Below are positions 1 through 64,000 of a stretch of 64,000 nt of DNA, piece after piece (within the stretch, counting starts at the first letter, position 1; each line of letters begins with the position of its first letter). A program made the translations under genes and the position numbers. The notes beneath the pieces are model-generated. The model worked only from the letters and a program-made list of their open reading frames with translations, was not told the origin of the DNA and did no database searches. The DNA is from Liolophura sinensis. Lineage: Eukaryota > Mollusca > Polyplacophora > Chitonida > Chitonidae. Where the stretch lies: positions 17,619,127 to 17,683,126 of the forward strand of contig NC_088297.1 in the NCBI RefSeq assembly GCF_032854445.1, in the 5' to 3' direction.

Positions 1-1
1 T

Positions 2-361
2 GAGGTGTATTACCGCAGGTATCTGGAGGAAATGGAGATGGAGCCGAGGTATTTCCGCGGAGTACCCCTCAGTACGCTGGACACGGTGGAAAGCCAGTTT
101 CAAGTGAACATTCAAGTCTACCAGCTCATCCCCATGGATAGGTCGTACTCAGCACAACTCATTCACCGTAGTGCCGAGCGCTATTCTCCCCCTACCCTGC
201 GGTTAAACCTGTACCAGCGGCATTTCAGCTATATCAAAGACATGGGGCGTTATGCTCGATCTTTCACCTGCCAGGTGTGCCAGAAGAGTTTTCGGACACT
301 GTGGGAGTTACGACGGCACGGTCAAACGTGCACCGACGCCATTCGACGACCACCTATTTAG
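2..361 (+). pseudogene. Protein-primed DNA polymerase B, N-terminal fragment (Polinton/adintovirus-like)
   Basis: The frame is open from the left window edge, so the true start lies outside. The translation has the features I associate with the N-terminal region of the PolB of Polinton and adintovirus-type elements: a block around LDTVESQFQVNIQVYQL, then LNLYQRHFSYIKDMGRYARS, then a single zinc-finger-like motif CQVCQ...HGQTC (C-x2-C-x12-H-x3-C) near residues 89-109. In intact family members this finger precedes the exonuclease and polymerase domains. Here the frame stops about ten residues later, and from about 349 the DNA matches the 3' end of the other PolB copy (8712-8533, minus strand). 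The exonuclease and polymerase domains are absent, so this is an internally deleted remnant. Family assignment is from motif memory; the deletion reading follows from comparing the two copies in this window. Confidence 0.7.
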
Positions 362-510
362 ATCTGTAGAACGGTGCTATGGATACTCTACACACCCTGC
401 TCCTGTGCTCCTGTGCTCCTGTGCTCTTGTGACACTTCCGACGGCCCTTTTCAGGGCCAACCAACTCTTCCCGAAAGAGTACTTTCTCAATCTAAGCACT
501 AAAAAAAAGT
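349..510 (+). repeat. Shared 3' segment of the virus-like element, copy 1
   Basis: From accacctatttagatct through tctaagcactaaaaaaa this segment matches the reverse complement of about 8712-8560. It includes the run ctacacaccc, short ctcctgtg repeats (four here, three variants in the other copy), the histone-type stem-loop and the downstream purine element. The match begins at the PolB stop region, so it represents the 3' untranslated end of that gene. Confidence 0.8.
443..479 (+). terminator. Histone-type mRNA 3' end: stem-loop plus purine-rich downstream element, copy 1
   Basis: GGCCCTTTTCAGGGCC at 443-458 folds into a 6-bp stem with a TTTC tetraloop, identical to the SLBP-binding stem-loop of metazoan replication-dependent histone mRNAs. 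CCGAAAGAG at 471-479 sits where a U7-snRNA-binding histone downstream element belongs, about 12 nt after the stem. It lies about 80 nt after the stop of a PolB remnant; no histone coding sequence is nearby. Confidence 0.8.
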
Positions 511-540
511 GGATAGGTTTTTTTCCACTTCATGTAGATA

Positions 541-1039
541 AGCGTGCGAGAACGAGTTATGTAAGGAGGACTATTTAGCGTGGGCGGATGGTGATGGGAG
601 TGGTTAGGTCATGGGTGATATCACTACGCGTGTCTCAGACAACGTAATGATGCTTGTTTTATTTTTGCATATGTATACTTTTTAATTCAAGCATTAAGTC
701 ATTTGAAAACCTGTAGCTGGAAGGTGGGTTATTCCACATTCTTGTTAACATTTGGCAGTGAAGTGGAAGTACAGATTTATTTTTGTTGTCCCCTATATCA
801 CATATGGTCTTATCGCTACATGTACGACTCAACATTATTCAAGAATTTATGAGACACGCGCATAAATGGTTATTCATTCTTGAATTGCCTTCGTCATTCA
901 AAGGTTAATCAGGAGCTTTTCGGTAATTTGGGCTGCCCTTCCCAAGATGCAGTCATTTTAATCTGCTCTGCTGTGTTTGCCTTATTTGCGCATGGCTGGG
1001 AGTGAAGTCACACTTGTGACGTGTCAGGTGTGTGTCAGG
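541..1039. other. No gene recognised
   Basis: AT-rich sequence with no convincing coding frame, RNA gene or repeat that I recognise. It separates the PolB remnant from a promoter-like repeat. Confidence 0.5.
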
Positions 1040-1130
1040 TAGTGGTGGTGGTGGGTTTTTTCCACGACGGGGTGTGTATACTAGAGTAGAGTGTAGTATA
1101 ATAGAGTATAGTATAGGGGCAGTGGTGGTA
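1040..1130 (+). repeat. Dispersed repeat shared with 10790-10885
   Basis: ggtgggttttttccacgac followed by a tatactagagtagagtgtag-type stretch closely parallels 10790-10885 (ggtgggtgttttccacgcc then tatactagcgtgatatag). The shared sequence ties this area to the virus-like block at 8.5-13 kb. Confidence 0.6.
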
Positions 1131-1158
1131 GTGGGAGTGAAAAAAAGAGGCAAAACGT

Positions 1159-1285
1159 CGGCTTGTAAAGTTGAGTGGGACAGCTCGAAAAGAGCTCTTT
1201 GTCGCCAAAAACGAACCAATGGGTGAGCGGGATTTGCCCCAAAACGGACCAATGGATGGCCCCCAAAACGGACCTATCCGCGCGC
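1159..1285 (+). promoter_or_regulatory. Promoter-like block with two CCAAT boxes and tandem CCCCAAAACGGACC
   Basis: CCAAT occurs at 1216-1220 and 1249-1253, each followed by GG. CCCCAAAACGGACC is repeated in tandem at 1237-1250 and about 1261-1274. GAGCGGGA near 1225 resembles an E2F half-site. cggcttgtaaagttg at 1159 recurs at about 10443. The arrangement suggests a proximal promoter for the exon-like sequences that follow; no transcript evidence is available. Confidence 0.4.
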
Positions 1286-1308
1286 GAGAATGGTTGGAGA
1301 TGGAGATT

Positions 1309-1332
1309 GCTTTTTTTTTTTTTTTTTTTTTT
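1309..1332 (+). repeat. Poly(T) tract
   Basis: A run of 22 T followed by a T-rich stretch that ends in ttttttacag at 1391. It could be the polypyrimidine tract of an intron or a retro-insertion tail read on the opposite strand. Confidence 0.6.
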
Positions 1333-1391
1333 GTTTTGTTTTTCCCTTCATACATTCTCGTTTTGTTTTTACCTATGTGTGTTTTTTACAG

Positions 1392-1488
1392 GGAGATGAC
1401 TAGGGTGGTGCGCGTTATAAACATTGACCAATGTCGGGACTTTCATATTGGCGATACAATCGTCATCACGAGACATATCTCACCGTGA
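1392..1488 (+). CDS. Unrecognised short coding-like exon (a)
   Basis: A strong polypyrimidine tract and tttttacag precede an open stretch reading EMTRVVRVINIDQCRDFHIG and ending in TGA at 1486-1488. I do not recognise the product. CCAAT-type promoter elements lie 110-190 bp upstream. The piece might be an exon of a gene of the virus-like element, or a chance frame. It is listed because splice signal, frame and promoter-like sequence line up. Confidence 0.25.
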
Positions 1489-1747
1489 CACCAAAATAAT
1501 GGACACTTACAGCATGTATTTATTCGTTCATTCGTTGATGTGTTCACTGTTCGAGTTCGAAAAAAATAAATAAAAAAAGTTTTCAGGTTGACGACCCTGG
1601 TCTTTGTGTTGGTTATTGTCTTTAACTGTTGGTGAAGGGATAGTCTATCTATCTATCTATCCATCTATCGTTTTGATTGATGTGGCTAGGGTTCGGTCGG
1701 TGACGGCATTAGAATGACGACGGTGTCTTCCTTTATGTCTTTTCTAG

Positions 1748-2045
1748 CCTGGCGAAGCTCCGTACAACACCGCAATGGAAAGACTGGGTAGCTGTCGTCA
1801 CCGACCTGCAAAGCTACACCAGGGTACTTCGTAGTATGTTTGCGGATGGTAGGGTGAACGAGAGCCGACTGCAGGTGCTGCGAGCGTACACTGAAGACGT
1901 CTGTCAGCATGTCGAGGATTCCCGACCTATTCAAGCGTATTACGTAGAGATTGTTCGTCCCACGTTAATGTACGAAGTGCGACTCCCTCCCAACCACACA
2001 GAGGTCTATCAACGCTCCGTGTTACATACCTGTACATTGCTGTAA
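1748..2045 (+). CDS. Unrecognised coding-like exon (b)
   Basis: tgtcttttctag at 1736-1747 is a good acceptor, and the frame starting with codon ctg at 1749 stays open for 98 codons to TAA at 2043-2045. The composition looks protein-like (LAKLRTTPQWKDWVAVVTDL near the start, PTLMYEVRLPPNHTEVYQRS near the end). No conserved domain is apparent. It lies between exon-like pieces (a) and (c) on the same strand. It could be a fragment of a structural or regulatory gene of the virus-like element; that is conjecture. Confidence 0.3.
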
Positions 2046-2112
2046 ATAATAATACTGTTACCTTACTATGGAATCCATCCCCTGTTTTTGTGTTTTCTTT
2101 TTTTTTATATGG

Positions 2113-2180
2113 ACTGGGTCAGTGTGTCAGTGTGTCAGGCTAGGGCTGGTATCTATCCCGATAGCTCCTATGTATTATGT
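2113..2180 (+). repeat. Dispersed repeat shared with the reverse strand of 7945-8006
   Basis: gggtcagtgtgtcag...ggctagggctggtatctatc...tcctatgtattat matches the reverse complement of about 8006-7945. The motif GGGTCAGTGTGTCAGGCTA also forms the right end of the foldback MITE at 8252-8414, so a transposon terminus is likely involved. Confidence 0.6.
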
Positions 2181-2409
2181 ATGGACGCACCAGCTGGCTG
2201 GAAGAACTGGAATCTCGTACACGTTTCTGGTAGAGTAACTTCCCCTGAAGAAACTGAAGAGGGCGTTCGAACACTGAAACAGCGCCCTCTGCTCGGCGTG
2301 GAAAAAAATTGTGCGGTGGTTTGGATACAGATTTGACCGATACGGTAGTGTATTTCACATTGACGACTGCGCCTTTAATATTACGTTGTTCAAGCGCAAT
2401 GGAATTTAA
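2141..2409 (+). pseudogene. Unrecognised coding-like exon (c), frame-broken
   Basis: An open frame reads through GWKNWNLVHVSGRVTSPEET and GVEKNCAVVWIQI to TGA at 2334-2336. Shifting by one base at about 2325 continues an open frame (RFDRYGSVFHIDDCAF) to TAA at 2407-2409. The 5' part overlaps the dispersed repeat at 2113-2180. Product unknown; the break suggests decay. Confidence 0.2.
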
Positions 2410-2469
2410 CGGTCTATGCGAGTAGATTCAAGAGTTGCGGCACTTACACTGGGCGTCTCTGAGTTGTCT

Positions 2470-2506
2470 GAAAAAAGACTTCCGCCACGAGGTGGCGCTT
2501 TTTTAC
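2470..2506 (+). other. Strong hairpin followed by a T run
   Basis: CGCCAC (2483-2488), loop GAG, GTGGCG (2492-2497) is a perfect 6-bp stem. Flanking AAAAAAG and CTTTTTT can extend the pairing around a small bulge. It lies just downstream of exon-like piece (c). Its function is unclear; it resembles neither the histone stem-loop nor a poly(A) site. Confidence 0.45.
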
Positions 2507-2510
2507 CCTA

Positions 2511-4860
2511 TGTATTCTGTGTCAAGCATTTACATACAAGATTTATCAGAAACTTTTGAATATGGTTGAGGTCTTTCAACCATCAGCTACTGTAACAATT
2601 TTTTGCAATTTAAAAAAACTGAATAACAAGTTCAAGGCAAGGAATGTCCATAAAAGGCTAGATGAATATGATTTAAAAAGTTTTGTTAGCGGATTGTGGT
2701 CTTTTGAATTAGCTTTGCCACAATCACTGCGAATGGATGTAGTGCTGCATGATGGCACCTTCACTCCGATATTATTTCATGGTCACTATTATACAATCAT
2801 GCATCCTTGTGTTTTCTGTCGATGCACACCTGAGGCACTTACAGGGTGTCTCCCAGTGAGTCTGAAAGACAGACCTCAACAAATATGCGCGCAACGATTT
2901 TGATAGCCTGACATATTTATTAGCAGCCTTCCAGTCTCGAGGATCATCTCCACATGTTGAAATGAAACCAACCTTTAATGGCGACCATGCCCTGTATTTG
3001 ACCAATGCCTTACATACTAATTCATACCATTCGATTCTGTTTAAAATTTTACAAAAGTGAACTAGTGAGTTTTGACCAGTCAAGGAGAACGCTAATGATT
3101 AGGAGTATTGATAAGACTACTCGACTCTTACATTGGTTGCATAAACTGCTAGAACTTATGTGGAACTGAGGGCCTCACCATCGACAGCCATTTTGAAATG
3201 TCAAATGATTTGCATATGGGTTTGAATTGTAACCAAGCTCTGGCATTGAAATCCTCCAGAAAACTGTCATATTTTCACTGCTGTCTGCAGGCACAACTTC
3301 AGTCTTCATAATCCAACCCAGAAGGGCGTAAAAAGAACGAGTGGCATCAGCATGGACCTCATGGTGCCATCAGTTTGACGTTCAGAAGTGTGCAGCACAT
3401 TTCTTGAGAGTAATGGAAAGATGAAGTTAAATTTGAAAAAAACATACCAGATGGACTAGGGTGCTGTAAAAGCGACAGATGAGCCGAACAAAGTAGTAAT
3501 AGCATGAAGTCCATCTGATTGTATTAAGACAATCCCTACAAATCTGTTTAGTAGATGTGTACATGAATATTAAGTCCTTGTTTCTGGTCATCAGATTTAT
3601 GTAAGAGGATGTGGACAGACCAGGGTCACAGCCTTCACTATTGATTTTTTCACGACTCAAAGTACAAAGTCCCATTATCACACACATCAGCACCTGGAAT
3701 TATTTATGAATGTATTTATGGACACTGTGTAAGTTACCTGCTCTGAAGTGTGACCCAACAAGTAGTCTTGAACCAGACTGTGCAAGTGGGTGCAGGTGTA
3801 CCTACCTTGAATTTCCGTCCCTAATGATGGATGCAATCAGTTGTGTTGCTACTGTAACAACTCTCTTCTAGGCAACAGAATGGAAAAAACAAAACAAAAC
3901 AGGACATCCATTGAAAGCCACGCCAAGAGATTCACATGCCTACACACAAAAAACATAACTAATAAAAGTTTATCGTTAAATAATGAACTTTCATTTGTAT
4001 TCAGGTGATAGCGAGCTTTCTGATTGGTTATTTTTTTGCATTCCTACCATGATGAACCCCAAAAAATATTTATGCTCTGCCACGTCCAGATTACTTTTAC
4101 TAAAAATATACAGGACCAGGCCCATGTAAAACATGTATTTTCAATCTGTCGTATACAAACTTTTCAAAAATAATTCAAACCACCAGCAATCTTCATACCT
4201 CATTTGTGCAAATAAATTTGATGACCATAAGTACATTCATACAGTTCACACAGCATTATTTTTGTTCATAACAAAAAAATTACATTCAATCCTTAAATAA
4301 CTTCTAAGGTAGACTCCATGTTGGTAAACTCAGGGGAGGTAATTCAGTGGCATCCTGTACATTATTACCAAAATGTGGTCATGTTTTGAGTGAAAGTATA
4401 GTTTTTCGATCAGCTGTATAAAAAGATGGAGACTTCAAAAGCAATTTAATCCTCAAGCTTTGCCTCTTGTATGCATTCCATGATTCTGACTGGATATTGG
4501 TTTTTGTACTGCTCATTATATAGTCTAATTTTATTTAATTTTGTATGTTGCTTCATTTTGGGAACCCTTAGATTTGATTTGCATATTTTTTGCTGTAATA
4601 TGATTATCAAAAACGGTGGAGGGTGGGTCGGGCTAATTCATATTCGCAATATGAGATTGTAACAAAGATTGAAACTCATTATTTGTGTGTCATACTGGGT
4701 ATATAACCAAAAATTTTAAGGAAATTCAGAATACAGTGTGTTTAGTGTCATTATGTATGTATGGTTTAGACAGATTTAGACAGCGCAATATGTTCCATTT
4801 TCTTAAGCTGTTACAGATCTGGTCTACTGTAAAATCATTGACTGTTTTTATTGTTGACAG
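2511..4860. other. No gene recognised (probably 5' flank or first intron of the BTB gene)
   Basis: Short open frames occur on both strands (for example 2556-2903 plus and 3362-3183 minus), but none has a recognisable domain, splice context or start. The region precedes the BTB exon and may contain its untranslated first exon, which I cannot locate. Confidence 0.4.
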
Positions 4861-5008
4861 AAGTCTAGCGGCAACATGGCTGGTATTGACCTCAACTGGT
4901 GTTGAGAATCAGCAGTACCAGAATATTTTGCCGACCAATGTACAGAAACTATGGAATAACAAACAGATGCTGGACATAACATTCCGGGCCGATGGTCAGG
5001 AAGTGCAA
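4861..5008 (+). CDS. BTB/POZ zinc-finger gene, first coding exon (frame-disturbed)
   Basis: The exon lies between acceptor tattgttgacag (ending 4860) and donor caa|gtaagc (5009). It encodes the start of a BTB/POZ domain: NILPTNVQKLWNNKQMLDIT, then FRADGQEVQ, spliced in frame to AHQLVLAAASNDL in the next exon. A well-placed start, aacATGGCTGGTATTGACCTC at 4876, gives MAGIDLNWC and then hits TGA, one base out of frame with the BTB sequence. Either a one-base indel near 4900 separates start from domain, or translation begins in an unseen upstream exon. BTB domains mediate dimerisation and cofactor recruitment in nuclear transcription factors. Confidence 0.65.
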
Positions 5009-5675
5009 GTAAGCTTTTAGAGGCTTTCTAACTTATCGACCAGTGGTATTTAGTAGTAAACCTATAATAGCTTGCTTCACAAAATCACTCCTAGCATTCT
5101 AAACTTTTTATAATACTGCGCCAGTATAATGCATTCTGTATTTGTAATCAAGGTAATTTTTAGTGTTCATAACACTAAGTTTGCTTTGTGAATCATGCGT
5201 TGGTCAGTGGGAATTTTGAAATGGGACGTATTACATCGTTCTAGTGATGTAAACATTTTACTGTATGAGCTGACTATGCAGGTCATAAATAGAACTGTAG
5301 CATGCAACATGTTTGACATTGTGCGGTATAAATCTACAAGTCCTGATTGACTGCATCACCCCTTCTGTGATAGAAACAGCCATTGATATCCCATTGCCAC
5401 ATAAATAATGCGCATGTGAGATCAGCAGTGAGATGATAGGACATGGCCACCTGTTTAATTACAAGATAGGTGTGTTTAAGTTTCACATAAATTTTTGGCT
5501 AATTTCAGACAGGGAACTGTTTTGTTGTACTTCCGCGCCTCCTTTATTCTTTGAGCATTGGTAGTACACGGTAATGTTAACATAAGTCATAACATTGAAC
5601 AGCATAAAATACCAGTCAAATAAATAGATAAGATGTAACATTGATGATTTTTAAGAAGTGTGTTTTCTGTTGCAG
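5009..5675 (+). other. Intron of the BTB zinc-finger gene
   Basis: GTAAGC donor at 5009 and ttctgttgcag acceptor ending at 5675. The intron interrupts the BTB domain between codons for Q and A. No nested element recognised. Confidence 0.7.
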
Positions 5676-5993
5676 GCACATCAGCTGGTTCTGGCAGCGG
5701 CGAGTAACGATCTCTGTGATGCCCTCAGTCAGATCCGGAAAACCACAAAACATGCTGTGCTGGATCTGAACAGATCAGGTATTACTATGGCAGACCTCAA
5801 GGAACTTCTTAACTATCTTTACTGTGGTAAGATGCAGTTAAACCCACAGACGTGTCAGGGTGTAGCCAAGGCAGCCAAAACCCTTCACATCCCTCAGGTG
5901 GTGGCTCTCTGTGCACTTTTCAAAGCCACATTCATGCCAGGAACTCCACTAGCAGACTCTCAGATAGGTGTGACCAGTCAGACTCCATTTTAA
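5676..5993 (+). CDS. BTB/POZ zinc-finger gene, exon 2, part 1 (rest of BTB domain)
   Basis: In frame with exon 1 this reads AHQLVLAAASNDLCDALSQ, ITMADLKELLNYLYCGKMQL and GVAKAAKTLHIPQVVALC. These are the classic second half of a BTB fold (the L-YCG-- strand and the final helices). The frame ends in TAA at 5991-5993. The next reading frame, open from about 5852 onward, carries the rest of the protein, so one extra or missing base lies somewhere between about 5925 and 5990. No plausible intron fits that interval. Confidence 0.7.
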   Translation, partial: AHQLVLAAASNDLCDALSQIRKTTKHAVLDLNRSGITMADLKELLNYLYCGKMQLNPQTCQGVAKAAKTLHIPQVVALCALFKATFMPGTPLADSQIGVTSQTPF

Positions 5994-7609
5994 ATGACAT
6001 GTGGAAAGTAGGGCAGACAAAGGAAGTAGCTACAACACATGCATCAAGTACCAAGTCCAGCCCTAAGCCTGGCCCCAGCTTTGTACCCGCACCGCCGGTC
6101 ATTGACCAGTCCACGGTCACAAGCCTGACAGAAAGTAAGATCTCACCCCCTGTGGATAAAGTGGAGCTATACAGAGAACTGACAAGTCACAAACAGAAGT
6201 GGATGGCTGATGCCAGGCCTCTACCCGTTCCCAACAAGATAGAGCCAGCTGATGAATCTTCCGAGAACTTTGCTGGGGCTAAACCAGGTAAGAATTCCAC
6301 CGCGGTAAAACCTACCCAGGATTTCAAAATGGTAAAAGTTAAAGAAGAGCCTGTTGACGATTTTCCAGACATGTCCCCAGCTGCCAGTGTCACCCAGTCT
6401 AATGAGTCTGCTGGTAAAAGTGGAACAAGTCCCAACATCGTACAACAGGTCACAGACATGAACTCAGTCATTCCAAAGGTAGATCCCAGCTTCTTGGCTG
6501 ACATTGGTGATGTCAGTGACTCAGATTCCATAGGCTTGGGAGGTGACACTGCTGATTTGAGTAACAAGGAGAAGGCCACCACAGTTAATCCGCTACCTTG
6601 CCTTGTTAAGCAGGTCGCTGCATTCGGTGCAGCAGCAACTAAACCGCACACGCCTCCTGTGTACTACAAATATAAGCGAAGGAAGCAAAGGCGAGGAAGA
6701 ACTCACTATGTTAAACCTCAAACCATAGAGCCTGTGGATTCTGAGCCTGTCAAAAAGCAGAAGAGAGATACAGAGCAGACTAATAACCAGTCTGTGAGAA
6801 TTGTACATGCGCCTCTACCAACAGGTGCTACTCTCGTCAAACCATTTGCTGTCACCTCGAATGGCAAGACAACAACAGCAGTAGAGAAGTCTATTGACGT
6901 AAGAAACACAGAAGAGGAGACTCTACCAAAGTACCCCTCCTTTCCTTCTACCAGCGGCGACGCCCAGCTCAAGACCTATGTTCAAGTTGTAAAGCAGCAA
7001 GCTACAACGACCACAGAAGTGAAACAGTCTAAAGATCCTGCCACTCTTATCAGCAAGGGCGTGATCAAAACCACGATACCTGCAGCACCAGCAGCTGCGG
7101 CAGCTATAACTGCTGTCCCGTCAACCTCTGACACAGATCACCAGGGAAGTACTGAAGCTTTGGCGTCGTGCTTTGTACGGGCACGGGGCATAAAAAATTA
7201 CAAAAGTTCGTACAGCACACCGCATTCATTGAGAAATTATGATGCCCCCAACTCAAAATACAGGGATGTTAGCCTGGGAAAAGATGCAATGGACAAAATA
7301 GCAAACAAGGATGGGAAAAAACTGATACTACCATCATCTGTTGTGAGAAATGGTTGCAAAGGGGGATTTCATATCTCCTGTATCCTCTGTCATTTTTTGT
7401 TTAGTTCTGTGGAAAGTTGTGAGAAGCACATTCTTCGTAAACATTTCCCAGGTGAGCTGATCTTTGCAGACACTAAGGAAGGACAAGAAAAAGTCGAGCT
7501 GGAAAAGAACACTCCTGAAGATAAAAAAGTGATGTTTCTCTGCTCTTGTTGCTGGTATGTCACCCACAATGAGAGGTTTTATCCACCTCCACAGATTCTA
7601 CCAACATGA
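5925..7609 (+). CDS. BTB/POZ zinc-finger gene, exon 2, part 2 (linker and first zinc fingers)
   Basis: A long open frame of low complexity (S, T, P, K and E rich) follows the BTB domain. It contains a probable bipartite nuclear localisation signal YKYKRRKQRRGRTHYVKP at about 6667-6717 and VKVKEEPVDDFPD, a sumoylation-like motif. Near the end comes a C2H2 finger CILCHFLFSSVESCEK with histidines at -x12-H-x4-H (about 7379-7444). A second finger begins CSCCWYVTHNER at about 7541 and is cut by a stop at 7607-7609. Removing one T from the TTTT at 7577-7580 would bring the next frame into register. BTB domain, long linker and terminal fingers are typical of a ZBTB-class transcription regulator. Orthology to a named gene is not evident. 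Confidence 0.7.
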
Positions 7610-7838
7610 GGTGCCCATTCTCAAGAACATGATAGAGCCGTACTGTGAGGCTTGCGAGCTGTTACTGAACAATGACACGGACATGGAGGCTCATCAGAAG
7701 CTGCACTGTAATCACTACATTTGTAACACCTGCTACAAACGCTACATTTGCCTTGATGCCCTCCGCCATCATGTCAGGGAGGCACATAACATCCAGGGCA
7801 ATACTGAGCTGTCCATTCGTCAGGTTACGTATGACTGA
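7557..7838 (+). CDS. BTB/POZ zinc-finger gene, exon 2, part 3 (C-terminal C2H2 fingers)
   Basis: The frame continues the broken second finger (IHLHRFYQHE supplies its histidines). Two further C2H2 fingers follow: CEACELLLNNDTDMEAHQKLH and CNTCYKRYICLDALRHHVREAH (C-x2-C-x12-H-x3/4-H). The stop TGA is at 7836-7838. Three one-base breaks in an otherwise conserved gene can mean a young pseudogene or base-calling errors in homopolymers; the neighbouring MFS gene shows no such breaks. Confidence 0.7.
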   Translation: MSPTMRGFIHLHRFYQHEVPILKNMIEPYCEACELLLNNDTDMEAHQKLHCNHYICNTCYKRYICLDALRHHVREAHNIQGNTELSIRQVTYD

Positions 7839-7944
7839 ATAGGAACAGCCAATAAGTGCTCTCAGTCATTTAGGGCTCTCCATCACTTACAATCACATCT
7901 TTTTACATATGTGCATATGTACATATGTTCCGCTAAAAATTTAT

Positions 7945-8006
7945 ATAATACATATAATACATAGGACCCATTCCGATAGATATCAACCCTAGCATGACAC
8001 ACTGAC
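7945..8006 (-). repeat. Dispersed repeat shared with 2113-2180
   Basis: Read on the minus strand: gggtcagtgtgtcatgctag, then ggttgatatctatcggaat and tcctatgtattat. It parallels 2113-2180 and lies just after the BTB gene. Confidence 0.6.
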
Positions 8007-8013
8007 CCATACT

Positions 8014-8160
8014 ATTGGCGATCGTCTCAAGGATGGTAAATGAGTACCCGATTTAAATAACAACAAATCATAATTAATTTTCATGGGATATTGTAAATTA
8101 AGTGAAATAAAGTAATACAATGTGTTTAAATGAATTGTGACATGAGTTTGTATAAAATTA
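8014..8160 (+). repeat. Dispersed repeat, related to 36829-36925 and 37551-37575
   Basis: gtctcaaggatggtaaatga at about 8025 recurs near 37555. aacaacaaatcataattaat through gaattgtgacatgagtt (8059-8150) recurs at 36829-36920. The two parts are adjacent here but about 630 bp apart and in the opposite order at 37 kb. One explanation is a deletion joining an LTR-element leader to an LTR start; that is a guess. Confidence 0.6.
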
Positions 8161-8251
8161 AAAAAGAGACTATGAGACTCACATACCGTGGTGGTTTGAC
8201 TTCTTTCTTTTTTTATTATGAGGACTACCACAACAGCATGCAGGCCAGCTA

Positions 8252-8414
8252 TAGCACACTGACACACTGACCCAGTCACCGCCTGTTACATCGTCATACA
8301 TTGTTGCGTCATACATTGTTACCAGGCCGTCTGCGGTATACCGGCAAGGCACCGCTCGGCAACAATGTATGACGATGTAGCAGGCACGGCAAGTCGGGTC
8401 AGTGTGTCAGGCTA
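8252..8414. mobile_element. Foldback MITE
   Basis: Arms 8252-8307 and 8358-8414 are imperfect inverted repeats of about 56 bp (roughly 85% identical). The outer ends are TAGC-(ca)CTGACACACTGACCC and its complement; the inner arm is acatcgtcatacattgttgc. The loop of about 50 bp contains another gtcatacattgtta and the palindrome cggtataccg. No coding capacity. The same outer motif occurs singly at 2113-2139 and 7992-8008. Confidence 0.65.
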
Positions 8415-8532
8415 TTACGGCTGCCGGCCCGCCGCCCCCCGCTAGGCGTTTTTAACTTTTTAACGTATGTACCACTGCGAATGATAAAACACATGAAAAA
8501 AAATTGTACAATTAAAAAAAATGGGAAGACTG

Positions 8533-8712
8533 TGTCTGGTGTGGGGCTTCTTTCTTTCTTTCTTTTTTTTTAGTGCTTAGATTGAGAAAGTACTCTTTCG
8601 GGAAGAGTTGGTTGGCCCTGAAAAGGGCCGTTGGAAGTGTCACAAGAGCACAAGAGCACAGGAGCCGGGTGTGTAGAGTATCCATAGCACCGTTCTATAG
8701 ATCTAAATAGGT
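8533..8712 (-). repeat. Shared 3' segment of the virus-like element, copy 2
   Basis: On the minus strand this follows the PolB C-terminus directly. It contains ctcctgtgctcttgtgctct repeats, the histone stem-loop, the purine element, tctcaatctaagcactaaaa, then a GA-rich run and gccccacaccagacacagtc. The last part also occurs downstream of the RING gene (about 11133-11234), so similarity extends about 95 bp beyond the stem-loop. Confidence 0.8.
8594..8629 (-). terminator. Histone-type mRNA 3' end, copy 2 (after PolB)
   Basis: The stem-loop GGCCCTTTTCAGGGCC occupies 8629-8614 on the minus strand, preceded by CCAAC as in canonical histone mRNAs. CCGAAAGAG occupies 8602-8594. It lies about 65 nt after the PolB stop codon at 8697-8695. 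Confidence 0.82.
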
Positions 8713-9334
8713 GGTGCTCACCCCGTCGGGGAGCACTTTTCGCTTCCCGTAAAAGTATGTGAATGCGTCTTTGTGTTGGGTATACGAGTACATCGTATTG
8801 CCCCGCATCCGCATTCCCCGATTCACACCACTCGCGCATTGGTGGTCGCGCAACCCAGAGAGGTACAGAGCCTTGTCCACACCTCGTGCGCTCACACCTT
8901 TGCAGGAGAGTTTGTCTTGTTGGATGTGTTGGATGCCCCGTCGTAACAATAATAAGTCTTGGAACACAAACTGACGATGGCATCACCGGTCCACTCGACT
9001 TTGAAAAGCCCCGGTGTGCGCTTATCGTGGTCGTAATGGTCGCGACGGGGTAACCACGCATCCCGCTCGGTCTCGTACAGGGCTCGCAGCTCGGGTTTGA
9101 CGAGGGATTCCCAGTCTGGATCAGACCAAGCCATGTACGCAGAGTCTGTGTCCATCTCACAGTACTGCCAATCCGCCTTGTCGAAAAAACGAGCCATGAA
9201 ATCGTAATAAAATTCCAGCATGCGGAGTTTGGCATACTGGTAGACCATGCACCCTATTTGCTAGGGGAGATTGTAGCGAATGGTCTTCTTGCTACTCGTC
9301 ACTTCAAAAGTGGTCTCGTCGATGGGGTCGACGG
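8695..9334 (-). pseudogene. Protein-primed DNA polymerase B, C-terminal fragment (Polinton/adintovirus-like)
   Basis: The minus-strand translation contains the PolB palm core: VYQYAKLRMLEFYYDFM, then the catalytic motif C block YCEMDTDSAYMAWSD (two aspartates in DTDS). GLFKVEWTGDAIVSLCSKTY follows, and after a one-base frame change near 8940 come KLSCKGVSARG and the C-terminal FTYFYGKRKVLPDG. The carboxy end and stop look natural. An in-frame TAG sits at 9263-9261, in the stretch that normally reads NLPxQIG. Only about 210 residues survive; the exonuclease and motif A/B regions are missing because the fragment begins where a dispersed repeat (9335-9425) ends. The enzyme class replicates linear virus-like DNA from a protein primer. 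It is not functional here. Confidence 0.78.
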
Positions 9335-9425
9335 ATGCAGGGTAGGCTTGTCAGTATTAGACATATATACATAGCAGGTGTGTTGAACATAACCGCGGCT
9401 GGGAACAATGTAGCGTCACGCGCAC
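9335..9425 (-). repeat. Promoter-like dispersed repeat, copy 1
   Basis: On the minus strand: gcgcgtgacgctacattgtt, then ggttatgttcaa, cctgctatgtatatatgtct and aatactgacaagcctaccctgca. It matches 10574-10698 and 12878-12976 and directly abuts the PolB fragment. Confidence 0.75.
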
Positions 9426-9922
9426 GGCTCAGCCAGGCCGACGATCATGATCTATGATGTCCAATAATTATTGTTTTATTCCAATTTACATAGAAAAGGC
9501 ACCAAATCCAGAGAATAGGACCACAGAAACGTGTAAGGCAACATATAGGTAAAAAATAAGCTGATTGAAAGCTGGTTGAACGATTACCTGGAACTGTTGA
9601 CATTTCTTAATGGATATTAATACACTCGCTCATAACTACATACATGTATATACTGAATACGTTGTACGTGCAGGCCTGTGTACATGTACATGATTTATAT
9701 ATGTACATTTATTGTGCGCATGATTTTTTTGGAAACGGACCCTGAGATGACCAACGCTGAATGCGGAAAGCAACTACTCATACATGCACATGATTCAACA
9801 TTTGGACTTCAAAGACTATCCCCAAAGTCAACATACTCGTCGTTATTTAAAACGAAATAGTATGCAAAGAAACGAAAATGAAAAAAACTCAATGCCTACC
9901 AACAAAAATGAAAAATGTCAAC
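9426..9922. other. No gene recognised
   Basis: AT-rich spacer with tacatgtaca-type short repeats around 9645-9720. No coding or RNA gene supported. Confidence 0.5.
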
Positions 9923-10005
9923 TGGCCGGTATGGGGCTCGAACCCGTGACATTCGCGTTATTAGCCCATTCGCGTCATTCGCTCTGCCGATTGAGCCAAC
10001 CGGCC
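9923..10005 (-). tRNA. tRNA-like gene with a repeat-expanded anticodon arm (probably non-functional)
   Basis: On the minus strand the ends GGCCGGT (10005-9999) and ACCGGCC (9930-9924) form a perfect 7-bp acceptor stem, followed by A at 9923. TGGCTCAATCGGCAGAGCG fits the A box and D arm (GCTC/GAGC), and GGGTTCGAGCCC fits the B box and T loop. Where a 17-nt anticodon arm and short variable loop belong there are about 33 nt made of near-repeats GCGAATGAC, GCGAATGGG, CTAATAAC and GCGAATGTC. No standard 5-bp anticodon stem forms, so no amino acid can be assigned. Total length is 83 nt. It could be a class II-like relic, an intron-containing tRNA or a SINE head. Confidence 0.5.
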
Positions 10006-10500
10006 ATTCGTGCAATACGGTGGCTTTTCAATCTCCATAATCAAGCAGCGCCTGCTGTATACGTATATCAGGCAGCGGAAGATCAGGTCTCCGTGTTTTA
10101 AAAAGATAATTTTTAAATAAATTAAAATAAAAATTGATTCTCATCAAGAATGTTATTTATTTTCTGGGCCGTTTATTCGCGTACCTCTAGGCTGGAATAT
10201 TCGACCTTATAGACGGGTTGATTATATGAAAGAACCCACAAAGAACTAACAAAACCAGTAGAGCATTATAATCCTGGTTTATTGTCCGTGTAGACAAGGC
10301 GAGTGTATACATCAGACTGATACGGAGTTTGTTTGACTTCAGTTTTGGATCCACTGTCTATACATCAAAACCTGAGTCTTAGAAAAGATAGCGCTGTAGA
10401 GTGACGTACCACCGAGGTGATCGACCTTTTATAGGACAACCCCGGCTTGTAAAGTTGGAGGGAAACGCAGGGCGCGGGCCTAAGTGAGAGCACTAAAAGT

Positions 10501-10698
10501 GATGTATCATTGGCGGGCATGTTTTCATATATCCATCTCGGCTACATTTTCCCGCGCGTTTCATACAGAATCCTCCGCCTGGCAGAGCTGTGCGCGTGAC
10601 GCTACATTGTTGTCAGCCGGGGTTGTGTTCACCTCGCCTGCTATGTATATATGTAATATATGTATATATGTCTAATACTGACAACCCTACCCTGCACC
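10501..10698 (+). repeat. Promoter-like dispersed repeat, copy 2 (CCAAT, E2F-like and TATA-like elements)
   Basis: Shares gtttcatacagaatc, ggcagagctgtgcgcgtgac, gctacattgttgtcagccgg and gcctgctatgtatatat with 12801-12976, and the later part with 9425-9335. ATTGG at about 10509 (inverted CCAAT) and TTTTCCCGCGCG at 10547-10558 suggest cell-cycle promoter elements. Confidence 0.7.
10547..10558 (+). promoter_or_regulatory. E2F-like site
   Basis: TTTTCCCGCGCG contains a full TTTSSCGC E2F consensus. The homologous position in the third copy reads TTTTCTCCCGCCCG (12832-12845), a weaker match. Binding is predicted only from the motif. Confidence 0.45.
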
Positions 10699-10751
10699 GG
10701 CTGCACCGACTGACCTGCCTGCCTACCTCCCACCAGCCTGCATTGGAAATA

Positions 10752-11090
10752 CATAAGTAACAGCAATACGTTATACACACACAAGAAATTTTGGTGGGTG
10801 TTTTCCACGCCGCGGGATGTATGTGTATATACTAGCGTGATATAGCGTGTAGTAGACTAGAGTACAGTATAACAGTATATGGAATATAGATATAGATAGA
10901 TAAATAGAGAAAACAGTGGTTTGTTTGTTTCAGGCTGGGTATAAATTAGGCAGAGTTTTAAGTAACACCAATACATTACGTAAATACACAAGACAAGGGG
11001 ATGTAGATATAGATAGATAAATAGAGAAAACAGTGGTTTGTTTGTTTCAGGCGGGTATGAATTAGGCAGAGTTTTAGGTGGAGTAGAAGG
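10752..11090 (+). repeat. Two-unit tandem duplication with shared promoter-like start
   Basis: taagtaacagcaatac...gatatagatagataaatag...aaacagtggtttgtttgttt...gcagagtttt occurs at about 10752-10958 and again, shortened, at about 10959-11075. The first unit also contains the stretch shared with 1040-1130. Confidence 0.65.
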
Positions 11091-11132
11091 TTAGGAAGAC
11101 TTTGAGGATTTGGGATTAAAAAAATAAAAAGG

Positions 11133-11234
11133 GAGACTGTGTCTGGTGTGGGGCTTCTTTTTTCTTTTCTTTTTTTAGTGCTTAGATTGAGAAAGTACTC
11201 TTTCGGGGAGAGTTGGGTGGCCCTGAAAAGGGCC
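11133..11234 (-). repeat. Shared 3' segment of the virus-like element, copy 3
   Basis: From the stem-loop through tctcaatctaagcactaaaa and a GA-rich run to gccccacaccagacacagtc this matches copy 2 (8533-8629). Unlike copies 1 and 2 it follows the RING gene rather than PolB; upstream of the stem-loop similarity stops within a few bases. Confidence 0.78.
11198..11234 (-). terminator. Histone-type mRNA 3' end, copy 3 (after RING gene)
   Basis: GGCCCTTTTCAGGGCC occupies 11234-11219 on the minus strand, preceded by CCAAC and followed by ACCCA as in canonical histone mRNAs. CCGAAAGAG lies at 11206-11198. It is about 120 nt after the RING-gene stop. Confidence 0.82.
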
Positions 11235-11256
11235 GTTGGACAGTGCTGCTGTTTTC

Positions 11257-11360
11257 TTTCTTTTTTTTTTCTTTTTTTTAAACAGCCATTTTTTTCTTTT
11301 TTTAAACAGCCATTTTTTTCTTTTTTTCTTTTTTTAAACAGCCATTTTTTTTTTTTAAAC
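11257..11360 (-). repeat. A-rich minisatellite in the RING gene 3' UTR
   Basis: On the minus strand the unit aatggctgtttaaaaaaag with variable A/G runs is repeated three to four times between the RING stop codon and the histone-type stem-loop. Confidence 0.65.
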
Positions 11361-12668
11361 AACAAATACGAATAAAAAACGATTAAAACAAGACTGACAA
11401 ACAATTAAAAAAAAGAGAGGAATAATACGTAAAATGTACAAATTACAAAATGGGCACCGCTGGGGTGCGAGACGACGAGCACAGGTAAGGCAGATCGCTG
11501 CATGCCCACAGGGTAAGAGACACGCATCGGACACTCTTACATAACAAATCCGACACTCACGTGTCGGAAAACCGTCGGATGTGTGTCTCCTCCTCCTCCC
11601 CTGTGGGGAGGCAGCAAGTGCCTCACCTGCACCGCTCTCAGGTGATGGTGGGTTGGTTGGTGGTGGGTCGGCTGTTGTTGATGACGCTGGTGCTGGTGCT
11701 GGTGTGGGTGGTGCGGTTGGTGGTGGTGGTGGTGGGATCGACCCCGGAGCTGGCGTCAATGGTATCGCTCCCACCGCCGAGGGGATTAAAAACCACTGCA
11801 GAGGAGGGTCGACTCGCAATCGAGCCTCAGTGTGGCGAACTAAGGCTCGCCTATCCTCTAGGCTGATATAATTTTGGGAATTGACAGGCCTCACCTCCCC
11901 CGCTTGCTCGACTGGTATCTGTGGCTGTGGAGCTGTCGCTGTTGGTTCTTCAACCCCACGGCGGGTGTCACCACCCCGAGGCTGGGGTGGGACGTGAGCT
12001 CGGGGCCGACCCCGACGAGCGGATAGCCAGCCAGGTGGTGGTGGAGTTGGTGTTACTTCCATCAACCGCTCACTCTCGCCGTGGTCTGGATTTGGACTCC
12101 CACGTAGTCGTTATTCATCCTCCCATTCGGTTATATCGTCCAGGTCAAGCCGCCGGGGTAGCCGCCGCCCGACGCCTCGCCCCCGGGAACTCCTCGGTCT
12201 GAAGAACCGATTAATATTCGGTTGGGTTAAACGCCCCTCCCGGACGAGGGTTATTAATTCGGCTAATCTACCTCGCCCACGCCCGCCCTGGGTGTTTGGT
12301 GATGGTGGTTCGGTGGTGGTGGTGCTGGGAGATGTCACCATAACTCCCTCCCTCACTCGACCGCACCCGGCGCAGGTGCAGGGCTCAGCTCGTCTTCCCC
12401 GGTTGGGGTTCAATTCCAGCTGGGGCTGTTGCTCGGGTCGTTCTGTATTTTCCAGCTGGTGGTGTTGTTGTTCGGTTGTCGGTTCGACATTTTGGGTAGT
12501 AGGTTGTTGTTGCTGTTCTGGTGACTCTGGTGACTCTGGTATGACGATTGTTGGGTCGGACGGGGGAGACCAAACCCAAGCTTCTTCGTCGTCACTATCC
12601 CATGGTGATTCCTCACTCTCTGAGGTTGTGGCCCACTCATCGTCGAGATCTCCCAAAAAAAGAGCCAT
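11355..12668 (-). pseudogene. Proline-rich RING-finger protein with acidic N-terminus, interrupted by one in-frame TAA
   Basis: One minus-strand frame runs from ATG at 12668 to the stop at 11355, broken only by TAA at 12113-12111. The N-terminal half is acidic (MALFLGDLDDEWATTSESEE and WDSDDEEAWVW), then Q/P rich, with a CTCAGCG cysteine cluster and an RG-rich basic stretch. After the TAA the same frame continues without a break into MEVTPTPPPPGWLSARRGRP, a long Pro/Ala linker and a C-terminal RING: CRIC...LPCGHAAICLTC...RCPFC (C3HC4, IAP/MIB style). RING domains of this type are E3 ubiquitin ligases. A TATA box lies upstream and a histone-type 3' end downstream. The layout recalls virus-encoded RING regulators, but I cannot name a homologue. 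The TAA could be a mutation, a read error, a boundary between two proteins, or read-through. Confidence 0.65.
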
Positions 12669-12741
12669 AATAATAAACTGTCGATACAAGCTGTCGATAA
12701 TTTGTACTCAGTCTGACCAACTCAAATCCGCGGTTATGCGA

Positions 12742-12747
12742 TATATA
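12742..12747 (-). promoter_or_regulatory. TATA box of the RING gene
   Basis: AGTATATATCGC on the minus strand lies about 75 bp upstream of the ATG at 12668, a sensible spacing for a TATA promoter with a short leader. Confidence 0.45.
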
Positions 12748-12800
12748 CTTCTAACCCTGGCCTGGGCGAAAGCACGACAAAAGGAATTATCAGCCCACTG

Positions 12801-12976
12801 ATTGGATGATGAGTGCGAGCGGGCTTTTATGTTTTCTCCCGCCCGTTTCATACAGAATCATCAGCCCGGCAGAGCTGTGCGCGTGACGCTACATTGTTGT
12901 CAGCCGGGGTTGTGTTCAACTCGCCTGCTATGTATATATCTTATATATATGCAATATGTCTAATACTGCATCGGCT
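12801..12976 (+). repeat. Promoter-like dispersed repeat, copy 3
   Basis: Starts with ATTGG (inverted CCAAT, 12801), then gagcgggcttttatgttttc, E2F-like TTTTCTCCCGCCCG and gtttcatacagaatcatcag, and ends gcaatatgtctaatactgca. It closely matches 10501-10698. With copy 2 it brackets the RING gene as direct repeats. Confidence 0.7.
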
Positions 12977-13189
12977 GGTGGTTGTGATTTCTACGTGTAT
13001 AAGTGTCAATTAAATAAGTGGTCATTGTAGGCTTAGATGTCTTCTTTTCTTCCCTGAACCCGCTTTGCTTCTTGAAAGTTAATTTAAGACAGTAAGAGCT
13101 ATCTCATGTTACATGTTTGTAACAGTATATGAAAAAGTATGAAAAACTTTTTTACTGGATAATTTACTATCCACAGCTGAGATCGTTAG

Positions 13190-13438
13190 ATTTCTTATTG
13201 AAATAACAGTAGTTTTAGTTCAATATATTTAAGGATAGTTGTGTCTTTTAATAGTTTGTAACTCCAGTAAAGCTAGACAGAAAGCCTGAGTAGCTTAGAG
13301 GATATTTCCTTATTTATTTCGTAGTAGAAATCCACGAATGTGTGCGGTGTCAAATGTATGTAAACAAGGGGGCTAACTCCTGATGGAATACGCTTAGCAG
13401 GGGCGACTACTTTTGTTGGAATAATGGAAATAAGGGGA
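13190..13438 (+). repeat. Leader/LTR-like sequence of the Gypsy element, repeated inverted at 37079-37308
   Basis: About 230 bp, including gtagtagaaatccacgaatg, gtaaacaagggggctaactc and ggaataatggaaataagggg, align with the reverse complement of 37308-37079. The copy here has about 25 extra bases at 13403-13427 (cttagcaggggcgactac region), possibly including a primer-binding site. Confidence 0.65.
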
Positions 13439-13513
13439 TATTTGAAGTTAAAAACAAGTGAGAAGCGATTGCTTAATTTTAACGGTGAATGATTCAGTGG
13501 CTAAATATTTACA

Positions 13514-14837
13514 ATGGGAGATTTTGATCCTAAACAGTTTGTTAATGCGCCCGATCAGGATGTTTTTGAGAGTTTAAAGAAGGAAGACTTGGTTAAGTTA
13601 GGGACATTTTTAGGTTTGTCCGTAAAGTCTTCATGGAGGAAAAGAGATATGCAGTATACTTTGTTGAAAAATTTAGTGGACATAGGGAAGTTTGATAGTT
13701 CTGCATTATCTGATTATGAGTTCGAGGGTCAGTCTGATGCCGAGCTTAAGTTTAAACAGTTTGAGTTAGAAAAGTTGAGATTGGAGAAAGAGGAAAGGGA
13801 AAGAGAGAAAGAGAGGGAATATGAGGAAAAAAGAGAAAGAGAGGGAACATGAGTTACAGTTAGAGAAGTTGAAAATGCAGAGAGAGGAGAGAGAGAGGCA
13901 AGAAAGAGAGAGGGAAAGAGAATTGGAGTTCGAAATGAAAAAGTTAGAGGTAGAGAGAGGTGAGAAACCGGGTCCTTCCGGTAGACAGGATTCAGGATTT
14001 GATGTGACCAAATACATTCGGTTAGTTCCATCCTTTCAGGAAAAAGAGGTGGATAAGTATTTTCTGCATTTTGAGAAAATTGCAAATAGTTTGAAGTGGC
14101 CTAAAGAGGTCTGGACTATGTTATTACAGAGTGTGCTAATTGGAAAGGCTAGGGAAATTTACACTCAGTTAAGTGTAGAGAATGCTTCCAATTATGACTA
14201 TGTGAAAGAGGTAATTTTGAAGGGTTATGAATTGGTGCCTGAAGCTTACCGCCAGAAATTTCGTAACTATGAAAAAGGTAGAGATCAGACATACGTTGAG
14301 TTCGGTCGAGCTAAGGAGCAGTTGTTCGATCGCTGGTGTACAGCCAAGAAAATAGGCAAGGATTTTGAAAGTTTGCGTCAGCTTGTGCTGGTAGAAGAGT
14401 TCAAGCGTTGTATTCATAATGATGTAAAGGTGTTTGTTGATGAGCAGAAGGCTAGTACACTTGAAGAGGCAGCCAGTTTAGCTGATGATTATTCCTTGAC
14501 ACATAAGGTTACATACACGGGTAAGCCATTTAATTCATTTATACGTAGAAATACCCAGTCACATGCAACAGGTAGAGGTAGCTCTATACAGAAGAGTTCT
14601 ACACCAGGCTCCAATGGTTCTACAGCTCATGGTTCACGTAGTTCAGATTGGAATGGTAGTCCTCGAAATAGGGTCACTTTTAATTTTTGCAAGCGGGTAG
14701 GTCACGTGATGAGTGAATGTTACAAGTTGAAAAGGATACGGGAAGCTCAGAATGAGCCTAAGCCCACAGGTCTTTGTGTTACAATGCACAAAACATTGCC
14801 GGAAGTTACATCAGCAGTTAAAAGCAGATCTGAGTAA
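13514..14837 (+). pseudogene. gag: Gypsy gag polyprotein, frameshifted
   Basis: ATG at 13514 opens MGDFDPKQFVNAPDQDVFES. A highly charged coiled coil (E/R/K heptads, about 13740-13960) follows, then a retrotransposon-gag capsid-like region (KYIRLVPSFQEKEVDKYFLH, and CIHNDVKVFVDEQK) and a C-terminal zinc knuckle. The frame shifts by one base within 13821-13852, inside a purine run, so this is decay rather than a programmed gag-pol shift. The knuckle reads FNFCKRVGHVMSEC: the first cysteine of C-x2-C-x4-H-x4-C is phenylalanine (TTT for TGT at about 14683). The TAA at 14835-14837 is in the same frame as the following pol ORF. Confidence 0.75.
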
Positions 14838-14843
14838 GCTGAT

Positions 14844-16004
14844 ATGGGATTGGATAAGATTCCCAAATGCTCTATGGATAGCTTCGCTCCGTTTATCAAT
14901 TCTGGTTCAGTGTCGCTTAGAAGCGACATGTCTGGTGCTACCCCTATAAAGATATTAAGGGATACTGGGGCATCTCAGTCTCTGTTGTTGATGAATACTC
15001 TGCCCTTTTCTGAAGAGTCGTACTCTGGGGTTCGTGCCCTTATTAGAGGTGTAGAGTCTAGTGACTTTGTCAGTGTTCCCCTTCATGATATTTATTTGTC
15101 ATCAGATTTGATATCTGGACCTGTCAGGGTAGGCATTAAGCCTTCATTACCTTTTGAGGGTATTCATTTGTTGTTGGGAAATGACTTAGCGCATGATAAA
15201 GTTACTGTTGATCTCTTAATGGTTGATAAGCCTTCTCTGAATTCAGTCACAGAGCCAGTTGAAAGCGAGATAGCGGGTTTATATCCGTCCTGTGTTGTTA
15301 CAAGAGCTATGTCTAGAAAAGTCAGTACGGACCAGGGTAGTACTGTTGATTTGAGCGAGACTTTTCTCAACAACATGTTGGATGGAGATTCTTCCAAATT
15401 AGACAGCCAGCAGGAAGTAGATACTAATTTTGTTAGTGGTGATCAGCCATTTTGTAGGACTGAGTTGATTGCTGAACAACACAGTGATCCAAGTATTTCT
15501 TGCTTGTTTAATGATGCAGCTAAAGATGGTGAGTCTTTACCTGACCCATGCTACTACTATGTCAAGTCTGGCATATTGATGCGGCAGTGGAGGCCTCCCG
15601 ATGTTTCGTTGGAGGATGAATGGGCAGTTAAGCATCAGGTAGTTGTGCCCAAGTCTTATCGTAAAGACATACTGACTATAGCGCATGAAACGCCGTTAGC
15701 AGGTCATTTAGGTGTTAATAAGACCTATCATAAGATTCTCAGTCATTTTTATTGGCCAGGAATAAGGAAAGATGTTACTGAATTTTGCAGGTCTTGTCAT
15801 GCATGTCAGTTAGTGGGGAAACCTAACCAGACAATCCCCAAGGCAGCCTTGAGGCCTATTCCTGCAATTGGTGAGCCATTCAGTAGAATCTTAATAGATT
15901 GTGTTGGTCCGCTACCTAAGACAAAGTCTGGAAATCAGTATATGTTAACTATAATGTGTACTTCAACTCGTTTCCCTGAGGCAATTCCACTAAGGAATAT
16001 TACT
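14844..16004 (+). pseudogene. pol: Gypsy pol, part 1: aspartic protease and N-terminal half of integrase
   Basis: The frame is the same as gag, separated by a single TAA. ILRDTGASQSLLLMN (about 14950) is the retropepsin active site. After a linker the integrase zinc domain appears: AHETPLAGHLGVNKTYHK with the CRSCHACQ pair (HHCC), then the core start RILIDCVGPLPKTKSGNQY with the first catalytic aspartate and TRFPEAIPLRNIT. No RT lies between protease and integrase. At 16005 the sequence turns abruptly into an LTR; the interrupted codons resume in frame after it. Confidence 0.8.
16001..16004 (+). repeat. Target-site duplication TACT (left)
   Basis: TACT at 16001-16004 is repeated at 17028-17031 immediately after the LTR. 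Removing the LTR and one TACT leaves the integrase frame continuous. Confidence 0.8.
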
Positions 16005-17027
16005 TGTTATGTATGACTATTTAACGTTTTCATGTACTGTTAGTCTGCGGACCTTTGTGTTATATGTTGAAAGCATAACAGGCCGTGTTATATATGTACA
16101 GCGCGGACCTGGCCGAAAGCACCTTGTTCAATGCTCTGTTTATTTAACTGGCTGTTCATTGGCTGTTAAACTCTGTGTTTAAAAATAGTTGAATCCACCT
16201 GGCACGTATATAAGCCGTGTTTTCTGTGCAGAGAGGAGATTTTTTTGCTGCATCCACTGGGAGCCAGGAGAGTGTGCGACGCTCTCGTATCGAGTCCATT
16301 ATATTTATATGAGCTGGTGATGCCAGTTTCATTTGGGAGGACAGATTTTTATGCCGGCACCGTTTGTGTACCACAGTAGTACTGATGTCTGGTTTATGTG
16401 AATTTCTGCGGAAGTCACGTTTATTGGTGTTCGGATCTTTATTATGACTATACAGTGTGGACTGTGTAATTTGTTTAACACGCTGACCGCACCTGACCGA
16501 CAAGGTCGTCAAGGACTCTAAACTGAAGTTTTCAGTTTTGCAAAGGACGTTCGTTCTGCCACAAGGTGACATTACTCTACGTCTCTGAACGGCTCGTTTG
16601 TGAGCTTCTGCGGGAGCTGTGACTGATCTGAAGTGGATTATACCTCCATGCCTGTATTTACCCTGTGTTGTGCTCTGCGGGTGTGACGTCATTCAAAGGC
16701 TTGACTGTTCCAGTTCTGTGTAACCTGTGTACTGTGTTCGCGTTCGCTAACCTGGCGAAGTACCTGTCTGGGACAATTTGTAACTTGTGTGAATTGTGTG
16801 TTTATCCCATGGTCTTTACGTTGGAGCTCCTGGAACACGTTCCTTGGGATGCAAAGGTGAACTGGAAACTTTTAAAGACCGGTAATACTGATGTGTATGT
16901 TTTTTTATGTTGTTGTTGTTGAACTGTCTGTAAAACTGTACGTCTCATTTTATATATATAGCATTGTTTACATTGTAATATTGAGTCACTGAGTCTGTTT
17001 TCTGTTGCCGTTTTCAATACCGTAACA
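16005..17027 (+). mobile_element. Solo LTR (1023 bp) inserted in integrase
   Basis: Starts TGTTATGTATGACTATTTAA and ends ATACCGTAACA, so it has TG...CA ends with TGTTA/TAACA inverted tips, and is flanked by TACT duplications. The first 35 bases equal the start of the resident element's 3' LTR at 18504; after an 8-bp insertion, CGGACCTTTGTG is also shared, then the two diverge. A TATA box (cgtatataagccg, about 16204) lies about 200 bp in. This is the product of recombination between the LTRs of a related element that jumped into the resident one. No coding sequence. Confidence 0.85.
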
Positions 17028-17031
17028 TACT

Positions 17032-17819
17032 GCCAAGACTGTAATTAAGGCTTTAGTTAAGTTCTTCACCATGTTTGGTCTGCCTAAATCAGTACAGTCA
17101 GTTGGTGTGTTCCAACAAGTTATGCATGAGCTAGGTATTAGCCAGCATAAGTCCTCAGCTTATCACCCACAAAGTCAAGGAGCACTAGAGAGATTCCATC
17201 AGACACTGAAAAGTATGATAAGAACTTACTGCTTTGAGACAGGGAAAGATTGGGATGAGGGTGTACCTTTGTTAATGTTTGCTGTAAGAGAGTCTACAAG
17301 AGTCACTTGGATTTAGTCCATTTGAGCTTGTGTTTGGCCATACTGTGCGTGGCCCACTACAGTTGTTCAAGGAAAAGTTTGTGTCTGGTGATAGTGACAA
17401 TGTTAACCTATTACAATATGTGTCAAGTTTTCGTACTAAGCTCAACAGAGTATGTGAGTTAGCCAGAGAGAATCTTACAGCTTCTCAGAAGAGTATGAAA
17501 ACTAAGTATGACAAAGACAGTAAGACGCAGATTTGAAGTTGGTCAGAAGGTATTGGCCTTACTTCCAGTTAGTGGTAAGCCACTTGAGGCTCGTTATTTT
17601 GGACCCTATGTAGTAGACAAGAGGCTAAGTGATCTTAATTATATTATTTTCACTCCTGATCGGCGCAAATCTAGACAACTTTGTCACATTAACATGTTAA
17701 AGCCATATGTAGACAAAGATAGCACTGATCTCAATGTTGTACATCCTAGTGGAGTTGCTATCTCTTGTTTTCCAGTGCCAAGTTGTAAGAGCGCCATAAG
17801 AGTTGTAAGAGAGAATTAA
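17032..17819 (+). pseudogene. pol: Gypsy pol, part 2: C-terminal half of integrase with GPY/F module
   Basis: Resumes at gccaagactgtaattaaggc and continues through FFTMFGLPKSVQS. The segment that should hold the second catalytic aspartate is missing (QS runs straight into VGVFQQVMHELG). The catalytic glutamate remains in SSAYHPQSQGALERFHQ. Frame breaks occur near 17305 (before GFSPFELVFGH) and near 17525. The GPY/F-type module ARYFGPYVVDKRLSDLNYII and CHINMLKPYVD are clear at about 17590-17710, ending in TAA at 17817-17819. Confidence 0.78.
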
Positions 17820-18360
17820 AGCGTTTTTTGGGCATGGCAGGTTATTATCGTAAGTTCTGTAGGAACTTTTTATTTGTTAGTGAGCCATTAACTCAGCTGT
17901 TAAAGAAAGGTGCTAAATTCTTGTGGTCCATTGAGTGTCAGAGATCTTTTGATAGATTAAAGGCCATGCTAAGCAGCGGCCCCATACTTGTAGCACCTGA
18001 TTTTAATTTACCATTTAAGCTAGCTGTTGATGCTAGTGATATATCTGCTGGGGCAGTTTTGTTACAAGAAAGTGAAACAGATCACGTTGATCACCCTGTA
18101 TGTTTTTTCTCTCGCAAATTTGACAAGTGCCAGAGAAATTATTCGACAATAGAAAAGAAGTGTCTGTCCTTGATTCTAGCATTACAGCATTTTGAAGTAT
18201 ACGTGACTTCGTCAAGTTACCCCATTGTTGTGTATACAGATCACAATCCCTTATCCTTCTTGCACAAGCTAAAAGGTAAAAACCGAAGATTGCTACGGTG
18301 GAGTTTGCTTTTGCAAGAATTTAATCTAGAGATTAGACACAAAAGGGAAAGATAATGTGA
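17790..18360 (+). pseudogene. pol: Gypsy pol, part 3: end of reverse transcriptase and RNase H
   Basis: LKRFLGMAGYYRKFCRNF is the thumb/connection motif that follows RT in Ty3/Gypsy elements. Then come SFDRLKAMLSSGPILVAPDF and an RNase H with the first aspartate in LAVDASDISAGAVLLQ, NYSTIEKKCLSLILALQHFE and VYTDHNPLSFL. The RT palm with its YxDD motif is absent, so a deletion joins the integrase tail (SGVAIS-like codons near 17755-17775) to the RT thumb. Shortly after, a polypurine tract and LTR start follow, so RNase H is the last pol domain. Confidence 0.8.
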
Positions 18361-18489
18361 TTGCTGATTGTTTGTCACGTGTCTAGTTGGTTTTCTGCAG
18401 CTTTGTTTTTAAAGACTGTGGTAAACGTTATTATTATTATTCATGATTATGAATATGTTAAAGAAAGTTTTATGCAAAACTTTCTTTCT

Positions 18490-18780
18490 CTGAAGGGTGG
18501 GGGTGTTATGTATGACTATTTAACGTTTTCATGTACTGCGGACCTTTGTGAAAGGGGGGGGGGGTGTTGTTTTTGATTTGCACTGGCGCTTTTCCGGCCC
18601 AAAGGGCCGATGCGCGCCAAAACTTGGCGTCATTGAAAATGCTTTTAAGCTGGATAGTATATAAAGGAAGAGTATATTATTTAGGACAAGAAGAAGTTTC
18701 ATTACTAGTGCTATGGACATTTTAGCATTATAGCCGACGAATTTTGGGCTTGATGACTAAAAGAATAAAAAAAAAAAGTG
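18490..18780 (+). mobile_element. Polypurine tract and 3' LTR (partial)
   Basis: gaagggtgggggtg (18492-18505) is a polypurine tract just before TGTTATGTATGACTATTTAA at 18504, the LTR start. The LTR shares only its first about 47 bp with the solo LTR, then enters a G run (18553-18564) and unrelated sequence containing a TATA-like gtatataaagg (about 18657) and aataaaa. The 3' boundary is not defined. Confidence 0.65.
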
Positions 18781-19103
18781 TTTGCAGAGGGTCATTATTC
18801 ACTATGATGACCGTTTCTTAATGTACAATCCATATTTACAGTACAAGATGGGCAGGTACATGGGTTAAAGAGAGATTTTGGGAAAGGTGGGCCTTAGAAC
18901 ACTCAAGATGTTATAAAATATACGGAACACAGAGTATAGTACAGGAAGAGCTGAACAGTATACATACACAATACCTGGACAAAAAAACAGTAGAAGCGTC
19001 AGCTCATATCAGTTCTGTTCGGGTAGAAAAACGACAACAACCACTTTAAAAGCAACAGATAGGCCGATCCAACCATGTTAACATTAAAAAAAAAAACGGA
19101 TTA

Positions 19104-19334
19104 TTAAAAACGACGACATCTGCTAAGAAAATTGGCCAGGGCCTGGAAAGTCTTATTTCGGTTGGCTTTAGGATTTAAAACAGATGCTAACGTAAAATGC
19201 TGAAGGCCAATGGAGCGTAAGTCCCGGTAAAGAACACGGCGAGCGTTAGAGTGCCGGGTACACGTAAATAAGAGATGAGCGATATCATCGTTAACTAGGC
19301 ATATGTCACATAACCCAGATGGGTGCAGATTCAT
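19104..19334 (-). pseudogene. LINE ORF2, C-terminal CCHC segment
   Basis: MNLHPSGLCDICLVNDDIAH leads a C-x2-C-x8-H-x4-C motif ending LLFTC, typical of the carboxy end of RNase H-bearing LINEs. The stop at 19104 is followed on the minus strand by a T-rich stretch; no clear poly(A) tail or target duplication was found. Confidence 0.7.
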
Positions 19335-20346
19335 TCTGAATAAATAGGTATTTGTAGGTACATGTCCAGAAATAAGGCGGAACGTCGGGAACGTAATGAT
19401 ATTGGCGAATTTAACAAGATAGAACGATTATACTCGTGAAAAAACCTCCCCTTATTAGCTTCATCCCACTGCCGCTGCCAAATATCCACAAATTTAGGTG
19501 CGACATGACTCATAATTTCATTAATGTTTAAGGGCACGTGTATGGATATATCTAAAAAGGATAAAGCTCTCTTCGCCAGGGAGTCTGCCATTTCGTTCCC
19601 CACAATACCGACATGAGCTGGTACCCAGTCAAAACTCACAGAGACGCCCTGGTAACGAAGAGTGGTGCATAAATGTAGTATTTCAAACACAAGTGATGAA
19701 GAATTATACCAGACATAATTTGACATGGCCTGCAAGGAAGATAAAGAATCGGTAAGTATAACAGCCCTGGAAGGTTTTAGGTCGGGGAGAAACTGAAGAG
19801 CACAGATGATAGCTGTAAGTTCTGCTGTAAATACTGAGACAAAATTGGATAATCTAAGGGATTTGGAATATTTTAACTCTGGAACACAAAAAGCTGCACC
19901 AACTCTGTTGCTGTCTGGACACTTGGAGGCATCAGTGTATACCTGCAAGTACTGGGATAGGCTTGTATGTATATATTCCGTAGGACATAGTAAGGAAACA
20001 TTCGGATTATCAGATTTTTTTCTATATCATCGTTCAGAGTAGTCGAAATATAGGGAGGTTCTAGATTCCATGTGGGGAAATCAGGAACACGGGATGACTG
20101 CAAAGCAACATTATCACAATCTAAAGACGAAGATATGTTCTTTGATCTCAAACTAAATGGTAACCCAGCATAACTATTTAAGTCATGCAAGTTGTCATAA
20201 AAGGAAGGCTCGAGCAAACGAGACGAAGCATTATTAACCGAACATTTGAGCCTGAAAAAGAACTTGAGGATGCGCAGGCGCCGACGGATAGACAATGGCC
20301 ATTCGTTACAGAATACCTGCAGAACGTTAAGTGGTGTGGTGCGCAT
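19331..20346 (-). pseudogene. LINE ORF2, connection and RNase H domain
   Basis: The connection (RLRILKFFFRLK) runs to about 19950, then the frame slips by one. RNase H follows: VYTDASKCPDSNRVGAAFCV (first Asp), FTAELTAIICALQFL (Glu), VILTDSLSSLQAM (Asp), FDWVPAHVGIVGNEMADSLA (final His/Asp), so all four catalytic positions look intact. The domain removes RNA from the hybrid during retrotransposition. The frame breaks again near 19390 before the zinc-knuckle segment. Confidence 0.85.
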
Positions 20347-20387
20347 GCCTCCTGTACATATCCGAAGCGCTGCGCACTGAACAGAAT

Positions 20388-22160
20388 CTAATTTTTTTCT
20401 TTAAGCGTAATGCAAGCAGAATCATAGGCTTCACAACAATAATCAAGTTTGGTACGGATGAGAGAGCGATATAGCAGTAGTAATGATTTTTTCTCAGCCC
20501 CCCCCCCCCAAGATTTGCCCGATACACACCTCATTAAATTTAGAACTTTATCACATCTTGCTATCAAATAGTCAATATGTCTACCCCAAGTAAGCCTATT
20601 ATCGAATATAACCGCGAGATACTTAAAAGAAGAGGAGATTTTGATCGTCGAGTTATTAAGGGTTAGACAAACATTACCAGTATGGCGCCGTGTAAACACA
20701 ACAGCTTCTGTTTTAACAGAAGAAAACTTAAACCCCCAGTCCCGGCTCCATTTCATTATATCATCTAGACCTTGCTGAATATGCTTGACACAAGAGGCAA
20801 GGGACCTAGAGCAAAACCACATGGATTTATCATCAGCGAAAAGCGTGCAATTTAATTTAGGGGATATGGCATTGGGTAAGTCATTTATGGCTACGTAAAA
20901 TAAAGTGGGAGATAAGACACTTCCCTGGGGAACCCCATTCTCCACCGGAACCATGCGAGAATAACTCTGTCCCCCTCGAACTTTAATAAAACGTCCGGAC
21001 AGGAAATCTTTTAAAAAACCCAACATTTTCCCACCAATGCCAATATTACGCAGCTTAATTAACACCCCAGTCCTCCAAACCATATCGTACGCTTTTTCTA
21101 TATCGAGAAACACGGCAAGTAGATAATCTTTATATTTAAAAGAGTGTCTGATGGAGGTTTCTAAATTAACCACATGGTCAGTAGTACAACGTTTGTTTCT
21201 AAAACCGCTCTGTACTAGACTAAGTATATTGTGTTTCTCCAAAAACCACATCAATCTAGAATTTATCATACGCTCCATGACCTTGCAGAGACAGGACGTG
21301 AGGGCTATAGGCCTGTACGAAGATGTGAACGAGGGATCCTTACCTGGTTTAGCAACGGGCACAACAATTGCCGTTTTCCATTTAGCCGGGAGTTTCATAC
21401 TAGACCAAACGGCATTGTAGAGCAATAGTAATATAGTCATACAGTGATATGGCAAATTGTACAACATGGAGTACGTAATAGTATCCTCACCCGGTGACGA
21501 ATCCGAACATGAGGATAAGGCCTGCTTTAATTCTAGTAAAGAAAAATCATTGTTAATTGGCATGTCATCAAAAAGAATATTATTAAAAGGATGCATTTCT
21601 TCAATGTTTTCCTTATGGGATATAAACTCAGGAGAATAATTGTTTGAACTGGAAACGAAAGAGAAACTGTCTGCCAAAATATTGGCTTTGTCAATATTAG
21701 TAACATAATTACTATTATTATGAACAATAGTTGGGGTGTTATTTGATTTTCTTTTACCTTTAATCGAGTTTATTTTATTCCAGACTTCTTTGGTATTTGT
21801 ATTTTCAGATAAATTCGAACAGTATTGTCGCCAGTGATCTCTCTGAGCTGTTTTAATCACCCGCTGTGCTACAGCTTTAGCTTGTTTAAATAAAATAATG
21901 TCTTGGTATAGGCGAGTGTGTTTTGCACGATTTTTTAAACGTTTCCGATTTTTTATAGCATTAGAACAATCGTCGTTCCACCAAGGAACAGGTATTCTAC
22001 TAGACACCTTACCTGAGGATTTTAGAATGCATTTTTGTGCAGCCACATCAATGGCATTAAGTACATTATCTGCAAAAATATCAACATCATTATTATACAC
22101 ATCCTGAGAAAAAGACCTCAAACATTCTTCTTTGTATACATCCCACTTTGCCCTTTTCAC
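20388..22160 (-). pseudogene. LINE ORF2, reverse transcriptase domain
   Basis: Contains the RT blocks in order: WKTAIVVPVAKPGKDPS, SYRPIALTSCLCKVMERMIN, QSGFRNKRCTTDHV, AVFLDIEKAYDMVWR, NGVPQGSVLSPTLFYVAIND and the catalytic LFADDKSMW (FADD box). Block spacing is normal. The frame ends in KEKN then stop at 20388, in a run of seven A; one base out, the RT connection continues (MRTTPLNVLQVFCNEWPLSI). Confidence 0.88.
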
Positions 22161-22175
22161 ACACCATCTGGGAGG

Positions 22176-22868
22176 CTAGCCTACAGGATTCACATGGTGG
22201 TCTATATTACAGGTGACTAGAACTGGTAAGTGGTCGCTAGGACAAGGGCTTATGGTATCAACGAACCAATTAAAAGACAGGCCTATATCTGCTGAGCAAA
22301 GAGTAAGGTCTAAGTGAGACAGATTACCAGAATGAGGATCTACACGAGTGCCCGTCCCATCATTTAAAACACACATTTCATAATCATTAACTAGAGCAGT
22401 CATTACCCTTCCATTGAAATTCGTTGTAATGCTACCCCATAAGGGTCCGTAAGCGTTAAAATCCCCACACAATATATAAGTGCTATTAATATAAGACATA
22501 AGAGTATCAAAATCTTTTCTATCAATACGACTAGAAGGATTGTATATATTAACAACACTTGTGGGTGCACCAGACCTCGAAGCAATATTAAAACATTGTG
22601 CCTCAATACTGTTAAAGGGAGGTAACTTTAGTTCTGAAAAGGATAGGCCGTCTTTTAGAAGCATGGCCAGGCCCCCTCTCCCGTCTGTATTCCTATCCAT
22701 TCTACCTATAAAATACCCAGGGTAAGTAAAATCCATATGTGGCTTTAAAAAAGTTTCTTGAAGACATATAACATGAGGAGCGGGCTTAAGATTTTGAATA
22801 TAACACTTGAATTCCTCTCCATGAGCGCCAAGACCGCAAATATTCTGATGTAACATGTTAAAAGTCAT
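22176..22868 (-). pseudogene. LINE ORF2, AP endonuclease domain
   Basis: Begins MTFNMLHQNICGLGAHGEEF. Catalytic motifs of exonuclease-endonuclease-phosphatase enzymes are present: asparagine in HQNICGL, glutamate in CLQETFL, GDFNAYGPLWG, and SDHLPVL with the terminal histidine. The domain nicks target DNA for target-primed reverse transcription. The frame ends at TAG (22178-22176), which lies in the same frame as the following RT, so a single stop separates the domains. Confidence 0.85.
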
Positions 22869-22924
22869 TGATAAAAAAGGTAAAACAAGATAGGAATATA
22901 TATTTATATTTTATAAAGGATACA

Positions 22925-23325
22925 TTATGAATGTTCATCATCCGAGGACACAGTAAATAGAATATTGTTCAGTCTTTTAAAATCAACAGCCTCAGAGCCA
23001 AGACGACTCTGAGCGATGCTAAACACTACTTGTACCAAACTCTTAGGGTCTTCGATTTCGAAGACGTTTATTAGTATTTCCGAAAAGATGGCGATAAGCC
23101 TTGTGGCCATTGTGAAAGACATATCGTCTATCTGAGTGGGTTCACCACGTGGGGTTTGAGTAGCTATGGTCCTAAGGATTGGCTTGACGGGTGTAATCGT
23201 AATGCAATGATTACAAACAATCATTAGGTCTTTACCGTTAATTTTCTTTACTTGTTTTACATTGCCAATTTTGTAGTGGATCGCGTTTCCACGACTTCCA
23301 TGTCGTCTCCTTCTGCGTCATCCAT
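22925..23325 (-). pseudogene. LINE ORF1 remnant
   Basis: ATG at 23325 (minus) starts MDDAEGDDMEVVETRSTTKL but soon meets a stop. The neighbouring frame reads KQVKKINGKDLMIVCNHCIT and continues to TGA near 22925. Normal ORF1 proteins of this class are several hundred residues with zinc knuckles, so this is shortened and frame-broken. Confidence 0.5.
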
Positions 23326-23330
23326 GGCTG

Positions 23331-24095
23331 TAACTAATGACTATAGTGGTGTATGCACAGGGGAGTTATTACAAGACGACAGTTAAAAATAGCAGAAGTT
23401 GCTCGGGAGCTGCTCCGAGCCAGGGAGAAAAGACGAAAGGCGCTCTGTTAGGTGTGGAAGAGACAGTGTAAGTACAGGATTTCCTATCCCACAATTGTAC
23501 ACTATACCTAAAGTATAGTAACTTATAGCCCTATGCTACTACATAATACAAATAAATCCAAAAAATATCAAATATACAACACTATGAAAACCACTCTCAA
23601 TGAACGCCTGTACAAGAAAGGGGGTTAAGTTGACCTTTGCCTCCTTTACCGCGTCCAGACATATCTATACCTTCTATCGAGCTGAGCAAGTAGAAATATC
23701 CTTTATGCTATCGTTCATTTGTACCCATGTACGTATAGGCCTATATAGCGTTTCTAAACCTCTTTGTTACTTACTGCACCGCAGGAGATTGCATTTCTCT
23801 ATTTCACCGCTTTCAGTTTGCGTAAATCCATCTTTTTTCGTTTACTTATCTCTCCTAGTTTACATGTTTTCACTCATTTTGGCAAATCAGTTTTCTTTTT
23901 TGACTTTCATCATACACGTTTAGTCAATGAGCAAATAAAAAAGTGTCTCAGTGTGAAAGGATCTGGATACAAGTGAGGAATGTTTGGAGGAAAATATGTT
24001 CAAAGGGAGATAATACAGCATCCGCTAAGCATTATGGGAAAACAGATGGGCTACAGGATGACAGCCGCAGTGTCTTCTGCAAAGAGCTGGATTCT
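23331..24095. other. No gene recognised
   Basis: Spacer between LINE 5' end and SINE. Short frames only; no domain or splice context. Confidence 0.5.
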
Positions 24096-24348
24096 TATTT
24101 ATTTATTTATTTATTTGATTATGATTTAATTTTTTACACGACGTTGGCCAGCATCATTGTGGTAGAAAACATGGCAGTGCCCTAGGGTAACCCATGGCCA
24201 TCCGCAGGTTGCTGACAGACCCTATCTCGTAAGAACGGAGAGGAAACCAGCATAAGCTGGATTTGAACACTCAGCCACTGCTTTTCTGGAGGCTCTTTGG
24301 TCATTGCGCCGCCCTGGCATGCTAACCTCTTGGCCACGGAGGCCCCCT
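24096..24348 (-). mobile_element. RUDI-like tRNA-SINE, full length, old copy
   Basis: Read on the minus strand: tRNA-like head ending 24348, B-box-like sequence near 24265, core with caacctgcggatggcc, 3' tail of ATTT repeats at 24097-24117. Strongly diverged from the other copies. Confidence 0.75.
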
Positions 24349-25606
24349 AAGAAAACAATTTCAAGCTGAATGCTCAAACTTGTCTGAATTTCCGCTACTA
24401 CCACAGCACAATCTGATTTGATACACATGTTTAAGGGTTTCTTGTGGATTTCAATTTTAGGATAAGTTCGAAATAGCTACGTGAAACGGGATCCTCGTCG
24501 TTTCCGTTGAGTTTTTCTCGAGTAAGATGTTGGACAGTCCATCAATTAAATAATCTATCAGTTCAGTTAAATTTCGGCCCTCAAAACATAAGCTCTTCTT
24601 GAATGCTTGTGTGAGTTATCTGTGTTTTATCCTAAAAAATGCGTTAATGTCGGTTGTCTGAGTCATGCTAGAATGTGATCTGCTTTTATAACATAATACT
24701 ATGTTGTATTTAACATAATATTCTGTTGAATCTATGTGTTGAAATAATACAATATGCTACGGGATATTTTTAATGGAATAACCTGCTGCAACATCAGAAT
24801 ACTTTCCACCATCACTTGGATAACAAGTTTTCTTTAAAATTTACCAGATTCTTTCATATTTAGTGTGTTTGATCGTTGTTTTAGGACGTACGGAAATACA
24901 TATAATTTCTGTTTATAGGCTCTGGCAACCTGCATATCGACTTGCACTGGAGTTTATTCATACGTGAAAGCACCTGCTACAAAATTTCAGATAGGGTTTC
25001 CTACAGCCAGGTGTCCAGAGAACAGTCAAATTATCGGTTGTTGGATTTCCAGCTTGTGAGTATATGCCAACACACCCAATTTTCCTTTGTTGGTTGCTCA
25101 CAGCTTATAGCTGACAAATGTACTGGTAATAAGTGTGCAACTTATACAAACAAAGAAAATACTAAAATGAAGTATAAATCCGATGAAGGACCATTAAACA
25201 CTGTCCATGCGGGAAAATGGACGGATTTATTTTTTCACAGTGTTTCCAATCGAGTAAGATGGTTTCAACACATCAGATTCTGCGGTGGTCTGTAGTGACC
25301 CCTACGGCATCAGTGGCGTTACATCTATATTTTTTGCTTAAAATTATTTGTTTGAAAGTCCATTTGGCGAATGTATTTATAGATATGTATTTAGATATGC
25401 ATTTAACTGGGATGATTCAATATATAGCAATCTGTGTGTGAGTCAAAAACATGATGTGGCGTCACTGGCCTCGATATGGTCAGAACGGGCCACCGAAGAA
25501 TCCAAACATCCTCTCCACCACCCCCCACCCCCCCACCCCCCAAAAAAACTTTATTTCTGGACAGTGTTTAATGGTCTTTCATCTGACATTGAACATTGTG
25601 GACCTT
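24349..25606. other. No gene recognised
   Basis: AT-rich spacer with a C-rich run at about 25515-25545. No supported gene. Confidence 0.5.
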
Positions 25607-25614
25607 CCAGGCTC

Positions 25615-25843
25615 GGGGCTCTATGACCAAGTGGTTAGCGTGCTGGTCTCACCAATGTGGCGGCTGTGAGTTCAAGCTCAATCTGTCTTCCTCACTGGCC
25701 ATACGTGAGAAGGTCTGGCAGCAACCTGCGGATGTCGTGGGTTTCCCCCGGGCTCTGTCCAGTTTCCTCCCACTATAATGCTGGTTACCGTTGTAAAAGT
25801 GAAATACTGAGTATGACGTAAAATATAAATCAAATAAATCAAG
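25615..25843 (+). mobile_element. RUDI-like tRNA-SINE with 8-bp target duplication
   Basis: Head with A-box-like gaccaagtggttagcgtgct and B-box-like gtgagttcaagctc, core gggtttcccccgggctctgt, tail atcaaataaatc. CCAGGCTC at 25607-25614 is repeated at 25844-25851. The flank resembles the middle of another SINE (see next entry), suggesting nesting. Confidence 0.8.
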
Positions 25844-25905
25844 CCAGGCTCATGCTGGCTTTCTCTCCTGTCGTACGTGTGAAGGTAGGTTAGTTGCAGA
25901 GTGTG
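25844..25905 (+). repeat. SINE fragment
   Basis: ccaggctcatgctggctttc and gtcgtacgtgtgaagg resemble the region after the B box of the same SINE family. It may be the 3' part of an older SINE split by the insertion at 25615-25843. Confidence 0.5.
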
Positions 25906-26957
25906 ACTCACATCGATCACGTGACTTGTATGTACGCCTATCAGAACGATATGGCGGTCACACTAGGTGTAATGTCTGAATATATATATATTTTTGTGAA
26001 TCTGTGAGGTTGTCATGAATAGTTTTTGGTTCTGCGAGAATCAGAACAGGTTAGTTGATTATGGGTTCTATTCGGTTTACATGGATTTACGCCAGGGAAG
26101 TTTAATTAGCGTGTGAAGATAGGGTAAATGTGGCTTACCGTCGATCCGACACATTAGAAGCAGTTTGGTCGGTTTCAGAGTTACACTCCGCAACAAGTGG
26201 GAAGGTCTGTCAGCAAACTAGGGACGAGTGAAGACACTCAGGACACTTCTGTGAGAGTGTTGACTGGTAGTTTTACGCAGCAGTTTGTTTTTGTTTTATT
26301 TATTCATTTGATTATATTTATATGAACTCGAGAATATTTTATTATTTTGTTCTAATTTTGAGGCTATTGACTTGATTTTCAGGTGGGTTGGACCATCATT
26401 CGTGACTACAACCATCGATCCTCTGGAAAATACGTGCAGACCCACAACGGCGTGTAAAAACGGCAAGGGCTGTTTCGTTCAAGCTGTGTGTAGGAGATAG
26501 GTCTTTGAAAAGAAAATGAAGAAAAAATTTGTATATTTGTACGTCTGTTCACCAGAAAAAAATATATTAATGAAAATATATCAAATATATGTTCTGACCG
26601 AAACTGGCGGAAGTAAAGCCCTATGAGGGATTTTTCTGTCCTGTTCTATGATGCGATAGAATTTCCGTAGTTCAGGTGTAAACACGCAATCAGTTTAAAC
26701 TACGACAGAGTATAATACCCTGCGTTAACAGTGACAAAGCCGAAGGAAAAATAAGATAAAAAGAAAAAAGCGTGAACCAATTTTGTGTTCATGATGTATG
26801 TTTTTGTGGCAAAATAAAGGGCATAAAACTGAATGACCCTATTTCTCTTTGCTTGAGTTCGCCTGAGTTCGGACTAACTTGAAAAATGGCGGCATTTCTC
26901 GTGGTTCCTTCGCCTTGCTTAAGCATTTAAGAGAAAATAGGCCTACCCATGATTGGT
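25906..26957. other. No gene recognised
   Basis: Spacer with scattered AT-rich runs; no coding or RNA gene supported. Confidence 0.5.
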
Positions 26958-27238
26958 AACATGGCCCTTCGGCTAAGGTATCGTGTTACTGCCGACGATA
27001 TAGTCGTGGATGAACGAGGTCGGTTACGAGTTCGAATCTCTCTTCAGATTGCACTTCATACCCCGTCTACGTCAGAAGCTTTCTCAGGTACCCTGCAGGG
27101 CCTATACGCACCATAACTTGCGAGGGACAAGAGCTTCTTATACGGTTTTATCTGGTTTCTTCCATCCATAAACCCAGTATCCATCATATGAGTAAGCACA
27201 CTTGAATACAACATATATAAATCACGAATAAAGAATCA
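26958..27238 (+). mobile_element. tRNA-derived SINE of a different family (C)
   Basis: A-box-like tggcccttcggctaaggtat (about 26962) and B-box-like ggttacgagttcgaatctc (about 27021) are 60 bp apart, as in a tRNA head. The downstream body differs from the RUDI-like family and ends near cacgaataaagaatcaag. Confidence 0.55.
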
Positions 27239-27589
27239 AGAACTTTGAAAATGTTGCAACACTGTTACTGTGGTAAACAATATATCTATTATTTTGTGCT
27301 ATGATGTATGTGTGACGTAATATATGTGAGCGCAGCGCCACAGCCAGAGTGAGTCGACATGGCAGGTGAGCTGGGATGCCACGAGTGATGGTGGAATTTA
27401 TTAGAACTTGCAACAGTCTGTCTGCATTGTTTTTATTCAACCAAGAAGTCGTAAGGCTGATATGCTCCTTTTTATAGTTCTTTCGGGAATATGACCATTA
27501 CATGCACATCTCCACAGACTAAACTTACACTCTACAGGACTATCTGACCATTGCCAAGTGGAAGAATCTTTGGACCACTTTTTACTTTT

Positions 27590-27680
27590 TACTCCCACTA
27601 TAATGCTGTTCACCTTCGTATAAGTGAAACATTCTTGAGTACGACGTAAATCACCAATCAAATAAATAAATAAATAAATA
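27590..27680 (+). repeat. RUDI-like SINE 3' end
   Basis: Only the tail half is recognisable: tcccactataatgctg, gtataagtgaaacattcttg, gagtacgacgtaaatcacca, then a run of AAAT repeats to 27680. Confidence 0.75.
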
Positions 27681-28395
27681 CATTATATAAACCGTTGTTA
27701 ATTGTTTACTTGAATAAACTGTTAGAAACTTACAGTAGGACTAGTAAGCCCAGAAATAGTCAGTTGAGTTTTTCATGCAGGACTTTATATTCACCGTGGT
27801 GCAAAGAGACCGCAATTATATCATCGTAACTCATCAGGTCGATTTTATATTTTCAATATAAAGTTAGCGACTATTGTTGGATACCTTTGTAAATACAGGG
27901 ATTTAAGAATGTGTTAAATAGTTACCACCTTCTTGAATCTAATGTATGGAAATCAGACTAACTGGATTTATCAACGACAGCTGAAACTGGCAACTTGGAT
28001 GGCCTTAAATTATATTAGCTTATAGCAATAAGCGGTCGATGTCGCTCGCGCGTTCGTTTACGCTGCCTTATCTTTCATTCAAGATCATTTGCCTTCCATC
28101 ACGGAGTGCTAATCCTTATGCCACACTTGAGAAAATTTATACATTTAAGTGACTTGCCACAATTTTACCCAGGTTTCCTTAGTATACATTAATGTGGGCC
28201 CTCGTACAGTCGAACAAGTATGGCGTTAACAGCAAATAAATAAAATGGTTACTATAGGGCAAGAGGAATCCATTTCTCTAAATTTAACGTCAGCCGCTTT
28301 GGTTGGTGATGACTTAAGACGTTATGTGACAATATATCAGTGACTCTCTGAGTGCTTGTATATGGTAGGGATTGAGACTATGTTGTTCCAATGTA

Positions 28396-28426
28396 CATGT
28401 GCTTCGGCCATTAGAAAATGTCACCG

Positions 28427-28488
<62 letters not shown>

Positions 28489-28650
28489 TACACAGGAAAA
28501 TGTGACAGGCGCTTCCTACAATCATGGGGAAATGTGACAGATGCTTGCCCCAGAGATAGGACAATGTGACATATACAAAAAACAGACATGGGCAAATGCC
28601 ACAGATGCTTAGGCTACTAAAGACACTGAAAAATGAGACAGACAGAATTG
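28396..28650 (-). repeat. Diverged minisatellite (about 33-bp units), minus orientation, split by (TA)n
   Basis: Units like ggggaaatgtgacagatgct repeat at irregular spacing. They are the reverse complement of the units in the array at 29680-30215 (aagcayctgtcacattt). The (TA)n tract sits inside. Confidence 0.55.
28431..28480. repeat. (TA)n microsatellite
   Basis: An uninterrupted TA run of about 25 repeats followed by cacatatatacacag. Confidence 0.95.
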
Positions 28651-29679
28651 TATCTTGACTAAGAGCAGAATTCACTTTACCATGATTAGGCGATGTTTCA
28701 TGATAAGGCGCGTCATTTTAACACGATAGTTTTTATTCATTTTATTCGTATTTTAGTAATTACGAATATTTCACAGACACCAACAGAATGGAGGGCGAAA
28801 AGTGGAGACATAGTTTTTAATTTGGTTCCATTTTCTCGCTAAGTTCATGGCAAATTGTTTCAGATTATATCTTTTTTAATGTATCTTTGTGCACCGAATC
28901 CAAATATGCCAATATTATTTACAGAAAGTTTCAATTTTTTACACTAAGGGGAAACTTAATGAAACATGGTTGAAATATAGATTTGCGACATCTCAGATAG
29001 ATGATGGTTCTATTTGTGATTTCTCCTAGCTAGTCCATGGTGCTTGTCCCATGTCTATTTTCCAAACACCGCCATTTTAAAAGAATTACATTTTGACCAA
29101 CAAAAAGAGAATAATACAAGTTAGAATGATGGGACCGTTACTATATGTTACCTTATTATTTGGACTTCCATGCGAATGTATACGACTTGTGACCTTCTTT
29201 CTACAGATTTTGGTGAATAAAAATCTTGTCCGTCAGTACCCGTACAGCCACGCTATGTGTTTTACCTGGTCCAAGTGTTGTGGATTGAGTACGCACTAAA
29301 AAGACCGAAATTCAGTCAGACTTAAGTCTGCAGGTCAACTTTAACTAACCTGATAGGACATCATCAAAGATCGTATATCCTTTGTAAATATCCTTATAGA
29401 CGAGGAATCGTCTTGTTTTTGGTATGTTTTTGAATACAGACACGAAGTGGGGCCATCCAACCTGCAACTGCAAGCCCGAACCAGTAGCTGGTGTCCTGGA
29501 CATCTTTACCTATTATCATTCTTGTTATTTATATTTGTACTTATACGTCTCGGTTTAGAAAAAAAGGTCATGACAGAATACTGATCGCAATATATATACA
29601 CGCGTTGCAAGTGTCTGTGGTTATCTGTTGCATTCATATACGTCTGTAACCACATAGTAAGCGTTCATTACATATCTAC
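28651..29679. other. No gene recognised
   Basis: AT-rich spacer between two oppositely oriented minisatellite blocks. Near 28680-28730 it contains catgattaggcgatg-type units also seen at 30960-31110. Confidence 0.5.
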
Positions 29680-30215
29680 CTGCCTAAAGTAAGCACCAGA
29701 TAGCCTCATTTCCTCATGTGTCTAACAAGCGCGAATCATATTTCGCCATGCGCGTAACAAGCACGAACCTCATTTCCTCATGTGTCTAACAAGAACGAAT
29801 CACATTTCCCCATGCGTATAACAAGCACGAGCCACATTTCCCAATGCGTATAACAAGCACGAACCACATTTCCCCATGCGTATAACAAGCACGAACCACA
29901 TTTCCCCATTAGTGTGGCAAGCAACAAATACATGTCTGCAGGTGCCATATGTCCCATTTCTTTCGTGTCTGTACTAAACATCTGTCACTTCTGTATGTCT
30001 GTACTAAGCACCTGCGGCATTTGTTCTTGTCTGTGATAAGCATCTGTTAAACTTCTACATGTCTGTAGTGAGCATATGTCTTATTTCCCCATTTTGGTAG
30101 TAAGCGTCTGATACATTTTCCCATGTCTATATATAGCAAAATGTCACTTTTCTATGTGCCTATAGTAACCACCAATCATATTTTCCAATGCCGGTAGTAC
30201 ATATACATTGGAACA
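29680..30215 (+). repeat. Minisatellite array, about 32-33-bp units
   Basis: cacatttccccatgcgtata plus acaagcacgaac forms a 32-bp unit, nearly perfect in four to five copies at about 29730-29910. Diverged copies (catgtctgtactaagcatct types) continue to about 30215. Confidence 0.8.
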
Positions 30216-30959
30216 GCATAGTCACACTCCCCAGCACACTCTAGCACATTACGTCTTTAGTTAGCACCAATCAGAGTGGCGGGCATTAATGTAGAGAAAT
30301 TGATACGTGTTGGCCTATGGTTGCTATTTTATTGATTTGCTGTTATTGCCGTGCCCGTTCTCCTACACCATGGCCCATACATATATGGACGGAGGAAATC
30401 TGAGTAAAATGACATGTACAAACTCTCTCAAATGTGGCACGCAATGATGAAAGGCACGTAAGACTGTGTAAACGAACTCGCGTGCGTCATAGAGCGCTTT
30501 TTCACAAACTAATATATGCCTAATTTAACCTCCCCAACGCAGTCAGTGAAATTCCCTGTTTATTTACCTGTTTAGTTACAGCTGAGACACGTCTCAGTAT
30601 CTCTTGCCATTTTGAACGTTGTTTATAATCTCAGATGGCTGTATGTGGGATACCAGAACAGTTTTTAATAAATCTCCTCTCATTTCCATATTTCACTATT
30701 TACCAGATTCTTAAATTCCTATTCTTTACATAGATATCTAACAATAGTAACTAACTTTGTAACGCAAATATCAACGTGACCTGATCTCTTTGTGCCACAG
30801 TAAAGATTTGAATAACATAACTCTGTTTAATTTTCCTGATCGTACCGTTATTTTTTGTTTTCCCTAACAAGTTAATATGATTGATCTGTCAGCATCACCA
30901 TTTTAAACAGGCTAGGCATTATTTTAGGATTAGCGAGGTTCCACAATTAAGCGTGCCTT

Positions 30960-31110
30960 TTTCCCATTTTGGACGCCGTTAGACGGTTAGGCGCAGTAAC
31001 ACGATTAGGTGCAGCGTTTTACCATGATTAGGTCCTGTCACACGATTAGACGTAGCGTTTTGCCATGATTACACGCTGTTACTCCATTAGGCAAAATACA
31101 CGATTAGGCG
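30960..31110 (+). repeat. Short tandem array with acacgattaggc units
   Basis: acacgattaggtgcagcgtt, taccatgattaggtcctgtc, acacgattagacgtagcgtt and later variants form about three units of 40-46 bp. Confidence 0.65.
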
Positions 31111-31272
31111 CCAGACAGCCCTCACTACACGTACTGGTATACGAGCATGGCTCCTGTGGTATATAGTGAACACCCATATGTATTACACTAGATACGCACA
31201 TGTACGTACACGTAATAGATGTCCTTTTCACCTGATCATGAAAGAGTACATGTACTTTATTTCATTGTTATG

Positions 31273-31440
31273 AGGTCGTTGTGAGTTCAAGTCCAGCTCA
31301 TGCTGGCTTCCTGTCCGGCCGTACGTGGGAAGGTCTGCCAGCAACCTGCGGATGATCGTGGGTTTCCCCCGGGCTCTGCCCGGTTTCCTCCCAAGATTAT
31401 GCTGGCCGCCGTCGTATAAGTGAAATATTCTTGAGTACGC
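31273..31440 (+). mobile_element. RUDI-like SINE, 5'-truncated
   Basis: Begins at the B-box region (gtgagttcaagtccagctca), core intact and close to consensus (gcaacctgcggatgatcgtg, tttcccccgggctctgcccg), ends ttcttgagtacgc without the AT-rich tail. Confidence 0.8.
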
Positions 31441-32464
31441 CAAAATCCGCTGTGGGCGACTCCATTTTGCCTGTGAACTAATCCTGAAGTCTTCTGTGTT
31501 AGAAGGAGAATTGCCGTCGGAAACCGCCGAAGTGAAGTTCGTGCATTTCCGGTGGAACTCTTCTTCTCAGAAGGTAGCGAACAGCACAGTTCGTTTTCCG
31601 CTTGATGATCGGGAAACCGGAATGTTGGACGTAGGTTCCGAGTTCACACGAACAAAACCGGCAGTTTTATCGTCTCTCATTGGCTGAGAGGCAACACACC
31701 CCCAGCATAAATTACAGGGTGTTAAAGATGGAGGACGCGATGGACGCAATTTATGCCAGCTTTGGCGTTTTCAGGCTTTACGAGGATGGCGAGGAAAAAT
31801 CGCAAAATTATGCAGCAGGCACCACCAGACAGAAGAAAATGTGCTCTTTTCAGCTTATAGTGTCATAGTTTTAAATTTTCTTCTCCTTTAAATGTGCCAT
31901 AGTTTTAAGTTTTCATCTTTAAAAATTCTGATGTGAGAGCATTCGAATGTTTTGAGATTTTCATCCACGGGCATATGAACTACACAAAATTTGACCATGT
32001 TCATATATAAAGCCAGTACAGAACAAAGCGGCTATTTATTACCTCTTCAATCCAACAGTCTCCATATAATTTCTAGACAATAAAACAAAGAAATTAAGGC
32101 TTTGAGAAAAAATCTTTGACAAATCCATTGCGCTCAATGCTTATATATCCTGCATGTTATTTTTTTATGTTTTCCGAAAGTATTCGAGAACAAACTGTTT
32201 CTTTATTTCTCGTTAACTTGGAAGTACTGCGAGTACAGACAGAAGACTGCTTGGAAGTTCTCTAGTGAACTTATGTCATTGTGTGTACAGTTTTACTAGG
32301 GAGTGCCCCGATTAAATCAACTCCGCTCAACAGGTACCTGAGGAACCTACTGAATTAAAGCTGCAGCCGTTGGAATCGAGACGGCGATTTCATTGGTTAG
32401 AGAGGCAGGTCGGCTGTGACAAGAAAACATTTCCAGCCAACCAATAGTAGTTTAGTATATAAAC
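31441..32464. other. No gene firmly recognised
   Basis: A short frame at 31728-31868 (MEDAMDAIYASFGVF...) lies 50 bp after ctctcattggctgag (inverted CCAAT), but nothing else supports a gene. The rest is AT-rich. Confidence 0.4.
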
Positions 32465-32652
32465 CTTAAATTCTCTAAAGGAGCACATCTCTACATGTTC
32501 CTTATCTGTGTACCCAATCCAGTTATGTGATTCACCGTAGATGTCGCGTTTGTTTGTAAGGAACTCCAGTGAACGGAACGTCTTATCAGAGTCAGTTTCA
32601 AACGAGTAACAGTCATCCTCCTGTTGGTGAGGAAAATCTGGTGGACAAAAAT
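32465..32652 (-). CDS. Orphan C-type-lectin-like exon
   Basis: On the minus strand a good acceptor (cactctccctttcag) precedes DFCPPDFPHQQEDDCYSFET, DKTFRSLEFL and SHNWIGYTDKEH; the exon can end at aag|gtttat (32465). The pattern CP-x(n)-CY-F-x(n)-KTF-x(n)-WIGYTD is that of the first half of a C-type lectin-like domain (W-I-G motif). The usual cysteine/alanine helix after KTF is altered, and no exon with the second half (E-x-C...F-x-C-E) was found nearby. It could be a fragment of a lectin gene whose other exons are too diverged to see, or a relic. CTLDs are secreted or membrane recognition domains. Confidence 0.45.
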
Positions 32653-33680
32653 CTGAAAGGGAGAGTGGCAAAAAGCTTCCTTCGTTTGATCTAAGTGAGC
32701 TGGGTGTCAGCTATGATGGTGTTGAAAACAGTGCTCAGACACCAAAAATTGTGAGGGACAAATGGAAAGAAATATAGGGAAAAGTCACCATATGTGGGCG
32801 TTAGAATTGTGTAGAAAGTAAGCATAACTAACGTGGAGTGTGTTTAAAAACTAAACCCGAGGAAGGTCGGGTCTTTCTGGTATGTATTCGGGTTTAATCT
32901 ACAGTCATTTGGCGAAGTATATGTTTCTAACGCATTTCACCGGTCCACTGAGATATTTTCAGTCATTAAAATTCAACATGATCATGGTTTAAAGGTTTTA
33001 ACATTTATTAATTTTGACAGCACATCGAGACACCATGTAAGTGCACATTAGCTTTATTTCCACTAAAACGTTTCCCGTCCTGAGTTTAGGGTAGGTGGCT
33101 AGGGTGCAACGTCTCACAACATGCGGATAACAAGCTTAATTAATTCATTTTATTTTGTCATATTCACTGTGTTTCTTCCAGTTATTTGTCAATCGTGATT
33201 TGCACATAGCCGCTTACCCACTCTGTTCACGTCAGTGACGCCTAAAGGGCAGACAACTCCTACCCAAGTCTAATTACAAGCCGATGAACGGTGAAAAATC
33301 TAGAAGTTGTGACCGAGTACTGAGTTAATACCATAAAAATCAAAGATTGTGGCAAAAGCTGTACAGCTATTTTTAGTACGCTACTCATGTGTATTAGGCA
33401 TAAACATCTTTTTGGGTTTTCCAGCTGGTTTTCATTTTTTGTTTTTATGGTGGGTGTACACTATCATTAATCCCAGGCTCAACCATTCAGTGTGTGCATT
33501 TCCTTGCTACAAAAATATGCATTCAACTTTTTACTGTACTGTGTGTTATAACACAAACAGCACAAAGTAAATGAACAATCTTACATCACGCTGGCACAAA
33601 AATGACCCCAGCTTTACAGTATCCTGTCCTTGTGAAGGATGTGAGTTCATGCACATAGGATTCATTCTAGTAGATTGACG
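32653..33680. other. No gene recognised
   Basis: Possible upstream part of the lectin-like gene, but no signal peptide or further exon was recognised. Confidence 0.4.
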
Positions 33681-33690
33681 CACAACCAAG

Positions 33691-34022
33691 CCCGGATAGC
33701 ACAGTTGGTAGAGCGTCCGCTTCGGGACCGGTAGATCCAGGATCAATCCTTGATCGAGTCATACCTAAGGCTTTAAAAGTCTTAACTTCCTCGCTTGGCG
33801 TTCAGCATGAAGGGGATAGTGCAACGACTGGTTGACCCGTGTCAGTATAATGGCGGCTTGCTTGCCTTCGGTAAATCGTCTCAGTGAGGCAGCACTAAAT
33901 AATAGAGCGGTGGAAATCCGTCCTGCAACAAGGAGGCACATTACACGTACATGCACCCTAATGATTCCTTCGTCGTCATATGACTGAAAAATTGTTGAGA
34001 ACGACGTTAAACCCCAAGCACT
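33691..34022 (+). mobile_element. tRNA-SINE family B, full length with 10-bp target duplication
   Basis: tRNA-like head cccggatagcacagttggta, gagcgtccgcttcgggaccg with an A box; body with gcttggcgttcagcatgaag and gacccgtgtcagtataatgg; 3' end with ttcgtcgtcatatgactgaa and gttgagaacgacgttaaacc. CACAACCAAG flanks it on both sides (33681-33690, 34023-34032), proving insertion boundaries. Related core sequence occurs at 35000, 42640 and 49487. Confidence 0.85.
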
Positions 34023-34032
34023 CACAACCAAG

Positions 34033-34762
34033 CACTGACTGTGCAGAGGAGCCTTAGTTGATCGACTCCGACTGCCTTGTAAATCACAGTGACACAGAGT
34101 CCCCTGATCAGGATCACCTTCAGCTGAAAGCTGAAGAGAGAACGATCAGCTCTAAAAGACAGTATGTATTATCACTTCAGACATTTATGACTAGGATGAA
34201 TGTGCGAATATTGTAAGCATGCTAGCCGACGTAGTTTGACGTCCTGATCATGAATCTGAACTTACTTGCCGCAAATTGCAAAAAGCACAAATACCACCAT
34301 ATTTGGAGGTCTCGTGACAGAAAACTGTTACAGCTGTAAAGATGAAAATCACTGAGTGCAAAGCGCTGCATATGTTCTCTATGTATGCTGAAAATGCTAT
34401 AGCTGTGTTGAAACAGAGGGGAAGTGCACGCATTCAAATATTGTCCACAGGTGGATTTACTCCGTTTGGCACATCTACATATACATGCTATACAGTGTAC
34501 TCACAATGCATTAATGACTGCCAAGAATGTAGGTTTTCTAATTAAGTTGGTTATGTATCTGTACATGGACACCTTTAAGGTAACCAGAAGTGACACTGTA
34601 TAAGCCGGCTCGAACCGCGGAATCGCTGCTTTATAGCAGCTATATTTTTATTTTTGATTTTTAATTTGATTTTTTCAATTATCATTCTGTCTATATACTC
34701 CTCTAAGTTATAAAAGTTCTGTAGTTATATTACAGACAGAGCCTTCACTGCTTAAGATGGTT
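34033..34762. other. No gene recognised
   Basis: Short frames only; no splice or domain support. Confidence 0.5.
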
Positions 34763-34955
34763 AAAGCCCTGACTCGCGTCTTTCAATCCAGCTCTTCCTT
34801 CTAGTCAGGAGGTTTGTCAGGTACCTAGGGGAGGGCGGTGGTTTATTCGAGGCATTCCGGTTTTCTCCACCTATACCTGACCGTCGACATATATTACATG
34901 TATACAAGTGAAAAATTCTTGAGTACGGTGTTACACAGCCTGTAATCAAATAAAT
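34763..34955 (+). mobile_element. SINE related to the RUDI-like family, diverged subfamily
   Basis: B-box-like cgcgtctttcaatccagctc, core ggttttctccacctatacct, tail acaagtgaaaaattcttgag then aatcaaataaatg. The middle differs from the main family. Confidence 0.6.
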
Positions 34956-34999
34956 GTGTGTGTATGTGTACGTGGAGTTTAAAGTCGTACTTCTCAATT

Positions 35000-35222
35000 T
35001 TCTAGTCATATGACGACGAAAAGTCATTTGGTGTGTGTACATATATTGAGGCAGAGTGAGTCCATGCTGTTAGTCCTGCCGCCCATGAAGCATCATGCCG
35101 AAAACACCAGACATGACATCCCATTCAGTCACATTATACTGACACAGGGCTAACCAGTGATGTTTCCTTGCTCTAACCTCTCAGTTCTGAGCGCCAAGAG
35201 AGGCAGCAGCAAGTACCATCTT
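35000..35222 (-). mobile_element. SINE family B, 5'-truncated
   Basis: gtcatatgacgacgaaaagtcatttggtgtgtgtacatata at the low end is the 3' tail read in reverse. catcatgccgaaaacaccag and gtcacattatactgacacag are the conserved core. No tRNA head. Confidence 0.65.
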
Positions 35223-35510
35223 TTAAATAAATAAATAAATAAATAAATAATAAAGGAACATATTTATATAGTACATGGTGTGTATAGTCGATAATACATT
35301 ACACAGTTAAACAAGGTCACTTAGTGACTTTTGTGACAAATTTCGAAGACATTCGTTTGCCTGTGTACACCATGTAACGTTCGACATTTTTCCCCTCAAT
35401 GTAGGCGCGTTTTTCATTGTATAAGGCTGCATGTCGCAAATCTGAGCCAAGCGCATTTACTGTGATAATGTTGACATGGAAGCTACGCCAGATTTATATT
35501 GAGATTGCTA

Positions 35511-35760
35511 CGTATAACGGGTCAGGATATGATACACATACCTGTACCTAAAGGGTTAGCCGTATAACGGGTCAGGGTATGATACACATACCTGTACCTA
35601 AAGGGTTAGCCGTATAACGGGTCAGGGTATGATACACATACCTGTACCTAAAGGGTTAGCCGTATAACGGGTCAGGGTATGATACACATACCTGTACCTA
35701 AAGGGTTAGCCGTATAACGGGTCAGGGTATGATACACATACCTGTACCTAAAGGGTTAGC
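35511..35760 (+). repeat. Minisatellite, five perfect-length 50-bp units
   Basis: cgtataacgggtcagggtat, gatacacatacctgtaccta and aagggttagc make one 50-bp unit; five units fill exactly 250 bp. Only the first differs (ggatat for gggtat), so the array expanded recently. Confidence 0.95.
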
Positions 35761-35992
35761 CCGGGCACTGTTTTTCTTCCACCAATAAAACTGACAGTCT
35801 CCCATAATTATAAACGTTATGTAGAATTGTGATTTATTACTCATTCACCTTTTGCTTTATTTCATTTAACGGATTAAGGCATACCTCCCTTCATATGAGG
35901 ACCGACTGGCAAGTAGCACATATTGTAAATCCAAGACTAAGGACAGACACGATGAGGCAGTTCCTGAATCTACGAGCTTGCTGGAAAAATTT

Positions 35993-36261
35993 TATTTATT
36001 TATTTTATTTGATTGGTGTTTTACGCTGTACTCAAGAATATTTCACTTATCCGACGGCGGCCAGCATTATGGTGGGAGGAAACCGGGCAGAGCCCGGGGG
36101 AAACCCACGACCATCCGCAGGTTGCTGGCAGACCTTCCCACGTACAGCCAGAGAGGAAGCCAGCATGAGCTGGACTTGAACTCACAGCGACCGCATTGGT
36201 GGGAGACTCCAGGGTCATTGCGCTGCGCTGGCGCGCTAACCGACTGAGCCAGGGAGGCCCC
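35993..36261 (-). mobile_element. RUDI-like tRNA-SINE, full length with 13-bp target duplication
   Basis: Minus-strand head ggggcctccctggctcagtc, ggttagcgcgccagcg contains a clear A box, and gtgagttcaagtccagctca the B box. The core and ttgagtacagcgtaaaacac tail are complete. GCTGGAAAAATTT occurs at 35980-35992 and 36262-36274. Best reference copy in the window. Confidence 0.92.
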
Positions 36262-36274
36262 GCTGGAAAAATTT

Positions 36275-36828
36275 AAAAAAACAAATCAGGAAACATTTTT
36301 TATAAACATTTCATCGAAGAATGATGCAAATATTCCAATAAGAGAAATAAAATGTTACTTTTCATGGAGTAGACGCGTCCAGTGAAGACGATTTTGAAGG
36401 ATCAGTGAGCGACTTGAATGAGATCACGCACTCATTTGGCACAGTGCGGAGATCTCTGAGTATGACAAGAAAGCACAAACTTGCATTTGCTATGACAAAG
36501 TTCATACTCATTGAAAGAAAAAGGGAGCCCTTTCAAATGTTAATTCGCCTTACGGGTTATTCAAAATATGAAATGAATCTAAGCTGAGATCTCATGAACA
36601 TTACATATGATCGTGAGCTGTTATAAACTATCTCTATGAATCTCTGGCATGTATTTACAGTAAAAAAATTGAAAGGATGCGCAAGTCTATTGAACTTGGC
36701 ATGTTTCAAAATATAATTTTTCTCAGAGTAATGTTATTGCCTTTTAAATTATATTTTTCCTGGGGATTAGGTGGAAATGATTGTTTGGTGATTGACTGAT
36801 TGTTGTACTACGATTCTTTCACCTATAT
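36275..36828. other. No gene recognised
   Basis: AT-rich; a 60-codon frame at 36405-36587 lacks supporting context. Confidence 0.45.
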
Positions 36829-36925
36829 ATAACAACAAATCATAATTAATTTTCATGGGAAACTGTAAATTAAGTGAAATAAAGTAATATAATGTGTTTA
36901 AATGAATTGTGACATGAGTTCGCTT
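36829..36925 (+). repeat. Dispersed repeat shared with 8059-8150
   Basis: aacaacaaatcataattaat through gtttaaatgaattgtgacat, about 95% identical to the copy near 8.1 kb. Confidence 0.75.
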
Positions 36926-37078
36926 TATACAAATATGAAATAAATGAAATAAATCTATATATACTTATACAATTGTTAACTCTGCAAAACCCATATACTG
37001 TTTTGGAACAAAAATATAGAAAGTTACAATATATTACACTTTCCAGACACATATTGTCTTTTGACATTTAGAGTTAAG

Positions 37079-37308
37079 CCCCTTATTTCCATTATTCCAT
37101 CGTATTCCATCAGGAGTTATCCCCCTTGTTTACATAATTTTGACATCGCACACGTTCGTGGATTTCTACTACGAAATACGTAAGGAAATATTCCTCTAAA
37201 CCACTCAGGCTTTCTATCTAGCTTTACTGGTATTACAAACTATTAAAAGACAACTATCGTTAAATATACTGAACTGAAATTACTGTTATTTCAATCAGAA
37301 ATCTAGCG
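37079..37308 (-). repeat. Gypsy leader/LTR-like fragment, inverted relative to 13190-13438
   Basis: The reverse complement matches the sequence upstream of the gag gene at 13.2-13.4 kb (ccccttatttccattattcc, cgttcgtggatttctactac). It lacks about 25 bp present there. No gag or pol lies nearby, so it is an isolated fragment. Confidence 0.7.
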
Positions 37309-38043
37309 AATACGAAGCGTAACATTACGTAATGTTAATTAAATGGAAACAACAACGACGTCTGAAGGTGACCGAAAGACAACTATTTTGTAAGCTAATC
37401 TACTAATTAGTACAACGATGTGCTCATTCGGCATAACTATACAAGTAACTAAGCATTCAACATCTATCATATCGCTAAAGGAATCTGCATGATTACATAC
37501 CTGAAGAAGAATAAAAAGGAAATTTCGTTAGGACATAATCAAAACGTGGCGACGTCTCAAGGATGGTAAATGAGTGCGGGATCCCACAATTACTTGCGTC
37601 TTAAGTCACGCTGTCCCAAACACACGAACACTCGTTCCTTATGTTATTCATTACAGGTTATGAAAAATACTAACGGAAAATTGTGCCACAATGATAGTTA
37701 ACAAAAAAATGTTACAAAAGATGGTTACTTCACTGTGGTGAGATTGCACATGCATATGGTGCCACAGACTGAAGATGAAGACTCAGACGATTTTTTGCGA
37801 AACTGGCTTCAAGACTGTGAATGTTGTTAACAGTAGTTTTCATCTTGCACGAATATCAGGAACTATCAATGCTCATACTTTAACCGTAATAAATGCAAAG
37901 TCATGAGAGTAAATTTCACCATGGCTATCGTATATGTTTAGCCTAAGCTTGTAAACAGTACTGATTTTACTCGTGCGTTCCCAGCTATATAAAAGCCACA
38001 GTGCAAGAAAATAAAGCAGTCTTTCTCTAACCGGCATGCGCAT
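37309..38043. other. No gene recognised; contains short repeat at 37551-37575
   Basis: gtctcaaggatggtaaatga at about 37555 matches 8025-8045. The remainder is unassigned AT-rich DNA. Confidence 0.5.
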
Positions 38044-38053
38044 GCATGAAAGA

Positions 38054-38190
38054 TTTATTTATTTATTTATTTGATTGGTGTTTTTACGTCGTACTCAGGA
38101 ATATTTCACTTATACGACGGCGCCCAGCATTATGGTGGGAGGAAACCGGGCAGGGCTCGGCGGAAACCCACGACCATCCGCAGGTTGCTG
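38054..38190 (-). mobile_element. RUDI-like SINE, 5'-truncated, with 10-bp target duplication
   Basis: Tail of ATTT repeats, then the conserved 3' half up to caacctgcgg. GCATGAAAGA at 38044-38053 recurs at 38191-38200, so truncation happened at insertion, as with LINE-mobilised copies. Confidence 0.88.
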
Positions 38191-38507
38191 GCATGAAAGA
38201 AGTTTCTTTATAACCTTATGCTACAATACAAACTTGAGTTCTTACAAAACCTTTTATGCATATGGTACGTGTATATAAAAGCATTGAAGATGACGCGTAG
38301 TTCAGAGACAAACTATTTAACAAAGGATATCATGAATGTTAATACTATGCAGTCAAGAACTTGTTTTAACATGTAAAAGTAAATTGCAAGTCTTTATCGA
38401 TACACTGTGATACGTCTATTATGGATTGCAGTTTTGATATGCTAAATGTTGTCATCTAAATAGAGGATATGTAATGGGTGACCCGATATCAAATTAATCA
38501 TATCCTA

Positions 38508-38521
38508 TTTATCCCATAAAT
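38508..38521. repeat. Left 14-bp inverted repeat flanking the Crypton-like gene
   Basis: TTTATCCCATAAAT; its exact reverse complement is at 40707-40720, with weak similarity continuing inward. Might mark element ends. Confidence 0.4.
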
Positions 38522-38908
38522 TTGTAATTTATAGCGGAAAAAATCATAGCGATTTAAACTTTTCGGAAACTGCGCCGACGTCTAACCGCGTAGTGATATC
38601 ACACATATAGGTCAAGTGAAGCGTCATCAATGACAAGTGACAAGTAAAATTTATTTACATAACGACTTTTTTTTATGTGCCATAGACATGTCAAAAGGTT
38701 AATATCGTTAATATTTATAACAAGAATGTTAAATTATATTACAGAAAGAATTAATGTATAAAAAAGAGTTAATGTCCAGACAAATTTCCCGTGCGCTGAG
38801 TACACGCCGTGCAACTTTCAAAACACAACTGACAGTTTAACTTAGCGAAGGTTGAACAAGCGAAACAGTGTACATAATTGTAACGGCTAATTGGAATTTA
38901 GGCATCAG

Positions 38909-40193
38909 CTAGTGTTCTTGTGAAGATTCGGATGACGATTCGATAACACAAACACGTCGTCGTTTGGGTGCTTCGTGATTGTAATGAACAGGCACGTGAA
39001 AGACATCTCCCGATATGGGATCGCCAACTTCAGAACTTCACGAAATGGCTATCACGTGGGACATGGACTGACTGAAACTAGACGTCACGCACGATGGCTG
39101 CTTAGAATTTATTTCGGAAAGGTGGCATGGAGATAAAATTTTATTTTGAGAAGCTGACGTTGAGTTGAGAATTCCGGAATTTTGCGTATGCTGGTTTTAT
39201 GAAATGGAATTATAAGAGTTTACGGACTGAATATTTCTGTGGCTGGAAATTTACATGATCTGAGTCGGAGGGATATTTTCTTCTCTTAGTTTCTGGAGGT
39301 TTCTGGTAGTTTCCTGGCACTGCTATTTCGTCTGACTTCGGATTTTCACGTGTGTTGGTGGCAATTTAGAACGGTCTTCATCTTTGCAAAAATCCGAGAG
39401 TCGAAGTGAGGAATACTTCTTGTAAATGTGGATTGGGCACCTAGCTGTGTTTTGAGGGGCATCCCATATCTTCGGTTTGACCTCAGGCGTATCACGATGA
39501 TTTATACCGGTCCTAGCTTTTGTCTGTCGCTCGGTAAACTCTAGGTACTGTCGAGCATTGCTATCGGCACGAAGAGTAACATCACCTCAACACATGTTAC
39601 TGTGCTCTATACCACGAAGACCAATCTGAAGCGCTGTGAAAAACCACAGAGAATTTATAATGGCATTTGAAGAATGCGAACCTAATTGACCGGATTCCCA
39701 CGGGCAGTCAGTGTCTTGATCACTAGGAAGTCTTGCTTTGTTTGGTAACTTACCTTTCCCCTCTCTCTTCAACGCTTTTTGTTTGGATTTCATTGTTTCT
39801 CCTAAGGTATAGAAGGAGAGATCTGTAATTACGGAGTGTCAGTATCCATGTTTCTTCAAATATCTCACGATGCTTCACAACACTGAGCGCAACTAAGCAA
39901 ACACATAATTTTCTCCGTTTGCCTTTAGCACACTTACGAAAAATTCATATTTAAATCCAATGGTGGGATGCCGTATATTTGTCGCCATTCGTTTATTTCA
40001 GGGCCTCGGAGAAACTGATTCAACAGCTTGATGTCGTACATCGATTTTTTGGCAGTGTTATGGTTTTCCTCAATCAGTATCAGTTGTGAGGCATAGTCAT
40101 CGCACACTCGGACTAATCGAGCAGACGTGTTTTCCTGAGGCGATGGGTTTCTTCTCCGGGAGGTCAGCTGCTCACCGGTCCAGTCAATCGCTT
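38909..40193 (-). pseudogene. Crypton/DUF3504-type tyrosine recombinase, exon 2 (decayed)
   Basis: Minus-strand pieces in order: EAIDWTGEQLTSRRR, SMYDIKLLNQFLRGPEINEW with IYGIPPLDLN, then one base shifted FFVSVLKANGENYV, IVRYLKKHGY, KSKQKALKREGKGKLPNKAR, INSLWFFTALQIGLRGIEH (arginine of the catalytic set), a TGA, GDVTLRADSNARQYLEFTER, ARCPIHIYKKYSSLRLSDF, QIM-stop-ISSHRNIQSVNSYNSIS (histidine and candidate nucleophilic tyrosine), and a basic/acidic tail ending KRRRVCVIESSSESSQEH then TAG at 38911-38909. These are the landmarks of the DUF3504/Crypton-derived family abundant in invertebrates. Several stops, a frameshift and a missing central segment make it non-functional. Confidence 0.72.
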
Positions 40194-40350
40194 CTACATG
40201 TTGATATTTTGATCTTATGAATAAAAAATATTGATTTCTAACAGAATTTAAGTACTGTAGATATTATTGGTTTCATCTGGATAATGTCAAAATTAGCGAA
40301 GCACAAAGTTTTAGGCCTATAGAGTAATGTTAAGAAAAATAATGGCCTAC

Positions 40351-40518
40351 CCGATGTTTCCGTTTTTGGGATTTTACTTAGCCTTCGTTGCGAAAGCTTT
40401 ATGTCGTTGTCAATGCCGAGGATTTCCACATTGATTCGATCATCTGTTGTCACATTTATAACTCTGGGGCGTCCTTTTTGTCAAATTTTACGATATCTCC
40501 TGGTCGAAAGTCGGCCAT
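40351..40518 (-). pseudogene. Crypton-like gene, exon 1
   Basis: ATG at 40518 (minus) starts MADFRPGDIVKFDKK. After a one-base shift near 40470 the frame continues RVINVTTDDRINVEILGIDN and LSKIPKTETS, ending at donor tcgg|gtaggcc (40351). The leftover G joins AA of exon 2 to give glutamate in frame across the intron. The acceptor is caacatgtag. Phase match across a 157-bp intron supports a genuine spliced gene. The short basic N-terminal domain might bind nucleic acid; its family is unknown to me. Confidence 0.6.
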
Positions 40519-40706
40519 GTTGACATTTGCAGACGACAACAAATAGTTGTAAAAAAAAAATTGGGCCTGTACAGCGAGTTGTAACTTTTGATTGGTCGAT
40601 TTGATGAATTAAAAGATACACGGACCAATCAAAATGTCGGAATTTATATTACACGTGGTACATATCAAAACGATATATCATGCCTTTATTACCCGGAAAA
40701 ATGAAC

Positions 40707-40720
40707 ATTTATGGGATAAA
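40707..40720. repeat. Right 14-bp inverted repeat flanking the Crypton-like gene
   Basis: ATTTATGGGATAAA, complement of 38508-38521. The two enclose a 2.2-kb segment containing both exons. Confidence 0.4.
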
Positions 40721-41667
40721 CGGTGATATTTTCAGAGCAAAAGATGCTGGAGAAAGTGTTGGTATTTGCCACAGGACTGGATTTCGTTCCACATTTAGGC
40801 TTCGATCAGCAGCCAGCATTGAGACTTAACCCTTCAGAGGACTGTAAGTAAGCCAGAAGGCCACGGACTGGACTATCCAACAGCTAACACCTGTAGCATG
40901 ACTCTATACCTTCCCTCATTCAGGGTTATGAACAATTCACTATGGTGATGACGAAATGTGTCAAACTAGTCATCGTCTTCACACATGAGTAGACGGCAAG
41001 CTGACAATAAGCCATTCAGTTTTAGAGGAGAAAGTTCGTTTTATACATACTGCAGTTTAAAGAGCGATTGAAACTGTAAAGAAATATTACGTACATGTAT
41101 TGTCTGTAAGTTTATATGAAACGGTCGGTCTATATAAATGCAGATTATGTTTGTTTGTGTTAATGTGTAATGTGTTTGTCAAATGGATACATAAAATGTG
41201 TTTGTAAATACTCATGTGAGATACAGCTATGACATAAAGGATATTTCAAAACATATAAAGCATTTTTCAAACCCAAGGAAACAAATAGTTGTGGAAAATA
41301 CAGATGGCAGAATATTTTAGTATACGGATATCACGTTATGAAATAAGAGTATTGTGGAGTATCAGACTACTAGCCAAACATGTCTTTGAATGAGAGAATT
41401 AATTGTGTGTTTAAATCGCGTTCTGTAGAGTCGCAGCGGGTTAAGGCTTCAGCCGTCTGAGCAAGTGTGACTGGATTCCTTATGTATATCGTAACTAAGA
41501 ACTACATATAAAGCTCGGTAGCACTAAAAGGCTAAAAGCAACCAGAGAAATACTGTGGCTACAAGACCACAAGGCTCCACATATACATACATATAGGGAA
41601 CACGTCATCTTGTTGGACAGTGATTGTATCAGTCAAGTAGTCATTTCTATTACAACATATATATTTG
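40721..41667. other. No gene recognised
   Basis: AT-rich spacer, short frames only. Confidence 0.5.
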
Positions 41668-41932
41668 ATTGATTTATTTATTTATTTGATCGGTGGTTTA
41701 CGCCGCACTCAAGAATATTTCACTAATATGACGATGGCCATCATTATGGTGGGAGGAAACCGGGCGCAGCTCCGGGAATGCCCCCGACCATCTGCAGATT
41801 GCTGAAGGCCTTCCCGCGTGCAGCCGGAGAGGAAGGTAGAATGACTTGAACTCACAGCGACCGCATTGACGAGAGGCTCCTGGGTCATTGCGCCACGCTA
41901 GATGCGTTAATCCCCACGGTCACAGAAGCCCC
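41668..41932 (-). mobile_element. RUDI-like tRNA-SINE, full length, diverged
   Basis: ATTT-rich tail at 41672-41690, core with gtgggaggaaaccgggcgca, B-box region tgacttgaactcacagcg, head to ggtcacagaagcccc. Confidence 0.82.
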
Positions 41933-42027
41933 TCCACGTGTATATTCACTCCCCACTGTCTGTCCCAAACGATTGAATTTGAAACAACCTTTGCCATGTA
42001 AAAGACTACAAAGTAGGTAGTAAAACC

Positions 42028-42083
42028 AGAGCAGCGACGACAGTGTGATAACTGACAAATGGTCACACGTAACTTGTGAAATA
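42028..42083 (+). repeat. Unclassified dispersed repeat, copy 1
   Basis: gcgacgacagtgtgataact, gacaaatggtcacacgtaac; similar stretches at 50015-50070 and 50346-50410, with shared cactcccca sequence further along in copies 1 and 3. Confidence 0.6.
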
Positions 42084-42639
42084 AAACGTCCTATTGATGT
42101 ACCTCTGATGGGTTTTATAAAGACATACCATCCGTAACAGACGAGCTCTCATCCATAACAGTTTGAATGCTGTTAGGTAATTAAAGCATTGGATGCGTTA
42201 CCTGTGGGGACCATTTGCGCGGTCATGCACGAAAGCCCGTAATGCATGCGATATTTCTTTAAAGTATGTAGCTATGCACATTTGTACCTATACGTACCTG
42301 TCTATATGTATTGCATTAATTTCAAGCATAGACAAATTTTACATGGGAGAGTACACACAGATGCTTACATGTACCATGCTAAGTGTTTTTAGTGCAGCCG
42401 TTTAAACCGCATACCTGGTGGCTATTGGATGAGGCTGTGTGATGAGGTTGAGTCGCAAGACACAGCACAAGGTTTGTATTTTTTCCAATTTACTCAATGA
42501 TTTTGTGAAACATTAGGCGTTAGCCTGAACAGTTCTTTTGGTATCATTCGCCTTCCACTAATTTGAAAGAGACATCAAGATCGTCCTGTGGATGTATGTA
42601 TGTACGTACGTCTTTTACGTGGTTCTTTACGCAAATTTT
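42084..42639. other. No gene recognised
   Basis: Short frames only. Confidence 0.5.
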
Positions 42640-42840
42640 CAGTCAGTTGACGACGAGAAGTCATTTGGTGTGTGTACATATACTGTGACTTCTTGTGGCT
42701 CAGTGAGTCCATGTCACCGAAGTGCTAGCGCCACTGAAGTATCATGTCGAAAACACCAGACTTGAGACCTCAACCAGCCACATTACACTGACCTGCCACC
42801 CAGTCCTGTTTCCTTGCTCTAACCTCACAGTGCTTTAGCC
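42640..42840 (-). mobile_element. SINE family B, partial
   Basis: agttgacgacgagaagtcat, tggtgtgtgtacatata, atcatgtcgaaaacaccaga and acattacactgacctgcc follow the order of the copy at 35000-35222. Confidence 0.65.
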
Positions 42841-44977
42841 CATCTGGGGATGAAAATATATTTTAATTCTTATTCATAATGCTAAACGTCAATCATAAAC
42901 ACGTTCGAGACTGTTGCTCAGTTTTGAACAATATTTAGGCTAAACATATAGAAAATTGTGTAACTGGGAAGTCAATATACGTCATTAAAACGTTGTTATG
43001 AAAGCACACAAATTATTTGCAGAACTTTCTTTTTTCGCAAGATTGCAGTTAGGCAACGTGATAACCTATCATACATTTTCTTTTCACATTGTGACATAAT
43101 TGCCCTTTTTCCGAAAATGATCCAAATACTGTATCTGCACTCTGTGAGGGCAGGAGTTAGTAAAAAGTGAAATTTACGTTTTGACAGTGAACACTGCTCT
43201 ATACAGAAACTACCGTCATTCTGGCGGACAATAAATGAGAAGACAGCACCTGGCTAAAACATATTTCATTCCAAAGAAGGATAGGTAAGCTTTCTAAAAT
43301 CTGTCATACTTTATTATTTTTATGAGATTTCATCGAATGACATGTAGGACAGAGTGACAATACTGAACAAAGGGCTGGCATGAATGGAGGCAACCATCTT
43401 AAAAGTTTTAACCAACCAAACAGTTTGCTATCAGGTTGAGCGACTTAAGCTGTGACGTAGGTTTTACCCATCCACTCAATGAAGTGAGACATGATAACAC
43501 AGAATTACTGCATTTGACATCATTTTGAGATCGTTTACAGCAATGTTACAGGTGTGTATCATTAAATGGACCACCACATTAGTTCATTTACAAACCGTGT
43601 AATATTCAACGATGGCATCATAAATTATGTCAGACAGCAGCATAACGTCTCGGCCCAAACTGCACTCATCTCCACAGTAGACCTTAGGCGTACTTAGACA
43701 CGCTGTTCAAATTATACCAATACATTTTTTATCGTTCATATTAGCGTTTAGTCAGCATGCAGTTGCTAAATAACAAATGTCAGTCAGTGAAAGATTCATT
43801 AAAAATGCCGCAGGTTTATGGGAATGAGAAGAAGGTATCACATCAGACAATGCTTAAAATTAAATCTTCTGATATAACATTTTTTTTTCTCTGAATTTAT
43901 TAAAACTAACAAATTTAAATTTTGCCCTTTGCCTTTCTTTATACAAAGGCTTTCATACAAAGGATGTTTTTTCTGTTTTCTTTATAAAATAGAGTAAAAT
44001 TATTGAAACGCCGTGTTTAAGCCGAGGCGCTTATCTTAGATGTCACCACTACAAAACTGAAGTATAAAATCCAGCGACAGTCAAATGCCTAAATCAGCCT
44101 CAGTGCCGCTTAGATCTCTTTCCATTCAGGGGATCAAAATCGCCAGCACAACCCCACCGGGGGGCAACGACCTGAATCAGGAATACCCCGGCCGTGCATC
44201 TGTAGGCTACTTGTAAACTGTATAAATGACATAGCTGATCTACTATATGAACAGCTCAAGCGGCGGAAGAAATATCCTTTCAGTTTGTCCAATTTCCCAG
44301 AAAGCTATTTATCACTTGGTCTTTCATCGCCAATGTACACAACATTAATCTGCCATAGGCTACTGCTTAGAGCGTTATTCGGGAAATACCGTCGACGTTA
44401 GAGAGCTAGAGTAAACGTGACTTCACATTGCTGTCGATAATGGAGACGTTCTGAAGCTGTGTCAAGATCGAGTTTCACTAAACCTTTACTGGGTTGAAAA
44501 AAATCTAAAAAAATATCAAATAAAAAGATACTTTGCATGGTAGTCTTTCAGTGAGCTTGAACATGAGTCAGGTGATGCCTAGCTAAATTGTTAGCCTCTT
44601 TAAAATCATTTGAAATATACGGTTATAATTGGAATCCTACAACAAAATTAAACATCACCTATTTTTTAAAAATCTTTTAAAAGAAAAATCTCCGAAATGT
44701 TTTCAACTCAACAACAAACAGTCAGTATCTCGGTGCTATACATATTCATTGTAGGTAGTTTTTGCTACTTTCGTGTTACATAAAGTTAAATATTACCGCA
44801 TTTTAGTGTCAGCCATTAGGTATTTTAAAAGACCGGTTGATTGCGTTATTTGTGATTTACTCCCAAAGTCATTAGACTACCGGGTGGAATTTTACACTCG
44901 GGTTTAAAAACAGTTATTTTTCATAATCCAGAAATGTTGCAATTTGTGATAATTTTTGAACTGGACAAGTTTGAGCA
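42841..44977. other. No gene recognised
   Basis: About 2.1 kb of AT-rich DNA without coding, RNA or repeat features that I can support. Confidence 0.5.
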
Positions 44978-44989
44978 ACAATTTTTTGA

Positions 44990-45126
44990 TTAATTTATTT
45001 GATTTATTTGATTGGTGTTTACGCCGTACTCAAGAATATTTCACTTATACGACGGCGGCCAGCATTATGGTGGGTGGAAACCGGGCATAGCTCGGGGGAA
45101 ACCCACGACCATCCGCAGGTTGCTGC
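44990..45126 (-). mobile_element. RUDI-like SINE, 5'-truncated
   Basis: 3' half from the AT-rich tail to ccgcaggttgctg. Near-duplicate flanks aacaattttttga and aacaatttttga suggest a target duplication of about 12 bp. Confidence 0.82.
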
Positions 45127-45266
45127 AGAACAATTTTTGAACCTTTAATCAAAACAGAAGCCACGCACAGTTACCATGGTTACGAGTTATGCATGGCGAG
45201 TTCTTTATTATTTCGCTCAGCATTTCGGTCACGAACTGGTGAGCGAGCAGTGACTGCAAAGCACGA

Positions 45267-45380
45267 TTATCCACAGGTTGCAGACAGAACGTCCCACGTA
45301 CGACAGCGGAGAAAGCCAGCGTGAACTAGGCTTGAACTCACAGCAAGCGCATTGGTCAGAGGCTCCTGAACCATTCTGAG
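45267..45380 (-). repeat. RUDI-like SINE 5' half
   Basis: tccacaggttgcagacagaa up to gaggctcctgaaccattctg, covering the B-box part; no tail. It is a separate copy from 44990-45126 because both contain the caggttgc region. Confidence 0.7.
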
Positions 45381-45408
45381 TGCATATTAGGGATGTTGTT
45401 AGATTATC

Positions 45409-45513
45409 TTTTTTTATTTGATTGGCTTTACGCCATAGTCAAGAATATTTCACTTATACGAAGACGGCCAGCATTATGGCACACAGAGGGGAGAAACCCT
45501 AGACCATCTGTAT
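45409..45513 (-). repeat. RUDI-like SINE 3' half, diverged
   Basis: tttatttgattggctttacg, gtcaagaatatttcactta, gacggccagcattatgg, then degenerate core. Confidence 0.75.
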
Positions 45514-45553
45514 GTAATAGGAGTATTGTCAGTACAGGTATTATCCAGGTTTA

Positions 45554-45805
45554 TTTATTTATTTATTTGAAGCACTCAAGAATATTTCACATATACGACG
45601 GTTGCCAGCATTATGGTGGGAGGAAACCGGGCAGAGCCCGGGGGAAACCCACGACTATCCGCAGGTTGCTGCAGGACATCCCCACTTACGGCCGGAGAGG
45701 AAACCAGCATGAGCTGGACTTGAGCTCACAGCGACCACATTGGTGAGAGGCTCCTGGGTCTTTACGCTGTGCTAGCGCGCTAACCAACTGAGCCCAGGAG
45801 TCTCC
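45554..45805 (-). mobile_element. RUDI-like tRNA-SINE, full length with 12-bp target duplication
   Basis: Complete from the tail to the A-box head (ctcagttggttagcgcgcta on the minus strand). TATCCAGGTTTA at 45542-45553 recurs at 45806-45817. Confidence 0.9.
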
Positions 45806-46289
45806 TATCCAGGTTTAGGTATTAGGTTTATCTGACTGCCATCCTTGGATACATGTGTTAAATCTCTTGTACTAGCTCATGTTGTTTGAGTCACAAAAAT
45901 GAACTGTGAATTGTTTTCATATATCGCAACCACTCAAAAAATAAACCGAGACAGTCATTGTGTTTTCTTTATTTCCAACAGGACTTGATGCGGTAATTAC
46001 GCAGACGGGTAAGATCATGCCACATCACGTCTATGAGGTTTTGGAATCGGCGAGGTACAACTTAAAGCAACAGGCGGGCAAAGGTTTAATAAGTTACAAA
46101 GGTTCGAGCTGAAAGAGCACAAGCCTGAAAACTTGGGCATAGGATAACAAACGCACAAGTGTTGTTTACTGTGCAATTCTTGAATAACTCACACTGCGTG
46201 TGTCAACAGACCAGATGTGACAGCAAGACACATTCTGTTGCTATTCTAAAAGCACAATAATATTGGGAGTGCACATATATATGTATATT

Positions 46290-47125
46290 ATTCTGAAGGA
46301 AGATCCTGTCGGGACCACACAGACATATGTGGTCAATCCTGTTGTGAAAGGAGACACAGTCGGAAACACACAGATATATGCCGACAATCCTATTCTGAAA
46401 GAAGATCCAATTGGGAGCACACAGGCATATGTCGCCAGTTCTAACCTGAAAGAAGATCTAATTGGGAGCACACAGGCATATGTCGCCAGTTCTATCCTGA
46501 AAGAAGATCTAATTGGGAGCACACAGGCATATGTCGCCAGTTCTATCCTGAAAAAAAGATCCAGTTGGGAGCACACAGGAATTTGTCGCCAGTTCTATTC
46601 TGAAAGAAGATGCAGTTGGGAGCACACAGACATATGTCGCCAGTCCTATTCTGAAAGAAGATCCAGTTGGGTGGACACAGACCTATGTCCTATTCTGAAA
46701 GAAGATCCAGTTGGGAGCACAGGGACCTATGTCCTATTCTGAAAGAAGATCCAGTTGGGAGCACGCAGGCCTATGTCGCCAGTTCTAACCTGAAAGAAGA
46801 TCCAGTTAGGAGCACGCAGACCTATGTCATATTCTGAAAGAAAATCCAGTTGGGAGCACGCAGGCCTATGTCGCCAGTTCTAACCTGAAAGAAGATCCAT
46901 TTCGGAGCACACAGACCTATGTCCTATTCTGAAAGAAGATCCAGTTGGGAGCACGCAGGCCTATGTCGCCAGTTCTAACCTGAAAGAAGATCCATTTCGG
47001 AACACACAGACCTATGTCCTATTCTGAAAGAAGATCCAGTTGGGAGCACGCAGGCCTATGTCGCCAGTTCTAACCTGAAAGAAGATCTAGTTGGGAGCAC
47101 ACAGACCTATGTCCTATTCTGAAAG
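46290..47125 (+). repeat. Higher-order minisatellite upstream of the MFS gene
   Basis: The first half has 51-bp units (gaaagaagatctaattggga, gcacacaggcatatgtcgcc, agttctatcct). The second half alternates this with a shorter 44-bp unit to give a 95-bp composite (about four copies, 46740-47125). The 51-bp unit is 17 codons long, which opens a chance frame with KEDLIGSTQAYVASS repeats. Confidence 0.9.
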
Positions 47126-47316
47126 AACACAAACATGGGAAAATATCACGACAACGAGTAGGAACTTTGCACTGACCTCAAATGCTTATCTCATTTCAAT
47201 GCTTCTTTAGTTCAGATAAGATTGGATTATTTTACTTAAAACTGAAAGAGCAAACACGGTAAAAGAAAAAAACAGACGAAGGGGTCCATTTTGAAAGCCG
47301 GAGATCAGAGGTAAAT

Positions 47317-47837
47317 ATGTTACCCTTTAAAATTGGGTTTTTCACCTATTACGGGACCGTTGGCATACTTACGTATCTCCTACCTCTTTATTTGAAACAC
47401 ATAGGGTTTTCGCCAAGTCAAATCGGGATAGTCGCTTGCTCTAGATCATTGGGAGCTCTGGTCGGAGGAACTGTCTTTTCTATGTGGTTCTTTATGCTAG
47501 CAAAATTCAAATATCTCATGCGAATGATTTGTGGACTGTTACTGCTGTTTATTCTTCCGGTTGGAATGGTCAGTCCTTCTCCAAAGGACGATTGTATCAA
47601 GAATATGACAAGTGGGCTTGTGGACGATCTTGCATTTTCTGATCGTTCATGGATGTTTCGGTATGATGAAGTGACTTTAATGTTTATTGCCTTTAGTATT
47701 TTAGTGTTTTGTGCCGATGTGTTTGCTCTAAGTTACCTAACTGCGCTACAAGGAGGATGTATGGTTCAGCTAGGGAAAGAGAATAGCAAGGACTACGGGA
47801 AGATAAGAGCATGGGGAGCTATAGCCCAGTCTACAGA
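47317..47837 (+). CDS. MFSD6-like major facilitator transporter, exon 1
   Basis: ATG at 47317 starts MLPFKIGFFTYYGTVGILTY, a first membrane helix typical of the MFS_1-like/MFSD6 group, followed by LKHIGFSPSQIGIVACSRS. Four to five hydrophobic helices lie in this exon, then GKENSKDYGKIRAWGAIAQS, matching the conserved YGKIRLWGS loop of the family. Donor caga|gtatgt at 47838. Joined to exons at 48586, 49214, 54245 and 55418, all phases agree and give a 433-residue protein with about 12 helices and no internal stop. Such proteins are plasma or organelle membrane transporters of unknown substrate in most invertebrates. The start is chosen because upstream sequence is non-coding and the helix begins immediately. 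Confidence 0.88.
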
Positions 47838-48585
47838 GTATGTATAATTATATCTCCTCGCACCTGATTTGTTCATTTATTTAATTGGTGTTTACGCCGT
47901 ACTCGAGAATATTTCACTTATACGACGGCGGCCAGCATTATGTTGGGTGGAAACCGCACAGAGAGTCCTCCCACCTGAAGATATATACTGTGTATTGTGG
48001 ATATTATTTTGTGACTGTCAAACCTAACACAAATTAATTGTATGTTTCGTGACAGTGTATATTAGCAATTCTCTCACGAGAACTGGACGTAGAGAACAGA
48101 TTGACTCTGCTCTTATGCGAGGTGATTTCCAATTTTAATAATGCAACAAGGTTTAGTCAACTAGAAGTCAACAAGCTGTATTTTAAAAACAAAATCAAGA
48201 AGATCAGCGCCGTGCGTTAAAAGTTCCCTAGAGCTATTTTCCATAACATTTTACAGCATAAAATAAATGTCATCAAGTGATAACTGATCCTTAGTCAGTT
48301 AGATCATCAGACGTCACTGGTCCAGATGTACTCAAAATGTTGTGTTGTCACCACACCAGCATGCAATAACATTAAAACGGTGGGAAGGGGCCGGGCCTTG
48401 GAAATGCTTAGTTCATCAGTAGAATACTGACCTTTGTAGGGATACCTCATTGGTGTCTTAACTCTACTCCATTTTATTGGCATTGTCCAAAAAAATAAGG
48501 ATTAATTCGTTGTTTTCTTTGTTTTAAGATCACCAAAATTGCCCAAAAGCCTGACTGGTACTTATCCATTCACTCTTGTTTGCAG
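47838..48585 (+). other. MFS gene intron 1
   Basis: GTATGT donor and cttgtttgcag acceptor; holds a partial SINE at 47874-47956. Confidence 0.8.
47874..47956 (-). repeat. RUDI-like SINE 3' fragment in intron 1
   Basis: Tail to gttgggtggaaaccg only. Confidence 0.8.
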
Positions 48586-48736
48586 GTTCTTGATTATAGG
48601 GGCGATTGTTTCGTCAACAGTGACCAGAAGCAAAATCTGTGGAGGTTGGTCAGTTGCGGCCGACTACCATTACATGTTTTACTTTATCATTTGGCTTTCT
48701 GTTGTGGGCATCATCAACAGTGGATACATCCCCATT
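48586..48736 (+). CDS. MFSD6-like transporter, exon 2
   Basis: Its first G completes a glutamate codon with GA of exon 1. It encodes FLIIGAIVSSTVTRSKICGG and the helix YMFYFIIWLSVVGIINSGY, then ends phase 0 at ccccatt|gtatgt. It covers helices 5-6 of the first half-barrel. Confidence 0.85.
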
Positions 48737-49213
48737 GTATGTATATATGGTCATTTTCCAAACCTAAGATACACCTGTTAGGGCCTGGGCCGGATATTTC
48801 GCAAAAAGCGTTACTCCATTTAGCTTTGTATGACTCTCACAGCTATGCCGAATTCTCAGAATTCACCTGTTGGAAGAGAACTCATAGCAATTTGTCACCT
48901 TGGTAACCTCCAGGTCCAAGCGTTTTGATTTCTATCTAAAGCAGACAAAATTATGATATGTTTTGACAGAGTGCAAAATAACAGTGCAGACATTTATTGC
49001 GTATCAACAGCATATATTGTTTATGTGGCTGAATTATCCAGTCGGTGGCAAATCTTAAGACACGATTGGACGAACTGCGCATGTATAATGTTAAACGGTT
49101 GTGGCTTGATGTTAATTGTTTTGTCCGGTACTAGGTCCAAATTCCGCCACTCGTTCTTCTTTTACCACCATCGTATAAAATGAGACAGTCACCAGTGAAA
49201 TTAATCTTTCCAG
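48737..49213 (+). other. MFS gene intron 2
   Basis: gtatgtatat donor, ttaatctttccag acceptor. No nested element recognised. Confidence 0.75.
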
Positions 49214-49379
49214 GAGGCTCCTACCCACAAAGAGTCCAATTCGGCGGCGTCTCCGATGACTCAGACCTTGACATCTCTGAAGACATTCAAGAACATCAGC
49301 TGGCTGGTCGTACAATTTTGTCGGAGCATGTTTTTCTCAGCGACTCACGGCTTTTTAACATGGCACGTCGAAAATATAG
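49214..49379 (+). CDS. MFSD6-like transporter, exon 3
   Basis: Read in phase 0 from 49214: EAPTHKESNSAASPMTQTLT (central cytoplasmic loop), then SWLVVQFCRSMFFSATHGFL and TWHVENI. The last part corresponds to the family's helix 7 signature F-x-W-H-x-E-D/N-x-G; the final G is completed by exon 4. A second frame through this exon is also open but breaks phase with its neighbours. Confidence 0.85.
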
Positions 49380-49486
49380 GTAATAGGCGCCCATGATATT
49401 GAGTAAAAGTAGATCAATATCTTAGTTAGACATGATTAATATTGTCAAACTTAGGTAACATATATGCAAGCATTAATGCTTTTGTC

Positions 49487-49612
49487 TTCCATGCTGCCAC
49501 TGAAGCATCATGCCGAAAACACCAGCCATGACACTCAACCTAGTCATATTTTACTGACACCGGGCCAACCAGTGCTGTTTCCTTGCTCTAACCTCTCAGT
49601 GCTGATTATAAC
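49487..49612 (-). repeat. SINE family B core fragment
   Basis: gaagcatcatgccgaaaaca, gtcatattttactgacaccg and tgtttccttgctctaacctc match the core at 35090-35210. Confidence 0.65.
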
Positions 49613-50014
49613 ATACGAAAGCAAGACATATTTTAAGATCAGAGAACTGGGTCAGGAATTCATGCCAAACTCTGTATTTGATCTGTAGTATACAGACTTT
49701 TTTTTACAGTCGCGTTCTTCTTTGTTGAGCATAGATCTTCCAACAGACACGACGGTCGTGTATACAGCGGTGTCACTCTACACGTACGCATGCCTCAAAA
49801 TGTCGAAAGGCCAAAGTGACGTCAGATATATAATACGAGCTAAAACACAACCAATTCTTATTTTTCTGGCCTGCATCGAGACACTAGTTGTAAAATATAC
49901 AGGAACCATTTTAATGTGATGCCATTCACCCTGTTGTGACGACCTTCACGCAGGCTCTCTGTCTTCACAAGTCATATCACCATACTACAAAAGACTATGT
50001 CATTAAGAGTGAAA

Positions 50015-50070
50015 ACAGAGCACCGACGACAGCTTTGTATATGGCAAATGGTCACACGTAACCGTTGAAA
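50015..50070 (+). repeat. Unclassified dispersed repeat, copy 2
   Basis: gagcaccgacgacagctttg and ggcaaatggtcacacgtaac; see 42028-42083. Confidence 0.6.
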
Positions 50071-50089
50071 TTCCTGAAAACAATGCAAT

Positions 50090-50240
50090 GTCGCACGTGC
50101 GAAGGTCTGCGGCAACTTGCGGATGGTCGTGGGTTTACCTTGGGCTCTATTCGGTTTCTTTCCAACATAAAGCTGGCTATCTCCGTATTAGATAAATATT
50201 TTTTCGTGCGGCCTTTAACACCAGTCCAATAAATAAATCA
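50090..50240 (+). mobile_element. RUDI-like SINE, 5'-truncated, diverged
   Basis: gcacgtgcgaaggtctgcgg, acttgcggatggtcgtgg, tail ccagtccaataaataaatca. Confidence 0.75.
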
Positions 50241-50345
50241 ATGAGAAAACAATACAAAGGGACCAGGCCTCGGGGATTCGTATAGTCCTTCTGTAGAATG
50301 CTAGATAAGCAGGACTACAACATAAAATACTGCACTATGGACAGT

Positions 50346-50410
50346 ATCGCCATAGCAAAGACGACAGTGTGATATCTGACACATGGTCATACGTAACCGG
50401 CGAAGACTGG
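50346..50410 (+). repeat. Unclassified dispersed repeat, copy 3
   Basis: gacgacagtgtgatatctga and cacatggtcatacgtaacc; see 42028-42083. Confidence 0.6.
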
Positions 50411-51399
50411 TCTCTTGACGTGTTACCTCAGGTCTTCAGGTCTTTGTTTCACTCCCCAGCACCACGATTTAAGCAGAATACCATTAGCACTAATCAACCA
50501 ACAATATTTAAAACTAAAATTTTAACAAGTCGCCCCTTCAAAAAAAAATAATGTTGCAAACACAAGGAATATTTAAGCGGTGAAAGACTCACAGTATGTA
50601 TGTTTGGTCGGATGGTCAAACATGTCTACTGGCGTGAGAGAGGCCAGAGTGTCGGAAAGGAACAATCTAAAGTAGAGCCAGTTTTACTTCCGGTGTCGAT
50701 ACATTAGATCCATGGTATTGTAATGCGATGACACTTTTATCCCTAGTATATGACAGGACAAAATCCAAGAACATTTCCCAAAATGCACATTTTACAAATT
50801 TATCCCTTTGTAATCTTTATGACGCATGTTATAAAAAGTATAGGCATCTAAATTAGCCTTCCTTCTCTCAAACATCACATTTCTTGGCATTAGTACAACC
50901 ATGCCCACCAAGTTTCTCCATCTTCCCAAAACGTCCGAAAAGTTTTCCAGTGCTTAAGAATAATACACATCAATCATAAAACAGCATTAAAATGTGAAGT
51001 TTTCGATATTAAATCGGATTAAAAGTTCAAGTGTTTTGGAACACCGGCTCACTGCACCTGGTATGGGTTGAAATACTTCACTGAAGTAGACAAATAAGGG
51101 AGGCTACTCTACAAACAAAAACAACCCGTCAGCGGAGACCCAACAACGCCCTCCAATAATCCTATGTACCTTTAGGTGTCTGCCAAGCCCTGGTAGACGC
51201 CTCTGGGCGTTTATTGCCAAATACCACTTTTTACAAGGTCATTTATATAGCCCTCGTGGCCTGGGTATATAATTTGGAATTTAAAGAACTGATCAAAATT
51301 CAAATAGACGTTTGAAATCAACTGCGATACTTGGTAACATTTACCAGGGGACAGTATACACAAACCTGTCCCCACCCCTTCCCACATATACAACTAATA

Positions 51400-51517
51400 A
51401 TTAAATATAGCATAGAGTGATGATAGTTTTACACTATCATAAACTAGGACATCATTCAATAGTGTAATTTTATAAACTATATTATGGAATAATTGAACAC
51501 ATGAGGGAAAACATCTA
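51400..51517 (-). repeat. Probable LINE 3' untranslated flank
   Basis: On the minus strand this sequence would follow the LINE C-terminus at 53562-53080 if the Tc1-like element were removed. AT-rich with a hairpin at about 51424-51446. Assignment rests on position only. Confidence 0.3.
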
Positions 51518-51545
51518 AACTACCAGGCAAAAGAAAGGTTTCACC
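51518..51545 (+). repeat. Tc1-like left TIR
   Basis: Exact reverse complement of 53042-53069; preceded by TA. Confidence 0.9.
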
Positions 51546-51783
51546 CACTTCTTGAGCCCATAAAACAAAAACAAAGTCAGATATAAGAATGAAGAAGATT
51601 GGTTTATAAACAGGAATCATTGTAAAATATTCTCTCAAAAAGGCTTTAAAATATTGGCATTCAATTGGCCACAAAACACAATGAAAGAGACAAGGGGTGA
51701 GAAGAAAAAATTACACAAATGTAAAGTTAACTGACAAGTGCATGTAAAGTCACAGTATCCACAGAAATGAAGGACTACAGTCA

Positions 51784-52752
51784 TCAGTAGCGAGTGTGGC
51801 CACCCTGGGCATCAATGCATGCAAGCACACGCCTCCGTATTGACGTCGTCCGTCGTCGGATGACGTCAGCTGGGGTAACGTTCCATAGGTTTAACAGAGC
51901 TTGCTCAAGTTCCTGTTGGTTAGTTGGAGGAGGCACCAACTGTCTCAAACGGCGGTCAAGGTGATCCCAGAGATGGTCAATGGGGTTCATGTCTGGTGAG
52001 TTGGCTGGCCAGGGCAACACGATGACGTTTGCGGTCTCGAGGTAGTCTGTAAAAATGCGGGCAGTGTGAGGTCTTGCGTTGTCGTGTTGCAAGATCGATC
52101 CTTTTGGCTGTCATTAAAGGAAAGGAACGACGACAGGTCTCAGTACCTCATCAAGGCATCGCTGGCCAGTCAGATTACCTCGCACAATAACCAGCTGCGT
52201 CTTCATTTGGTCACAAATCCCTCCCCAAACCATGACGCCTCCGCCTCCAAACGGATAAACCTCTCTTACGCAGTTTGGCGCGAGACACTCGCCTCTTCGT
52301 CGGAAAACTCGAATTCTGCCATCGTTCCTGAATAGACAGAACCTGCTCTCTTCTGTAAACAGCACTCTCGCCCAGTCACGTCGCTGCCACCGACGTACAA
52401 TACGTGCCCATCGCAATCTGCGTTGACGGTGTAAAAGGGTCAAGGCCATCTTACGGAAGGGGCGGTAAGGTCGTAAACCAGCTGAACGAAGACAACGCAG
52501 TGTTGTCCTGGGGCTGATGACAAGGCCTAGTGCCGTCCCCGCTGTTGACGTCGCCATGACGAATCGGTTTCGGAGGTGGATCTGCCGGATGTAGCGATCT
52601 TCAGCCGCAGTTGTTACCCTCGGTCTTCCCGATCTTGGTCTGTCTTGGGTCTGGCCTGTCTGCTGATAGCGTATCAACAACCTCCTGATGGTGGTTTGGC
52701 TGCAGTTGAACGTTCTTGCAATGTGACGTTGCGAGACTCCCATGGTGGACAT
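51784..52752 (-). pseudogene. Tc1-like transposase, disrupted
   Basis: Starts within MSTMGVSQRHIARTFNCSQT, a paired helix-turn-helix DNA-binding region with DRPRSGRPRVTT (GRPR AT-hook-like). The DDE catalytic domain follows: VLFTEESRFCLFRNDGRIRV, GGGVMVWGGI, ILQHDNARPHTARIF and SPDMNPIDHLWDHLDRR. Two adjacent stops (TAATGA) interrupt the frame between the VVVPFL and QPKGSILQHDN parts without shifting it. The expected triad Asp-Asp-Glu reads Glu-Asp-Asp: GAA in TEES at about 52353-52351 and GAC in PIDHLW near 51980. The enzyme normally cuts and pastes the element at TA sites; this copy is almost certainly inactive. Confidence 0.88.
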
Positions 52753-53041
52753 ACCGATGGCCTGGTCTCGTTACGCTTGCGTAAGTCTTGGCATACTGTT
52801 GGTGTTTTTTCGGTCACTGAATGTCTGCTCTTTCGAGCAAGAGTATTTATGCAACATTACCGCACGTGCATCACGAGCCATGCCTCAAAAGGACGTTTTG
52901 CATGTTATCGCAATTTCACAATTCCAATTGCTGCGTTCGTGACGATGCGTTCTGGTAGAGGAAACGATGCAGTCATACACCATGTCCTGCTTAGAATCAA
53001 ATCCGGAACCTCGCTTTTATTTTTTTTATGACAAAAAATAC

Positions 53042-53069
53042 GGTGAAACCTTTCTTTTGCCTGGTAGTT
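53042..53069 (-). repeat. Tc1-like right TIR
   Basis: Exact reverse complement of 51518-51545; followed by TA. Confidence 0.9.
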
Positions 53070-53079
53070 TACTTTATTA

Positions 53080-53760
53080 TTACCATACAACGAAGAATAT
53101 AGATTGAACCTTATTATATACTTGCATATATATAGTATTTAGCGTACAAGATGCAAAAGTTGCATTTCTTGAAAGAAATCCTCCTTGAAATAACCAGATC
53201 TCCTGTTCCTTAGAAAGCATTATATTAACGTTCTGGCAATGAGACAACCACTGTTGGAATAAATCCCAAAACTGTGTTTTAGCTGAGCAAGCAACAGTAT
53301 TGCGCTCAATACGATGTATCTGGTCACACAAGGTACAGGTATGGTATTCCAAGACTGTTAATGGAAACAAATATCTGTTACAGGGATAAACACAATGTAA
53401 CAGTTTAAACTGCACACACTGAAGTTTGTTATTTACACCAACCTTGTTTGGCAGAGTCGACAATAAATCGTCAGTAACAAGAAAATTATTAGGTATATTC
53501 TTAATATCAACTTTGAGGGAATATTTTTCGACACGGAGCTTGTAGAAAAATTTTGGTTTCATTTTATAGCTATCTAAGCTAGTATCATTTATTTTGTGAC
53601 GTCAAACAACAATTCTAGACTATCTGTATTTCCTGATAATTTATCAGTGAGAAGGATTTTGGTCAAAGCTGTTTTCAGAGATTTCCCAAATTTATAATTT
53701 TCAGTCCAAAGAAATTCGAAATTCATTTGCCAAAACATTCAGTGGTTTAACATTCCCATT
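53080..53760 (-). pseudogene. L1-type LINE, C-terminal end of ORF2
   Basis: Minus-strand frame 53562-53080 reads LQCVQFKLLHCVYPCNRYLF, CTLCDQIHRIERNTVAC and TQFWDLFQQWLSHCQNV, the zf-RVT-like pattern found after RT in L1-type LINEs (Q-F-K-L-L-H-R, paired cysteines, F-W-x(n)-W). Upstream sequence to 53760 is degenerate. RT itself is absent. Confidence 0.65.
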
Positions 53761-53768
53761 TTTTCTGT

Positions 53769-53899
53769 ATTTATTTATTTATTTGATTGGTGTGTTACGT
53801 CGCACTCATGAATATTTCACATATACGATGGCGGCCAGCATTATGGTGGGAGGAAACCGGGCAGAGCCCGGGGGAATCCCACGACCACCGCAGGTTGCT
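53769..53899 (-). mobile_element. RUDI-like SINE, 5'-truncated, in intron 3
   Basis: Tail of ATTT repeats to ccgcaggttgct; close to consensus. Confidence 0.85.
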
Positions 53900-54244
53900 C
53901 TCAACCTTATCTCTACCCATATTCCATATGAATTTATACAGTTTACTGTTAACCTGTTTACAATACTTCTTTTGTCAACAAATCATACTAGCCAGGTAAA
54001 CTAATCGTGATATACCCTCGGACTTTGAAATAAGGATTTCCCCAGAAAAAAGGTAAACCTCGGCAAGACCATATTTGTAGTTGTGTCCTGAATTTCTTAA
54101 TATTTGGAAATAAATTTTCCTTCTGCACTCCATTGTAGTCTAGGGAAAATTTAATTCTAAGATAAACGATTTCCTTAACAATGGGTAAGCAATACTTATT
54201 GCTTCATCAGAAGAAGTAAATATAAATGCTCTTTCCATTTTCAG

Positions 54245-54448
54245 GTGCCACGCCATTCTTGATAGGCGTACTGAACGGACTTGCCACGTTCTCCCAGTTT
54301 ATATCTTTTCTCGTTGCAACGAAGATGATTGACGTGTGCGGCCACGCCCTCGTCATTGTAGCAGATCTGGTTAGCCAAGTGGGCCGATTTCTAGCCTTTG
54401 CTTTGATATCCAACCCAGACTACATCCTCCCTTTACTAGCTGTTGAAG
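54245..54448 (+). CDS. MFSD6-like transporter, exon 4
   Basis: GT completes the glycine begun in exon 3, then ATPFLIGVLNGLATFSQFIS, ALVIVADLVSQVGRFLAFAL and SNPDYILPLLAVE (helices 8-10). Donor gaag|gtaatt at 54449, leaving phase 1. The G-A/T-P-x-L-x-G start of helix 8 is characteristic of MFS_1-like proteins. Confidence 0.88.
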
Positions 54449-55417
54449 GTAATTTGTAGTTGCCATTTTAGTTCCATCCATGAAGTATCGCCTACATAGA
54501 TGAAGTCCAGGTTTATCCAGACACATAGCTGATCACCGTCGTTTATTTAGTCATGGATTTCATTGGTGTTTTACAGCGTACACCAGAATATTTCACTTAT
54601 ACGATTGAGGCCAGAAATATGGTGAAAGCAAAACGGACAGAACCCAAGAGAAACCCACGACCATCTGTAGGTTGCCGCCACATCTTCCCATGTACGACCG
54701 GAGAGGAAGCCAGCATGAACTAGACTTGAACTCACAGCGATTGCATTGGTGAGAGGCGCCTGCGTCATTCTGCTTCCCTACCACGCTAACCACCAGGCCA
54801 CGGGAGGGCCCCTGACCACCGTCACAAACACACTGTATTCTCCACGGGTATAGATAAATAAAATAGAAGCGCCGTTTAAAAAACAGGTCTGTAGTCTCTG
54901 AATTTGTATTTGAATTGTCTACCCATGTAACGTAACATCTTTTGGACCCCGCTTACACTGCTTGTGGAGCTTTGCTGAAATTAAGCGACTCTTTTGTCTA
55001 TTGCACGTGGAAAAGGTTGTCAGTAACGTCCCAAAGTTCGTTGACCTGGCCTGGGAATTCCGGTTTCCTTCATTCCTTCGCGTGTAAAAATCCTGAAAAT
55101 TCTTTGAAACATTCTTTAGCAGGCTATAGCGTTAAACAACAGCCAAATAAGTAAACGATTCCAACCGGTAGCCTCGAGGCTGTATACATTCCAATATATT
55201 AAGTCTTTTATATCTACGCATGCAGTCCACATGAACACTCTTGGTTATGTATTCATTTCCCTCTAGTGTAGGTGATAAGTTGAATGTGTCTTATAAAAAT
55301 TTTTTACTTGGGGAAACTCTACAAACGATAGGGCATTTGTTGTTTATATCTTATTCAGCGAGACCTTCATCATAATCCTTTACGTCATCCCAGTTGTTAT
55401 TGTTGTTTTTATTACAG
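54449..55417 (+). other. MFS gene intron 4
   Basis: gtaattt donor, tttttattacag acceptor; carries a full-length SINE. Confidence 0.8.
54541..54811 (-). mobile_element. RUDI-like tRNA-SINE, full length, in intron 4
   Basis: Head to tail complete but diverged. CTGATCACCGTC at 54529-54540 and CTGACCACCGTC at 54812-54823 form a target duplication with one change, indicating age. Confidence 0.85.
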
Positions 55418-55677
55418 GACTGATGTTTGGCGGCTCGTGGAGTGCCACAGCTACTTACCTAAGTAACCAAGTACCGGAAGGGAGTCAGACGGAAGTGCAA
55501 GGTGTCTTTCAGACGGTGCACACCACTGGCAAGGCAGTCGGCTTTCTCTTTAGCGGTTATCTGACTCAAGCACTGGGGGCACCGGCCATGTTCACTATCT
55601 TCACTGCTGTTGCCTGTGGGGCATTAATTCTTTTTATCAGTGCTCACATCGTGAAAACGGAACGAAGAGTGTTGTGA
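55418..55677 (+). CDS. MFSD6-like transporter, exon 5 (terminal)
   Basis: GA completes glycine, then LMFGGSWSATATYLSNQVPE (the A-A/T-x-Y-x-S signature of helix 10-11 in this family), TGKAVGFLFSGYLTQALGAP and FTIFTAVACGALILFISAHI (helices 11-12). Short cytoplasmic tail VKTERRVL and TGA at 55675-55677. No clear AATAAA within 150 bp downstream. Confidence 0.88.
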
Positions 55678-57329
55678 TTATCGGATAATTCAAGAATTTT
55701 CATGGAAACGTGTTTTTGTATTCCAAAATGAACGCATCTAAATCTTCAAGGAATGATTGAATGAATGTTTTGGGGTTTACGTCAGACCGCATATTTTTAC
55801 CTCAATACACGAGGTTTGATTGGATAATTCCAGTAAAAAGTAAATATAATAAGGATATTCATTAAAATTACTGTATTTGAAATACGACTTCCTTCTGACG
55901 TCTTATGTGTGTGTCCTTCATATACGACCAAGATTGTTTGTAGCGCAGTTTTCTTGTAAACACCCCAGATGTATTCATTGCATTTATTGTATGTCAAATC
56001 ATGTCATTTAGAGTCATTTGTTGAAAATATTAATTTGACAACAGAGGTTGTTCGTGACATCTCGGTTTGCCGTAGTCCTTTGACAAGCCTTTCTTGGTTG
56101 CATTTTAAGGAGAACAAACAGATTGATGGCTTTCATAGCGATAGAGTTAAGCCCCTTCCTTAAAGTTAGCTCCCGTCTGTGAACGAGAGCTCTTAAGGCT
56201 TGGAAGTCCATTGATTCAGATAATTAGGGCAGGCGCTCTTTGGCAGACGGGACGTTCCGTCAGTAACTTGGTCTAAGGGTGAATTTCTAATATGCTTCAG
56301 AGATAATTTGTCTTCCAGCAATATATGGTGTAAACGTACAAGGAGTACCATTAAAGTACCATTAATGTCTTTCGAGGACATCTATGTGAAATTCCACAAT
56401 TGCTGGATATAAAGGAAACCACAGTCTCTCCAGATGGTACATCTTATCTGGACCTCTATGTCTGCAAAGACCAAACTGGTTTCGTTTCTTGCAAACTTTA
56501 CAGAGAGATAGTTTTAATTTTTACAATGAAAATTTTCTTTACTTGAACAGCAATATCCCGAAGGCTTTCGCATTTGACGATTTCAATTAACGTCACAAGC
56601 TATTACTGAAAAACTAATACATCAAAGTCATTCCATTCACTCTAAGTTTCTTAAGTTGTACAATGAGTATAATCCAGAATCTCCAGCACTCTGCTTTATG
56701 ATTGTGTCTAACTGATAGGCTACCATGGTGCATGTAGACGGTTTGAATACTGATTTCTGTCCTTCACGCAGAACACACCTAGCGTCTTTCCAACATCACT
56801 GAAAACTGCTGGCTGCTTTTCTTTTTGTGATTCCGTCCTAATTTCGTGCTTTGCAAACTTTCATAGTTTTTTGGTGATAGGTGTTAAAGGTCGTTTTGAG
56901 AATTGGCCTTGCCATATTGACCTGGAACGTCCTTACTGATTGACAGCTGGTATATGAATGTCTATTTTGACACATAGATATAAATCTTTAGGTCACAGGT
57001 GGAAAAATTTCTCAATGACTAGCCACAGGTGGATGGTTTACATCTGACACTCTTGCTTCCTCACCTAAAAAGCTGACGTTCAGCGTCCATCGTACAGGTG
57101 AAAAAATTACCAGCATCGTGCTAGGGAGCAATTCAATAGATAAATCAACCAACAAAATAGTACATGTACACGACGTTTAGGTCTTCATTGGTAAGCGCAT
57201 AAGCGCGTAGGAGAGTTCTGGACACAATCCCAAGGTCATGACCTGGAGAAGCCGACGATGGAATTGGGTTGCGAAGCAGAAAACTACACTTACAAAAGGC
57301 ATAAACTACACTTACTCTCTGCTAGGTGT
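55678..57329. other. No gene recognised
   Basis: 3' flank of the MFS gene. gattgaatgaatgttttggg (about 55755) resembles the 3' tail of SINE family B. Otherwise unassigned. Confidence 0.5.
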
Positions 57330-58150
57330 GGCAGTTCGCTTTCGGATTCGCTCTCAGACGAGCGAATCCCTCGTCCGATGATAAAGTATGGAAAGGTAAG
57401 ATTAACAGTAATTACCGCCTGTTCTGAATATTCTTTATATAACCATGAAGCCGGAGCAATATCACTGTAATCAGATGGATGAATCCTTCGTGCGACGCTA
57501 AACTATGGTTAGGTAAGATTCACAGCAACTACGGCTCGTTCTAAATACACTTTTATAACCATGGAATCGGAGCCTTATCGCTACTCATCCGATGCTAAAG
57601 TATGGACAGGCTTTATTTGAATACTTTGTTTAACCATTTCAACCGGGTACATATCACTGCCATGAGACCAACGAATCTCTCATCCGATGCTAAAGTATGG
57701 ACAGGCTTTATTTGAATACTTTGTTTAACCATTTTAACCGGAGACATATCACTGTCATGAGACCAGCGAATCCCTCATCCGGTGCTAAAATATGGACAGG
57801 CTTTATTTGAATACTCTATTTAACCTTTTCAACATATCATTGTCGTGAGACCAACGAATCGCTCATCTGATGCTGAAGTATAGACAGGCTTTATTTGAAT
57901 ACTCTATTTAACCATTTCAACGGGGTACATATCCCTCACCGGGTGTTAAAGTATGGATATGTTAGATTCACAGTAATTATGGCTTGATTTCATTATTCCT
58001 TCTATAATTGTTCAACACGAACAATATCACTGCTCTCAGACAAGCGAATCTTTCCCCAGAGGTTAAAGTATAGATATAGATGACCTATGTTAGATTCACG
58101 ATAACTGCGGCTTGATTTGAATACTCGTTTATCATCCATTCCGACTATAA
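57330..58150 (+). repeat. Tandem array, about seven diverged units of 100-120 bp
   Basis: Each unit contains variants of cgaatccctcatccgatgct, aaagtatggacaggctttat, tttgaatactttgtttaacc and atatcactgtcatgagacca. The middle units (57590-57900) are most alike; the outer ones carry ggtaagattcacagtaatta instead. Confidence 0.8.
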
Positions 58151-58419
58151 TGAATTAATATTGCTTAGTATTATTACTAATAATAACATTAGATTCTTAG
58201 TTCAAGCTGTTACACGTTACATCGGCTTTGGTTGTGAGTTTGGAGGTTTGTTATTTAGCCACACATCCTAAAACCAGTGACAATCATTGTAACAGTAGAC
58301 AATGGCTGGGTTTTGTAGATAGACTAACTTTGGCGGTGCTGACTTAATTTCTGTGTTATATCTGAATTTAGGAATAAAAGTCCGGATGTAGTTTACCTTG
58401 TTCTGAATATTTAAGCGGA

Positions 58420-58668
58420 TTTATTTATTTATTTATTTGATTGGTGTTTTACGCCGTACTCAAGAATATTTCACTTATACGACGGCGGCCAGCATTATGG
58501 TGGGAAGAAACCGGGCATCCGCAGGTTGGTGGCAGACATTCCCACGTACGACCCGAAGAGGAAGCCAGCATGAGTTGGACTTGAACTCACAGCCACCGCA
58601 TTGGTGAGAGACTTCTGGGTCATTAAGCTGCGCTAGCGCGCTAACCAACTGAGCCAGAGAAGACTCCG
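58420..58668 (-). mobile_element. RUDI-like tRNA-SINE, full length with internal deletion
   Basis: Complete head (gcgctaaccaactgagccag on the plus strand) and tail; about 25 bp are missing in the core between accgggca and tccgcagg. Confidence 0.88.
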
Positions 58669-58689
58669 TGAAGCATAAAGTTGTGCCTG

Positions 58690-59060
58690 CATGTATATAG
58701 CAGGTTGACTAAATTTGGCAGTGCCGGCTACAATTATGTGCACAATCCCAACCTCTGGTGATAATTTTTCTTAACATTAGACCAAAGATCTATGTCTATG
58801 TTGTGGACACATTAATTCTGGCTTCATTGTGGTGTAAAATCCCATCCTCTTACTGAAAAAAACCTTGATGTAGATGATGTATTTTTCTTAACATTAAACA
58901 ACATTTTGACACGTACTAATTTTAACAGTGCTGGTTTCGGTTTGGTGTACAGTCCAAACCTCTGATGAAAAACTTTGATTTAGATGATGTTCATCTTAAC
59001 ATTAAACTACAATTTTATGTGTATATTGTAGACGAAAAAGATATTGGTAGTGCTCAACGG
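58690..59060 (+). repeat. Diverged tandem repeat, about 115-bp units
   Basis: ttcttaacattaaac-type blocks recur at about 58770, 58884 and 58993, each preceded by a cctctgatgaaaaacttga-like stretch. Confidence 0.55.
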
Positions 59061-59161
59061 GTTCAGTTTGAAAAAAAAAAACAAAAAAAAAAAAAACGTC
59101 TGCATATATACACGGTTCAGCTAGATGTACTTCATAAAGTACGAATACGTTAATATCACTT

Positions 59162-59297
59162 TAATTTATTTATTTGCTTGGTGTTTTACGTCGTACTCAA
59201 GAATATTTCACACATGCTGACGGATTGACGTGCAACAGTTTCGCCTATCTGTGATCTCACCGCGACCGCATTGGTGAGAAGCTTCGAGATCACTGCC
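59162..59297 (-). repeat. SINE, recombinant subfamily
   Basis: RUDI-like tail (ttggtgttttacgtcgtact, caagaatatttcaca) joined directly to gattgacgtgcaacagtttc, gcctatctgtg and the B-box side (gcattggtgagaagct). The same inserted segment occurs at 61505-61555. Confidence 0.65.
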
Positions 59298-59487
59298 TAC
59301 GATAACCCCTGGATATGGCTTTCGTTAGCATTCAAACAAATAAATGACGTGGTTAATGTTTAAATTCCGAATGTACTTCGTACCCGAAAGGTATGTGGAA
59401 TCTTAAGTGATTTGATACTAAGGTGTAATAGTTTAAAATGAGCTATTAGTCGTCCGCTTCTGTATATGGTGACATTTCCTTACTCTA

Positions 59488-59830
59488 TAGTTATAAACAC
59501 TTACAAGTAGCTGAGAGTAATGTTCAGCTATGAACAGTTATAAACACTTACATGTAGCTGAGAGTAATGTTAAGCTATGAACAGTTATAAACACTTACAT
59601 GTAGCTGAGAATAATGTTCAGCTATGATCAGTTATAAACACTTACATGTATCTGAGAGTAATGTTCAGCTATGAACAGTTATAAACACTTACATGTAGCT
59701 GAGAGTAATGTTCAGCTATGAACAGTTATAAACACTTACATGTAGCTGAGAATAATGTTCAGCTATGAACAGTTATAAACACTTACAAGTAGCTGAGAAT
59801 AATGTTCAGCTATGAACAGTTATAAACAAT
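59488..59830 (+). repeat. Minisatellite, seven 47-bp units
   Basis: agttataaacacttacatgt, agctgagagtaatgttcagc, tatgaac repeats seven times with only a few substitutions, then a partial unit. Young array. Confidence 0.93.
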
Positions 59831-60140
59831 ATTAACTCTAATTGTTAATCCTCTCTAAATATAGATATATTTATTCCTTAGTTGATTAGATTACATTAAA
59901 TTTAACTTTTTTCTTCAATTCTTTCTAATTCTTTTAACTTAAGTCATTTTTTAAAATCTTTCTGTTTTTTAAAGTGCCTAATCCTGTTTAAATCTTTATG
60001 ATTTGTTTTTCCTCATACAATGTTCCGGGACACATGAGATAAAAAATAATATCATCTCCGCGTAAGTTTAAACAACAGCTAAAACAATGATAGTTGTGTG
60101 AACAAGGTTTTGTTACTTACTTCCTCGCATTTATCCACAG
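59831..60140. other. No gene recognised
   Basis: T-rich spacer. Confidence 0.5.
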
Positions 60141-60339
60141 GGGTCGCTGTGAATTCAAGACCAGCTCATGCTGGTTTCCTTTCCGGCCTTGCGTGGGAAG
60201 GTCTTCCAGCAACCTGCGGATGGTCGTGGTTTCACCCGGGCTCTGCCCGGTTTCCTTTCACCATAATGCTGGCCGCCGTCGTATAAGTAAAATATTCTTC
60301 AGTACAGCTTAAAACACCAATCAAATAAATAAATAAATG
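60141..60339 (+). mobile_element. RUDI-like SINE, 5'-truncated
   Basis: Begins just before the B box (ggtcgctgtgaattcaagac), core and tail intact. A short duplicated tatccac (60132-60138 and about 60340-60346) may be the target site. Confidence 0.85.
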
Positions 60340-60877
60340 TATCCACCAGTTTATCAGAGGAGAGCTTCTTGCGGCTGTTGAAGATGATGATCGTCTCCAG
60401 TATGATTTCAGGTATTTTGTAACTTTCTTACTCATACATGCGCGTGTAAGTATTGTGAATACGGATCAATAGACAATCACATACCAGTCGTCAACCAAAA
60501 TGAACGTTTCAGGTCAATAATCGCAAGGCCAATTCCCAAAACAAGGTTCAACACAAATCATCAAAGGACTAAGGCAGCATATAAAGTACGAAATTAAGAC
60601 GAATTCATGCGAAGAGAAGCTATCAACGGTTTTCAGTGATGATGGAAAGACGCAAGGAATGTTGTATGCAAATTTATGAAATCAGTATTCAAGTCATGTA
60701 CCATGCTAGTTTAGAAGTTGTCAAAATATGGTTCTCACTTGTGCTTTAGTGCAATAGTTTTACCTATCTGTGTGCTGAGTGTCTTTGGTGTTTGTCCATT
60801 TATTGATTGTTGTATCATTTATTGATTTATGATTACTGATTAACACCGCTTTAAAAAGTTCTCACTTATCGTATGAC
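60340..60877. other. No gene recognised
   Basis: Spacer; no supported feature. Confidence 0.5.
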
Positions 60878-61018
60878 AGGGGAACCTGGTTTAAACCACT
60901 GCTCTTTGTCAGTTACCTGACAAAACTGTTGACTTGAGGCCTCGACCAAACCAGCAGTAGTTGGATTCGAACCGTGTCCTTATTGATCATTGCCTTTAAT
61001 CGGTTGACCCAGGAGATC
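60878..61018 (-). repeat. tRNA-headed SINE fragment, other family (D)
   Basis: On the minus strand a tRNA-like head begins gatctcctgggtcaaccgat and carries B-box-like cacggttcgaatcc (about 60977-60964). The body (ggggaacctggtttaaacca on the plus strand) differs from families A-C. Confidence 0.45.
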
Positions 61019-61206
61019 TTAAATTACAATTAACATTAATTAATCAAATTAACATTTTGTTTCTACTTTTCAATAAGCTGTGGCGTTGAAATTTGTGCGT
61101 CAGAAATTCGTATACCAACCGTAAATCAAAATGGACGTTCCGCGGCAATTCCAAAAACAAGGTTAACAAACAAACGACTGATGAACGAAGAAAGAATATG
61201 GACTAA

Positions 61207-61219
61207 AATATTTATTTTT

Positions 61220-61262
<43 letters not shown>

Positions 61263-61430
61263 TTTGATCGGTCTTTTACGCCGTACTCAAGAATATTTCA
61301 CCTATACGACGGCAGTCAGCAATATGGCGGGAGGAAACCGGGCAGAGCCCGGCGAAACCCACGACCAGCCGCAGGTTGCTTCCAGACTTTCCCACGTACG
61401 GCTCGAGAGGAAGGCAGCCAACACCAATTA
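61207..61430 (-). mobile_element. RUDI-like SINE with long (ATTT)n tail
   Basis: About 50 bp of ATTT repeats, then the standard 3' half to ccgcaggttgct; the 5' half is cut short near 61430. Confidence 0.82.
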
Positions 61431-61446
61431 AAAGTGTTGACTTGTT

Positions 61447-61740
61447 TCTCTTTTATTTGATCGGTGTTTTACGCCGGTTGCTGGCAAACCTTCCCACGCC
61501 CGGGGGATTGACGTGCAGCAGTTTCACCTATCTGTGTGCTGAGAACTCACCGCAACCACATTGGTAAGTTCTCAGTACGGCTGGAGAGGAAGGCAGTCAA
61601 CACCACTTTAAAATGTTTAAACTGGTGTTGGTACGGCCAGAGAGGATGTCAGCATGAGCTGACTTCAACTCACAACGACCACATTTTTGAGATGCCCCTG
61701 TGTCATTGCGCGCCCTGACTTGTTAAACACCTCGGCCTCG
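61447..61740 (-). repeat. Rearranged SINE cluster
   Basis: Tail-like ttatttgatcggtgttttac runs straight into cggttgctggcaaaccttcc, then gattgacgtgcagcagtttc and two B-box-side segments (about 61550 and 61660). At least two copies of the recombinant subfamily are joined here. Confidence 0.6.
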
Positions 61741-64000
61741 GGTAATGAAATCAGTATTCAGGCTGTCTACCATGATAATTCGTTGCCTGTACTCTGCACC
61801 TTAATATTTATTTATCAGATCCCCTGATATATTACAAAAGCTCAGATGATACATTGGCTGGTGCTATTTCCTCACTCTACATGTACGACCTCTCTGGACC
61901 CCGATCTAATGGTGAGATCAGTTCGATCGCTCTCGGCTAAATCCTCGCCACAACCCTGACTCGGCTGTATCTTCGGCATTATCCTGGCGGTGACAATCAA
62001 ATCAGGTAACAACAACAACAATAATGATAAGGATGAAAACAAAAACAACAAGGACAAACACAACGCTGCTAGCTTCATGCCATGGCCGGGTGATGGAATG
62101 ATGGTTCGATGATGGCCTTATCCGGTTTCCTTAGAATGGAAGTCAGTGGCTTAAAATACATCAGAATACGTCAAGGTTTAATCAAAAAGCTTTTGTGGCG
62201 TCATATTTTCGACCACTCGCGAGCCTTAAAAGTTGTGAACAAATTTTGACACCTTTCTCAAACTTTATGTATCTAGAGTCAGTGTACAAGAATATGAAAT
62301 ATTAGAACAACCCGCTCATTAGTTGTTCAAAAAAAGACTTCTAAAGAGAGAAAAGTTTCACGAAATCCAATATCGCCTCCAAACCACGTGACCAACTTTG
62401 CCCCGTATTTTCACAACACTGCTCCTAGGCATGCCCTGAAATAGTCCTATGTGTCATTAAAATCTGATGGAATTTACTACCACTTTTAGCGGTAATAAAA
62501 TCTGCGTAAATTTCATAAAGTATTACACAAAACCCACATGTTAAATCCTGAAACGTTTTTTCGCGATTACATGAAACTTCAACGGAATAATTCTGTGAAA
62601 TTCATAACCCAGCGGTCAAGGGAGATCTCACAAATGTTTTTGATCGATCCAACTGTGCAGCTGACCTATATTTGTGTTATTGTCCATTTACATATGGAAA
62701 GGAATCATACTGAGCAGTTTTAATTGCCGCCTAACAAATTGCCACAAATCTGTTCCGTGTTTACACAGAAGAAGGTTCTTAAAAGGTTTTCATATAAATC
62801 CAATATGGCCGTCAAGCCATTCGACATAGGGCAACACGCTTTTGATTTGCACTATGTGTTTTTCTCTGTAGCCGGCCGACAAAATTATGGTTAATAATCC
62901 GGACAAATTAATATCCTATCGCCTAGAGGGTCGATCCCCTGACAATGACGAAAACGACAACAATAAAAAAAAATGTGTTTGCGTGCAAAGGGCCCAGACG
63001 TAAGCCAAAGATAATACATGTGTGTCCAAAAAAATACAAGCCATCCGACACGAACGACACTATGTGATATAATACAAGAACACGAGTGGCAAATTTGCAT
63101 CACGTGTATGTGGCTTTATCTATCACAGGAACATTTGGGAGATTTTACATTTTCAAGTTTCCGTGATCCACGAAATATCTGACCTGATCTGAACAACCAC
63201 AGAACTAAGAAAGTATATCAAGTACGAAAAGTGCAAGTGCTAAGAGAAACTATCAGCAGTTTTCAGTGATGTTGGAACGAAACCCACAATGGAGCATTAA
63301 GCGAAAAAATTCTAAAAACAAGAAAGCAAGTGTAATTTTACGCATAGGTGTACAGTAGTTTTGTGTAATGAGGCACACTTTGTTTGTCTGTGCGGGAGGG
63401 GGGGGGGGGGCATTAAATCATAAAACAAATCTTAAATGAAGAATTTCAACTACAGCCTGAAATGACCAATTAATGCTACATGTATCTAAACAATCTTCTC
63501 ATGTTGACGATATTTGAACCAATCCAAGTCTCTGGTCACCCCCCCCCCCCCCCCAACCCCCCATGCCCACCCACCCCGTGCCAGTAGACAGTAGTTAACA
63601 CCCCCTGTCCCCAGTACCCAGGATATACAGACTCAGGACGTATTTGCCGACCTAATAAGGTAAGTATCGACACCAAAAAATATGTGTTCATCTGTAAGGA
63701 TACGTCTTTATATAAGTGATCTTTTAGCTTAGCCTTGCTTACTGTTTATATACTATTTCTTACATATTCCTTTGGGAACTTGTGTTTTAGATTTTTGTGA
63801 TCTTAGGGTCATCGACTTGGAAAAGCTCTTCATGGTTTCCGAAGTTGAGATACACAACCTTAAACTTCTACCGAGGCTTGCATCATTCTGACAGCTTTTT
63901 TTCTTAGTTTAACTTGAAGACGTTTGTCATGTGCTTTGCAAAGATTTGTTTCGTCTGCGGGATCTGCTCAAAGTCATTGCGATGAAAAACACAATTTAAA
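61741..64000. other. No gene recognised
   Basis: 2.3 kb of AT-rich DNA with G and C homopolymer runs at about 63401-63411 and 63541-63554. Short frames lack splice or domain support. Confidence 0.5.

What the first reader, a model, noticed from the sequence alone, without database searches (positions are those of the whole stretch)
361..12668. Histone-type mRNA 3' ends on virus-like PolB and RING genes
Three copies of GGCCCTTTTCAGGGCC, each followed about 12 nt later by CCGAAAGAG, sit 65-120 nt after the stops of two PolB copies and a RING-finger gene. This is the complete stem-loop plus U7-type downstream element of replication-dependent histone mRNAs, and there is no histone gene in the window. 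Seen directly: motifs, order, spacing, strand. Known: such ends are processed by SLBP and U7 snRNP, give non-polyadenylated mRNA and restrict expression to S phase. Inferred: a Polinton/adintovirus-like element has taken over this route so that replication genes are expressed when the host replicates DNA. I know of no description of this for such elements.
Basis: partly seen in the sequence, partly recalled or inferred. Interest (0 to 1): 0.9.

Follow-up and report, generated by a model that had tools for sequence, protein, structure and literature searches.

The report
Polinton genes with host histone 3' ends
In a chiton genome, a family of virus-like mobile elements carries, behind its DNA polymerase gene and a RING-finger gene, the special mRNA-ending signal that animals otherwise use for histone genes, which suggests that these genes are made into mRNA like histones while the host copies its DNA.

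Summary
The three motifs are real. The window is from Liolophura sinensis; all three genes in it are broken. Genome-wide the stem-loop occurs exactly 146 times (reversed control 0). In loci I read, it sits behind host H1/H2A/H2B/H3/H4 genes, or behind PolB and RING copies. The element-type module occurs 64 times (control 0): 24 behind PolB, 26 behind RING, 14 neither (9 of these probably host H2B). In the PolB list, 6 of 6 copies with frames over 1,300 aa have it. In a tree of 58 PolB copies it is in 22 of 24 of young clade A, 0 of 10 in clade B, 0 of 23 in clade C; 13 of the 23 have AATAAA 46-73 nt behind the coding end. The 42 nt behind the stem-loop are 86% identical to host H2B. Beside PolB lie capsid and protease genes; the protease gene ends in AATAAA in the one copy read. 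Most likely a Polinton lineage captured a host core-histone 3' end. RNA ends, SLBP/U7 use and S-phase control are untested. My library searches listed no description of it.

The parts
2..361 (+). N-terminal part of PolB (C2H2 finger region), joined by an internal deletion, out of frame, to the PolB 3' UTR; broken
   Evidence: same junction in L141 and L142
443..458 (+). histone-type stem-loop, PolB copy 1
   Evidence: (28.2 bits, below gathering)
471..479 (+). U7-type downstream element CCGAAAGAG
8895..9260 (-). C-terminal palm piece of PolB (MDTDSAY motif); in-frame stop just upstream, frameshift just downstream
8695..8894 (-). rest of the PolB C terminus in another frame, to its stop at 8695-8697
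8614..8629 (-). histone-type stem-loop, PolB copy 2
   Evidence: (RF00032, 34.6 bits)
8593..8601 (-). U7-type downstream element CCGAAAGAG
8514..8592 (-). rest of the shared module (TACTTTCTCAATCTAAGCACT, A-rich run, AAGCCCCACACCAGACACAGTC); the first 21 nt resemble the sequence behind host histone genes
8278..8388 (.). palindrome downstream of the PolB 3' end, also seen in clade-A and clade-B flanks
   Evidence: (DNA fold of 8190-8440, z -6.8)
12111..12668 (-). first part of the RING-gene frame (acidic N terminus), ends at an in-frame TAA
11355..12110 (-). second part of the same frame with C-terminal RING finger (PF13920)
   Evidence: E 9.8e-11
11219..11234 (-). histone-type stem-loop, RING gene
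   Evidence: (RF00032, 38.4 bits)
11198..11206 (-). U7-type downstream element CCGAAAGAG
11121..11197 (-). rest of the shared module behind the RING gene
12834..12948 (-). 115-nt repeat upstream of the RING gene (also at 10547-10661, and inverted at 9361-9445)

Best explanation
A Polinton/Maverick (adintovirus-like) lineage of the chiton Liolophura captured the 3' end of a host core-histone gene (nearest to H2B, H4 and H2A). It carries stem-loop, cleavage context, U7-type element and downstream tail behind its PolB and RING genes, while its protease gene keeps an ordinary poly(A) signal in the copy read. Host SLBP and U7 snRNP most likely cut PolB and RING pre-mRNA a few nt behind the stem-loop, giving non-polyadenylated mRNA handled like histone mRNA and so made mainly in S phase. 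Shown: the module, its placement, its likeness to host genes, its presence in one young PolB clade and absence from the older copies read. Inferred: capture rather than convergence, processing by SLBP/U7, S-phase restriction.
For: Module complete and in sense behind both genes. 146 exact stem-loops genome-wide, control 0. 64 element-type modules, control 0: 24 behind PolB, 26 behind RING, 14 neither. Host H1/H3/H4/H2A/H2B copies have the same stem-loop, similar spacing, a CGAAAGA-like element and a related tail; the element's 42 nt after the stem-loop are 86/83/81% identical to H2B/H4/H2A in L151. 6 of 6 PolB frames over 1,300 aa have the exact stem-loop (one of the six by coordinates only). 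Tree of 58: clade A 22 of 24, B 0 of 10, C 0 of 23. Substitutions in 22 clade-A copies: stem-loop 1/352, UTR before it 36/1430 (Fisher p 0.005), coding 59/4554 (p 0.13, not significant). RING: 18 of 20 copies that I judged element-type have stem-loop plus downstream element (15 exact, 3 with one change). PolB frames uninterrupted to 1378 aa. Protease stop followed by AATAAA 97 nt on, in L132.
Against: No RNA data. The PolB strand has AATAAA 376 nt behind the downstream element in L132. Three of five NCBI RING models join to sequence behind the stem-loop. 13 of 14 PolB-type copies have CCCAC or CCGAC before the stem, whereas 30 of 30 host genes have two A at those places (18 of 30 CCAAC); the 7 PolB-type stem-loops in the loci do not reach the RF00032 cut-off. 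Clade A is young, so near-identity is partly recent descent, and substitution counts are not independent. 10 of 10 clade-B and 23 of 23 clade-C PolB copies lack the module. Host U7 was not identified.
Confidence: 0.7

Rival explanations
1. Facultative use: the stem-loop and the downstream AATAAA both work, and most PolB/RING mRNA is polyadenylated; the histone-type end matters only in some cells, as described for human H2AC18.
For: AATAAA on the PolB strand 376 nt behind the downstream element (L132); three of five NCBI RING models run past the stem-loop; H2AC18 is a precedent (PMC9756948, passages read).
Against: Real histone genes can have downstream AATAAA too, used in a Drosophila SLBP mutant (PMC1924863, passages read); the stem-loop changes less than the UTR before it; 6 of 6 of the longest PolB copies keep it.
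Confidence: 0.2
2. Passenger: a histone 3' fragment was caught by recombination and spread with a successful young element without affecting its mRNA.
For: The module behaves as one block: present in clade A, absent in clade B at the same place; clade A is young; two clade-A copies lost it (L157, L192); stem-loop against coding end is not significantly slower.
Against: It sits in sense within 65-120 nt behind two different genes of the same element; the stem-loop changes less than the UTR before it; the two clade-A copies that lost it have frames of 972 and 1189 aa, whereas 6 of 6 frames over 1,300 aa keep it.
Confidence: 0.12
3. DNA-level role: the inverted module pair and nearby palindrome serve replication or recombination of the element, not mRNA ends.
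For: The module occurs once at each end of the PolB-RING unit in opposite orientation (L135, L136, L149), and a strong palindrome lies behind the PolB module.
Against: Copies align more than 1 kb beyond both modules, so these are not the element's ends; clade-B flanks keep the palindrome without the module; the sequence follows the host histone signal in detail.
Confidence: 0.06
4. Chance match or remnant of a decayed neighbouring histone gene.
For: None found.
Against: 0 of 100 shuffles reach the count, 0 in the genome-wide reversed controls; no histone sequence in the window; recurrence behind PolB and RING on many contigs.
Confidence: 0.01

Closest known systems
Replication-dependent histone mRNA 3' ends (stem-loop plus histone downstream element; SLBP, U7 snRNP)
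   Same: stem, loop, cleavage context, spacing to a CGAAAGA-like element and even the tail beyond it, as in the host's own histone genes
   Different: sits behind viral PolB and RING genes, not histones; processing not shown
Polintons/Mavericks (Polintoviricetes) including adintoviruses
   Same: PolB of the organellar/viral type (PF03175), capsid gene of a family with a double-jelly-roll member, viral-type cysteine protease
   Different: histone-type 3' ends on PolB and RING; none mentioned in the listings seen or passages read
Human H2AC18: overlapping histone and poly(A) 3' signals (PMC9756948, passages read)
   Same: stem-loop plus downstream poly(A) signal on one transcript
   Different: a host histone gene

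Membership tests
Replication-dependent histone 3' end signal | 6-bp stem, 4-nt loop with conserved letters | tested here: met
   two of three window copies pass RF00032. In 18 loci 9 of 9 RING-type stem-loops pass, 0 of 7 PolB-type and 0 of 3 true host H4/H2B/H2A (L151) pass, so the cut-off is a poor negative here
Replication-dependent histone 3' end signal | purine-rich downstream element at fixed short distance | tested here: met
   12 nt behind the stem-loop, similar to host histone genes
Replication-dependent histone 3' end signal | base pairing with the host U7 snRNA | tested here: inconclusive
   RF00066 found nothing and its control rang nowhere; a U7-like pattern gave 3 hits against 6 in the control; one candidate (L228) pairs over 8 bp, but the pattern asked for that
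Replication-dependent histone 3' end signal | intronless transcript | tested here: inconclusive
   PolB frames uninterrupted to 1378 aa; NCBI models splice the RING gene
Replication-dependent histone 3' end signal | non-polyadenylated mRNA bound by SLBP, S-phase expression | not testable with these tools
   no RNA data
Polinton/Maverick (adintovirus-like) | protein-primed PolB | tested here: met
   PF03175 (DNA polymerase type B, organellar and viral), E 3.9e-10 (L132); protein priming itself not tested
Polinton/Maverick (adintovirus-like) | double-jelly-roll major capsid protein | tested here: inconclusive
   L132 gene has 1120 homologs; of the 120 listed, 7 are named F54H12.2-like, most have no name. 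One of 4 homologs scanned (P0144) passes PF21738; the element's own protein passes no family. No fold was predicted
Polinton/Maverick (adintovirus-like) | Ulp1/adenain-type cysteine protease | tested here: met
   matches PDB chain 'Cysteine protease S273R' (an African swine fever virus protein, recalled), E 4.4e-7; no Pfam match
Polinton/Maverick (adintovirus-like) | minor (penton) capsid protein | tested here: inconclusive
   guessed by order and by eye only; nothing above a Pfam cut-off
Polinton/Maverick (adintovirus-like) | retrovirus-like integrase and packaging ATPase | not tested
   not searched
Polinton/Maverick (adintovirus-like) | terminal inverted repeats and target-site duplication | not tested

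The most novel reading that the evidence does not exclude
An animal Polinton/adintovirus lineage took over the host's histone mRNA pathway by capturing a core-histone 3' end and placing it on its PolB and RING genes, not on its capsid/protease strand. This makes these mRNAs poly(A)-free and tied to S phase, and the lineage that gained it is the one that recently multiplied. A second, older PolB lineage (L178) carries a degenerate version and may be a separate capture.
Probability: 0.5. Interest if true: 0.93.

Novelty: new variant of a known kind. Interest (0 to 1): 0.86.

Why it matters
From general knowledge (recalled), the stem-loop/U7 pathway is regarded as reserved for histone genes. A DNA virus-like element that borrows it would have a direct way to make replication genes only when the host nucleus is replicating DNA, and to make mRNA without a poly(A) tail, which poly(A)-selected RNA-seq would under-report. 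It gives a natural, repeated, phylogenetically placed comparison (clade A with, clades B and C without) for asking what the histone 3' end does on a non-histone gene.

Tried and rejected
Virus collections: the stem-loop pattern gave 101 stretches in IMG/VR. In the 45 nt printed behind each, none shows the module; three have a loose purine match, and many look like phage terminators (my reading). PolB (one piece, one alignment) and the capsid protein found no relative there.

Terminal repeat: I first suspected the module to be the element's terminal inverted repeat; copies align far beyond it on both sides, so it is internal.

Deep conservation from RING divergence: RING copies as low as 31% identical share a near-identical module, but their elements are about 95% alike in PolB, so this does not show long conservation. 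I rely on the PolB tree instead.

U7 snRNA: not identified. L227 and L228 are candidates only; the control pattern hit 6 times against 3. H2B census to name the C7 cluster: not answered, so its H2B identity is inferred from gene order as in L151.

Tree: support is low at several deep nodes (204 nt, midpoint root): A 0.46, B 0.35, A plus B 0.18, C 0.80; the place of L178 is uncertain. I had thought L178 clearly H3-like; measured, it is 72% identical to the best H3, 68% to H4 and 62% to clade A, which does not decide.

Rows set aside: of 29 RING matches placed against the stem-loop list, I left the 9 weakest out of the count of 20 as not shown to belong to the element; none of the 9 has a stem-loop. 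In one search I used 35 of 152 PolB matches and 32 of 69 RING matches, the better ones. In one search, L161 (insertion) and three clade-A copies without fetched DNA (C5:13871089, C6:37381947, C7:7112999, all with the exact stem-loop by coordinates) are missing. The tree took 58 of the 71 flanks tried.

Literature: listings seen; passages read in PMC11071308, PMC1924863, PMC9756948. No title or abstract start listed describes histone 3' ends on Polinton or other viral genes. The library lacks most subscription journals and the adintovirus paper.
Full report
Where it is. The window is G000:C3:17619127-17683126 of a 609-Mb genome. The RING-gene model LOC135463435 of Liolophura sinensis reads the window's letters from 'MEVTPTPPPP' and then joins the PolB fragment at about 9.3 kb; its contig length, 27,489,247, equals C3. 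So the host is the chiton Liolophura sinensis.

The observation. Three exact stem-loops with CCGAAAGAG 12 nt behind each are present, Rfam RF00032 scoring 38.4, 34.6 and 28.2 bits. The stem forms in the predicted fold of all three. Behind PolB copy 2 and the RING gene the likeness goes on for about 100 nt; behind PolB copy 1 it stops at the A-rich run. There are 81, 65 and 120 nt between stop and stem-loop. All three genes in the window are broken: copy 1 lacks the middle and end of PolB, copy 2 has a stop and a frameshift, the RING frame has one stop.

Host histones carry the same signal. The exact 16-mer occurs 146 times in the genome, 0 in the reversed control (100 places listed). Of the 30 loci returned, 24 lie in a cluster at C1:57.9-58.0 Mb and carry H3 or H1 genes; five of the other six carry PolB or RING pieces, and one (L126) neither. 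Of 20 further stretches fetched (L132-L151), histones lie in L133, L134, L144 (H3) and L151 (H4, H2B, H2A); PolB and/or RING pieces lie in the others except L145, which has a stem-loop but no downstream element. From the end of the stem-loop to AAGCACT, 42 nt of the element are 86% identical to H2B, 83% to H4, 81% to H2A (one copy each, L151), 52-79% to 17 H3 and 60-74% to 10 H1 copies. The likeness includes the tail beyond the U7-type element and points to capture from a core-histone gene. It was measured on genes chosen for an exact stem-loop.

Census. The 34-nt element-type module (up to 3 mismatches) occurs 64 times, 0 in the reversed control. Protein searches gave 152 PolB and 69 RING matches, both lower bounds by the tool's own note. 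Against 35 PolB and 32 RING copies that I picked from them, 24 modules follow PolB, 26 follow RING and 14 follow neither. Of the 14, three follow PolB deletion derivatives (window copy 1, L142, L141), nine lie at C7:23.24-23.76 Mb, seven of them in steps of about 9-15 kb (probably host H2B, by gene order), and two (C75, C11) are unexplained. Two more PolB copies (L155, L164) have the module with an indel. Of 29 RING matches on the part of the genome where the exact list was complete, 20 looked element-type: 15 with the exact stem-loop (one of them 1248 nt away), 3 with one changed letter and a downstream element (L222-L224), 1 truncated (L225), 1 beside a clade-B PolB without it (L226); the 9 weakest have none. 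Another RING copy beside a clade-B PolB lacks it too (L219).

PolB with and without. I fetched 3' flanks of 60 PolB copies and had 11 more in earlier loci. In the first 40, 9 have the exact stem-loop and 2 one with a single change; in the next 20, none is exact and one (L193) has a 2-nt deletion. A tree of the 58 copies with enough C-terminal sequence gives: clade A, 22 of 24 with the module (L157 and L192 lost it by deletion); clade B, 0 of 10; clade C, 0 of 23, of which 13 have AATAAA 46-73 nt behind the coding end, 2 right at it and 8 none within 330 nt; L178 alone has a degenerate stem-loop, CGAAAGAG and ATCTAAGCA. Clade-B flanks resemble clade A on both sides but lack the block, so it was gained or lost as one unit. 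Node support is low at depth. In the list, 6 of 6 PolB copies with open frames above 1,300 aa have the exact stem-loop. The next longest frame, 1189 aa, belongs to L192, which lost the module; a 972-aa copy (L157) also lost it; an 842-aa copy of another lineage, 44% identical (L194), lacks it.

Selection. In 22 clade-A copies, substitutions against the majority letter are 1/352 in the stem-loop, 4/264 in the spacer, 1/198 in the downstream element, 3/462 in the following 21 nt, 36/1430 in the UTR before the stem-loop, 42/2464 behind the block and 59/4554 in the coding end. Stem-loop against UTR: p 0.005; against coding: p 0.13; stem-loop, downstream element and tail together against both flanks: p 0.0003. 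Copies share ancestry, so these p-values are too small.

The element. Beside PolB in L132, in opposite orientation, lie a gene matching the cysteine protease S273R (E 4.4e-7), a probable major capsid gene (1120 homologs, 7 of 120 listed named F54H12.2-like; one of 4 homologs scanned passes the double jelly-roll family) and two further frames. PolB matches PF03175. In L135, L136 and L149, PolB and RING are transcribed away from each other, with 6.3-6.8 kb between their stem-loops. In L132 the protease stop is followed by AATAAA 97 nt on; the PolB strand has AATAAA 376 nt behind the downstream element. So the histone signal is on the two genes that point away from each other and, in the stretches read, not on the capsid/protease strand. 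Integrase, ATPase and ends were not tested.

Mechanism. Established for histones: SLBP binds the stem-loop, U7 pairs with the downstream element, CPSF-73 probably cuts a few nt behind the stem; the active machinery is present in S phase (PMC1924863, PMC9756948, passages read). The element has the cis-signals in detail. That the host uses them on PolB and RING mRNA, and that expression is thereby tied to S phase, is inference. A poly(A) signal downstream also occurs behind real histone genes and does not decide. The CCCAC/CCGAC flank of 13 of 14 PolB-type copies may weaken SLBP binding; 13 of 13 RING-type copies have CCAAC, the commonest host form.

Novelty. Both parts are known; their combination I saw nowhere in the listings and passages named in Tried and rejected.

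Noticed in passing
L178 (C1:12825632-12826531): A PolB copy 71% identical to the window's has a degenerate stem-loop, CGAAAGAG and ATCTAAGCA behind its end; behind the stem-loop 72% identical to the best H3, 62% to clade A; possibly a second, older capture.
   Followed up: partly
window 2-361; L141; L142: The same internal PolB deletion junction recurs at three loci, each followed by a module (one with changes in L141): a deletion derivative that has multiplied.
   Followed up: partly
window 8278-8388: A long palindrome behind the PolB 3' end, also in clade-A and clade-B flanks, folds strongly as single-stranded DNA (z -6.8); role unknown.
   Followed up: partly
window 12834-12948, 10547-10661, 9361-9445: A 115-nt repeat upstream of the RING gene recurs downstream of it and, inverted, at the PolB copy 2 junction; possibly a shared promoter region.
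   Followed up: no
L226 and L219 (RING 3' ends beside clade-B PolB): These have ACCTTTTCAGGT (L226) or ACCTTTTGAGGT (L219) in place of the stem-loop region; remnant, precursor or chance.
   Followed up: no
C7:23.24-23.76 Mb; L151: Probable tandem histone repeats (H4-H2B-H2A order) whose putative H2B 3' ends differ from the element module by only 2-3 of 34 letters.
   Followed up: partly
L151: True host H4, H2B and H2A stem-loops do not reach the Rfam RF00032 gathering score although RING-type element copies do.
   Followed up: yes
LOC135463435 and other RING models (P0122-P0126): Automatic gene models join RING-gene parts to PolB debris or to sequence behind the stem-loop.
   Followed up: partly
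C75:4727-4760 and C11:26117713-26117746: Two element-type modules that follow neither PolB nor RING in my lists; DNA not read.
   Followed up: no
window 9923-10005: tRNA-like sequence, possibly a SINE, inside the element debris.
   Followed up: no
window 13505-18355, 19104-23317, 52114-52770: Open frames that by eye look like a Ty3/gypsy-type element, a LINE-type element and a Tc1/mariner-type transposase (recalled resemblance, no family search).
   Followed up: no
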